Source: Membranipora membranacea (Eukaryota > Bryozoa > Gymnolaemata > Cheilostomatida > Membraniporidae). Taken from it: 64,000 nt of DNA. The DNA lies in the NCBI GenBank assembly GCA_914767715.1, contig OU612072.1:8928001-8992000 (forward strand), written 5' to 3'. This document shows positions 1 through 64,000 of the stretch, piece by piece (the stretch's first letter is position 1; each line of letters opens with the position of its first letter). The translations under genes and the position numbers were made by a program. Under the pieces are notes generated by a model that did no database searches, was not told where the DNA came from, and was given only the letters and a program-made list of their open reading frames with translations.

Positions 1-1826
1 AACATTCTGGTACAGTTTTGTCTGATTGCAGAGTATTTTCAGAACCAGGGACACATTGAGAGTTATTACTAATATTATGAACAAGTTTTCAGGTGAGAGT
101 TTTTAAGTTTCTTCGTTAATCTTCTGCAAACAGCTGACTTTGACCTATTCAGAACACAAGTCTTTCTTCTTTTCGTACTAATTCACTCAATAGTGTCAAT
201 TTGAATCAATTCTCTACGCTTATACAGAGCACAATAACTATTCTCTGCAGCACGCTGATTTTTGCGCTTTTCTTCACAAGGTAAGCAACTCAAAGAGATT
301 TGGCATGGTAGTGGCTATACCTTAGGTCCCAATGTCAACAAACTACAACAAGGTACTTAGTAAAAATGAATTATTGTAGCCCCTGTGCTTCAGAGAAGCA
401 TGTTGGTCTCATCATTTCGCATATGTGCTGTGGAAGACATCCCAAAACTTCAATTTCAACGCAAGAACTTTTGGGCGTTAAATACAGATATTAAGGACTT
501 CTCTCAGTAATAGTCCTTCGTTTTTCCTATCATAGTTTGATATCAGTTGTGCATGCATAACTTTAAGATGCCGTTAGATGGAAATTACTTTGAATGCTCT
601 GTTCAATTTCATATCAAATTCAAATTCAAAAAATTGAGGAAGCGGCTTGTCAAATTTGTAACAGTTAGTTTCACTCCTGAGAACAGATGAAAGAAACAAG
701 CTCAAATTTGCTTTATTATAAAATATTATTGGAACATGCCGCAGGTCACCGATGGATCTGCGGACCATGAATATATTTTAGTTACATCCTCATAGAGCGT
801 AAACTCTTGAGTGTTGCTTGGAAGAGTTGATTATTATTGAAATAATAGATGGTATGAATGCCATAAAAGTATTATGTTTATTTTTGCCGCATGGTCTATC
901 GAAATATAAAAAAATGAGGAAAAATAACATGTTTCAATTACTGCAGAAAGGATATACATTAACGGTAACGGTAACAATACACATCCACAATACTAAATCA
1001 TGGTATGGAGATAGACTAATGTTTTGTGATATGAACACCGCACACGGGCTTTTCATAGTAAAATAGTATAGATTCGTCTCAGTGCAACAATTGACTATGG
1101 GCCTATAATATAGTTGTTGAATAAAACTGAGATGCATTGCTAATAATGAGCCGCCAGAAGCATCATATTGGTTAGGGCACAGCTAGTAATGGTTTAATTT
1201 CATAATAATTGAAAACAATATGGAGAAATATGGATACATATAAAAAGAAATTTAATTTTTTTGGGCGAGGGTGTTTATTACGTTCTTTTAAAATTGAGGG
1301 TCAACTACTAGCAAGTCCATTCTAGCCCTAGGAGAGCTTCAAAATATGATAAATTGAAAGATTCTCCAGCTTTTTTAGATAATGCTGCCTGAGTACAAGG
1401 TATAGCAACTAATTTTTAAAATTTTTTAATCGAGACATATAGATATCAGTGCATCAGGACACACTCAGAGCGATTAAATGAAATTTTAGGCAAACTTGAA
1501 ATGTAGTTCAAATCCTTTTCCAGTCTTAGTGTCATCTGTCTTGAAGGTCATTGTTACCGCAAAGAAGTTTATGATATCGTAAGTCAAAGTTTGATTGGTG
1601 GGCTTGGTACCACATAGTCTTGGGAACTGATTCACCTGCAGATAATCGTAACCGCAACCAATACTGCTTTCCAGCTGTCAAAATACATCCAATTCTTTAT
1701 CAGTATCCTTATGGTACATTAATCGTTTGCAGTTTTCAGTTTACAAATATAATATAAGAGAGGAAAAGTATTACATTCAAAAAAAGGAGTTGTTCACCCT
1801 AAAATGGGCGGAAAGAAGAGACGAGC
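1..1826. repeat. Segmental duplication C, left copy (pairs with 51540-53356)
   Basis: Nearly collinear with 51540-53356, with scattered substitutions and short indels. It holds the final CUB exon (1486-1674), that gene's 3' flank and part of its last intron. The homology runs off the window start, so the duplication is larger than seen. Bases 1-1485 contain no gene I can support; the short reading frames there are not exon-like. Confidence 0.85.
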
Positions 1827-4800
1827 CGAAATTGGACTGAACCTAATCCTGCAGATGAGAGCAGTGACAACTAGTTAAGCCGGTGAAACAAAAGAACTTT
1901 TAATTTAAATACATAATATACGGGTCTGTTACGTAATGACTTTTTGTTTGTCTTTGTTAAGCTGATGAGTATCTTTACAAAGTGGTTCCTACATATTGTA
2001 GCTGCGGTTGGATTGTGTATACCCACAAATGAGTGTAGCATAAGTGGAGAACTGAGGATAATATGCTGCTAAACGCTGAGAAGTCAGAGTTGATGAACAC
2101 CTGCCTAAATTATAAGCACAACTATAGTGATGATGTTGTTGTTGATGATGCATTGATGCAACCTAATGCTTTCACCAAATTCTTGGGAATTTTTATTGAT
2201 GATAAACTCTCTTTTAATAAGCATATCGATAAATTAGTAACAAAATGTAACACACAGTTGTTTTTAATGCGTAAATTGAAATCCATAGGTCTTGACAGCG
2301 ATGGCTTGAGGACTTTTTATCTTAGCAACATCCGTCCCATTATCTGTCATGCCTCACCTGCATGGTTTTCTCTCATTGGTGACACAAACTGTGAAAGATT
2401 AGAGCGTCTCCAGCGCTCAGCCTCAAAGATTATACTGCCTGATCATGACTATGAAGATTGGCTAGGAATGTTACACATTCCATATCTTTGCAATTTTCTC
2501 TTTGATAGCTCATACAGTCACTTCACAAAGATTTTACACGATGAATCCCATCCACTTTATAGTCGCTTAAGTTTTAACAGTAACAGAACTTCCTCTCGAG
2601 TCAAACAAGTATTCCGTCCAAAACGATGCAGAACCACAAAGAGGTCCTTTTTTAACTATTTTATGACCTATCATGATAATGGCCTTGTGTATCGTACTTG
2701 ACCGTACCTAACTGCAGTATATCCTTTTAGCTATGTCGCCATCGCTTTTAGTTATGTATTTTTATTTTTGCAGCTACCAGTTTTTTAACCCACACTTACG
2801 TACATTCGATATCATCTCGTATAGATGTATATTGAGTATGGCAGAATGTAATACAATACAATTACAAAATAAAATTACAATTTATATTACACCTGGTATG
2901 TAACCATGTCAATCGATGTTTTGTAACATAGAAATATGTAATATTTTATTGTCCATATTATTCCACATGAACATTCTTAAGACTATGCCATGAACAGCAG
3001 AGAAAAAAAATTCCAGTTGCTATATTGATGGTTGAGTAGTTGTGAAATAAACTGACTTGATGTCTTTGATGACGATATATCATTTTTAGGAATGAGGTTG
3101 TAACCAAAAAATAATAATATTTTCCAGATAATTCATTGAAACCTTTATGAAAAATAGGTAAGGATATTGTTGATATAATTACGGCCAGATATTGACCAAC
3201 TTAGTCAATGATTTATTGCAAAGCTGTCTCATTATGACTCTTATAAATCTGCTGTTTCAAGTCTCAGTCCCGCGAGACATATATTTAGGCCCTCTTCTCA
3301 CATATGTAACTGTTAAGAGTGCTGCATTGCTTATCGTTCCACACACCCATGTGATGCTCTACACAATCTTCATTACCTCCTACGTTGTTAGGCTGCCCTG
3401 ATTGCCAGTCAGTCACCGCTATGTTATGCTGACTCACACCATCCCATCTCCATATGCCCGACTGTCTCTTACCTCCGATCCAGAAAATATGATCCAGGGC
3501 ACCTGCAAGGTGTTCATCAAACCAAGTATTATTTATATGTGAAGACATTGGAAAACCCCATTAAAAACAAAATAAATCAAACTATCTTTATAGTTATTTT
3601 CTAGACTGAAATCAATCCAAAACAAAGTATCAAGAATCCCATTGCATTTCCAAATTCGGGGTCATCTAGCCTTTCTTAAAATCTAAGACAACTCTGACAT
3701 GGTTTACCACATTCGTTTGCAACAAGTCATGTGAGCACTAGCTCTAAATCTAAAATCACCAGTCCTTTGATTCAAATAGATCAAATGTATCGGATGTTTT
3801 GCCTCTGTAGATTTATATCGATCGGAAAGTAGATCCGCTGCAGCATGGGGCTTATAGATAAACGGATGCAGCTCTGATGTAAAAACAGAGAAAAAACCAA
3901 AGATGGTTGGGCCAGCATTGAAGACACACATCTTTTTTTTCAATATCAACACATAAATCAAATGTATCGGATGAACTATGTACTTCCTCAGTAGAGCTTA
4001 AAACCAATGGGAACGTTAATCTGTTGCAACATGGGTTTTTTTAAGGGACTCACCATTCTGGTTATAGACTTTCCAGCTGCCAGTGGCACCCCATCCGGTA
4101 GAGACTGCCAAGCTCTTGATTTCTCTAGCCTCAGTGTCTTGATGCTCCAGTATAACAGTATTACTATCAAAGACGGAGCCACTTCTACCCACCCTGATCT
4201 TTCCACCAGCCCAAGATATCCAAAACAATCTGAAACAAGCATGTAACAATTGATAAATGAGCCACAATGTGAGCAACAAACGATACCAATGATAACCTGT
4301 CGCAAATACAGTACAATACTCAGTAAGGCACATTTGCTTAACTTCAACCCACACTGAGTTTAAACAAAGCTTGATATGATGGAATCAATAATGTGCCATC
4401 AAAATATTTAAAACCTTCAGGAGTTTTGTCTCGATAACCATTTTACTCTTAAAATGTTTCAGTCGACACGATATGTCAATTATATCGTTCAAGATGCTAT
4501 CACTAAATGAATAATTTCAGCAGATAAGTATGTAAAAATGCTCAAGTTTCAGAGTATTTTTCAACAAACAGTTGAAAGGGGTGGTTAGCATGCTTGCGAT
4601 TCACTGCCAGTTAATTGATGCCGTATATAGGAGGTGTAAATAAAAACTCTCTATCGTCTGTTCAACCTCTAATGTATATAAACTCTTGGCTCAGTTTAAC
4701 ATAGTTTCAACTGAATAGGCTTCCTTGAAAATTTTTTGTTGTTCATGGTCTCGAATTGATATATCAGGCCCGTTGTTCTAGGGGAGGCAGGCGGCACTGA

Positions 4801-7800
4801 ACTAAATACAGTGGCCTAAAAACACTATAATTGAATAATTCATGTCAGAATCAGCTATATGCCTTAAATTGCTAAGAGAGGAGCTTACAGCGACCCTCCT
4901 GGTGATGCTTCAGTTTGCCTCCCCATATCAATTTTCTAAACTACCACCCTGTATATATTCATGTATTGCAATAGATTGACATTGATCGTTTCTGACCTTT
5001 CTGCCGAACAGTCAACAACAGAGCTCTGATTGTTTGAAGCCACCTCGGCTCCTTGAAACTCGTGCTTGATAACAGATCTGGTGTTTCCCCATCCACCAAG
5101 AATTATCTCGTATACTGGAACTTCAAGGCTAGAGAACAGATGATGAACAGTGATAAAATAAGAAGTGTTTTTCAATGTGTATCCTGCTACGGGCTATGAC
5201 TTATTACCGATTCACTTGATGCAAGGGGACTAGAAGCTTGCAGATCATCCTGTAAAGAGTAATGAGAGTAATGTCTGAATTATTTCATACTTTTATGAAG
5301 ATAATGAGACCTGGAAGTGATTGACCATACTGATGCATATACGGAAAGTATGTCTACTATAAATATATTGGTATGAGTTTTCATCCATTTTTTGGGCATT
5401 AATATTGGATCAATTATCTAAAATTTCTCATGAGGATTAGAACAAAATTCTCTTTGGTATCGATATCGGTATTGGTTTATTTTAATTTCTCTATCTGACC
5501 AAGGTTCGATAACATTGAAGTTTTGTGCTTTTTTTTACTCAATATAAATGTGGCTATTGTTAAAAAATCTCATATAGTACTGGACTGGACATTATTAGCA
5601 CACCACGGGGTGTTCTCTTGAGATTATTAAAACTAATACATCTAAAAAATGGATGTGACTGGCTACTACTAATACTATTACTAATGCTACTACTAATACT
5701 ATTACTAATACTATTACTATTACTATTACTAATACTGTTACTCTTACTTTTACTATTACTAATGCTAAAGCTATTACTAATGCTAATGCTATTACTAATA
5801 GTGTATCTCTTACCTGCTGATACCAGAAGCAGTAGGCTGAAGGGTTAGATGTGCATCATTGCAGGCTTTCACTGTAAACTTAACATAGTTCTTGTTTGTC
5901 AGATCCAAATTCTGAATAGTTTGATATGCGTGGGCGTCTGGAGTTTCCTTGGCTTGAATCTTATCTAGAATAAAGTTTATTTAATAATGAATAATTTGTA
6001 AAAGCTAAACTGAAACAGCACCTGTTTTGTATATGTATTTGAATGTATAGGTATACGTAATATATATTTGTGGATATGTATATGTTTAGTAGGTAGCATG
6101 GTGGGGTCTAGGTTTGGGTAATCGGGTTGAGGCTCATCTTCTATAATATAGGGTATATCAGGCTTCAAATGCATTTGGCTATAATGCCTACAAAAAATAG
6201 GTCAAGGCCGTAGTTTATAAAATAGTGGTAGGGGAGACAAAAATCCTAGAGGGCATCCAGTAACATTACTATTATTATTGTTTTTATTTTGACTTGTGAT
6301 ATTTTGTTATGAACTTTATTAACCACCGATCAAGCATGAAGCAAATAAGACCATGTAAAAACGACAACAAAAATTGAAAGAAACAATAAGATGGCATTGA
6401 CGTATATATGTGTATTTATAAAGGAGGCTTTTTCTGCAAAGAGCAGTGTTGAACACAGAGTGTTAAACCTTTATAAGTCTCGTTACATAAAAAGTGACAC
6501 CTTGTTACGAAAGAATCACATTTAAAATTCAGTAAAAATAATTTAAAAAAGTAAAAATCTATTCTTTGTGTGTGGGGTGATTAAGGTGCTCCTGTGGTTT
6601 CTGGGGTGTTGCCAGAAGACATCCTCAACCAATTTTATCTTTCTGAAGCTCAATAGGTTATAAAAAAACACAACTATCTGATTTAACAATAAAGACACAT
6701 ATATACACCTCTTTCCTTCCAGTTGAAAGTGCTAATGTATCAATATCCAGTACTTCAGGAGAATCAAGAAGTGTAAAATGTGGACAATCAGTTTTTGCTT
6801 GCGTCAAAAACTTTGTTGGGCTAGTCACACAGAAATCGATACTACATTATTACCCTGTGTAACTCTGATGATTACTCAGTTCATTAAAGTCAATTTGGGC
6901 AAATCTTGGGCTAAGAAGTTGTCTTCTCTTATTGTTGAAATTTGGTGGCTCATTTGCAGTATAGAGTTATCACCCCATCTATCTATCTGTGTAAAACATT
7001 TTAGTTTCAAGCATGTGGATAGACTGCTTCACAGAGTAAAGGGATTCAGAGTAAATTTTTTAACAATAGTCAAGGAAAGAGTTTTTTACTCCTTGGTCAA
7101 GGTACCTGCGAGCTTTGCATCAAGGGGAAAGTTATGGGAAGCTTGATGCCAAAAACTCCTTTCATCTATTTGTCACAATTATAGGGTTCTGGAGAATGAA
7201 CTGAATTCAAAGTTTTTGATTACAGTAAAAAATAGAATATGCAGGCTCTCTCATAAAAATTTCTCTTTGTACAGCCTTACTCCACAATTAGACATGAAGT
7301 TTTATGCTTAAATTACACCTAACTATCCTAGCTAAATTGATACGGTGGGTATAGCTAGGAAGGCAGTATTGTCGCAGTTTTTACAATAGGATTAACTTTT
7401 ACAATCCTTGAATGATGCTGCCACAATGTACCCTTGGTCTGTGCAATCATTGAACCTTAAATTTATCGAAAGTGCCTCATATCAAATGTGTCTGCGGTCC
7501 ATCGTCTACTGGGCTTTGGTTGGCACCCAGGTGTGCGCCGACCTGCCTGCAAATAGAGAGCAACCTGGCGCAGATATTGTGGCCTGGCCACTAAGGCAAC
7601 GAATTTCGCCGCCTATGCTCCGGGATGTGGCTTGTGACAAGACATCTGATTTAAATCAACCTTCAATTTTAATCAGTCTTGAGACACAAAGGTTATCCTC
7701 AGGTTTTGATATTCTAATAGTACATTGCCTTTAATTTGGAAAAGATAAACAAGGCACAACAGCAACAAATTCTTTCCCTATAATGAAACACAGAGACTGT

Positions 7801-10800
7801 AATACAACTGGTTGTTTACAAATAAGATTTTCTTGAGGGATTAGAAAATTTACTGTGAGAAAACAATGTCTGTAATTGCTCTAACTGATAATTCTTCATC
7901 CAGCTTAGGTCTCAATTGTACTTGGATCGTTTCAATGCACCGCATGGAGAATTGCTTCAGATTTTGTTTGGAGGCCATCTCAGATTTGTTGTTTATTGAG
8001 GCAGCCCACCTGTTTGGCTAACCGAATCCTCAAAAGTAACGACATTATAACTTGTTGCAGTATAGATGCAGTCCCAGGGCACACTCTACTTGATTGTGCA
8101 ATAACTCCCGGAAGAAGGTTTACCCGGCTAACCAAGAGTGAAGTGATCGCAACATTGTTTAACTTTTTAGAAGCATGGACCATGTTTTTGTTGAGTAAAG
8201 AGAGTGTGGATAATTGAATGTCGACAAGGTGTCATGGTCGATTGCAAAAATGTAAATATATGAGTAGCCAGCCACTAAAGCCTATTGATTCAACATAATA
8301 TGATATGATATTTTAGATGCAATAAAATTGGTATAAAAAAACGGGGCACCCAATATGGGCTAAATTTTTTGTATCAGAACTGGGGTTTCGGGCTTGGAAT
8401 GCTGGTTGGAAAATATATTTGGACTGAGCAGGATTACAAATTGTCTAGCACTGGGCTATGGTTGGAACCCAGGTGTGCTCCGACCTGCCTGCAAACAGAG
8501 AGCAACCTGGCGCAGATATTGCGGCCTGGCCACTAAGGCAACAAATTTTGCCGCCTATGCTCCAGGATGTTGCTTGCGACAAGACATCTGATTTAATTCA
8601 ACCTTCAATTTTGATCTGATGTAATAATGCTATAACACATAAATATCATAAGAAGCAACAAGTCTTGAGACACAAAGGTAATCCTCAGGTATTCTAAAAT
8701 TACATTGCCTTTAAATCCTTTGGAAAAGATAAACAAGGCACAACAGTAACAAATTCTTTCCCTGTAATGAAACACAGAGACTGCAATACACTGGTTGTTT
8801 ACAAATAAGATTTTCTTGAGGGATTAGAAAATTTACTCTGAGAAAACAATGTCTGTAATTGCTCTAACTGATATCTTCATCCAGCAGAGGTCTCAATTGT
8901 ACTTGGATCGTTTCAATGCACTGCGTGAAGAATTGCTTCCAATTTTGTTTGGAGGCCATCTCAGATTTGTTGTTTATTGAGGCAGCCCACCTGTTTGGCT
9001 AACCGAATCCTCAAAAGTAACAACATTATAACTTGTTGCAGTATAGATGCAGTCCCAGGGCACGATTTTTAAACAAATGTACAAATTCAACCGTAACATG
9101 AATGCTGTCAATGGTTATTTCAGGACTGCAATTCCTTAATGGTGATAGATACACCAAGGTCGAACATACAGAAACCAGCTCACTGAAAATGCAGCAGAAT
9201 ATTTCACATAGAATATCATGTGTGTTATTAAGGGTGAGCCCTCCAGACACACAGTTAGCATAATCCTATACGCATCCAGCATAGTTACATTAGTGTTTTT
9301 CAATAATAAAAATATTGGGATGACATTGGAGTAAAATTTAAGCTCAAACATTTGGGTGTAGTTTGAAAATGCTATCATTGAACATTATCCACTGAAAAAG
9401 CCAAATCCAAACCATGTTTCGGAATATTAATAATATTAATTATTTTGAGGTCTATAGTCATTCTGATAGAATTTGATGGGTGACTGATGGGACACCACGA
9501 TCTATACTGAAAACGTATATCAACCAACATAAATATTCTTTTGTTTAAGTTCAGTATAGCATCTCCATTGTCATTTGTAAATTGCTCCACTCCTTTGATA
9601 AAAGGCAATTAGAATTTGTTGAAACTGTACCCAATGGCATAGAAACTACAAATATATAGGCTCTTTGCACTGCCTTGCCCAACATTGCCACTGCACTGAT
9701 GGATGAAATAAACACCGTAATGAAAAAGTAAATCGCAATTTTAAATATGTTAAAAAAATATTTCAAACATGCCCTCAAAAGCTCATTTAGATTATGTGAT
9801 GAACTGATGCTCCAAAAAACCCAGATCTCTGTGAGTTACCATGTCGAAGTGTAGTTCTGCCCAAACAGAAAAACACGAACTTGGAGATTTTTTGTCAGAT
9901 TTGGAGTTTTTTGCAGAAAGAAATAAATGAATAGTTAGCTGATTGACTAACGATCCAGGTGACCAAATGTGGTTATTCTGAATTAAAAACTGTAGGAAGG
10001 AGATAGCTTTTGGAAAAGTAAGGAGGAGATAACTACAACTGAGCATTTTTGACTTTAAATAACTGAGTAGAGTCAATTTAGTACGAGGACCTAACCTGTA
10101 CCCGCCCGTAATTAGTCAAATTGAGCTCAGATTGTTACACCAAATTCCTTGTGATGGTACTCATGCCAAGTGAATTTGTTCACTCTCTCTTGATCAGAGA
10201 GAGAGTGAACAGCTTAGCCTACAGCCTTTGATCGTAGCGAGTACTTACCTGAATCTAGGAGGAAGCCCTTCATATAATGAATCATCCTCCGGTTAGGAAG
10301 AGTAACAAGCTTACTACCATGTGATCTACACGATGCCTTAGCATTACTCCAGGTTTCCTTGTTCATGAAGAGTTTAACACATGTATCCTCTGGTGTTAGC
10401 GCCCAGCCATATGGACAACCACCACCAACACCTACCACTGCAGTCCAGCAAGCTGTAATGGTAAAATAGCGGGATATATATCCAATTGCCTCTAAATATG
10501 ACAAATTATCACACATAATGTAGAACCCAACATAAAGCCAGAAAGCAAGGAAAATATTGATAAATATCCCTCATGACCACATGTGATACTAGAGTGGGAT
10601 AAAAAACGAATCATCAAGAGTTATTATACAATACTTACAGCCAACGATGACGCTTATTAAAGTGAGGCAAAGTGCTGCAATCTGCATTCTCAGTGTGCTG
10701 TGTTAGAGATGAATGGAAGACAGTGAAGAAAGGAATGAAACTAATCATCTTGCCCTCTGCTTTATATACCGCTTTTCTCACAAGGAAGCTGACTTGCTGA

Positions 10801-13607
10801 CTGGTGTTTGAATTCAGCTAATCTAATAATAATTACTAGAAATGTTGATCATAAATGCCACAAAACTTCAAGGGAGTGGATGATATACTCTCAGGTTGAC
10901 AATTGAGTTTATGATTGATGGCCAACTGGCGATGTCATTATAAGTGCAAAATAAATGGCTGTCCTTTCCATGCCACCTATGAGTTAGACAGCCGGAGTCT
11001 CGTTGTCCTATTATGTGGCAGAACTTCCCCAAATTTATTTTCAGTGAATACAGCCATAGAATATAACGTAACAAACACGTTATAATTTTGGTATATTTAT
11101 ATATATTATATAAAAGCAAAGGGCTCCTCCCCATGCTCCCTCCTTGCTTTTTTTAATCTGGCCTCACCGGAATTTTAACTTGGGCTGAGATCAAACACTC
11201 CCACCGCTCAGCCACGCTGGGCCGCTTAAGCTTGCAAAGCTCAGTGCGAAATAATCCAGGTGGTTAAATTTAATGATGTAGTGCATGTAAGTAGCAATAA
11301 ATAGGTACCAAAAGATAGTGAATAGGTCACAATGTCTTTACCTATTGATATCCACACAGCTGGAAGCTTTGGAGGCTATTACCATAAATCTCCCTAATGT
11401 TAATTTTTCTGTCAGTTGATGCCCATTGATATCTCATCTCTCATGTGTACACTGCAAGCGTTATCGTGTGAATGACCAGTTATATATTTTAAATGAGGTA
11501 CTTCCGAAGGTCAAATTTTCTCCGATTTATTCTTACTGATTTTCTAGGGAAGTTTTCATTTGCAAAAAAATGACTTCATCAGGGCAGGATTGCCAAAAGT
11601 TAAAATTAGTTTGTTTGTTTTCAGTCCCATCCAGTGGACAAGACAAAAATAAAGCATCACATTTCAGTAGTAAGTATCTGTTGTGTAAGAGGAAAAACAC
11701 AAGTCTGAATTCCCCTTGGAAAGATCCCAATCGGGGATTGTGAGCTGATATTTAGACTGAGTCCCCAGTACTTTCAACTTTTCCTGTTCAGTCCTTTTAT
11801 GTCATATTATCTTTGTAAATGAGAACAGGCCTCTCACTTGTTTCCTCTTAGTTATGTTTAATATTTTATGAATCACATACTTGGCAATGTTCCCAAATGA
11901 TAACGTTTAACTATTAATTTGATTTGATCCGCCCTACTCTATACTTATGAGGATGCAACTTGTCGAACAAAAATCTGGAATTGTCATATAATTTCAAATC
12001 CATTTTCTATGAAAGATGACAAGGAACTATAAATTATCCAACTCCATTTTTCCTGTTCAGCTTGCTACAAGGAAAAAACAAACCTAAATATTGATGAAAT
12101 TTGCTTCATAAGATGGTAAATCTACAAAAATACTGTCATTTCTCTTCTAAGAATAGTGAGGAACTTGGCAGTGTCACATACACTGTATATGACACGCCTA
12201 GGTGCATGACTCTACATGAAGTTAGGCGTTGTATATTGCACTGTCATGGTTGCCATGGTCCTAATCTGATTAATTGTTATACTCTTCTGCATTCACTTCC
12301 ATTTCTTGAACATTTATTTACCATCTAAATGCTGAGGTTGGCCATCAAAATAATGACGTATCATCCCACCCGTTTCTATTTTTACGACCTATTTATACAG
12401 GTCAGTATAAAGAGCAGTGGTTTTTGCTCTGAAGAATCAGTTACAATTGCGAGTTACGATCGGGAGTTACGTGTGACAGTGACAACTTGGCATTGCAATT
12501 TATCAGTTGCCTGGGGCATTTGCCCCAGGGTGTCGTTCAGTAATAAAATCATCAAACTGCCGAAAAACTGCATTCAGTATTATAAAGTAATCTCATATGA
12601 ACTCTGCCAGCAGTGAAATGTCGTGATATTTCTCGATCCGACAGCAGTGTAAACTTAAATCTGCAACCAAAAGGATGTTTCAAAATTGGCTATCAGCCAA
12701 CATACTAAAAATACTGTTTAAATCTGCTTGTGTGTAAAAGATGAACACGGATTTAGCTGGACTTTGTTGAGGAACTTGTAGAGTTTTGGCAGCTTTTCAG
12801 CTTTTGCATCAGATGGTACAACCTTCCTCGCCCTCAAATAAGCAGTTTGGTGGGAGATCTAAGCAAAGGGGAATCAGGTTCGACAATCCTCTGCTGTTAT
12901 TTGCTGTAGAATTCCAAACTTACCTCAAACTGCTGCAGTGTAATCTGCATCTCACTATAACGATTATTCAGGTAGAATGAGCAAGTGTGCAGTTGGTTTG
13001 AGGTGTAATTTGTAACAGGGTAACCTTCAGTATTAATAAAGCCTTCTGAGCACTTCCAGAAACTCTTTCTGTCATCTGTGTCCAAATCCAATGTGCTACA
13101 TGGGGATGCGTTACTGCACTCAGAGGCTGAATAATAGAACCATTCAAGATTTGCAAAAAATATCTACGAGTGCAGTTTGACAGTTAAACATACCTGCATT
13201 TAACTGAACAATGTTATTAAAATCTGGTCGGCGCAATAACCTAGTATTTTTTTTTGCTTAGCAAAAGGTAATGATGATGCAACTAATGCACATTCACAGA
13301 ACTTCATAATCTGAACTCTGATTGGAGATTGTTAAACAACAAAAATGTTCCATTTCTATCAAGAATTAAGCAATAAATCATTCACATGTCACCATATTTA
13401 CGAACCCTCTCACCTGAAGTCAAGACCGAGTATGCTCTGTTTGTTAAAACTTATCTATGGTTTGAGATATGGACATCAACTGAAATAGGATTATGTTACT
13501 GGGCTAACTGGCAAAAGTACCTAAACTCCCTCTTAAACATCTACTGTTGGATGCTCTGACACTCCCAGATGAAGTGGGATTCCAGGCTGATGCATTGCTC
13601 TCATTGG
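1486..13607 (-). CDS. CUB-domain gene, left copy, last intron expanded to 11 kb
   Basis: Partial gene related to the receptor at 53016-57644. Readable exons in transcript order: 13194-13256 (63 bp, phase 1-1), 12924-13126 (203 bp) and 1486-1674 (189 bp, ending in a stop). The last two encode one CUB domain with four usual cysteines (FWKCSEGF, LHTCSFYL, GCGYDYL, RLCGT). The final intron, 287 bp in the right copy, is about 11.2 kb here because it contains the duplicated block with the CTL-FAMeT gene on the same strand. Tail, membrane and stalk exons homologous to 54601-57644 are not seen; homology stops near 13330. A possible private stalk exon, 13521-13607 (87 bp, phase 1-1), is weak because its donor is GTACTT. 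An AATAAA lies at 1274-1279 (-). Whether this copy is expressed, or is a receptor fragment, cannot be told from sequence. Confidence 0.55.
2036..2882 (+). mobile_element. 5'-truncated non-LTR retrotransposon (LINE), reverse transcriptase C-terminus
   Basis: The ORF from about 2036 to 2701 reads as the thumb and C-terminal part of a CR1-like reverse transcriptase. Visible family motifs are MLLNAEKSE, FLGIFIDDKLSF, HIDKLVTKCN, FYLSNIRPIICH, SPAWFS and LERLQRSASKII. The catalytic YxDD motif and the endonuclease are absent, so the copy is dead and 5' truncated. The 3' end after the stop at 2701 runs into A/T-rich repeats (AATACAATTACAAAATAAAA), typical of a LINE tail. The copy in the second block is 14662-15515. 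Confidence 0.85.
2883..3284. other. Spacer and 3' UTR of CTL-FAMeT copy 1
   Basis: No gene seen. On the minus strand this is 3' flank of the CTL-FAMeT gene, with a canonical AATAAA at 3212-3217, 68 bp past the stop codon. The rest is AT-rich and featureless. Confidence 0.5.
3285..10687 (-). CDS. Secreted C-type lectin with a FAMeT domain nested in the CTLD, copy 1
   Basis: Six exons on the minus strand: 10639-10687, 10249-10452, 5814-5964, 4997-5128, 4054-4229 and 3285-3502. All junctions are GT/AG and phases agree; the sum is 930 bp, giving 309 aa. Exon 1 is a signal peptide (MQIAALCLTLISVIVG). Exon 2 is the N-terminal half of a long-form CTLD (CPYGWALTPEDTCVKLF, WSNAKASCRSHG). Exons 3-5 form a complete FAMeT domain (VKFTVKACNDAH, YEIILGGWGNTRSVI, FWISWAGGKIRVGRSG, STGWGATGSWKVY). 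Exon 6 is the C-terminal CTLD half (FWIGGKRQSGIWRWDG, QPN in GQPNNVGG, EDCV, WND, ICEK). All six long-form CTLD cysteines are present, and the QPN/WND residues suggest Ca-dependent sugar binding. FAMeT is a family label, not evidence of methylation. Skipping exons 3-5 stays in frame (471 bp, 156 aa). The alternative is two interleaved genes. Confidence 0.78.
4054..5964 (-). other. FAMeT three-exon cassette (phase 1 to phase 1), copy 1
   Basis: Exons 5814-5964 (151 bp), 4997-5128 (132 bp) and 4054-4229 (176 bp) total 459 bp. They start after codon position 1 and end after codon position 1, so the group can be included or skipped without changing frame. Internal junctions are phase 2. The joined reading contains the conserved FAMeT blocks KACNDAH, GGWGNT, FWISW and STGWGATG with no stop. 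It lies wholly between the two CTLD half exons. Confidence 0.75.
5663..5803. repeat. Imperfect ATTACT/ACTATT microsatellite beside the FAMeT exon 3 donor
   Basis: Simple-sequence tract of tri- and hexanucleotide ACTATT, ATTACT and AATGCT units. It ends 10 bp from the splice donor of the FAMeT exon at 5814-5964, on the intron side. The block 2 counterpart (18168-18283) is shorter; about 155 bp of tract and flank are missing there. The leucine-rich reading frame over it is an artefact of the repeat. Confidence 0.8.
5965..7504. other. Intron 2 of CTL-FAMeT copy 1, distal part
   Basis: Intronic DNA between the FAMeT exons and CTLD exon 2. It includes a short ATT-rich microsatellite near 6266-6290 and the point, near 6530, where block copy 2 is split by the 12.3 kb insertion. 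A 122-codon open frame at 6778-7146 (+) is shared by both copies but has no recognisable domain and is not counted as a gene. Confidence 0.5.
7505..8083. repeat. Intronic direct repeat, first unit (pairs with 8448-9062)
   Basis: About 580 bp nearly identical to 8448-9062, separated by about 365 bp, and present in both block copies (second copy 32291-32869). It begins with a GC-richer body (CCGACCTGCCTGCAAA, AACCTGGCGCAGATATT) that also occurs downstream of the tRNA-like head at 58629. The unit is therefore partly a headless SINE copy that was tandemly duplicated before the block was duplicated. Confidence 0.8.
8448..9062. repeat. Intronic direct repeat, second unit
   Basis: Partner of 7505-8083, with a short insertion around 8618-8660 (GATCTGATGTAATAATGC and following). 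The second-block counterpart is 33234-33848. It lies in intron 2 of the lectin gene and holds no gene. Confidence 0.8.
9063..10248. other. Intron 2 of CTL-FAMeT copy 1, proximal part
   Basis: No gene seen. A near-perfect hairpin at 10179-10211 (arms GTTCACTCTCTCT and AGAGAGAGTGAAC) lies about 40 bp downstream of the exon 2 donor on the transcribed strand. It is kept in copy 2. Confidence 0.5.
10761..10771 (-). promoter_or_regulatory. TATA box of CTL-FAMeT copy 1
   Basis: The minus strand reads GGTATATAAAG, about 75 bp upstream of the ATG at 10687. This predicts a start site near 10735 and a short leader. The same sequence and spacing occur in copy 2 at 35549-35559. The placement supports the chosen signal-peptide start codon. 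Confidence 0.6.
10772..12801. other. 5' flank of CTL-FAMeT copy 1 to the block end
   Basis: Upstream DNA of the lectin gene. Two adjacent open frames on the plus strand (12101-12328 and 12329-12616) are conserved in copy 2 (36880-37107, 37108-37395), but have no recognisable domain and could be conserved only because the duplication is recent. Nothing else is supportable. Confidence 0.4.
12802..13330. repeat. Segmental duplication D, left copy (pairs with 53372-53895)
   Basis: Carries the 203 bp and 63 bp CUB exons. Identity to 53372-53895 ends abruptly near 13330/53895, after TGATTGGAGATT. Duplications C and D are adjacent at 51540-53895 but 11 kb apart here, which is how the block insertion is recognised. 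Confidence 0.85.
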
Positions 13608-14452
13608 CTGAAAATATATAGCGGTTCAACTTAAATTCTTTGTATGTAAAAAGGAGGTGAATAACAACTGTTGATTGGCTGCTTACTGCTGTTTTTAAAT
13701 AGAAAACTTTTTTATTGCCATGGGCAGACAACACTTAATGGTGACACACATGGATGATAAATTACAGCTCGTTTCCAATCCTCTCTTGAAATCCTTGTTT
13801 TGACTGACAAAACTTGGACTATTGTCGAACAATTTATAACATTTATTGAAAAACTTTACTGAGATTCAAACCGTGAAATCTATAAAAGATTATTACAAAC
13901 AATGATTATATGACTTTGTATAAACGCATTACACACTTCTCAAAAAATTAACTTTATACTTTTACTTTACAACTTTGAAAATAAACTGTCACTTCCAAAA
14001 CGTAAAATAATAAGGTGTCAAATGCGTAGTTCCTGATGCCAAATTAGGCCTTTACACAATTCAAGGTATATATATATATAATCCTTGAAGGAGGAATGCA
14101 GGTTACAATAAAATAATAAGGGTAATATTCATACCTTTTGCCTTCTTTCCTTTAAACTGATTTTGTAAAATAGACTGTGTTATACTTTCAAAACTGTCTG
14201 AGTTCATTTCCTAATGAACTGAGTGCACTGACTCATAAAAGAACACTGAAATAGGATATGTTTTACAAGATATTCAGGGAACTAACCAACACAAAGACCA
14301 GGGCGGGCCCAGATCCCCTCAGACCAATCACGGACAGCCAACGCCCCATGAAGATGTTAGGAGGTGGCCAGAAGTTGCAATAAATACACTCCTCGACACA
14401 ATACTGCACCCTGGATCCCCTGTTTAAAGAGTAAATTACTCTATTGTTCCCC
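13331..14452. other. Single-copy stretch between CUB copy 1 and block copy 2
   Basis: No firm gene. It includes the weak stalk exon 13521-13607 (-). A short minus-strand reading at 14346-14263 opens with ATG and hydrophobic residues below a TATTTAT-like box near 14385, followed by a GTTAGT donor, but its phase 0 does not fit the phase-1 CUB exons. A TA microsatellite lies at 14067-14080. Confidence 0.35.
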
Positions 14453-14661
14453 CGAAATTGGACTGAACCTAATCCTGCAGATGAGAGCAGTGACAACTAG
14501 TTAAGCCGGTGAAACAAAAGAACTTTTAATTTAAATACATAATATACGGGTCTGTTACGTAATGACTTTTTGTTTGTCTTTGTTAAGCTGATGAGTATCT
14601 TTACAAAGTGGTTCCTACATATTGTAGCTGCGGTTGGATTGTGTATACCCACAAATGAGTG

Positions 14662-15515
14662 TAGCATAAGTGGAGAACTGAGGATAATATGCTGCTAAAC
14701 GCTGAGAAGTCAGAGTTGATGAACACCTGCCTAAATTATAAGCACAACTATAGTGATGATGTTGTTGTTGATGATGCATTGATGCAACCTAATGCTTTCA
14801 CCAAATTCTTGGGAATTTTTATTGATGATAAACTCTCTTTTAATAAGCATATCGATAAATTAGTAACAAAATGTAACACACGGTTGTTTTTAATGCGTAA
14901 ATTGAAATCCATAGGTCTTGACAGCGATGGCTTGAGGACTTTTTATCTTAGCAACATCCGTTCCATTATCTGTCATACCTCACCTGCATGGTTTTCTCTC
15001 ATTGGTGACACAAACTGTGAAAGATTAGAGCGTCTCCAGCGCTCAGCCTCAAAGATTATACTGCCTGATCATGACTATGAAGATTGGCTAGGAATGTTAC
15101 ACATTCCATATCTTTGCAATTTTCTCTTTGATAGCTCATACAGTCACTTCACAAAGATTTTACACGGTGAATCCCATCCACTTTATAGTCGCTTAAGTTT
15201 TAACAGTAACAGAACTTCCTCTCGAGCCAAACAAGTATTCCGTCCAAAACGATGCAGAACCACAAAGAGGTCCTTTTTTAACTATTTTATGACCTATCAT
15301 GATAATGGCCTTGTGTATCGTACTTAACCGTACCTAACTGCAGTATATCCTTTTAGCTATGTCGCCATCGCTTTTAGTTATGTATTTTTATTTTTGCAGC
15401 TACCAGTTTTTTAACCCATACTTACGTACTTTCGATATCATCTCGTATACATGTATATTGAGTATGGCAGAATGTAATACAATACAATTACAAAATAAAA
15501 TTACAATTTATATTA
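14662..15515 (+). mobile_element. LINE reverse transcriptase fragment, block copy 2
   Basis: Counterpart of 2036-2882. The ORF to 15327 differs from copy 1 by a few residues (for example R for Q after NT, S for P in NIRSI, G for D in LHGES), all in frame. It duplicated with the block rather than by independent retrotransposition. It lacks the YxDD active site. Confidence 0.85.
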
Positions 15516-15920
15516 CACCTGGTATGTAACCATGTCAATCGATGTTTTGTAACATAGACTTATATAGAAATATGTAATATTTTATTGTCCATATTATTCC
15601 ACATGAACATTCTTAAGACTATGCCATGAACAGCAGAGAAAAAAAATTCCAGTTGCTATATTGATGGTTGAGTAGTTGTGAAATAAACTGACTTGATGTC
15701 TTTGATGACGATATATCATTTTTAGGAATGCGGTTGTAACCAAAAAACAATAATATTTTCCAGATAATTCATTGAAACCTTTATGAAAAATAGGTAAGGA
15801 TATTGTTGATACAATTACGGCCAGATATTGACCAGCCTAGTCAATGATTTATTGCAAAGCTGTCTCATTATGACTCTTATAAATCTGCTGTTTCAAGTCT
15901 CAGTCACGCGAGACATATAT

Positions 15921-18900
15921 TTAGGCCCTCTTCTCACATATGTAACTGTTAAGAGTGCTGCATTGCTTATCGTTCCACACACCCATGTGATGCTCTACAC
16001 AATCTTCATTACCTCCTACGTTGTTAGGCTGCCCTGATTGCCAGTCAGTCACCGCTATGTTATGCTGACTCACACCATCCCATCTCCATATACCCGACTG
16101 TCTCTTACCTCCGATCCAGAAAATGTGATCCAGGGCACCTGCAAGGTGTTCATCAAACCAAGTATTATTTATATGTGAAGACATTGGAAAACCCCATTAA
16201 AAACAAAAGAAATCAAACTTTCTTTATAGTTATTTTCTAGACTGAAATCAATCCAAAACAAAGTATCAAGAATCCCATTGCATTTCCAAATTCAGGGTCA
16301 TCTAGCCTTTCTTAAAATCTAAGACAACTCTGACATGGTTTACCACATTCGTTTGCAACAAGTCATGTGAGCACTAGCTCTAAATCTAAAATCATCAGTC
16401 CTTTGATTCAAATAGATCAAATGTATCGGATGTTTTGCCTCTGTAGATTTATATCGATCGGAAAGTAGATCCGCTGCAGCATGGGGCTTATAGATAAACG
16501 GATGCAGCTCTGATGTAAAGACAGAGAAAAAACCAAAGATGGTTGGTCCAGCATTGAAGACAAACATCTTTTTTTTAAATATCAACACATAAATCAAATG
16601 TATCGGATGAACTATGTACTTCCTCAGTAGAGCTTAAAACCAATGGGAACGTTAATCTGTTGCAACATGGGTTTTTTTAAGAGACTCACCATTCTGGTTA
16701 TAGACTTTCCAGCTGCCAGTGGCACCCCATCCGGTAGAGACTGCCAAGCTCTTGATTTCTCTAGCCTCAGTGTCTTGATGCTCCAGTATAACAGTATTAC
16801 TATCAAAGACGGAGCCACTTCTACCCACCCTGATCTTACCACCAGCCCAAGATATCCAAAACAATCTGAAACAAGCATGTAACAATTGATAAATGAGCCA
16901 CAATGTGAACAACAAACGATACCAATGATAACCTGTCGCAAATACAGTACAATACTCAGTAAGGCACATTTGCTTAACTTCAACCCACACTGAGTTTAAG
17001 CAAAGCTTGATATGATGGAATCAATAATGTGCCATCAAAATATTTAAAACCTTTAGGAGTTTTGTCTCGATAACCATTTTACTCTTAAATGTTTCAGTCG
17101 ACACGATATGTCAATTATATCGTTCAAGATGCTATCACTAAATGAATAATTTCAGCAGATAAGTATGTAAAAATGCTCAAGTTTCAGAGTATTTTTCAAC
17201 AAACAGTTGAAAGGGGTGGTTAGCATGCTTGCGATTCACTGCCAGTTAATTGATGCCGTATATAGGAGGTGTAAATAAAAACTCTCTATCGTCTGTTCAA
17301 CCTCTAATGTATATAAACTCTTGGCTCAGTTTAACATAGTTTCAACTGAATAGGCTTCCTTGAAAATTTTTTGTTGTTCATGGTCTCAAATTGATATATC
17401 AGGCCCGTTGTTCTAGGGGAGGCAGGCGGCACCGAACTAAATACAGTGGCCTAAAAACACTATAATTGAATAATTCATGTCAGAATCAGCTATATGCCTT
17501 AAATTGCTAAGAGAGGAGCTTACAGCGACCCTCCTGGTGATGCTTCAGTTTGCCTCCCCATATCAATTTTCTAAACTACCACCCTGTATATATTCATGTA
17601 TTGCAATAGATTGACATTGATCGTTTCTGACCTTTCTGCCGAACAGTCAACAACAGAGCTCTGATTGTTTGAAGCCACCTCGGCTCCTTGAAACTCGTGC
17701 TTGATAACAGATCTGGTGTTTCCCCATCCACCAAGAATTATCTCGTATACTGGAACTTCAAGGCTAGAGAACAGATGATGAACAGTGATAAAATAAGAAG
17801 TGTTTTTCAATGTGTATCCTGCTATGGGCTATGAATTATTACCGATTCACTTGATGCAAGGGGACTAGAAGCTTGCAGATCATCCTGTAAAGAGTAATGA
17901 GAGTAATGTCTGAATTATTTCATACTTTTATGAAGATAATGAGACCTGGAAGTGATTGACCATACTGATGCATATACGGAAAGTATGTCTACTATAAATA
18001 TATTGGTATGAGTTTTCATCCATTTTTGGGCATTAATATTGGATCAATTATCTAAAATCTCTCATGAGGATTAGAACAAAATCCTCTTTGGTATCGATAT
18101 CGGTATTGGTTTATTTTAATTTCTCTATCTGACCAAGGCTCGATAACATTGAAGTTTTGTGCTTTTTTTCTACTAATACTATTACTAATACTATTACTAT
18201 TACTATTACTAATACTGTTACTCTTACTTTTACTATTACTAATGCTAAAGCTATTACTAGTGCTAATGCTATTACTAATAATGTATCTCTTACCTGCTGA
18301 TACCAGAAGCAGTAGGCTGAAGGGTTAGATGTGCATCATTGCAGGCTTTCACTGTAAACTTAACATAGTTCTTGTTTGTCAGATCCAAATTCTGAATAGT
18401 TTGATATGCGTGGGCGTCTGGAGTTTCCTTGGCTTGAATCTTATCTAGAATAAAGTTTATTTAATAATGAATAATTTGTAAACGCTAAACTGAAACAGCA
18501 CCTGTTTTGTATATGTATTTGAATGTATAGGTATACGTAATATATATTTGTGGAAATGTATATGTTTAGTAGGTAGCATGATGGGGTCTAGGTTTGGGTA
18601 ATCGGGTTGAGGCTCATCTTCTATAATATATATATCAGGCTTCAAATGCATTTGGCTATAATGCCTACAAAAAATAGGTTTCGTTTTCATGTCAAGGCCG
18701 TAGTTTATAAATTAGCGGTAGGGGAGACAAAAATCCTAGAGGGCATCCAGTAACATTATTATTATTATTGTTTTTATTTTGACTTGTGATATTTTATTAT
18801 GAACTTTATTAACCACCGATGAATGCATGAAGCAAATAAGACCATGTAAAAACGACAACAAAAATTGAAAGAAACAATAAGATGGCATTGACGTATATAT

Positions 18901-21900
18901 GTGTATTTATAAAGGAGGCTTTTTCTGCAAAGAGCAGTGTTGAACACAGAGTGTTAAACCTTTATAAGTCTTGTTACATAAAAAGTGACACCTTATTACG
19001 AAAGAATCACATTTAAAATTCACTCCAGGGTAATAAGGTCACTGGTTCGAAATTGCCCTCTCACGTTAAAACCTTCAAAAATGAAGAGTTGCCCTCTCTC
19101 TTCGAATTTTCACAGGCTTTGATATGATTGGCCCATTACATCTTACTTTTTTCTTATTGGCCTGTTTAATAACTTCATACTGATTACAATATCTGTGTTG
19201 GGGAACACTGAGTTAGTTATCGATATTGCTAGTAAGTAGTCAACTTTCTGAACAGCAGTCAGACTCAGTGGCACCAATTAGTTACTTCACAGACACATAA
19301 GACCACGATGAAGAGATGATGAGCCAACTCAGCTTCACAAGAAGAAGAAGAATGAAATTAGAACAGCTGTGAATGGACTTGATTGAATCAATTTGTTGTA
19401 GCTCTCAGGTAAATAAATGTTATTTAGTATTTATTTGGTACACTACTATTCTACTACTCAGTTGTGAGTGAAAAATGAGTAGACTAACTAAGAAGTCTAG
19501 CTAGTAACTGTTAGTTACTATCACTACTAGTAGCTTTCTGTAGTTTGCCAATGGTACCAGTCCAATGTACATGTGCAGTGTAATATCAAGCAAGGAGAAG
19601 GACTCCTAAGAGTTGTAAGAGGGGGGGGGGGGAAGGCTCATACAAGTCCAAGGAGTTAACTCCTTACTCCTCGCTTTGTTGTTTGTTGGTGGTGGCATGT
19701 TTAGGTGGGCAACTCTCGTGCAACTAATTGTCTAGAACTGTTATTGCTAATCTACTATGGCTACATGTAGGCCTACATACTTTACATTGTAGGGAAATGC
19801 CCCCTCTCTTTACTACAACTACAGCCTATGTAGGCTGGGTCTTGTATTTGTATAAAGTGTGTGCATAGGCTTTGCCTCGGCGCAACTGACGGATCATTAT
19901 TGCTTTATGTCAACCATTCCCAACTCTCTGAGACTGGTGGGGTCACCCTTAAATACAAACAGCAAAACTATATACATATCAGTATACACTTTATTTACTG
20001 ATCAAGCATGCGCATATAAGACCAAGTGGTACATCATCATCTAGCTTAGTAGGCGAGACCTGCTTTTAGCTTCGTTCGAGAATTGGCCACTAATCAAATT
20101 GAACTATGCTCACTCTTGTGTGAACTATTTGCGAACAAATTTATCTAAGGAGCGAGGATATTGAGCATTTAAGTTGTAATGATCTTTTGGTTTACAAAGC
20201 ACAGCTCATGCTAATTGAAATATTCCCTGGTCTGTAATGTAATAAAGAATATACCAACCCCGATGACCAGAGGAAGGAAACCAGTGCAGACCGTGCCTTT
20301 TGCCAATGGTATTGAATTCAAATGATTTGTTGGCTGTACAGAGTCTCAAGTGCGTCACAGTGGTCATTTCATTATAATAAGCAGTGATCGGGGAGGGGGG
20401 CGGATTGCATATAATATCACATGTGTGGGCTCTTTGAGTTGCAAGCATGTACTTCGCCTTAATTCAGTGTCAACCACTGACAACCATTGGTTATAGTGGT
20501 CTGTAGTTGGAGAGTAGAGAAATTGGTTACTGAGAGAAACTAGACCATTGCCAGCTTGCACACAATTGCAAAAGTTTCCCAAATGTAAATCTTCATCAAT
20601 AGAATGGTGTATTCAAGTGTTGTAGAGGTACTAGAGTATAACGCTGGTTTCATTATTCGTCTTGTTAATTTGGGAAAAAAGTAGATAGACCTAGATACAA
20701 GAAATGACTCCTTTTGATTGCAGATTTTTTTGTATTTTAGTCTACATTGTAAAGCAACACAGACCGCAGAATAGTACTGAGAACAGTACAATGAAGAAGA
20801 GAGTGTTTGGGTGGTTTATAGCAGATGTGATACAACTCGTAGTATCAATAGTCGTTCAGCTTACTCAATTCAAACAGGTAAGCAGACAATCAAATTTTCA
20901 ATTTCGGTTGTAAAATTTGATTAAGTTGCAGCAGGGAACTGACCCAGAAAGGCTTGAGATGGCTGGGGTTATAAGCATCGATATCTCCACTGTTACACTT
21001 GCATCGAGCATCGTTAGTAATATAATGATATAAATGTCAGGTGATATGTGTAGGCTAACTGATGATAATTGCGTCGGTGTAATCGTTGAAGTATCATGGC
21101 ATAAATTTGGTAAAACTGCTTGAACACTGGCAGGCCTCAGCAAGAATTTTTCATTGAAGCCGGCCAGTTAGTGTAATTAGGAGTTCAGTGACTATCGGAG
21201 TTGTGCTCTTTTTTTCATGGAGGGAACAACTCATTCCATCTCGCAACATCAAGTCACCTCTTCCCTATATTCCACCCTCCTTGCCACAGCTCTTTATCTT
21301 GAATGATCATTTTAGTTACAAATTTGCTGGCGTTATGTGCTGATCAAACCTATAGATCGAGTGTTTCCATTCCAAGACACCAGATATAAAACTTCACAAA
21401 CTTCTTCACCAACGGCTGGCAAATCTGTTTCCATCATAGGGATTGTAGATTTAACCAGGACTTTAAGCGTTGTGTTATTTGTTATTTGGCAACATGCTAG
21501 AATCAGGCTCTCAATGCAGAGAAAATTGAAGGGTCCAGGGATGAACCTTGTAGCAGCAAAGCCTTGTTATAAGACTGCAAATAATTTGAATGCAAATAAT
21601 GTACATAGGACATTGGAATGTATTATATTCATACTTTATCACATCATCAACTAAATATTTCTTGCAGAGAATACAGGAGAAAGACTGATTCAGTATGGCA
21701 TGATTATGGCAGAGTTACGCATCAGAACCTTTGGTGGTTTGAATTCTGTCCTGAGAAATCTTGATGTACCGAGTGAGTGTCTGAGTGTCAAATAGTTACA
21801 TTATTATGATTCATGATGGGTCATGATATACTCTTCGCTACCCTGACGCAGTGATCATTTGTATTTGATTGTCCAAATCAAGGATACCATCGGTAGCCTA

Positions 21901-24900
21901 ATTGGTAACCATATCTCATACTCATTGAAAGATCTCCCTCTCTCCCTTCACCTGCTATCTACCTTATCAACCTAATTAGTGGTTAACTAATTAGATTGAT
22001 AAGGTAGATTGCAGGTGAAGGAAGGGGGGGGGGGTGAATGAAATGATAATGAAATCTGTCTCTTAAAGTATTGTCAATAATTGTTCGATTGTGGTTATCA
22101 TGGGGCATTTAACTTCCCAACATATGTTGGTGTGTGGGTAATTCTAGGTCACAGGCCCTAAAAAAAATTAAACAGCATAAAACTTGTTTCTAATTTATAG
22201 TCAACTAAACGTATAGCCTTGGGAGTAAGTATTAGCTAAAGTTTAGTTTAGCTAGTCTTGAGATGACTTAATGTAAGCTAGCATTAAATTTTGGCTAGTG
22301 AAGGTTGAAGTCCATAAAAAGAAAAAAAGGGTGGGCGTATGTTTGCTACTCTTGAAGTTAGCTTTTTCAAGCCTGCGCAAAATGAAGAAAATTTCCTCCT
22401 ATGAATACTTTACTCCTCTATGGAACTTTTTATGAAGATAATATCTGCTTGATTTTGATTACTGTACCTTACATTTTAGAACGTACCTGAGGCATTGGAT
22501 TAGGGGGATGTTGGCATCTATTGACATTTGACTACCGCGTCAAACAACTTGAAGGCAGTTAGTGTAGGAAGAACAAGTATTCATCAGATAAAGTGGTAAG
22601 CTACTCTCACACTACTCTGTAAGTCTACTCATTCTTCACGACTGAGTAGTAGAGTAGTACTCTACTACTCAGTCGTGAAGAATGAGTAGACTAACTAAGA
22701 AGTCTAGCTAGTAACTGTTAGTTATTATCACTACTAGTAGCCTTCTGTAGTTTGCCTATCAGGGGTGTCTTTCAATTAGAAAGAGCGATACTTTACTAAA
22801 GCAAATTATCACCATCGCATCACTCGAAATTATTGCCCACTTGGTCTTTCAATTAGACAACATCACTCCCAAATCGCTCGCTCAGAATGTATATAGTTCA
22901 ATCATTGACTGAACGATTTGAAAGTGAGACCCCTAGCAGGTATTCAGAGTAGATCAGAAGATGATTTGATGGTATTCAGTAGCTAATAAACCATGGCTTC
23001 CTGCCAGAAATTGCCAGAAGAGTAAACCATGAGTTACTTCAATACCATTGGACCCCACTTACATGATGGGGCTACTCTAGTGGAGTAATGTTAATTCAAT
23101 AGGAAAAGTTTGCATTTCGAGAAAATGGCTTGAAGTTATAAAATTATGGCTAGCCAACATTTTCTCAACTCCGTCACTTGACATTAACTTCCAGTGGATG
23201 ACCTCACGTTCAAAGTTTTAAGATACTTGGGTTTTAATGAGCTCATTGGATGGTTGTGACAGGGTTGTCACATCCAATTCTTGAGAAAGGCACCCAAGTG
23301 CCTTCGGAGTTCTCCTCTATTACAAAAACTAAGTGCAGACAACCATTGCAGTACTAACAGTCTGCTGAATAACAATAAAAAAAGCATGGCTGTAAATGCT
23401 GTTGGCAAATTCCCACATGATTATAATATAAGTTGTATGTCAATTAAAATATTTTCACCCCTGCATTTCCGGTTGCTCCAATCCTAGTAAAATCCAAGTA
23501 AAACAATGTTGTCTTGTGTTGATGGCTGGAGGGGGAGCAGCTCCAAATATAAGCAAATTAGATTAAAATTTTTCTTGAGGTAGAGAATGTTTTACTTTTT
23601 ATCACCATGCTCAGTAAATAACCTAACAAAGAGTCAAGTAGATGTCGAGCACATAGTGCTTGCTTTCCAATCTAGTCAATGCAATGTCACAGTGTATGTT
23701 ATGTCATTATCCCTATCGTTTTATCCAATTTTTCTGCATTTGGATTCGCTTCTGGTGTCACCAGTAAAATGGGAGGAACTTGAAATGTACCGTAATCCCT
23801 CACCTATAGATCGCGTGACTTATAAGTGAAGGCGGCTATAAGAGAGTAGCATATAGACGCGACTATCATTTGAAGCATTTTTATATTTATATTGAACCAA
23901 AACCTAGTACAGTCACCGAAGCTGAATAGCTCAGTGGTAGAGCGTACGACTTGTAAACATTGAGTTGTTAGTTCGAAAACCCACTGAGGGCAGTTTTTTT
24001 CTCAAAACTACTTAGTTCATTTGTAGTGAGTGTAGCGTAGTGAGTGTCTTATAGCTGTGGGGTGTCTTATAGCTGTGGGGTGTCTTATAACTGGAGCATT
24101 TTTATTTTTTCTGAGGGGGATGATTCACTTATAAGTCCGGTGACTTATAGGTGAGGGATTACGGTAGGCATTTATCACAGAACTTGTAATGGTTCTGGAT
24201 CAAAGAAAGAAGAAATATGTCTTCATCCAACCAACTTACCATTATTGATGGCCAACCACCCAACCAACGCTACTCCATATTGAAAAGTTTCCCCACTCCT
24301 GATTGCTAAAATGAATTATTCTGAGCCATGATTTTTGCGTCATATTGTGTACTCTGATCTAAACTTCAACAGTGCCTCTGTTAGAAGGGAATTAGGGGGG
24401 GGGGGGTTAATGTATGACAACTGAAGCTTTTGAACAAACCATCGGAGTGAGCATTTGCTAATGTTGTTTCACCTTGGGCCTGACACTGAGCTTATATATA
24501 TTATATCTGCTTTCGCTTTGCATACTTTTGTCTTTTGTGATAGTATGGTACTTCAAAGAGTGCTGTTTTGATGTGGCCGCGTGGGCCTACATACATCTCA
24601 ATTCGGAGTTTAGTGGACAGTCATAGCTTCATCATATTCTATAGACGGCATACAATAGATAGCTGTCAGGAGGTCATTTCTCACAGATATACTCATATAT
24701 GGTGTCCCAAACTCCGCACATAATTTTTTTCTACAACAATCTTACCGTTGTTTTGACTTCACATCATGAAATTTCTACATACAAGATTATTTTTTACAGT
24801 TTTACTATTTGGAGGAGTAAACGTAGAATGGGGACAGTGACTCAGAAGATATACGACAGAGCATCATACTCAGCAGATTTCTCACACCTTGTCACCCACC

Positions 24901-27900
24901 ACCAATAACTCCAGTTTCAAAGAAGCACACTCTGCTGATGCTCTCTTCGTTACACTTGGAACTGAAGTTGTGAAGACACCAGGGACAAATACCCCCCCCC
25001 CCCCCACCCAAGGTATGTATGGGCTTGAATGATCACCAACGCTTATCTATCAATATTTTGGGAGTCACCAGCAAAATTATTATGTCAAACAATGTAATCC
25101 TCTGATTCATGATTGTTGCTACATCACTTAGACGCGTATTATAATAGTTATTTTTGGTGATGGGTTGCGGTAAATATCGATTATACCAAGTATATCAAAT
25201 TGAGGATACTTTAGCCAGCGACACGTTGACACCCTCCCCCTAATTTAGCCACAATCGCTCTGAAAGTATGACACGGTGATTGATATACATTTTTCTTCTT
25301 TTCAGACTATAATTGAGACTCATGGTGGTATAGAGCGGACACCAGTCATGACACATCAAATATGCACCATGAGCACCTCCTCCGATAGTGAACTGTCACA
25401 AAAGTCACACTCTTATATCTGCGCAGCACTATGTTGTCACTGCACACTGTTGAATCGATAGATCAAAAAGTAGTGCCACATAAACTTTCCCGTTATGATA
25501 ATTGATAGGGATGGGCACATGCTCTCATTTTATCAAAGTTTCAAGCTGTTCAGTGTTCACATTTGTATTGATATATCAATTGACTTTAGGGCATTTCTTG
25601 CGCCTACTGGTATTTTATTATCCTGTTGACAATCACAGGAGGCCTTCTAGGGTTGTTGATTGTGAATGCCAATGTTTTGTGGGTTAATATGCAAGAATAA
25701 CATCTAAACTTTTTAGTATTTTCTACTGATTCAATTTTTTTTTTGGACAGTTTATTGTTCTCACCTCGTCGATTATTCATAATTTTTCATTCCAATGCTT
25801 TGCATCCTATTCAGGTATCAGTGAACTTTAGTTCAATGCAGGTATTCCTACTGTGGATTAACAGGTATATCAGTTATATTTAAGAGTACAATGAGTACGA
25901 CTTTTTTTTAAAATAAACAGCTTTCAATTCATTTCCAAAACATGATCAAAAGGTTCATCACACGACAAATAGGCTGAGCACTAGGTTCATGTTGATGCAC
26001 TGATCTTACATCTTGTCATATATCATTAGATGATAAATTTGGTTGTCGGTTGTCACTGAACTGTGTGGGTGAGTCCGGTTGAGGTTGGTGAGAGGGTCGG
26101 TCTACCTCTGCATGTCCGAAACAAGAAGTGTCATTTGTATAGCGCACACATAAATATTGAGGTTTGATCACAGCAATGAACTCCCTCTTAATTGATCACA
26201 GAATGGTTTCTCAGGCATTGTGTTTAGCAATGGCAGGCAAATTTACAAGTCGGTTTATCCCTGTGTTAAGCTTCTTATGGCTCATAGAGGGTTGCAGTTA
26301 GGTGGGAATCGGTGCTGCTAGTACAAATTTTTTGGTTAGTGAGGTCCAAGACTACTATCCTGGTTAGTAGTTAGTACAAGGCAGTTTAATAATTTTTAGA
26401 AATTAGTACAAAGCAGCTTACCAATTGATAGAGGATTATAGTACGATGGCACTGCTTGCATAAACTTTGCTAATATTGAACCCTCCTTGCTATAATCATC
26501 ACCATGGTAGTATCATTGCTCGTAAAGAGTTAGTTATTTTTTTATTTCTCATCTAAACAAAATTCCCTGTCCAGTGGTACAAATTATGACTCTGTAAGAC
26601 CGGTGTGAGAGTATTTGTGTTCAGATATATACAAAATAAGTCTAGTTGTACACTTTTTTGTGTGTTTCAATACCTCATCAATCATTTCTGTTATTGCTGG
26701 GTGGTTAAAAGTTATATAGATAGATCAGGAATCTTGTTTAGAAGAAGTTTATTTAAACTTTCCTTCTACACCCTCTAGATTTTAAGATATATCAATTTTT
26801 ACAACCCCTTATAATTTTTAGGAATTTCAACAAGAATAGCTAATAAGAGGGATTATATGGATGACACACTAAGGGTTAATCTACGCTCCTTGGGATTTTT
26901 TAGCGTGGATGGCTTTCATTAGCTGTTTGTTGGCTGAAGATGTTCTGGGCATGGAGTGCAAGCTCTGAATTTTATGGAATGTGGGTAGAGAGAAGCAAGG
27001 GTAAATCAAACCAAGGAGTAACAGCTTCCCCTGTTACTTCTTGATCAAACAGACATAGTTCAATGACACAATAGAAAACTCGTTTGTACGGAATGTCTGA
27101 TGGTCACTGTAAATTCTAAATATATCAATGCAGGGGATAATATTAAGCTGATAGCTTTGAAAGATTATCTGCTACAAGACTGTCCAGGCAATTATTTATC
27201 GCTCTAAATCTTAAGTGATGTAATGGCCCTACAAGCCCCTAATCTGGCAACCCAGCCGCCTGTCTAAGCTACCGGTCTCATATATAACAGAATAACTATC
27301 AGTGTGGGTATTCCTTTGGCAGGAATTTGTTGAAATGATTGGAACAAGGAGTAAAAGTACTCCTTGATTGGAACTCCAGACTATAGCTGCATTGTGGAAA
27401 TCCTGTCGTAATGGTCGAAACTTCTAGGAAATGTATTTGGTAGACCACATGGAACTGATGCATCGATGTTGTTTTGCCCGATACTCGCCACATCACTCAA
27501 TTAAATGCAATTGATTTGAAATGAAATGTTAAAAAAATTAAACCTTTTTAGTTGAAAATTGTAATAATCTGGAGTAGGTTGGTGAAATCAGTCTTGATAT
27601 TCATTGATAAACCTTTAGGTTGAAAGAACTTTCAACACACCAAACTTTTCAATGCATGCATTCAATGGCTACAATGTACTGTTCAATCTGCCTGATCACT
27701 TTCAATGGGATTAGCTTATTGAATTGAACAAGATTCTCAGTGTCTATTTGGCAATTGTTTACCTTTTACTTGACATCAACATCTTAGCCAAGCAGCTGAG
27801 TTCAAGCATAATTGGATGTATTGTTGTTATCCAAGTTGTTTACCCATAATCAAGATAAGCCAGTCAGAATGTTAATTTTGTTGACATTGGCATTCATAGG

Positions 27901-30900
27901 CAACCTGCACAGAACTTAAAAGGTACCAGTAGATTTAAAAATGGTTAACCCCAGCAGCAGTTTATCAAGAGCTGAGCCAGATACAACCACTGTATGTTGT
28001 GTCTGGCTCAGCTCTTGTAGTTGACCAAGTAGTAGAGGAAAATCAATGAAACATAGTTGCAAATACCGGATAATAAGGGCGCAAGAGATTTTTTTGCAAA
28101 GCAATCTCATTTTTGGCATAGTTACTCTGTACTATGATGAGCTTGGAAGCAGAGTTTGGTGAAATAATTTGATGAAAATATACAAATGGAATTTGGTCAA
28201 CCATCTAGTATTTTTCATAAAAGGTTAAAACTTCCCGCCCCCTCACTCTTCTGTCAAAGAATGATCATGATTGTACTTTCACCAAAACAACCATCATTGT
28301 AAACATGTACATTCGCAAAATTAAAAACTCATCGCATTCATTATCAGCAGCAAAAGACAGGAAGTTAGGTCAGCTTACGATGACATCCTGTCTCTCTAAT
28401 TCCACAAGTGTGTCATGATGACTTGTTACAAGTGCTATGGAATGTGTCTGTAGGATTAACTACCAGCGACAATTAATTCAATAATTAAAATTTTTGACTA
28501 GGAATATTGAGGTAATTAAGTCATTATGCCTGTTAAAGGCTAACCTCCCTGCTTGTGGCACACAAGCTGACAGCTTAAAATGTATTACTGTAAACGTTGT
28601 TGTCTTGTCACTAGCCTAACATTTAAATACTATCTGTACTAGTGCCAACACCTGCTAGGGAACTACCATCCAAGAGTGAGAGAGAAAAATGCCACAATTG
28701 CTTCCTGTACACCATATAACTGAGATGGCTGGGAATGATAAAGTTTAACATCAAGAGCTCCTTTGTAGACAGGTAATGAATGTATACCAGGTTTACAATA
28801 GATTTACCTTTGCCTCTCTCTACCCACATACCATAGCATTCAGAGCTAAATCCTTGCTCAGAGCCATTCAATCTCAAAAATCCCAAGGAGCGTAGATTAA
28901 GACTATGCCAATAATCAGTATTAATACTGCATGCTTTGACACCAAGTATGTTTTCTAGCATCAGTCAGCATATTTTCGGTAGTTCTGTGGAGAATATGGC
29001 CTCATTCGCATATCACTTTTCTCAACTTAGGCATGTAGGGCGATTAATACAAAGTAGATCCTCGCTCAACTGGTGAGCGATGTTGTACTTTTTTATTAGT
29101 AGCAAAGTTTTGTGATAATTCTGCTAGCATAATTTAGCTGATGTATTCTATTTATGCAGTTGCTGCCTACATTCTCAGATTGCACAAGATATAGCTTAGG
29201 GTAGGCCTACAGTACAACACAGAAGAGTTGAACATAGGTATTTTGTCGGCTCATCATACTCAATACTAAGAGCAATGGCTGTAAAAATATTTATAATCTT
29301 TGCTAAGAGTTTTCTGTGCAGTTGCTGCCTATATTCTCAGATTGCACAAGATATAGCTTAGGGTAGGCCTACAGTACAACACAGAAGAGTTGAACATAGG
29401 TATTTTGTTGGCTCATCATACTCAATACTAAGAGCAATGGCTGTAAAAATATTTATAATCTTTGCTAAGAGTTTTCTGTGCAGTTGCTGCCTACATTCTC
29501 AGATTGCACAAGATATAGCTTAGGGTAGGCCTACAGTACAACACAGAAGAGTTGAACATAGGTATTTTGTCGGCTCATCATACTCAATACTAAGAGCAAT
29601 GACTGTAAAGTATTTATAATCTTTGCTAAGAGTTTTCTGTGCTTACAAAAATTGTGAGGACGACAATTCGAATGGAATGCTTTCATTGTAACAGCTAACT
29701 TGCCTGGTCATCTAAATACAAACTCATTGAATACAATGTCAATCCAATTATATAATATTGACTAGAACTGGGCTAGAACTCTAAATGATTATACTATAAC
29801 AATACAATAGCAATAATGAATGTAGTTTATTTGGCAGGCAGGGTTAATTTTACAATAATGTTGCTGGTTGGGTAATGATATATGGGGCATGAAACTCAGT
29901 GTATGTCCTGAAAATCTGAGGTCTGTAGCTCAATAATTGCTTATTATGCCAGCTACAAAAGAAGTTTTCTCTAAAGCATCACAAATCAGTAAATTAATAA
30001 TGTGTAGGCACATTTTCTTTTTAGCAGCAGCATGGCTTCGAATTGTCTGACACCACAAATTTTTATATCATTGGATTGCTCATCTTCTGAGGAACACAGT
30101 GGTTACTTTCTTTAGTAAACAAGGAAAATATCTATTAACATATCGAAAGCTTTATGGAAAACAGTTAAAAAATTATATTAATTGCTGCCCTGCTGCCGGC
30201 TTATGTATGAAATTATTCCACTTTCATGGGGGGCAAAGAAATACACAGTTTGTGAGTGTGTCCTGAAAATCTGAGGTCTGTAGCTCAATATTTTCTTATG
30301 CCAGCTACAAAAGAAGCTTTTTCTAAAGCATCACAAACCAGTAAAACAATGTGTAGCCAAATTATCTTTTGAGCAGCAGCATAACTTCTAAAGGCCTGAC
30401 AGCACAAATTTTTATAACATTGGATTCCTCACCTCCCGAGGAACATAGTGTTAATTTTTTTAGTAAAACAGGAAAACATCTTCCAACATTTCTAGAGCTT
30501 TAGTGAAAACAGTTTGAAAATGATAAAATTGCTGCCCTGCTGCCGGCATATGTATGCAACTACTCCATTTTCATGGCGGGCATTTTTTGAGTATGATCTG
30601 AAAATCTGAGGTCTGTAGCTCGACAACTTAATTTGTTTGCAACAAAAAAGGATTCCTCTTTACAATCATTATGATTTATAGCCATATTGAGAGTTTAAAA
30701 AATTTGGCACCAACTCGAACCCAGAGCTCTGCGTTGACGAAATAGAGAATTATCCACTGAGTTACACAGACATGTTGTATCAAAATAAGAGTGTCTGCCT
30801 TAAATTTAGTGGAGCATGAATTCTGTATTACAATAATTACATTACGGATGATGAATACACACACAATCAGCATATTTTTGCACAGCTAAATCATCGCAAA

Positions 30901-33900
30901 TCAATAAAATAATGTAGAAGCACATTTTCTTTTGAGCAGCAGCATGGCTTCAAATGGTCTGACACCACAAATTTTTATATCATTGGATTGCTCATCTTCT
31001 GAGGAACATAGTGGTTATTTTCTTTAGTAAACAAGGAAAACATCTACCAACATATCGAAAGCTTTACGGAAAACGGTTAAAAAATGATATAAATTGCTGC
31101 CCTGCTGCCGGCTTATGTATGCAATTATTCCACTTTCATGGGGGGCAAAGAAATACACAGTTTGTGAGTGTGTCCTGAAAATTTGAGGTCTGTAGCTTGA
31201 TAAATTTTTATGCCAGCCACAAAAGAAGTTTTTCGCTTTATAATTTATATGAATTTTGGCCTTTTCGAGATGTGGAGATAACCCGGGTTCACAAAATTAC
31301 CTTATATGCCCTGAGCAGTAAAAATAATTTAAAAAAATAAAAATCTATTCTTTGTGTGTGGGGTGATTAAGGTGCTCCTGTGGTTTCTGGGGTGTTGCCA
31401 GAAGACATCCTCAACCAATTTTATCTTTCTGAAGCTCAATAGGTTATAAAAAAACACAACTATCTGATTTAACAATAAAGACACATATATACACCTCTTT
31501 CCTTCCGGTTGAAAGTGCTAATGTATCAATATCCAGTACTTCAGGAGAATCAAGAAGTGTAAAATGTGGACAATCAGTTTTTGCTTGCGTCAAAAACTTG
31601 GTTGGGCTAGTCACACAGAAATCGAGACTACATTATTATCCTGTGTAACTCTGATGATTACTCAGTTCATTAAAGTCAATTTGGGCAAATCTTGGGCTAA
31701 GAAGTTGTCTTCTCTTATTGTTGAAATTTTGTGGCTCATTTGCAGTATAGAGTTATCACCCCATCTATCTATCTGTGTAAAACATTTTAGTTTCAAGCAT
31801 GTGGATAGACTGCTTCACAGAGTAAAGGGATTCAGAGTAAATTTTTTAACAATAGTCAAGGAAAGAGTTTTTTACTCCTTGGTCAAGGTACCTGCGAGCT
31901 TTGCATCAAGGGGAAAGTTATGGGAAGCTTGATGCCAAAAACTCCTTTCATCTATTTGTCACAATTATAGGGTTCTGGAGAATGAACTGAATTCAAAGTT
32001 TTTGATTACAGTAAAAAATAGAATATGCAGGCTCTCTCATAAAAATTTCTCTTTGTACAGCCTTACTCCACAATTAGACATGAAGTTTTATGCTTAAATT
32101 ACACCTAACTATCCTAGCTAAATTGATACGGTGGGTATAGCTAGGAAGGCAGTATTGTCGCAGTTTTTACAATAGGATTAACTTTTACAATCCTTGAATG
32201 ATGCTGCCACAATGTACCCTTGGTCTGTGCAATCATTGAACCTTAAATTTATCGAAAGTGCCTCATATCAAATGTGTCTGCGGTCCATCGTCTACTGGGC
32301 TTTGGTTGGCACCCAGGTGTGCGCCGACCTGCCTGCAAATAGAGAGCAACCTGGCGCAGATATTGTGGCCTGGCCACTAAGGCAACGAATTTCGCCGCCT
32401 ATGCTCCGGGATGTGGCTTGTGACAAGACATCTGATTTAAATCAACCTTCAATTTTAATCAGTCTTGAGACACAAAGGTTATCCTCAGGTTTTGATATTC
32501 TAATATTACATTGCCTTTAATTTGGAAAAGATAAACAAGGCACAACAGCAACAAATTCTTTCCCTGTAATGAAACACAGAGACTGTAATACAACTGGTTG
32601 TTTACAAATAAGATTTTCTTGAGGGATTAGAAAATTTACTGTGAGAAAACAATGTCTGTAATTGCTCTAACTGATAATTCTTCATCCAGCTTAGGTCTCA
32701 ATTGTACTTGGATCGTTTCAATGCACCGCATGGAGAATTGCTTCAGATTTTGTTTGGAGGCCATCTCAGATTTGTTGTTTATTGAGGCAGCCCACCTGTT
32801 TGGCTAACCGAATCCTCAAAAGTAACGACATTATAACTTGTTGCAGTATAGATGCAGTCCCAGGGCACACTCTACTTGATTGTGCAATAACTCCCGGAAG
32901 AAGGTTTACCCGGCTAACCAAGAGTGAAGTGATCGCAACATTGTATAACTTTTTAGAAGCATGGACCATGTTTTTGTTGAGTAAAGAGAGTGTGGATAAT
33001 TGAATGTCGACAAGGTGTCATGGTCGATTGCAAAAATGTAAATATATGAGTAGCCAGCCACTAAAGCCTATTGATTCAACATAATATGATATGATATTTT
33101 AGATGCAATAAAATTGGTATAAAAAAACGGGGCACCCAATATGGGCTAAATTTTTTGCATCAGAACTGGGGTTTCGGGCTTGGAATGCTGGTTGGAAAAT
33201 ATATTTGGACTGAGCAGGATTACAAATTGTCTAGCACTGGGCTATGGTTGGAACCCAGGTGTGCTCCGACCTGCCTGCAAACAGAGAGCAACCTGGCGCA
33301 GATATTGCGGCCTGGCCACTAAGGCAACAAATTTTGCCGCCTATGCTCCAGGATGTTGCTTGCGACAAGACATCTGATTTAATTCAACCTTCAATTTTGA
33401 TCTGATGTAATAATGCTATAACACATAAATATCATAAGAAGCAACAAGTCTTGAGACACAAAGGTAATCCTCAGGTATTCTAAAATTACATTGCCTTTAA
33501 ATCCTTTGGAAAAGATAAACAAGGCACAACAGTAACAAATTCTTTCCCTGTAATGAAACACAGAGACTGCAATACACTGGTTGTTTACAAATAAGATTTT
33601 CTTGAGGGATTAGAAAATTTACTCTGAGAAAACAATGTCTGTAATTGCTCTAACTGATATCTTCATCCAGCAGAGGTCTCAATTGTACTTGGATCGTTTC
33701 AATGCACTGCGTGAAGAATTGCTTCCAATTTTGTTTGGAGGCCATCTCAGATTTGTTGTTTATTGAGGCAGCCCACCTGTTTGGCTAACCGAATCCTCAA
33801 AAGTAACAACATTATAACTTGTTGCAGTATAGATGCAGTCCCAGGGCACGATTTTTAAACAAATGTACAAATTCAACCGTAACATGAATGCTGTCAATGG

Positions 33901-35475
33901 TTATTTCAGGACTGCAATTCCTTAATGGTGATAGATACACCAAGGTCGAACATACAGAAACCAGCTCACTGAAAATGCAGCAGAATATTTCACATAGAAT
34001 ATCATGTGTGTTATTAAGGGTGAGCCCTCCAGACACACAGTTATCATAATCCTATACGCATCCAGCATAGTTACATTAGTGTTTTTCAATAATAAAAATA
34101 TTGGGATGACATTGGAGTAAAATTTAAGCTCAAACATTTGGGTGTAGTTTGAAAATGCTATCATTGAACATTATCCACTGAAAAAGCCAAATCCAAACCA
34201 TGTTTCGGAATATTAATAAAATTAATTATTTTGAGGTCTATAGTCATTCTGATAGAATTTGATGGGTGACTGATGGGACACCACGATCTATACTGAAAAC
34301 TTATATCAACCAACATAAATATTCTTTTGTTTAAGTTCAGTATAGCATCTCCATTGTCATTTGTAAATTGCTCCACTCCTTTGATAAAAGGCAATTAGAA
34401 TTTGTTTGAAACTGTACACAATGGCATAGAAACTACAAATATATAGGCTCTTTGCACTGCCTTGCCCAACATTGCCACTGCACTGATGGATGAAATAAAC
34501 ACCGTAATGAAAAAGTAAATCGCAATTTTAAATATGTTAAAAAAATATTTCAAACATGCCCTCAAAAGCTCATTTAGATTATGTGATGAACTGATGCTCC
34601 AAAAAAAACCAGATCTCTGTGAGTTACCATGTCGAAGTGTAGTTCTGCCGAAACAGAAAAACACAAACTTGGAGATTTTTTGTCAGATTTGGAGTTTTTT
34701 GCAGAAAGAGATAAATGAATAGTTAGCTGATTGACTAACGATCCAGGTGACCAAATGTGGTTATTCTGAATTAAAAACTGTAGGAAGGAGATAGCTTTTG
34801 GAAAAGTAAGGAGGAGATAACTACAACTGAGCATTTTTGACTTTAAATAACTGAGTAGAGTCAATTTAGTACGAGGACCTAACCTGTACCCGCCCGTAAT
34901 TAGTCAAATTGAGCTCAGATCGTTACACCAAATTCCTTGTGATGGTACTCATGCCAAGTGAATTTGTTCACTCTCTCTCGATCAGAGAGAGAGTGAACAG
35001 CTTAGCCTACAGCCTTTGATCGTAGCAAGTACTTACCTGAATCTAGGAGGAAGCCCTTCATATAATGAATCATCCTCCAGTTAGGAAGAGTAACAAGCTC
35101 ACTACAATGTGATCTACACGATGCCTTAGCATTACTCCAGGTTTCCTTGTTCATGAAGAGTTTAACACATGTATCCTCTGGTGTTAGCGCCCAGCCATAT
35201 GGACAACCACCACCAACACCTACCACTGCAGTCCAGCAAGCTGTAATGGTAAAATAGCGGGATATATATCCAATTGCCTCTAAATATGACAAATTATCAC
35301 ACATAATGTAGAACCCAACATAAAGCCAGAAAGCAAGGAAAATATTGATAAATATCCCTCATGACCACATGTGATACTAGAGTGGGATAAAAAACGAATC
35401 ATCAAGAGTTATTATACAATACTTACAGCCAACGATGACGCTTATTAAAGTGAGGCAAAGTGCTGCAATCTGCAT
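15921..35475 (-). CDS. Secreted C-type lectin with nested FAMeT domain, copy 2
   Basis: Six exons matching copy 1: 35427-35475, 35037-35240, 18294-18444, 17632-17763, 16690-16865 and 15921-16138. All splice sites and phases are kept and no stop appears, so the model again gives 309 aa (156 aa if the three FAMeT exons are skipped). Intron 2 has grown from about 4.3 kb to about 16.6 kb because it holds the 12.3 kb insertion 19023-31315. Exon 2 has three notable replacements against copy 1: Gly to Cys and Lys to Glu in SCRSHCSELVTL, and Arg to Trp in LPNW. The extra Cys sits next to the conserved CTLD Cys and could disturb disulfide pairing. TATA and AATAAA (15848-15853) are conserved. The gene looks intact, but splicing across the enlarged intron is unproven. 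Confidence 0.68.
18168..18283. repeat. ATTACT microsatellite, block copy 2
   Basis: Shorter form of the tract at 5663-5803, again about 10 bp from the FAMeT exon 3 donor at 18294. The preceding unique bases found in copy 1 are missing. Confidence 0.75.
19023..20780. other. Left part of the 12.3 kb insertion
   Basis: No gene supported. It contains an AGA microsatellite (19342-19353), a 12-base G run near 19621, and a ~100 bp segment (19455-19560, ending AGTAGCTTTCTGTAGTTTGCC) repeated at 22660-22757. Confidence 0.4.
21944..22024. repeat. Hairpin with ~35 bp arms
   Basis: CCTTCACCTGC...TACCTTATCAA on the left is mirrored by TTGATAAGGTA...GCAGGTGAAGG on the right, with AATTAGT/ACTAATT at the centre. 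A few mismatches only. A poly-G run follows. Foldback-like; no gene. Confidence 0.75.
22624..22695. repeat. Near-perfect palindrome, ~35 bp arms
   Basis: AGTCTACTCATTCTTCACGA...GAGTAGTAGAGTA meets its reverse complement with essentially no spacer. The right arm and following ~65 bp also occur at 19455-19560. Probably the end or centre of a foldback repeat. Confidence 0.8.
23788..24166 (+). mobile_element. MITE with TACCGTAATCC termini and a tRNA-like core
   Basis: 379 bp. Termini TACCGTAATCCCTCACCTAT and, inverted, ATAGGTGAGGGATTACGGTA, probably inserted at TA. Inside is a tRNA-like segment with an A-box (TAGCTCAGTGG, 23927-23937) and a B-box-like GTTCGAAAAC (23971-23980), then two copies of CTTATAGCTGTGGGGTGT. 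A second copy in opposite orientation is 50041-50398. Confidence 0.75.
26876..28899. repeat. Spaced inverted repeat (arms 26876-27006 and 28801-28899)
   Basis: The left arm reads TTAATCTACGCTCCTTGGGA and later GTGGGTAGAGAGA..GGTAAATC; the right arm carries the same in reverse complement. Arms are about 100-130 bp, diverged, and 1.8 kb apart. The intervening DNA has no gene I recognise. This could be a decayed TIR element or two repeat copies in opposite orientation. Confidence 0.6.
27966..28017. repeat. Hairpin, 22 bp arms
   Basis: CAAGAGCTGAGCCAGATACA on the left pairs with TGTCTGGCTCAGCTCTTG on the right across an 8 bp loop, with one mismatch. It lies within the spaced inverted repeat 26876-28899. 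Function unknown. Confidence 0.75.
29158..29643. repeat. Three tandem 162 bp units
   Basis: Unit starts GTTGCTGCCTAC(A/T)TTCTCAG and ends GCTAAGAGTTTTCTGTGCA. The three units (about 29158, 29320, 29482) differ at only a few positions, so the triplication is recent. No coding potential. Confidence 0.9.
29905..31235. repeat. Diverged tandem array of ~345 bp units with an inserted tRNA-like segment
   Basis: Units begin at about 29905, 30260, 30595 and 31172 with (G)TCCTGAAAATCTGAGGTCTG, and contain GCTGCCCTGCTGCCGGC. The third unit is ~240 bp longer; its insert (about 30640-30885) includes a tRNA-like sequence on the minus strand (B-box GGTTCGAGTTGG, A-box TAACTCAGTGG, 30700-30775). The array abuts the right end of the 12.3 kb insertion. 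Confidence 0.8.
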
Positions 35476-37580
35476 TCTCAGTGTGCTGTGTTAGAGATGA
35501 ATGGAAGACAGTGAAGAAAGGAATGAAACTAATCATCTTGCCCTCTGCTTTATATACCGCTTTTCTCACAAGGAAGCTGACTTGCTGACTGGTGTTTGAA
35601 TTCAGCTAATCTAATAATAATTACTAGAAATGTTGATCATAAATGCCACAAAACTTCAAGGGAGTGGATGATATACTCTCAGGTTGACAATTGAGTTTAT
35701 GATTGATGGCCAACTGGCGATGTCATTATAAGTGCAAAATAAATGGCTGTCCTTTCCATGAGTGAGACAGCCGGAGTCTCGTTGTCCTATTATGTGGCAG
35801 AACTTCCCCAAATTTATTTTCAGTGAATACAGCCATAGAATATAACGTAACAAACATGTTATAATTTTGGTATATTTATATATATTATATAAAAGCAAAG
35901 GGCTCCTCCCCATGCTCCCTCCTTGCTTTTTTTAATCTGGCCTCACCGGAATTTTAACTTGGGCTGAGATCAAACACTCCCACCGCTCAGCCACGCTGGG
36001 CCGCTTAAGCTTGCAAAGCTCAGTGCGAAATAATCCAGGTGGTTAAATTTAATGATGTAGTGCATGTAAGTAGCAATAAATAGGTACCAAAAGATAGTGA
36101 ATAGGTCACAATGTCTTTACCTATTGATATCCACACAGCTGGAAGCTTTGGAGGCTATTACCATAAATCTCCCTAATGTTAATTTTTCTGTCAGTTGATG
36201 CCCATTGATATCTCATCTCTCATGTGTACACTGCAAGCGTTATCGTGTGAATGACCAGTTATATATTTTAAATGAGGTACTTCTGAAGGTCAAATTTTCT
36301 CCGATTTATTCTTACTGATTTTCTAGGGAATTTTTCATTTCCAAAAAAATGACTTCATCAGGGCAGGATTGCCAAAAGTTAAAATTAGTTTGTTTGTTTT
36401 CAGTCCCATCCAGTGGACAAGACAAAAATAAAGCATCACATTTCAGTAGTAAGTATCTGTTGTGTAAGAGGAAAAACACAAGTCTGAATTCCCCTTGGAA
36501 AGATCCCAATTGGGGATTGTGAGCTGATATTTAGACTGAGTCCCCAGTACTTTCAACTTTTCCTGTTCAGTCCTATTATGTCATATTATCTTTGTAAATG
36601 AGAACAGGCCTCTCACTTGTTTCCTCTTAGTTATGTTTAATATTTTATGAATCACATACTTGGCAATGTTCCCAAATGATAGCGTTTAACTATTAATTTG
36701 ATTTGATCCGCCCTACTCTATACTTATGAGCATGCAACTTGTCGAACAAAAATCTGGAATTGTCATATAATTTCAAATCCATTTTCTATGAAAGATGACA
36801 AGGAACTATAAATTATCCAACTCCATTTTTCCTGTTCAGCTTGCTACCAGGAAAAAACAAACCTAAATATTGATGAAATTTGCTTCATAAGATGGTTAAT
36901 CTACAAAAATACTGTCATTTCTCTTCTAAGAATAGTGAGGAACTTGGCAGTGTCACATACACTGTATGTGACACGCCTAGGTGCATGACTCTACATGAAG
37001 TTAGGCGTTGTATATTGCACTGTCATGGTTGCCATGGTCCTAATCTGATTAATTGTTATACTCTTCTGCATTCACTTCCATTTCTTGAACATTTATTTAC
37101 CATCTAAATGCGGAGGTTGGCCATCAAAATAATGACGTATCATCCCACCCGTTTCTATTTTTACGACCTATTTATACAGGTCAGTATAAAGAGCAGTGGT
37201 TTTTGCTCTGAAGAATCAGTTACAATTGCGAGTTACGATCGGGAGTTACGTGTGACAGTTACAACTTGGCATTGCAATTTATCAGTTGCCTGGGGCATTT
37301 GCCCCAGGGTGTCGTTCAGTAATAAAATCATCAAACTGCCGAAAAACTGCATTCAGTATTATAAAGTAATCTCATATGAACTCTGCCAGCAGTGAAATGT
37401 CGTGATATTTCTCGATCCGACAGCAGTGTAAACTTAAATCTGCAACCAAAAGGATGTTTCAAAATTGGCTATCAGCCAACATACTAAAAATACTGTTTAA
37501 ATCTGCTTGTGTGTAAAAGATGAACACGGATTTAGCTGGACTTTGTTGAGGAACTTGTAGAGTTTTGGCAGCTTTTCAGC
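31316..37580. repeat. Duplicated block copy 2, right part
   Basis: Matches 6531-12801 at offsets 24786-24779. It contains exons 1 and 2 of CTL-FAMeT copy 2, its TATA box (35549-35559), the two intronic ~600 bp direct repeats (32291-32869, 33234-33848) and the 5' flank to 37580. One notable difference is a ~9 bp deletion near 35760. No other gene is seen. Confidence 0.85.
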
Positions 37581-37625
37581 GTTACAAGAAGGATTCAAAT
37601 GGATGCCAAACCTGCAAATGCAATG
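37577..37625 (+). pseudogene. Antistasin-like exon fragment at the block 2 edge
   Basis: Immediately right of the block end the plus strand reads YKKDSNGCQTCKCN followed by a GTAAGA donor. The D-x-x-GC-x-x-CxC pattern is that of antistasin-type protease-inhibitor repeats. The acceptor appears to be TTTTCAG at the block boundary, so the block insertion may have cut an existing exon or replaced its acceptor. No partner exons are found nearby, so it is treated as a fragment. Confidence 0.4.
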
Positions 37626-37848
37626 GTAAGACATCTTCAAATATTTTAGAAAAACCTGCATCAACCTAGGATCTCATCATGTTGCGGCTTCACCACAACT
37701 TAACACCCTAAACAAACCACAGGTTCAGCCTGTAGCGCATTAGCAAATTAAATTTGAAGATGATTTTGACAGAATGTTACCTAATACATTGAATTTAATT
37801 AAAAGAAACTATTCTAAAACTTATTGTGATGTCGTGTCCTGACAAGCT

Positions 37849-38040
37849 TTGTCCAGCTTGTCAGGACAGGCTAGTACAGCCTCAGCTCAGAATAACATCA
37901 TCTTTACAGAGTATGGAGCTGCTGTCAAGCCTTCAACTATCTCAATTAAGAGTTGGTTTTCTGCTATGGCACAGGGAAGAAGTGTTCGATCTACTAAGGG
38001 TGAGGATGGTGATGATGAAGTTGATGCAGCAGCAAAATAG
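37849..38040 (+). other. Coding-like 63-codon frame, unknown
   Basis: Reads with a polar, protein-like composition (SWFSAMAQGRSVRSTKGEDG) and ends in an acidic tail and stop at 38040. It overlaps a hairpin (CCTGACAAGC/GCTTGTCAGG) near 37839-37866. It might be the 3' exon of a lost gene or transposon. No family recognised. Confidence 0.25.
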
Positions 38041-38364
38041 TGAGCTACACAGACTTTGCCACATAGGTCTGTTACCAAGTTGGGCATAACTAACTCAATC
38101 TTTTTTTTTATTACAGTAACACCAACAGGATTAACATTTCATTGCTTTTTTAAATATCCTAGTTCACCTATCAAAAACCTGCTAAACAATAGTTCCACTA
38201 ATCATAAGATTTTTGCAATGTTATCATTCTAGTGTATTGTAATGTATTTTTATTTTAATACAACCTGTGTTGATAACAAAATGTTTTATGTAAAGCGATC
38301 TCATATAGAAAGAAATTATTGAATCATTGGAAATTGCATTTGATTAAAGTTTAAAGTTCTCTAC

Positions 38365-38670
38365 TTGAGTCATACACATGTGCGACTTATATGCCTAATG
38401 AGGAGTTATCAGCTCTTGAGTCAAGGGAAGCAACTAACAACCTATGATGTTTTCTCTCAGCGAGTTTGGGACACATGTCCGAAACTCCCTGTTGCCTGTT
38501 TAACATACACGGCACCTTACTTTAATACGATTTTCTCTAGAAAGCTTCCATCAGATATATCTGGGAAATGCTATGATTGGCGATATTTTAAGAAAACAAC
38601 TGCAAGTGTTTTATTAGACGGCCAATCAATTTTCCCGAAGAGGATCACTCAAGTAATTAATATTAACTAG
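38365..38670 (+). other. Coding-like 101-codon frame, unknown
   Basis: The frame includes TYDVFSQRVWDTCPKLPV and GKCYDWRYFKKTTASVLLDG, which looks protein-like, but no splice sites or family could be fixed. It lies between the block edge and a 205-codon ORF on the other strand and may be a decayed transposon ORF. Confidence 0.25.
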
Positions 38671-38705
38671 TCTATAATTTGTCTATGGAGTGCCCAAACT
38701 CCCTA

Positions 38706-39323
38706 TTAGTACAGATATAAGGTTTGAAGAAGAACTTCAATGGATGTGTCAGAGTTGAGTTCAGTCACTGGGCGCAGAGGATAACTGGCGATAACACTGC
38801 AAAAAATCACACCTTCTATCGGTGAAGTTTTACTATCTATAACATGATAATTGCCAATCACTTCAATTAATAACAATATTGAGTGTTGAATCTGTAACTG
38901 TAGCAATATTAATTCTTGACCAACCTTCATTTTATCAGTTTGGAAATCTCTTAATTCAACAAATGATTTTCTTAGATTTCCAGACAGTCTTTGCAAATAC
39001 GTAATATACAAACAATTGATGTTTTGGCTCAATTTTGACTTGTACAACAGTGGAGGATTGCAGTATATAAGTATTAGTTCAGTTTTGTATTCTGTGTAAA
39101 GCTTCCTTTGCAACTCAAGCAGTTCATGATAACTTGGATCAAAGGCAAGAGTGAAGACTGTTAATCCTAAACCACAGCGACAAGTAGAGAAGATCTGGTT
39201 GTACTGTAAATTCATAACGCCGTTTGTTATGGGAAACAAATTATGTGTACCACAAATGGCATTACTATAAATATGCAATATTAATAACAATTCAATCACC
39301 CAGACAAACGGGTAAGCAGACAC
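38706..39323 (-). CDS. Hypothetical single-exon protein, 205 aa, possible signal peptide
   Basis: An uninterrupted 618 bp frame, long for this AT-rich DNA. The N-terminus has a hydrophobic stretch (FVWVIELLLILHIYS) that could be a signal peptide or anchor. The centre is leucine- and isoleucine-rich with a predicted helical part (LRDFQTDKMKVGQELILLQL). Five cysteines are present; no domain is recognised. There is no clear TATA or splice site, and a chance frame or transposon remnant cannot be excluded. Confidence 0.35.
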   Translation of the reverse strand: MSAYPFVWVIELLLILHIYSNAICGTHNLFPITNGVMNLQYNQIFSTCRCGLGLTVFTLAFDPSYHELLELQRKLYTEYKTELILIYCNPPLLYKSKLSQNINCLYITYLQRLSGNLRKSFVELRDFQTDKMKVGQELILLQLQIQHSILLLIEVIGNYHVIDSKTSPIEGVIFCSVIASYPLRPVTELNSDTSIEVLLQTLYLY

Positions 39324-42008
39324 CTTTGAAGACTACCTAAAGACCGATGCATGTTATAGTCTCATTATGATGTCACTATGGACAGGATGTGTAATAAAAA
39401 AAACAAGGACCTCCTGTTCATAGTGAAATCATGATGCAGGGAATGAGAATTAACTTCCCTTACGGAAGGCACTTTTTCCACCATCAACAATTCATGTCTT
39501 CAGCGCAGCAAAAAAACATTCAGCCACATGGTAGAAATGAAGATGAGGCCTGCCCACCCAGCGAAGAATTATCTTTATGGGCCTTTAAGTTTCCGCCTGT
39601 GCAGTAGTTTGCCCAACACGAGTTGTCAAGTTTCCTCGCTTAAACCATTATAGGCCAAGCTAATAAGATAAGATTTCGATAATAGTTTATTGAAACTCTC
39701 GCAGAAACCATGGGGTTTACTATTGAGTAGTTGTTAAATGAATAAAAGAAACAAATTCAAAAATGTAGTGTGACACACAAACTACACAGCATATTTGACA
39801 AAAAAGCTGCTGGCATACTTTGCGGTGTAGCACTTAGGTACACACCGCTCTAAAAGATCCTGGGCATCATTTGTTTTTATTTAGCTGAGAGAATGGTCTA
39901 CCCAAAGCAAAAACAGACCAACTTTCCTGCAGCCTTAATGTTGAACCAGCAATTATTTTCATGTGCATATTCTAACCTATGACCTGTGAGTATTGTTGAT
40001 GCATAGTAGTATTGCGGAACTGAAAAATCATGGGAAGATGGGAACCACCGTTGTATTCAAATATTTTGCTGTTCTCATCAAATTGCAGCCTTATGTTCTC
40101 TTCAGACAAAGTGGTAGTAAGTAGTAATTAGTAGCAGGCAAAGTCTTGCAAGTCTTGTCAGTCAGTAAACAAAGTTGATTTATATACCTTATTTGCCAAT
40201 TCAGATGGTGTTAAAGCTTACTAAGGCCGCTCTACTGGACAGCAAACATGGCAAAGATAAAAAAAGATTTCCACTATATAATGTTTCCATGTTCACAGGT
40301 CTGCAGTAGGTCCCTGAAAGGGAAAGCAAAAGCTACAAACAACGTATTGGAATCCCACATGGTGATCTATTTGCCACATTAGAACCTTGTGCTAAGCTTG
40401 TTGTTATTCTAGGCCTGCGTTGGTGGGATGGTACATGCACTCGATTGGGTTTGTGTTTGCCAATCTACAATAGCATTATGCTGTAGATAATGTCCTAGAA
40501 TACCTGATTGTGACACTTGTTAACTTTTATCAGCTCCTGTCTCTTGAGTTCTTTGTTTGTGGGTACTCTACAAACGTTGACCCCACAGTGTGGTTTGTGT
40601 TTGAAAGCTTGACACTTGATTGGAACAAATATTAAACACCAGCGATCCACACACATTGCCATGTGAATAGAGGCTGTAGCTCCTTATGCTGATTGCATCA
40701 TCACTCCGAGGAGTGGACATTGGTATGGAAGTACCATCATAGAAACATAAACTTACGGTATCCAAATCGGTCCCTGGAATTCACAGCGGTCTGGATACAT
40801 GGGGGTTTGTTCAATAAGGATGTCTGTCATACTGTATTAAACATGCATTTATCGTGAGTGAGAGGGTTCTAGCCTTGAAATCATGGATAAATAATCCTTT
40901 ATTGGATGATAAAGATACTTGAGCACATGTAGAACCTGAAAGATTGAATCGAAGCTGAGTGCATGACTGCCTGTGTGCAATGATATTGCCTGTTGTTTGG
41001 CAGCCAGGACTTTTCACTATAATGTCAAATTTTATTTCTTGCTGTGTAGTAAGACATAGAAACTACTACTACTAATACTAATACTAAGAGGATTGCAAGG
41101 TGCCCTGAATCTTCATACTGAGAATAAGATACATCTTAGAAACAAGAATTCAACTTAGAAGTGTAAGGCCATAAAAGAAACCTCCTGAACTGAGTGTGCA
41201 GCTAGCTGCCAAAAGTGAAACTGGCACTTATCAGCCAGAGTAGTGACACTTTGAGCTTATCTAATAGGCCGATTTAGATACCATAGCTTGGTATCCGAAG
41301 ATTATCTTGACTGATGTTTCCTTGTCAGCATATTATTCATAACCAGGAAGGTACGATATTCTTTGCTAGACAAACTTCACTTTTTCTTAATTTTTTTTAT
41401 TTATTTGTTGAGGTTTTCTACAAATTAAAGTAAATTAAAAATGACTTGTTGACCTCACATACATTAACATAGATATAGAAGAATGACTTGAATAAAAAGA
41501 TATAAGTGTAGGGTGTTACATACTAAATAGTGAGTAGGCTAATGATACGTGAATAAAAAGAAAACGCAGAGATTGGCAAACAAAAATACAAGTTAAAGAC
41601 TTAGTTTGAGGCTGCTGTTTTGTATCACATCTTACTCTTCATGTTATATTCTATCATGTGAGCAATTTCCACAGCTTTAGAATCCAAATATTGAGGAAGT
41701 TATGGCCTCTCAAACTTCCAGGGTGATCACCTTCAATTTGCATTGGGAATCAGCGGGCACACCGTGTGGGACGTCACAACGCGTCATACTTATTATGAGA
41801 TATTACACTAATAATCACACAGATTAGATGATGATCAAAATTCAGATAGAGGTGGGACTCGAACCTGGGTCTTCATACCAGCAGGCAACGCCGCTACCAT
41901 AGCATCACTAGGTCCAGCTCCAGATTATGTATATATATTTGAATGTTTCCTCATGCGACAGAACGTAAGAACTACTAGGATATTACAAGTAAATATCAGT
42001 ATGCTTCT
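39324..42008. other. Spacer with no recognised gene
   Basis: No supportable gene. A small TACTAA microsatellite lies near 41064-41088. A tRNA-derived segment is annotated separately at 41853-41918. Confidence 0.4.
41853..41918 (-). repeat. tRNA-derived sequence
   Basis: The minus strand reads GGTAGCGGCGTTGCCTGCTG and later CCCAGGTTCGAGTCCCACC, a clear B-box with a tRNA-like T arm. The acceptor stem does not pair, so this is a tRNA-derived SINE head or fossil rather than a working tRNA. Confidence 0.6.
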
Positions 42009-42273
42009 TAACCTGCAGAATACAAAGAGCAATAGCCAACAATATCACATCCAAAGCAATCAAAACATATACAGGAACACCACAAGACTCTGTACTCAGT
42101 CCTCTATTGTTCTCCATATATACTAATTGTCTTGTCTCTGAGTGCAGTAACGTCACCATTCTCAAATATACAGACGACACCTGCATAATAGGATGTATCT
42201 CAGATAAAAATGATCTGCAGGCTTATTTCAAAGAGATTAACAGAGTGTCAACATTATGTCAACAACTAGATCC

Positions 42274-44424
42274 AGGGGCGTAGGGAGTACCCCCAACCCC
42301 CGCCTATCCGGGGTTGAATTCACAACTCCAGACTTTCGGGGGTGAATAGATCTGTAGTTGGGAGAGGAGATCTGGGGTTGAAAAGTATAACAGACTAAAA
42401 TAAGCTCAAACTCACTTTCTATTGCATTGAAGTGGTGTTGGGGAGCCCCAACAGTCCCCAAAAACATACGGGTAAGAGTTTTTGGTGTTGGAGTAGGCCT
42501 AACGCTCCATCATCAGCATTGGGGTGGGTTAAACTGCAATGAATGTCAATTCTGATACATTAGTTTGATCGATTGATTGGTTTATTTGTCACTCACATAC
42601 AATTATGTTGCGAAATTCGGTGTGTGATACACTGCTGTTCAAATGCAGCAAAGAGCAAAAAAAACAAAAAGTACATGAAGAAAAACTGACATCTCATCGT
42701 GGATTGGGTATAAATAATATTATTGAGGGATAAAATCATGTTGCGTAAAAAACTGTCTTTCCCCAAAGAAGACCTATATTTCATTGTCCTGTATCTTCCT
42801 GATGGAAGCTTTGGTAAAAAGGCATTTATAAAATGGTCATCATCAAGTATGTAGTTCAATATCAGGTTTTTGGTTTCTATAATGCCATCAAGGTCAATTA
42901 TGTTTTGAATATTCAGATTATAAGCGTCTTTGAAAAACTTTCTCAGTTGTTTCTTGTCTTTAGCATAAATGGAGGTGTACAAAATAGGCAGACAGTATGT
43001 AAGAGTAGAAACAATAAAACTTTTAAATAGCATTGATAAGAAAAGTTCGGTACTAGTGTGACAAAAGGTTCTTACAATATGCATCCTCTGAGAGGCTTTG
43101 GTAACAAGATTATCAACATGAGACTCAAAACGTAATTTTTTATCAATTATAACTCCCAGGTACTTAACATGATCACATCATTCAATTTCTATACCATCTA
43201 ATTGCAGAGTTGTACTGTCAGGCTTATCCCTATTGGTACACAAAAGCATTTCTTGAGTTTTAGATGGATTCAGAGAGAGATCTAGTTGTTTACATAATAT
43301 TGACACTCTGCTAATCTCATTGAAATATGCCTGCAGATCATAATCATCTGAAATACATCCTATTATGCAGGTGTCGTCTGCGTCTGCTTATTTAAGTATG
43401 GTAGTTTCTTCTCTTATTTCGTGTTGTCGAGGGCCCTTACTAGGGACGTTTTATTCAAGTCTCCTCTTCCAAAGATTTAAGACAAAAATCTTACATGCTT
43501 CCTGAAATTATTACCTCCCACCAACAAAATTGATCTGTTGTGGGTTCATCTGGATTTATGCCAGGTCAGTCGAAGGTCATAGCTTGATATTCACATGTTT
43601 ACAGTTTTTCGATGGGGAGAGTGCACATTTGACTCTATTCTGTGGAAATAATCCAATATTCTGGCTAAAGCAAATTTCAAGCTCAGTGGTTTTCCCATGA
43701 GTGTCCATGCTTTTCCTATTTTTTCAATGGAATATCAACAATCTCTTCTGAATTTCAAGTTTCCGAGAATATGAGGTAAGATAATTCTAATATATCCCAC
43801 AGTGGATGTGCTCCTGACCAATAGATTAAGATTGTTTGGTGGGTGGATAAAGGAAACCGTTTCTCTCTCAGTCTCATTCCTCGTACTCAATTCACCCACC
43901 CAAACTGTGCCCCTTTCAATTCAGGTTAATAACCTGGACCCACTCATTCACCACCATCATCATCATACTTGTGTTCTAGCTGATTGTCTCTGTGAGTGAT
44001 AAAACTCCAATGAGTTATTGGAAATTTGCAGGCACACTACTATGCCTAGCAGGTGTTTGTATGAGGGAATAAAGAAGAGTTGGTAATTCAAAGCAAAGGA
44101 CATGTTCATTTTAAGCGGGTTAAGTTTTGTTTGCAAGCCAAATCGAGATAGAATCATCATTTTATGGTGCAATCAGGGAGAATGGTGGTCAGTTCAAATT
44201 ACGTACATGATACTGCTGAGAGGAAGTACATGCAAGGAGTTACTCCTTGGTACTTGTCACTACACATTACTAGTTGGCCCTTGACTGCCTTATCATACTG
44301 GTTGTGGGGGTCTGTGGGGTGGGGAAAGTTGGAATTAAACCCCAGATCAATAAGCTCAACCCCAGATCTTTTCTACCCCAGATTTTTACTTGCCAACTCC
44401 AGACCCAAAAACTCAATACGCCCT
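42274..44424. mobile_element. 2.15 kb TIR element inserted in the LINE
   Basis: Starts AGGGGCGTAGGGAG; its end, reversed, is AGGGCGTATTGAG. Flanks AGATCC and AGATCT look like a 6 bp target duplication within the LINE codons for LDL. Both ends carry subterminal AGATCTGGGGTTGA-type repeats. No transposase is seen; the only coding remnant is the minus-strand LINE below. Likely a non-autonomous hAT-like or related DNA transposon (class is inference). Confidence 0.6.
42566..43400 (-). mobile_element. LINE reverse transcriptase fragment nested in the TIR element
   Basis: The minus strand reads ADDTCIIGCISDDYDLQAYF, then LDLSLNPSKTQEMLLC, YLGVIIDKKLRFESHVDNL and FIVSTLTYCLPILYTSIYA, the same family as the host LINE. 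An in-frame TGA lies in the CDHVKYLG region, and stops occur near the 5' end. The 3' tail ends in AATAAACCAATCAATCGAT near 42566, a usual LINE-type simple repeat. Confidence 0.75.
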
Positions 44425-45059
44425 AGATCTATCTTTAAATCCATCCAAAACTCAAGAAATGCTTTTGTGTACCGAAAGAGATAAACCCGACAGTACAACT
44501 CTGCAAGTGAATGGTATAGAAATTGAATTATGTGATAATTTTAAGTGCCTGGGAGTTTTAATTGATAATAAATTACGTTTTGAGTCTCGTGACGATAATC
44601 TTGTTACTAAAGCCTCTCAGAGGATGCATATCATTAAAAACTTTTGTCAGTTGTCACACTAGTACCAAACTTCTCTCATCAATGCTATTTAAAAGTTTTA
44701 TTATTTCTATTCTCACATACTGTCTGCCTATTTTGTATACATCCATTTATGCTAAAGACAAGAAACGACTGAGAAAGTTTTTTAAAGACGCTAACCATCT
44801 AAATATTCAAAACATAATCAAACAATCTTTCTCGCAACCCAAGCAAATTCAGTCAAATATAAGAAAACTATGGAGGCACTGAAAGTAGTTATTGCCTTCA
44901 TGGTGCAGTATTAACCCAAACAGGAATATTTTACTAAAGCGGGATACCTCCATTTATTTAATTTGGTTCCCTGACTAAGACAGATCAGAGAGAAAGTTGT
45001 TGGAAACAAAATAACCCAGCATAAAACGGATGAGGAATGTTTTACAAAGATTTCATTCA

Positions 45060-45574
45060 TTCAATAGACAGTTTTCTGAACTCTTATTTATGCCTCAATT
45101 CGGAGTTGTCCTCTCTCCAGTTTGGTACTTTTAACCCACGCCGCATAGGAAAAACCTGTTGAAAGAGGGTTATCTTGAAAACCGCTTATGATAGGTTGAA
45201 ACTGATTTTTGATTCAGAGTCTGCACCATTGAAAAGACAGGGTTTCCAAATTATTGGAGGCTTGAATGTTGATAAATCTTAATTTTAGTGACGATATTCA
45301 TGAAAAATTCTGCCAAATTGTCCGCAAAACTGGCAGAAAATTCTATAATTGACTATCCAATTACTAAAATTATTTCACAAACTATGTCCATATGAGTTTT
45401 CAATGTTGCGGATTTTGAATCAAAAATAATTTTTATCCTTTTTATAAGCGGTTTTCAAGATAACCCTCTTTTCAGCACGTTTACCTATGCGGCGTGGGTT
45501 AAAAGTACCCAACTGGAGAGAGGACAACTACGAATTGAGGCCTAAATCAGAGCTCAGAAAACTGTCTATTCAAT
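45060..45574. mobile_element. Foldback MITE with ~158 bp inverted repeats
   Basis: Left arm 45060-45217 and right arm 45415-45574 are reverse complements with few mismatches (TCCTCTCTCCAGTT, CTTTTAACCCACGCCGCATA, AGGGTTATCTTGAAAACCGC). The ~200 bp middle has no coding capacity. The ends share ATTSAATAGACAG. A non-autonomous foldback element. Confidence 0.85.
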
Positions 45575-47710
45575 AGCACCAACCATAAACTATCAATGCA
45601 GGTTATGGTTTGTTTTGCAGATGTAGCCATAGATTACCACATGAGACATTTTATGATTTGGATCCTCACTGGATGCAATCTTGAGCGATCTTCTTTGATC
45701 TTGGAAAGAGAAGTATACATTTATACATTTATCAATTTTCGCTAAGAAGGCCTGTAGTATGACTTCCACAGATAGCTTTGGTTTGTTTCATCAAGCATAG
45801 TACAAACTTCAATGAGGTAAATCAAGAAAACAGTTTCCTGTTTATGACATATACATGTGTAGGAACCCATGTCTCGATTCTCATAAACATTCATAAAGGG
45901 TTCCAAACATCAGAAATTGCCTAACAAAAACGTCCCTTTCTATCTTCATATGTACAGGGAATTATGCTTTGGTGTTCTAAAAGGATATTGCAACGCAGCT
46001 AGGGCTGAGCTCTGAATGCACACAAATGCCAAATAAGGAAGTGGTCACAAGTGAGCCCTCTGGATCTTTCATTTAGTATGGGCAACACTTTTGAAAGCAA
46101 AGTATTTTGGTCACCTTGCTTGAATTTGTTGCTTTCCAGGCCTTTCAATTAAGCGCATTATTTCCTGAGTCTATGAATATACCTAGTGCGTGCGTGCGTT
46201 AAAAATCACGGAGTGATTTCCCCTCCTTTTGATCAGAACTGAATCAAGGCGGCATGATAACACACATTTATTTATAGGTGCAGGAGCCACCTATCAACTA
46301 AAAGAATAGAGGGTTGCATGGTTATCACAAAGATTGCTACACATTTGTGGTGAAAATTAACCGCCGGAAGCAAGGAAATTGCAATAATATCTTATGGGCT
46401 CTGTTATACCATCACATAAATGCCTCAGCACCCACTGAATACCAGCATTTTTGGACAAAAAGTGGCTGGAACCAAAATTGCTTTCATCACTTGTAGTAAT
46501 AGAAGTAACCTATCACTTTTTGATGGTTGATGGCTAGATCAAAACTCCATCAATTACTGAACACCCACTAAATTCCAGCCATTGTGGACAGGTCAGGAAA
46601 TCAATAGAGTTCTAAATCAATCATCTGTGTTTGCAGTCTTAATTGCTCATATCACCTAAACTGTTATTAGAGATAGACAAATATTTTCTGATAACAGGTA
46701 TAAACAGCTATTTATTGTCAAATTAAAAGCAAAATCTTCAGATTAATTCCTATTTTGTATATAAAAAAAAAGAGTTGTTATAGTTGTTATGGTTTTGGTA
46801 TCTGCATAAACTACGACAGGTGTTTCTTTGTTGCTTATTATTTCAGGAACATCGATTTAATGATCATATAATTTATATCAGCTTAGTTGTGAAAATTCAA
46901 ACAGCTGAGAAATTGTCTTATCGGATTTGTACACATCAATTGTTTGGCTCATTAAAGTGAAATGGGTTTCTCTATAGCAACACAAGCATATAATTATTAA
47001 GTAGTATATCTTATTGGAACCATGTCAAATATTTGACACCCAAGCAGAGCAGTCACCCATAAATTGGAATTGATTACCATGTTCATGTCAGTATTGAGTC
47101 CCTCTTTTTTCTGAACAATTGGACAACATTTAACGAAAATAGAAAGCTTTTCTCAAATCTGTTGACATTTTAGGCAGTCTATTACAACCAAAAATACTGT
47201 ATGTTAAGGATTCTCTCTAAATGCATTGGTGTAGGTTGGCAAGGGTAGATTTTTGCTTGTGTTGGTCTTCGTAGGCTGGCATGAAATGTCGTTGACTGGT
47301 TAGGTGACTAAGGCTGAGTAACTCAAAAAATCTCCCTTACCCTTATACTGGTACAAAACAAAATCCATCTCAATAAAGTATAAATCATAATCATATTGGG
47401 GAAAACCTTATGCAAACAAATATGTTTTAAATATTGTTTGTACGGAACCAAAAGAAACATTTGGAGAGGGGCATACTGGTCTTATTTTTAAACTGTCATA
47501 CCAAAAATAGCGTAACATATAATGTGATATGCTCTGATGACCATAATAATTGAACTGTATAATACTTCTAACCCTATCTCAAGCCACACCCCCATGCCAT
47601 GAAAACAAATATCATATCGCTGGCAGGGACTCGAAATGTCATTTCAAGTTTCGTCTGTGTGCAGCGCCTGAGGAATTGCTCTGCACCAAAAAAATCTCCT
47701 CTTTACATTC
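45575..47710. other. Spacer upstream of the Ly6-like gene
   Basis: No gene or recognisable repeat is supported. The final ~100 bp (CGTCTGTGTGCAGCGCCTG onward) is the likely leader of the gene at 47711; no convincing TATA box is seen. Confidence 0.4.
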
Positions 47711-48822
47711 ATGATGTACAAACTTTTTGCTTTGTCGCTGTTTCTTGCTGGTAAGTCTTATTATGTTTTATTTATGACGATAACGCAGTTTGATTTCTGA
47801 CCTGCCTGTGCAAGATAATTGTGAATGTTAACCTTAGTTTTTTAGACTTGAACTGTTGAAATCTGGCTTCCGTAGCAATTAAAGAAGTCATGACCCTTTT
47901 GAACATTTGCATTTAAATCATATTCAATCAAAATGAGTTTACCTCCACTAGTTTGATAGTATTACTGGCTTTACTTCTAAATCAATCTTAACTTTTCTAA
48001 AAAGTTAAATTTCCGTACACTATCTCTTGATTGCCTCAGTAATGATGAATAATAATGAGATTTCAGCTTCGAACCCCTTCTGTAATTGTGGCATTAATGA
48101 GACTTTGGTAGGATCACTAGCAGTCTAAACCGAACTAGCATTTCAAAAGCGACCTGTTGTTTTTTTAGGTAAAGGTCCCTGCATCCACTTTGAAACCAAC
48201 TGGTTGCCACCAACATTACAATGCAAAGCTGCTCAATGGTAAAGTTTACATGACATATTTTTGATAGCCACTGCTGCGGTAAGCTCAGCCACCCGATGCT
48301 ACACCTGCAGTTGTGCCAATCGGATGCACTCAAGTAATACCAGAATCGGAGATAATTTCACCATTATTGGTTCAAAGATAGAATGTGCCCATGGTGCTAC
48401 CACAAACTGTAAATTCCAGACGAGATCTCTCAATAACCACGTTAAACATGGTAAGTTAAACTCCTTCTTCAATCGCACAACATTATCGAAAGTAATAAAA
48501 CATGCTAAACATGTTTGTCAATTTCTCTATATTTTGGCTATTCAGTGGTTATATGAACATTTTAAATGGACATTCTAGTCACACAAACAGTGCATGTCGC
48601 ATAATACAATGCGATTTGAATCATGGTTTTCAAATCATTTCATATTCGCATGTGATTTTAGTTATTATAACTTGTGGTAAAGTGAACAGCACCATTGGAT
48701 CTGACAAAGCACCATCTCCTGGGAAGGCTTTGGCAATATATGCAAACCATGCTGGACTTGCTACTATCTCACTCACTGGTTTGCTAGCAGCCCTCACTCT
48801 ACCAGCGGTCCTTCTACGCTAA
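47711..48822 (+). CDS. Small Ly6-like, probably GPI-anchored protein, 127 aa
   Basis: Three exons: 47711-47750 (signal peptide MMYKLFALSLFLA, donor GTAAGT), 48268-48450 and 48662-48822. All phases are 1 and the sum is 384 bp. The mature part opens with RCYTCSCANR, the usual Ly6/uPAR (three-finger) start, followed by single Cys in IECAHG, TNCKF and ITCGK. The classic CCxxDxCN ending is missing, so the fold may be reduced or divergent. The last ~25 residues are hydrophobic (LATISLTGLLAALTLPAVLL) and directly end the protein, as in GPI-attachment signals. AATAAA follows at 48881-48886. Ly6 proteins act at the cell surface in adhesion or signalling; the role here is unknown. Confidence 0.68.
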
Positions 48823-50040
48823 ATGATCATGTTAGCTCAGCTAGGATAAGAGGCCGTTGTTGCCCTTATCTTTGCAGAACAATAAAACTTACTTAGTTTT
48901 AAAAGGAGGGCAGCTATACTTTTTGCTACAGCTGTAACTTTCTGAATTCTACAAAACTGAATATTACTTGAGTTATGAATTTTGATTTAATTCAAATCAT
49001 TTGAACAGTTGAGAAATATAAAAAATTATTGTCGAACCAAAACTTAGTATGGATCAAGCTGTTGTCATATTCGCCATCATGATGTCGAGACAGGAAGTCA
49101 CTTGTTTAACCAGCTATTTCATGCTCAACGACTAGCAACTTCTGTATAATTGCTGTTAAGCGTTAGATGATAATTGACAGAGTCTGTGCCAGATCCCAAA
49201 CAATCATAGACCATTAATACAGCCTTTCAGAGCTAAGGTACGCAAGTGAAATGACACCAATACTACTATATTAGTGGGTGGAAGCAGAAATGTTATATTC
49301 ATTGTTTGACTGCTGGGACCCAGCAGAAATAGACACAAATAGTCAAAACAAGATTCCATCGATGTACCCACGGTATACCAGCAGTTGTTGACAAAGGTTT
49401 TTCAAGAAGATGAAGCTGATAATTAGTATCAAATTCATGTTGTGGGCTATAATGGCCAACAACAGCAAAATCAGGTGACTATAACACTGATGTCTTAGGT
49501 AAAATGAAATTGATTCGACAATGGACAGCAATATAAATTGATATCTTAACCAGGCACAAAAACTCCCACCTAACTTAATCATATCCTGTTGATGTGTGAT
49601 ACCTGTTGGAAATATCTTCACTTGCGCACTTGGGATCTGACTAAATTGAATATTTGAAGTCAATATAATTTGGCGGACAAAAACTAAACATTATAGTTTT
49701 GGGCATGAGGTGGGAAGCAAGGAGGTTGTAAGAATGTCTTACAGGCTCATGTACCATCAGGTTTGAACAGTAATCGGTTAGAGAAAAATTACATGAATGA
49801 CTAAGCACCCACTGTACACAAGCAGTTTAGGCAAAAGCTGGTATAGAAACAAAAACTAATTTTGTATTATAAACCAAATGTGACATGATGAAAATGGTAT
49901 GACATGATCGAAATGATAGAATTTAAACTGGCATTTAATCTTTCAACACTTCAGATTGATAGGAAGCTAAAAGCCTATGACACAACTGAAGTAAAAATCA
50001 GCCACTAGTTTTGAACAAGAAAAATGAGGTAAAAAAATTG
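48823..50040. other. 3' flank of the Ly6-like gene and spacer
   Basis: Holds the polyadenylation signal at 48881-48886. Otherwise no gene or repeat is recognised. Confidence 0.4.
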
Positions 50041-50398
50041 TACCGTACCACCTCACTTATAAGGCACCAGCCTTATAAGTGAAGCACCTCCCTCAGAAAA
50101 AATAAAAATGCCCCAGTTATAAGGCATCCCACAGCTATAAGGCACTCGTATGAAAGAAGAACTGACCTGGATGGGATTAACTCGCAACATCGTGTTAATA
50201 AGGCACTGAGCTACTCAGGCTCTTGTACCTTTTCAGCCTATCCAACCTACTCAGCCTCTATTCATCCCGCTTGTAAGGCTCAGTTTTGGTCCTAGTCAAA
50301 TATAAAAATGCTTCAAATGATAGCCACGCCTATATGCTCCACTCTAATAGGCACCTTCACCTATAAGGCACGCGCCTTATAGGTGAAGTATTACGGTA
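50041..50398 (-). mobile_element. MITE, second copy, tRNA-like core
   Basis: Termini TACCGTACCACCTCACTTAT and, inverted, AAGTATTACGGTA, inserted at TA. The interior repeats CTTATAAGGCAC motifs. On the minus strand it has GAGTAGCTCAGTG (A-box-like), matching the arrangement of the copy at 23788-24166 in opposite orientation. Diverged but clearly the same family. Confidence 0.7.
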
Positions 50399-51539
50399 AA
50401 AACATAAGAAAGGCCCCATGTACCATCAGTTTTGCACATTAATTGGTTATGCCAAAATTACATAGATGCCTGAGCACTAGCTGTATATACCAACAGTTTT
50501 AAATAGCAGGCCGTAGGGTACAAAATACCATTAATATTTGTTATTTTGCTCGTGGAAGATGGATGGTTAGACAGAAATTCCGTTAATTCCTGAGCACCCA
50601 CTACACAAGCGCCTGTCAAGTGAGGTCTGTAAAGAAGTACTAGATAGGTATCATCAAAATATTATGATATTCTGCTTCTATTTTCGCAATACCAAATGCC
50701 CAAGACATACGAACTATGAAAAAGTTGCAGAATCTATATTATATTGGTAAGGTGTGCGTGGCAGTATTATGCTTCCATAGGTAGCTGTGTTTTGTTCAAA
50801 AACATTACCCAACATAATTTTATATGCTCTTGATTGTTATGATGGTGAACAAGAGAGAATTTGTTGGCTTGTGCATAACCTCGTGAGTTCGAAACCCCCT
50901 CCAAAATAAATTTCTCGCCGCTCCCCTTCTGATGGTCCCTGATCTATAAAGAGTCAGGAGTGATCTGATAGGCAAGGACAAGGTCTATTGGTCACATGAT
51001 CCAGGTTTGAAACCTGACGCCGGTTTTTACTTCTGATTTGGGAGCAGCATTTTTTTCAGCCTAGCCAAGAATGTTCTTATCAGGACCAATAATCCATGAG
51101 ATCTTCTTCGTATAATGATTTTCCTATGCCTCTTCAAGAAAGAGTAGCCTGCTGCAGCGGGTAATAGAGTCGCTACCCTACATAAGCCGCCTAAGCAAAA
51201 GGTGGCCTGTTAAAGGGGTGGTCAAAATAAGACCTAGTGTATAAAAAAAAGATATGGCTTGTTTACTTCCAAACTAAATCATTGCTTGTTATTGTACAGC
51301 CAGAAAGAAAAATTTGTTTCTAGTTAATGTATTACAAATGTAGAGTTCTTTATGAAAAAAATGTGTTTTTAGATAGATAAGTTGTTTGCTCATAATTTAA
51401 GGGAAGACGATTTAAATGTGATTGACCATTTTTGTATGAACCTCGGCAATATTGATCAACAAATTTGCAGTTCTTAGAACATTTATGACCAGTTGAAGGG
51501 TCAAATTAGCAATGCTGGTGTTCTTAACAATCCTTTGAG
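50399..51539. other. Spacer with a tRNA-like stretch
   Basis: No gene. Around 50870-51025 the sequence has GAGTTCGAAACCC and GGTTTGAAACC, B-box-like and possibly a decayed SINE; support is weak. Confidence 0.3.
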
Positions 51540-53356
51540 AACATGCTGGTACAGTTTTGTCTGATTGCTGAGTATTTTCAGAACCAGGGACACATTGAAA
51601 GTTATTGCTAATATTATGAACAATTTTTCAGGTGAGAGTTTTTAAGTTTTCATCTTCTGCAAACAGCTGACTTTGACCTATTCAGAACACAAGTCTTTCT
51701 TCTTTTCGTACTAATTCACTCAATAGTGTCTATTTGAATCAATTCTCTACGCTTATACAGAGCACAATAATTAATCTCTGCAGCACGCTGATTTTTGCGC
51801 TTTCCTTCTCAAGGTAAGCAACTCCAAGAGATTTGGCATGGTAGTGGCTATACCTTAGGTCTCAATGTCAACAAACTACAACAGGGTACTTAGTAAAAAT
51901 GAATTATTGTAGCCCCTGTGCTTCAGAGAAGCATGTTGGTCTCATCATTTCGCACATGTGCTGTGGAAGTCATCCCAAAACTTCAACTTCAACGCAAGAA
52001 CTTTTGGGCGTTAAATACAGATATAAAGAACTTCTCTCAGTAATAGTCCTTCGTTTTTCCATTCATAGTTTGATATCAGTTGTGCATGCAGAACTTTAAG
52101 ATGCCGTTAAATGGAAATTACTTTGAATGCTCTGTTCAATTTTATATCAAATTCAAATTCAAAAAAATGAGGAAGCGTCTTGTCAAATTTGTAACAGTTA
52201 GTTTCACTCCTGAGAACAGATGAAAAAAACAAGCTCAAATTTGCTTTATTATAAAATATTATTGGAACATGCCACAGGGCATCGATGGATATGCGGACCA
52301 TGAATATATCTTAGTTACATCCTCATAGAGCGTAAACTCATGAGTGTTGCTTGGAAGAGTTGATTATTATTGAAATAATAGATGGTATGAATGCCATAAG
52401 AATATTATGTTTATTTTTGCCACATGGTCTATCGAAATATAAAAAAAGGAGGATAAATAACATGTTTCAATTACTGCAGAAAGGATATACATTAACGGTA
52501 ACGGTAACAATACACATCCACAATACTAAATCATGGTATGGAGATAGACTAATGTTTTGTGATATGAACACCGCACACGGGCTTTTCATAGTAAAATAGT
52601 ATAGATTCGTCTTAGTGCAGCGAGTGACTATGGGCCTATAATATAGTTGTTGAATAAAACTGAGATGCATTGCTAATAATGAGCCGCCAGAAGCATCATA
52701 ATGGTTAGGGCACAGCTAGTAATGGTGTAGTTTCATAATAAATGAAAATAATATGGAGAAATATGGATAAATATAAAAAGAAATTTAATTTTTTTGGGCG
52801 AGGGTGCTTATTACGTTCTTTTAAAATTGAGAGTCAACTACTAGCAAGTCCATTTTAGCCCTAATAGAGCTTCAAGAAATGACAAATTGAAAGATTCTCC
52901 AGCTTCGTTAGATAACGCTGCCTGAGTACAAGGTATAGCGACTTATGTTTGTAAATTTAAATCCAGGCATATATATCAGTGCATCAGGACACACTCAGAG
53001 CGATTAAATCAAATTTTAGGCAAACTTGAAATGTAGTTCAAATCCTTTTCCAGTCTTAGTGTCATCTGTCTTGAAGGTCACTGTTACCGCAAAGAAGTTT
53101 TTGATATCGTAAGTCAAAGTTTGATTGGTGGGCTTGGTTCCACATAGTCTTGGGAACTGATTCACCTGCAGATAATCGTAACCGCAACCAACACTGCTTT
53201 CCAGCTGTCAAAATACATCCAATTCTTTATCAGTATCCTTATGGTACGTTAATCGTTTGCAGTATTCAGTTTACAAAAACAATATAAGAGGGGCAAAGTA
53301 TTACATTCAAAAAAAGGAGTGGTACATCCTAAAATGGGCGGAAAGAAGAGACGAGC
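51540..53356. repeat. Segmental duplication C, right copy
   Basis: Partner of 1-1826. Continuous here with D (53372-53895), giving the uninterrupted 287 bp CUB intron and the unfilled target site of block copy 1 at 53351-53380. Bases 51540-53015 are 3' flank of the receptor gene, with no other gene seen. Confidence 0.85.
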
Positions 53357-56300
53357 TGGCTCTCCTCAAAATTTGCATCGGATGGTACAACCTTCCTCTC
53401 CCTCAAATAAGCAGTTTGGTGGAAGATCTAAGCAAAGGGATTCAGGTTCGACAATCCTCTGCTGTTATTTGCTGTAGAATTCCAAACTTACCTCAAACTG
53501 CTGAAGTGTAATCTGCATCTCACTATAACGATTATTCAGGTAGAATGACCAAGTGTGCAGTTGGTTTGAGGTGTAATTTGTAACAGGGTAACCTTCAGTC
53601 TTAATAAAGCCTTCTGAGCACTTCCAGAAACTCATTCTGTCATCTTTGTCCAAATCCATTGTGCTACATGGGGATGCGCTACTGCACTCAGAGCCTGAAT
53701 AATAGAAACATTCAAGATTTGCAAAAATTGTCTACGAGTGCAGTTTGACAGTTAAACATACCTGCATTTAACTGAACAATGTTATTAAAATCTGGTCGGC
53801 ACAATAACCTAATACTTTTTTTTGCTAAAGGTAATGATGATGCAACTAATGCACATTCACAGAACTTCATAATCTGAACTCTGATTGGAGATTATATTAC
53901 CAACTGGCAGCACTTGTCTGCCCTCACCTTGGCAGGCCCCTGAAAATTTGCTTTATAGCAAGACATATATACTAGAACTGCTATATGCACTGAACAACAT
54001 GCCATGTTGTTGTTGCTAACTATATGAAATTAATAAGCAGTCATAAGAAATTATTTTGGAAAGTACCCAAATACTAGCCTGGGGTGGATGGGGAGAGTGG
54101 AACCTAGCCTTGTCACACAGCCACGGGTGACAAGGCCGCGTGACAAGGATAGGTGGAACCGCCTGCATGATCTCTTCAATGTTGTGACATATACCTATTA
54201 CTTTCATGAATTCGGATTTACGATAAAAAACACCTATCACAACTAACTTTAACTGTATGGGCAAGATACACAGATAGCCATGGGGTACTACTTGGTTTGA
54301 ATTTTTCATTCTTCTTCTGTGTTCATGGGATTCCCTGCCATGCTGGTTGTGTAACTTTTACTAACATAAGCTTAGCAATTAAAGACTCTCTTGAGTGAAT
54401 CACATTTGTTTAAATCCCGCATTGTTATTACATGACCAATAAATCGGTAGCATCAAATCTAACTGTTATTTTAATTCAAACTCACAACCACCGCAATTTA
54501 TCTTCAAAATTGTCCTTCCTTGTCAACTGGATTTACCCGGGCTGTGCCACCGTCCCCAAATCACTCCGGACATTTTCTACGTATTAGTATGAGTACTTAC
54601 ATTCATGGAGAAGTGCTGTAGGTAAAGAATTACGCAGGTCATCAATTTTTATGTCTGTATAACTCCTGACCTCCTTTTCTGTAAGTAAATGATGTTTATT
54701 CTTCACTGAGGCACAAAAACTTTACATGATTCATGCAGTCTGAAGTTGCTGCTTGTAAGGAGAGAGAGGGGGCGGAAGGGGCCAATATGCAGGCTAGCCT
54801 AGGTCAGAGATATTCTTTGTATGTTTTGGACTATTTGTTACACTTTTTTCCAATCAGGCAGTAAACAAGTATCAATTGAAGGTTGCCTATTCATTTGCGC
54901 ATATATTGTATCTCTATTGAATCAGCATTGTGATGAAATTCCAACAGGACAATTGAAGTGACAGCTTGTTTTCGTACTCAAAGTAAACTATTGACCTTTA
55001 ATGGGGAGTTATTATTGATCATATCTTGTGCTCTGGCTGATAGAATAAGCTGCAGAGATCTCCTTTTACCTCACACAAAGGCAATTGAAATTAAACTTGT
55101 ATGTATCATCAAAAGAAATCATTGAGCTCTCACAGATTATAATTATTGATGATTCATACCTTCTGCTCTGGCTGATCTATTTAGCAGTGAGATTTCACTT
55201 GCTACTGATTGGTCAAGTCTCTCCAAAGCAGCTGTCAGAAATACTGAGCTGTTGTGACCTTTGTCATCAAAATGCTTTCTCATTGCCATTAATTTACGGT
55301 TCAGTTCCTTCTCATCAATACTCTCTGTTTGCAGCCCTAAGATAGAAATGAATATCAAATTAGAAAATTTAATTTGGCAATAGTAATGATCGTAAAGAGA
55401 GGAATATTCCAAGCACACTTGTTGTGCTCACTTTATTTGTGGCATTGCTGATCCAATTAACATAGTCAGGCTGACAGGTCAAGTTCGAATGGCAAACAGG
55501 GTTTCAAACAAGTTCTCATTGATTGAGAGCAGAATGCACCATATGCATAGGGAAAAAGAGCAAATCTAAATTGGGTAATTATTCAGTGAGAATTCTTGTG
55601 TAACATTTCATCCATCAGGTGCTAAAATTCTGCTCGAACTCAACTTATATGGAACCTCACAGAGCAGTTTCCTGTTTCTGTTATGTTTAGTTTGTGCAAT
55701 ATCATTATTAGAACAATGTCTACAAACCTCCCCTAAACTGAAGTGTAACTCAGCTAAGAGTCAGCAATTAATAAGAGTTTTGCACAGCGTCATGCACAAA
55801 ACTGATGCTGCTTAGCGCATTCTTTACTACCCATCACTGCATTGCTGCGAAACCCTGGTTGCCCTTTAACAATAAATAAGTTCACAGGGCAACCAATCAA
55901 ATGAGAACAGGTTAGAGTAGATTTCTCAGACTCATCAGCTCAGGGTAACCAACAATTTGATATAATTTTATCCTGACAGATATGGGACAAAATGATCGTA
56001 CCAGGTGTGTGAAGTTTTAAGTCATCTAGCTTGGAGTACAGCTTATTCATTCCAATCATCAGGTGAATCACTGATCCAGTCAGCCCAACTATGATGCATA
56101 TTGTGATTGCACACACCACATATTTTCTTATCGAAACTTCATCTCCTTCCACTTTTCTCTTTGATGAAGGTACTGTACGGGTTACGGGTACGGGTGTTTT
56201 GGGTGGCTGACTTACATTGTTACCCTCTGTAGATAAAAAGAAAGAATGGTTTGTTCTAATGCTTCTAGGCCTGCACTACAGGATGAGAACCCTTCAATGG

Positions 56301-57644
56301 TGCTCAAGCCGCCCATCAACTCTTACCTGCTGATAGATCTGGGGGCCAGTAACACAGACCATATCTGTGTGTGTATACGCATTGATAACAATTCCCTTCA
56401 GAGTTGACTGCTTAGTTTTGTGTGAACATATTTTGCCAGCGGAAAATAAAATACAAGGATGCAGCGTAGAGTGTTTGTTGTTGAAGAGGACTGTAATAAA
56501 ATTGAGGTCTTTGGACATTTACTTCCCCAACACCCTGGACTGTTTTACACTTGCACTTGCATGCTTGCCCTAACTGATCAGGGCTGACACCACTCTGCCA
56601 ATCATCAATGTTGTTTTCTAAATAACATCAATTACTAGAAACAAGCTACCAATGTAATTAACTCAACTTCCTCCTATGTCAAATATTTGTTTTCAAGTGA
56701 CAGGCCTGAGGGCACTAACCAAACTGTTTTGAAAAGTAAATTAGAGGCCATTCATTAGCATTCATCACCTCTGTACAAAAATCTTCTATTACTTTGGGCA
56801 CTCAAACTTTTGTAAAATTGAAATTTCTTTGTGTCACAATTGTTGATTAACTTTAAAAGGGTCCTTACAGAGAACCATATGACAGTCAACCACGTTAAGA
56901 TGAAAAAGACTAGTTCCTCTTTCACATGGCCGTTTCCAGTTGTCTATTGAATATCAGCTTGCTCCTGTAAACCAAGTCGGCGATCGGGACATTTGCATAC
57001 ATAATTTCGAGTATTGTTCAATACTTAAGAGCTGTTCCATGTAGTAATTTGTGAAATTTGTTCTGCCCCATCAATGGTCAAAATAGGATGTCAAACATAT
57101 CATACCGTGTTACTGTATAAAATTGATATCCACACTGTGGTTTTGCAGATTACTGCCGCTTTCCCCTTTCACTCAATCAATAATTTCTTTTCGGTGAGAA
57201 ATCATTAAGGTATAGATAATGTTGTCCAGAATAATGGCATCAGTTGTGTATATGTGGTTGTTCCACTATGTATTTGTGACCTGATAATGTCTCACTGGGC
57301 AAGCATTGCACAACGCATTGCATTGGAAAAGGGTATTAAAAGACATTATTTGTACTATTTCTTCACTTACCGCTTATTCGTTTCCGTACAGGTACGGTTA
57401 TCTCTGCGTATGTCTCCTCCTGATCGTACTGGTAGATATCATCATATTCTTCTTCAGAAACGTTCCCATTTTCTGATACATGTTTCCCGCTGCAATCAAC
57501 GTAGTCATTCGGTTCACTGTGAGAAATCATATAATCTTCCTCTCCAATACCTGGAAACTGCCCTGTGCCAGTTTCACTACCAGCTCCTTGTTCTCGTCCA
57601 TACGCGACATTGTTATACGTGGCTCCTTTATTCACTTTCTTCAT
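53016..57644 (-). CDS. Type II membrane receptor, ITAM tail and CUB ectodomain, 402 aa
   Basis: Seven exons on the minus strand: 57371-57644, 56002-56226, 55160-55336, 54601-54678, 53762-53824, 53492-53694 and 53016-53204. All have GT/AG borders, phase 1 until the last (phase 0), and total 1209 bp. Residues 1-91 are a cytoplasmic tail with tyrosines in YNNV, YMIS, YVDC and YDDIYQYDQEETYAEI (67-82). The last is a textbook ITAM (acidic-YxxI-x8-YxxI). A basic stretch (SSKRK) precedes one membrane segment, about 127-150. Residues 167-252 form a polar, probably helical stalk with one NSS glycosylation site. The CUB domain covers about 298-402 (KCSEGF, GCGYDYLQV, RLCGT, FKTDDTKTGKGFELHF). The second CUB cysteine is Trp321 here, unlike the left copy. 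There is no signal peptide, so type II topology follows. Function as an activating recognition receptor is inferred. Confidence 0.75.
53372..53895. repeat. Segmental duplication D, right copy
   Basis: Partner of 12802-13330; carries the 203 bp and 63 bp receptor exons. Homology stops inside the intron upstream of the 63 bp exon, so the stalk, membrane and tail exons are unique to this copy in the window. Confidence 0.85.
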
Positions 57645-58190
57645 GATTGTTGATGGATGTGCTGGACAATAATTTCCAGAAGCTGAACCTAAGACAGCTA
57701 AATCTCATGTGATAATAAAATGAGGAAGTTGTTTAAATTTCAGTAAATATTTTGAGTACCTATGTTAAAATCATTATGCCTATCATCATCAGCTGATAAC
57801 AGGCATTCTAGTATTTTTCCAATGATTGAAAGGATGACAGTCTGTCAGCGTGTCAATCAATTGAAAGTTTTTTCCCACATTTTATCTAGAAAACAAAATG
57901 GATATTTACAGGCTAGTTTCCCAGCTAGAAAGGCTGTTATCTTTCAAGTGCAGCCTCAAAATCATCAACCCAAGCTGACCACAGAGTATTTCTGTGCACA
58001 ATTTTAGCCAAACAGGTTGGCAGGTCCCCAATTCAGTTTGTTGTTTCGAATCACTGAAGGGTTTGGTGTGCGCAATAGGAATACTGATCAACATCTCTAC
58101 ACAACAAACTTTCATCATGCATCAAGTGACGTAGTTTTGAGCTATACAGAATTCTATAAGCACACATTTGGCTGTGTGGCAGCAGTGGTA
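57645..58190. other. 5' flank of the ITAM-CUB receptor gene
   Basis: Presumed leader and promoter of the minus-strand receptor. No clear TATA box. An AG acceptor-like site before the ATG would allow a non-coding first exon. No other gene seen. Confidence 0.35.
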
Positions 58191-58470
58191 TAAGGTCATG
58201 CCTCGCCAAAATCTTTTTGGGGGTTTTTCAATCCACATGATCAAAGAAGTCTAAACCCAAAATTTGACGATGTTACGCTATGACGTTGCGCCATGGCTTG
58301 GCTCCGGTGGCTTAAATTTTACAAATTACCATCACAATCATGAAAATGAAATTGAAGATAATTGCGGGATTGGAAATTGCTAAACAAGGAATAGCTACAA
58401 TTAAAATGAAAAATCAAGGAAATCGGACCAGTCGTTCTCAAGTTAGTATCCTAGGCGAGGCATGACCTTA
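58191..58470. mobile_element. 280 bp MITE, TIR TAAGGTCATGCCTCGCC
   Basis: Perfect 17 bp terminal inverted repeats, TAAGGTCATGCCTCGCC and GGCGAGGCATGACCTTA, whose outer TA may be the target duplication as in Tc1/mariner-type elements. No coding capacity. One copy in this window. Confidence 0.8.
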
Positions 58471-58628
58471 AATAAATATCTTAGTGTAATACTAGTTCGA
58501 AATGCAAAATAGTGAAGATCCATAATCTAACAGGAAACTAATTCTGAGAACTATGGAGGGATATACACCTGAGGATCCTGAGCACTGGAATAATTAATCA
58601 ATAATGCTAGCTTGTCTTGTAGGAGTAG

Positions 58629-58880
58629 GAGGTGGCTCAGTTGGTTAGAGCGACGGTCCCTCAGCATGCAAGTGATGAAGGTCGTAGGTTCGCATCCCAT
58701 TACAGTCCATCGACTACTGGGGTTTGGATGGCCCGATGTGCTCCGACCTGCCTAGAAACTGAGAGCAAACTGGCGCAGGCTTTGCGGCCTAGCCCCTAAA
58801 GCAACTAAATTTCGCCGCCCATGCTTGGGGATGTGACGAGTGATATGACTTTACTCTCCAGAGTACAGGTCATTGACACC
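58629..58880 (+). mobile_element. tRNA-derived SINE
   Basis: tRNA-like head with an A-box TGGCTCAGTTGG (58633-58644) and a B-box GGTTCGCATCC (58687-58697), the RNA polymerase III internal promoter layout. The body (CCGACCTGCCTAGAAAC, AAACTGGCGCAGGCTTTG, TTTCGCCGCCCATGC) also occurs, without the head, at about 7510, 8455, 32295 and 33240. The head does not fold as an intact tRNA past the T arm. Family name unknown. Confidence 0.75.
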
Positions 58881-60226
58881 TATAGTCCTCAAAGACCCGG
58901 GACAATTTTGATTACTGATAAAACACGTCCTTGATGTTAGAATGATAAGTATGTTCTATCTGTCTGCGTTGTGATTATGAGAGTTGTCTGAGTTTGAGAC
59001 ATGGGGTGATTTGTGAGAGTTGTTAGTTGAAAGTTGAACCTTATTCTCGATTATACGCTTAATTTTTCAGTAGCCTTTGTTACTACATCACATGAAAATT
59101 TAATTTGTTCTCTTCTAGATTCTTGAACAGCGGCTAGGTTGAGATAATCCTATGTCTGCGATTTTTCTTTGAGTGTGAGTTTAAGTTATCTGACGCTGAG
59201 CCTTTCAATAAAGGTGTGTCTCGGAGCAGCGTACTAGGCCTTGAGTTTGTTTAACCGTGTGATGGACTCATTACCTAGGCTGCTAGATAACCCTGGTGTG
59301 ACATGTCGTATGATGCTAACGACACCCAGTTCTGGGTGAGTTTTAGTGAATGTATAGGTAAAACGTATCTGATCAAATCACTTTAGAAGTTTAGACCATT
59401 GACTGTTAAGAAAAAATCCTAACACTAAAGAACAAAGTTTGGTGCTGTAAAGCAGGTGAAATACTAAAAATACGAATGGGCGCATTTCATCACCAATGGG
59501 CAGCTTAGCTTGGCAAGATAGCCATAGCCTGCTTCATTCCAAATGAAGGTGTATAGGCTTAACGCAACCTGCTGGTCAAAAAGCCTGCTTCAAACATGGC
59601 TACCAGCCAGGCATAACAATATGGCGTTTATATACTGTGTTATGTTTTTAATTTTCTTCTAACTAACAAATAATGCTTACAGAGGAATCAGATATAATTT
59701 GGTAAATGCAGAAACAATAATATGCACACATTTAGTCTAATCCTCAAGCGACATTGAAATTAAAAGTTTTAAGAGCCATAAAATATCAGGTTGTTGAAAA
59801 CAGTCAAAGCAATAAATTTTTTTATAATAGTGTAACACATGTGTGGATCGACTGCAATACATAGATATGAGATTGTCACAGTGTATCATTTATTTTGTTA
59901 TACACAGTCAAAGACCAAATTCCCCACTTTTACTAGCGAACGCCAAGAGTGTAACCAGCAAATGGAAGTAACGTAAAAGAAAAATAATAAATAAAAAGTG
60001 TGAAGAAAAGCTACTTGCTGTAAAAGCAATCTGCTCTTTATCAATCATGCTATGAAAACCTTCTAAAACTATTATGATGATACATATGAACACAAAAATT
60101 TGAGATATGTCTACTTATTATGGTATTTGGGATAGAGAAATACTTTTCAAAAACTGAGTTAGACAAGTATTTATCCTTTTATACCCTGACAGCTACAACG
60201 ACCATCTTTAAACTGAACATAAGCCT
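58881..60226. other. Spacer
   Basis: No gene or clear repeat is recognised beyond short AT-rich tracts. Confidence 0.35.
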
Positions 60227-60466
60227 ATGCCATGCCTTGGCCGTGGTCCTCTTTTTGCCCCTAAGTCTGTAAGTGAACGTCTCGCTAACCCTGACCTTGA
60301 CCCTGACTATGACCCAACCCACTACTACCAGATTCATTTTGACAACTTTTTTGATTTTCATTCTCACACAAACTTGTTTGCCCAATATTGGCCTGACTTT
60401 CATTTCGGCAGTGGAGTGTTTAGTAATGCACCACACCCTCAGCATAGACTAACTCTTCTGCTATAA
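60227..60466 (+). other. Coding-like frame rich in Asp, Pro, Phe and His, unknown
   Basis: A 79-codon frame with strongly protein-like composition (LANPDLDPDYDPTHYYQIHF, DFHSHTNLFAQYWPDFHF). Part of it is a CCTGACCTTGACCCTGACTA mini-repeat. No splice structure or family is recognised; a transposon ORF remnant or an exon of a neighbouring gene are both possible. Confidence 0.25.
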
Positions 60467-61333
60467 TTGCTTGATCAACTGTACCTAACTCACACTCCCC
60501 TGTAGATATGTAGTAGTTCACAGCTTCACATGACATGAGTAGAAATACAGCTGACAACACATTCAGATTCAGAGGTAACTGTGTGGGCATTCAGCGATAC
60601 AGAGTTCTTCTGTTTGTTTCTCCAGGTGCAGAATCGTGTTTCTGTGCTTGAATAGTCTACATTCAAATATCAGAATATCAAGCAAAGATAATTTCCTACA
60701 GACAACACTTTATTGTTAGAAACAGGACACAATCTTTGATTTTACAAAACCACAACATGAACAGAAAATTAGCAAAACCGTCCAAAAGCAAGATAACTCC
60801 GCTCATAAAATTTCCTAGTAAAAGGTCACCCTTAACGATCAGTGCATATACAGGTTTTAATCCTTGGCATTCAAATTGTGTATGGCTACGTCGGTTACTG
60901 GTTTTTTAGTATTTGATTCCTGATATTTATGAGTATTTGCATAATATATGAGGTATTTTGTGTGCAGTTTTGGTGGATGCTTCTTTTTTAGATGAGCCTA
61001 GAAAATTTAAGTAGCAAATTTTTGTTCTATTGGAAACTTTCATCAAATGGACAGAACAAAAAAACCCCAATACAGGTCAGGGAAACCAAGGAATGTTCAT
61101 TTGTCAATTGATCTGCTTGACTTAGGCTTTTATATCCAGTAATTGTCCTTGTCCTTTAAGAAGTACCTAAATCCAGGTTCTCTGAAAACTGATACTTTCC
61201 TCTGTGCAAGGCCAACATATCTATCAGCTCTTAGGGACAGGTTTCAATTGCGACCTTATTCCCAACGTGCAGGATCATTCAGCAGCTAGAAAATTGAAAA
61301 CTATCCCATGCCTGATAAATTTATCACTCTTAC
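60467..61333. other. Spacer or intron downstream of the WSC exons
   Basis: If the WSC gene continues, this is its next intron. No further exon could be fixed. Confidence 0.3.
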
Positions 61334-62113
61334 CAGGTATAGCAACAGTCCATACTGAAACTTTAAAAACCCCTCCACACTACTGTGATGAGTTTCCTTG
61401 GCACCGGGAGAGATGACATTCATCATCAGGAATCTTTGCTTCATTGTCAAGGTCATTTCCACAAACGCAAACTCCTGACAACACATCGGCCACAGTGAAG
61501 TATATGCCAAAAGAGAGGTAGAGATTGTTTGTCACTAAATCTGGATGGCTCATCAATATGATACATAGTTGAACTAGTAGAAGTAGAAAGGTTCATGCAT
61601 GTTATTGTCAGGTAGTTTTTCAAGATAAAGATTCGTACTATTTGCATAGGGAAACATGCAAACCTTGTTTAAATTTGACCTATTAGGTGAATTAACCAGT
61701 GGACTAAGGTTTAAGTGTGTGTAAGCTTGGATTTTATGCAGTCAGATTGCATAAATACATTAAAATTAAACTTTTCAAGGGACCATCTGACAGGTGGAAT
61801 GATCAGATGCATTTATGCATTTATTCAATACAGTGAACAAATATATAGCACAATGTCATTGCGTCATGAGGTCACTGAGGTTGCATTGAATAGACATTAT
61901 AGCTTCCATTCTAGAGTATTTATATTGTTCTTATTATTACATTATTGAATTACCTATTTAACTTTGTTACTTCAAAAAGAAATAATCAAATCAATAACAG
62001 TCCTACCTTCTTCTTTGCACCATTCCAGGCAAATGTCCACAGTGTTGTTTAAAAAAGGTTTGTAGGTGGGGAAAATATTCAGAGAGTAAGGATAAATCCT
62101 TGGTATCGCTCTT
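61334..62113 (-). pseudogene. WSC-domain gene, partial, with in-frame stop
   Basis: Two minus-strand exons split one WSC domain. The first ends at 62007 (donor GTAGGA, phase 1) and reads FLNNTVDICLEWCKEEG, the start of the Cys-rich WSC core. Its 5' limit is unclear (62113, or about 62204 with another acceptor). The second, 61334-61534 (acceptor TTTAG, donor GTAAGA, phase 1-1), reads SGVCVCGNDLDNEAKIPDDE, CHLSRCQGNSSQ, then TAG, then CGGVFKVSVWTVAIP. The stop sits just before the conserved CGG, and WSC-like sequence continues after it, so it looks like a nonsense mutation in a once-coding exon (or a sequencing error). WSC domains are extracellular and thought to bind carbohydrate. Other exons are not identified. 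Confidence 0.5.
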
Positions 62114-62204
62114 CTAAAATTAAAGAGGAACCAGACATTAAACACTCTACCATTCTTGGGATTAAAAAATTCATTAATGGACCGTATTGCATTGCCTGAA
62201 ACCG

Positions 62205-64000
62205 ATATCAGAGCGATAGAGTTACTTTGCTGAAAGATATCAACTAGTAAATATATATGTGTCATGTATATATACTATACTGCCACCACCTGAACGAAGG
62301 TGTAGAATGCTCATAAGTATTGGAAAACAGTGGACGGGTGGAGTATGATTTAGGAGCGCTTATTGCCGCGCTCACATTTCTGTTGAGTTATATGGAATAA
62401 ATGAAATAAGTAATGTGGCTGTTGCAATATCTAGGATAAAGCAGAACTTTCTAAAATGCCAAAATAATTATTGCAAAATAAGTGAAAAATTTGTATTTGT
62501 CTAGCAATAAATATAACCGCTGTGATGTGGCAGAAAACCAACAGCACAATATTCTTAGATATTTTTGAAAACTGGAATGCTTGTTGGGGTGAAATATGTG
62601 ATTCATCCCCTTTCATAATCTTCCCTCTTCCAAACATACCACCTGCAAATACAGTTTGTAATCCTGTACAATCTAGTTGAAAAACTTTTAAATTGTTTTG
62701 ATAAATTCAACTGTTTTTGGAATCGGCTCTGTTCCTACTGATGGTGTATTTTGGACACATGATGATTTTATCTTGGAATCTGAAACTGAAAATTCAATAA
62801 CAGGTGTCAAGTTTCAGCTTTGTTTTCAAAACCTTATATTATTTAATACAAATACAAAATTAATTTTTAAATTTATATAATGGTTGCAGTTTTTTATCAA
62901 CTTGATCAGCCTAATTAATCAATTATGCATCGTTGTGGATAAAAAACATTGTTATTTGTTAGTTTGTAATCGGAACTGTTAAAATAATATAGTTTCTCAA
63001 ATAGTGCACTACAGTTTTTTCATGAATTATTTCCAATCGATAGAAATTAGAAGACACTTACCTTCTTGGCATAAGATCCGATTGTACCAATTTTCCCATT
63101 AATGAATATGATATACTGATAGATAATATTGATTAAAACATTGACAGCAAACAAACTAGGTGCCTAAAACTGGCAAACCAAATATATCCACCTTACCAAC
63201 CAACAAACACTTTCCGGGTTTAGTACCTTGAGTCAGATTGTTGTTACAGCCCATTTCTGGAACTGAGTACGTCACTTTGTATTAAGTGGAGAACTTTCTA
63301 TTTGTATTCTTCGTTAGGGAGACAGTATTTTGATCGCATTTTGCCGGAGGTATGTTCAGTAGCGCTATACCATGCGTACCCGCACCGTACCCGTAGCCTA
63401 GCCCAACCCTGAAATATAGCGGAAACATAAACACCCAACCTAGCCCTGATTGTTGGTACCGATTCCAGCCCAATTGGTGCGACAAATTCCTACAACAACT
63501 TGCAGTCAGATTGCCAAATTCATACAAACCGACTACATTTGGCACACATGAGGGGATGTTCTCCAGCAATTTTTGATATTCCATATATCACAGTATAACA
63601 CACAGAATAACTCATGTATCAATATCACTGCTATAGTCAGAATGTTTGATGATTTATTTTGCATCCTGATGATGTGACCACATCTTAATGGATCCTTGGC
63701 ACCAGAATGGAGCACCTTTTGCTTCGAAACATAGGTTCTTATAAGCCTTGCCACCCGTCGCAATTTGTTGTGTGTTGCTAACGCTCAAACCCACTAACAT
63801 CGAAAATGTTGAAACTCAACAGAAGTTCGCGAATGACTGACTATGATTTGCTCCTAAGTTTTAGAATGAAAATTAATTATTGACTAAAGAAAATCAATGG
63901 AATCACTATTTTGAAGATGATTCCTTTTTATTAACTGTAATATGACTGTCCAAAGAATAATATTGTTTCCACCTTAGTCAGTAACCAAACGACAGTTGTA
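62205..64000. other. Right end of window, no gene assigned
   Basis: Upstream side of the WSC gene. Open frames at 62698-62880 (+) and 63282-63584 (-) were examined; neither shows splice-bounded, domain-like sequence. First exons of the WSC gene may lie here or beyond the window. Confidence 0.3.

Follow-up and report, generated by a model that had tools for sequence, protein, structure and literature searches.

The gene at positions 10687 to 3285 on the minus strand of the window, which is the whole stretch of 64,000 nucleotides of Membranipora membranacea DNA analysed here, contains one complete FAMeT domain nested between the halves of one C-type lectin domain (CTLD), and both joints between these domains are at phase 1. 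This arrangement is a real and conserved domain nesting that appears to be undescribed in the portions of the open-licence literature searched. It is likely that the product is a secreted "lectin in lectin", in which the FAMeT domain is always included, which originated by exon shuffling, and which has a role in glycan recognition.

Exon anatomy of the two gene copies

Six minus-strand exons with AG/GT borders (10687-3285) give a 309-residue product upon spliced translation, and the phases after exons 1 to 6 are 1, 1, 2, 2, 1 and 0. Exon 1 (10639-10687) contains the start codon and a hydrophobic leader, which resembles a signal peptide by eye, and ends at phase 1. A hydrophobic leader is also present in the relative P0001. 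Exon 2 (10249-10452), which has phase 1 at both edges, encodes the N-terminal half of the CTLD with strand 1, helix 1 and helix 2, as assigned from the model of P0001. The FAMeT domain (PF12248) is encoded in three parts by exon 3 (5814-5964; phase 1 in and phase 2 out), exon 4 (4997-5128; phase 2 at both edges) and exon 5 (4054-4229; phase 2 in and phase 1 out). Exon 6 (3285-3502) encodes the C-terminal half of the CTLD with WIGG, QPN, WND and three CTLD cysteines, and contains the stop codon. According to pattern matches on the same strand, a TATA-like box (10763-10768) precedes the ATG by ~75 nt, and an AATAAA polyadenylation-signal-like element (3212-3217) follows the stop codon by ~70 nt. 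The exon coordinates, splice borders and phases given in the first-pass annotation are reproduced by this translation.

PF12248 (Methyltransf_FA) is detected by Pfam at residues 94-235 of the 309-residue product with 99.3 bits, which is above the curated cut-off of 24.2, and the match covers profile positions 3-138 of 140. Pfam and the phases agree that the FAMeT domain is complete and has phase 1 at both outer edges, as had been claimed. The Lectin_C match of the same product is split into two stretches (56.5 bits). The construct in which exons 3-5 are skipped consists of 156 residues with the junction DSG-ALDHIFWIGG, and gives a single Lectin_C stretch at profile positions 2-107 of 107 (70.7 bits). 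The lengths of both products and the junction are the same as those annotated at first pass. When all six frames of the window (1580 stop-to-stop ORFs of at least 25 residues) are searched with the profiles, no CTLD or FAMeT halves are detected in the window beyond the two gene copies, the next row having an E value of 0.58. An alternative C-terminal CTLD half for exon 2, which had been named as evidence against the annotated gene, is accordingly absent from the window.

The second intact gene copy, identified by profile search and self-comparison, is located at 15921-35475 on the minus strand and also encodes 309 residues. Its exons (35427-35475, 35037-35240, 18294-18444, 17632-17763, 16690-16865 and 15921-16138, minus strand) have all splice sites intact, and a TATA-like box is found by pattern match at 35551-35556 on the same strand. 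Copy 2 differs from copy 1 by three amino-acid and three silent changes; coding sequence diverges by 0.65% and non-coding sequence by 0.81%. The amino-acid changes are all located in exon 2 (codons 62, 64 and 71); exons 3 and 4 are identical, and exons 5 and 6 differ by silent changes only. Intron 2 is 4.3 kb long in copy 1 and 16.6 kb long in copy 2, which has ~12.3 kb extra. Self-comparison indicates that the block with copy 1 (1826-12802) matches 14452-19022 and 31316-37580, and that 19022-31316 is absent from it. Insertion of a transposable element was rejected as the source of the 12.3-kb difference, because the putative terminal inverted repeats score 23, as compared to a median of 22 and a 95th percentile of 31 for random pieces of the window. 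The 2-bp CA repeat at this site is compatible with insertion or deletion alike. In the extra part of copy 2 intron 2, a 162-bp unit occurs three times in tandem at 29155-29642 (97% matches), and intron 2 of copy 1 contains at 7508-9063 a stretch of ~570 bp that occurs twice in direct orientation, ~940-985 bp apart, and is 93-99% alike in pieces.

Relatives with the nested order and their predicted fold

A database search with the 309-residue product as a query identifies 15 proteins. The best of these is P0001, which consists of 304 residues, is encoded by a 1180-nt contig, and is 69% identical to the window product from start to stop. Because this full-length relative has the same domain order, a chance origin of the order is excluded. 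Profile searches add P0020 (315 residues; 25 member sequences; longest contig 1399 nt), P0123 (321 residues; 1136-nt contig) and P0124 (304 residues; 5 members; 967-nt contig), which are 28-32% identical to P0001. All four proteins contain the first CTLD half, the FAMeT domain and the second CTLD half in one uninterrupted ORF. The contigs of these relatives would represent cDNA, because they are too short to accommodate introns like those of the window gene and their ORFs are uninterrupted. Thus, the search for the same domain order elsewhere, which the first-pass annotation had proposed, yields four nested database proteins, which are independent full-length sequences. The insertion point that it had placed between helix 2 and strand 2 is also borne out.

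P0012 from Ostrea edulis contains the FAMeT domain followed by the second CTLD half. It shares this order with the window gene, but its gene model starts at FAMeT and is without the N-terminal CTLD half. It bears the name "C3 and PZP-like alpha-2-macroglobulin domain-containing protein 8", and Pfam detects only the FAMeT domain and the CTLD half in it, neither of which corresponds to this name. P0012 is probably a mis-named and truncated model of a nested lectin. In the read-through ORFs of P0018, P0022 and P0046, the sequence after the FAMeT domain diverges at the position where exon 5 of the window gene ends, and the letters at this point would fit a phase 1 donor.

Eight cysteines are kept in all five nested proteins (the window protein and its four relatives). 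They include the CTLD cysteines Cys 29, 41, 58, 284, 297 and 305 of the window protein, which we take to be the CTLD core C1-C4 and the long-form N-terminal pair. Cys58 and Cys305 are presumably the pair that joins helix 1 to the last strand. When the FAMeT domain is excised at cut points picked from the alignment, each of the five proteins gives one continuous Lectin_C match, which extends from profile position 2 or 3 to 106 or 107. QPN and WND are present in the window protein and EPN and WND in P0001, and the motif is altered in P0020, P0123 and P0124. Since QPN/EPN-WND is found in only two of the five nested proteins, Ca2+-dependent sugar binding would not extend to the whole family.

The evidence on the fold is derived from the predicted models of two relatives of the window protein. 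In these models, the two CTLD halves come together as a single CTLD with a CBM66/galectin-like jelly roll between them. The CTLD fold is thus predicted for these relatives, with low confidence in the CTLD long loop (pLDDT <50 in places). In the P0001 model, residues 84-231 consist almost entirely of strands, apart from a single helix element of four residues, and structural alignment matches this region to a jelly roll. The alpha/beta Rossmann-type fold of SAM-dependent methyltransferases is not observed in the insert of the P0001 model. The jelly rolls in the models of P0001 and the second relative suggest that the "methyltransferase" domain resembles a lectin fold. The jelly-roll beta sandwich of the galectin/ConA-like type is found in the relatives' models as a fold match only. 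A Foldseek search with P0001 gives beta-glucanases first (E value of 4e-5) and the galectin LEC-6 at rank 15, and the galectin, CBM66 and legume-lectin structural matches listed are ~6-13% identical in sequence. The likeness to galectin/CBM66/ConA-like jelly-roll proteins is structural alone, and fold resemblance shows no function. A PDB sequence search with a 35-row, mostly FAMeT profile gives no match better than an E value of 0.04. The best PDB sequence match is codakine (PDB 2vuv), which we take to be a bivalve lectin.

Alternative readings and proposed nature of the protein

It is highly improbable that the gene is a misreading of a CTLD gene and an adjacent, separate gene for FAMeT plus a CTLD half. 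The length of intron 2 in both copies and the start of the Ostrea model P0012 at FAMeT are consistent with two genes. However, P0001, P0020, P0123 and P0124 unite all parts in one ORF, by which two misjoined genes are ruled out. Moreover, no further CTLD half is detected in the window by the profile search, and neither half is a CTLD by itself. The layout of copy 1 might also be an assembly artefact, in which copy 1 is a mis-joined haplotype mosaic that does not reflect the genome; we regard this as unlikely. In favour of it, stretches of copy 1 and of its flanks recur piecewise elsewhere in the window, copy 2 carries a 12.3-kb interruption of the copy 1-like sequence, and copy 1 lies within a second block that matches 51540-53893. 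Against it, all splice sites of copy 2 are intact and its exons follow the same order, which the relatives confirm. The doubt about the assembly leaves the claim on the protein unaffected, as this order is common to copy 2 and the relatives.

The first-pass annotation proposed a splice switch, in which the FAMeT exons form a regulated cassette, so that their inclusion gives the nested protein and their skipping gives the 156-residue CTLD. The skip is in frame and yields a complete Lectin_C domain, but inclusion forms alone are found among the matches listed, and we regard such a switch as rather improbable. Insect FAMeT genes are reported to use PF12248 exons alternatively, giving one or two pfam12248 domains (PMC10015273), and this favours a switch. 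In contrast, all four full-length relatives are inclusion forms, and no CTLD-only product is found among the best 120 of 203 matches of the profile search. Among these 120 matches, five contain Lectin_C and all five of them contain PF12248, the last listed match scoring 93 bits. The first row of this search consists of 227 residues, and the length window of 125-397 residues admits forms of both ~150 and ~300 residues. The skip constructs of the window protein, P0001 and P0020, which are the profile rows themselves or derived from them, score 259, 246 and 186 bits and would be listed by score. The P0123 and P0124 constructs reach no more than 68 and 50 bits and would fall below the listed range, so that the absence of CTLD-only forms counts for close relatives only. 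A switch would also require joint skipping of three exons across 6.7 kb; exon 4 is the only single exon that can be skipped without loss of the frame, and its loss would break the domain. The nested form is kept down to ~30% identity, which favours a constitutive role. The relatives share the nested arrangement, which therefore seems to be an old one that is spliced in the ordinary way and does not serve as an on/off switch. Matching phase-1 joints are a trace left by exon shuffling of an extracellular module, and the matching phases of this gene are explained equally by exon shuffling.

The reading that we prefer is a constitutively included insert in a secreted lectin. One CTLD would be assembled from exon 2 and exon 6, and the FAMeT (PF12248) jelly roll would be carried as an insert where helix 2 connects to strand 2, its inclusion being the rule. 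A single origin of the insert is probable, in which a module with phase 1 at both ends was shuffled into a phase-1 intron of a gene for a lectin with one CTLD, and this insertion would predate the split of the relatives' lineages. The CTLD may still close around the insert, as the kept Cys58-Cys305 pair, the pairing expected in a CTLD, spans the FAMeT domain. The product would most likely serve in glycan recognition outside the cell and consist of two modules in rigid connection, namely a CTLD with a QPN/WND-type site in the window species and a galectin/CBM66-like sandwich. The CTLD is proposed to be a putative Ca2+-type lectin module in the window species, because it keeps QPN together with WND. 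It is possible, but somewhat doubtful, that FAMeT, a domain that has long carried the methyltransferase label, is a glycan-binding jelly roll, such that the protein is a composite lectin in which one lectin fold emerges from another and two sugar sites have a fixed geometry; some tissues might then produce it without the insert.

The nested proteins share the CTLD core, the WIGG-type motif, the cysteines, QPN/WND (window protein) or EPN/WND (P0001) and, once FAMeT is excised, a continuous CTLD with single-domain secreted C-type lectins (PF00059), such as codakine. They differ from these lectins in the presence of a FAMeT domain of ~150 residues between helix 2 and strand 2. This difference suggests that the joint between helix 2 and strand 2 tolerates ~150 extra residues. 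Likewise, the window gene has the same complete domain as known FAMeT proteins (PF12248), with the CNDAH, YEIVIGGWGNT-like and FWISW core, but here it is nested in a CTLD, whereas known proteins carry it as tandem copies or next to DUF3421 or EGF domains. Reported examples are pfam12248-DUF3421 and 2x pfam12248 architectures in arthropods (PMC10015273), and FAMeT domains in Haliotis shell proteins (PMC6003135), sea star adhesive proteins (PMC9382459) and shell-repair genes (PMC8194122). The role of FAMeT in adhesive and shell proteins is given as unknown by PMC9382459 and PMC10015273. The nested proteins tie FAMeT to a lectin context and to a lectin-like predicted fold. Neither FAMeT nor any other whole domain inside a CTLD is recognised in the portions of the open-licence PMC literature among the matches listed, and the words farnesoic, FAMeT and Methyltransf are absent from the main text of a survey of bivalve C-type lectins (PMC10140915). 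Thus, the earlier statement that no protein with this nesting is described holds for the portions of open-licence literature searched, but not for databases, in which nested proteins exist. Insertion of a whole domain into the CTLD core is conserved among distantly related sequences, with no precedent recognised in these portions of the literature.

Flanking CUB-like gene and other content of the window

Copy 1 is flanked by two blocks, whose counterparts are located only 15 bp apart at 51540-53893. A CUB-like domain seems to be encoded by these two blocks, one half in each. In the first copy, its halves are located at 1486-1677 and 12897-13163 on the minus strand with lectin copy 1 between them, and in the second copy they are located at 53016-53207 and 53465-53731 on the same strand with no lectin gene between them. 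Copy 1 would thus lie within an intron of a CUB-like gene that is duplicated and has the same orientation. The second half of the CUB-like domain matches PF00431 with 18.6 bits, which is below the cut-off of 21.4, and the first half has no CUB match in Pfam and is called by eye.

Reverse-transcriptase-like ORF remnants are seen by eye at 2039-2701 on the plus strand, for which no supporting Pfam match is found, and at 42593-43387 on the minus strand. Rfam and tRNA scans of the window are empty. Upstream of the second CUB-like copy, ORFs are present on the minus strand at 57363-57704, 55940-56275 and 55143-55427, in which an ITAM-like tail (YDDIYQYDQEETYAEI), a membrane-helix-like stretch and a helical stalk-like stretch are seen by eye. 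Together with the second CUB-like copy, the ORFs at 55143-57704 possibly encode a CUB receptor that is a type II membrane protein and has a signalling tail.
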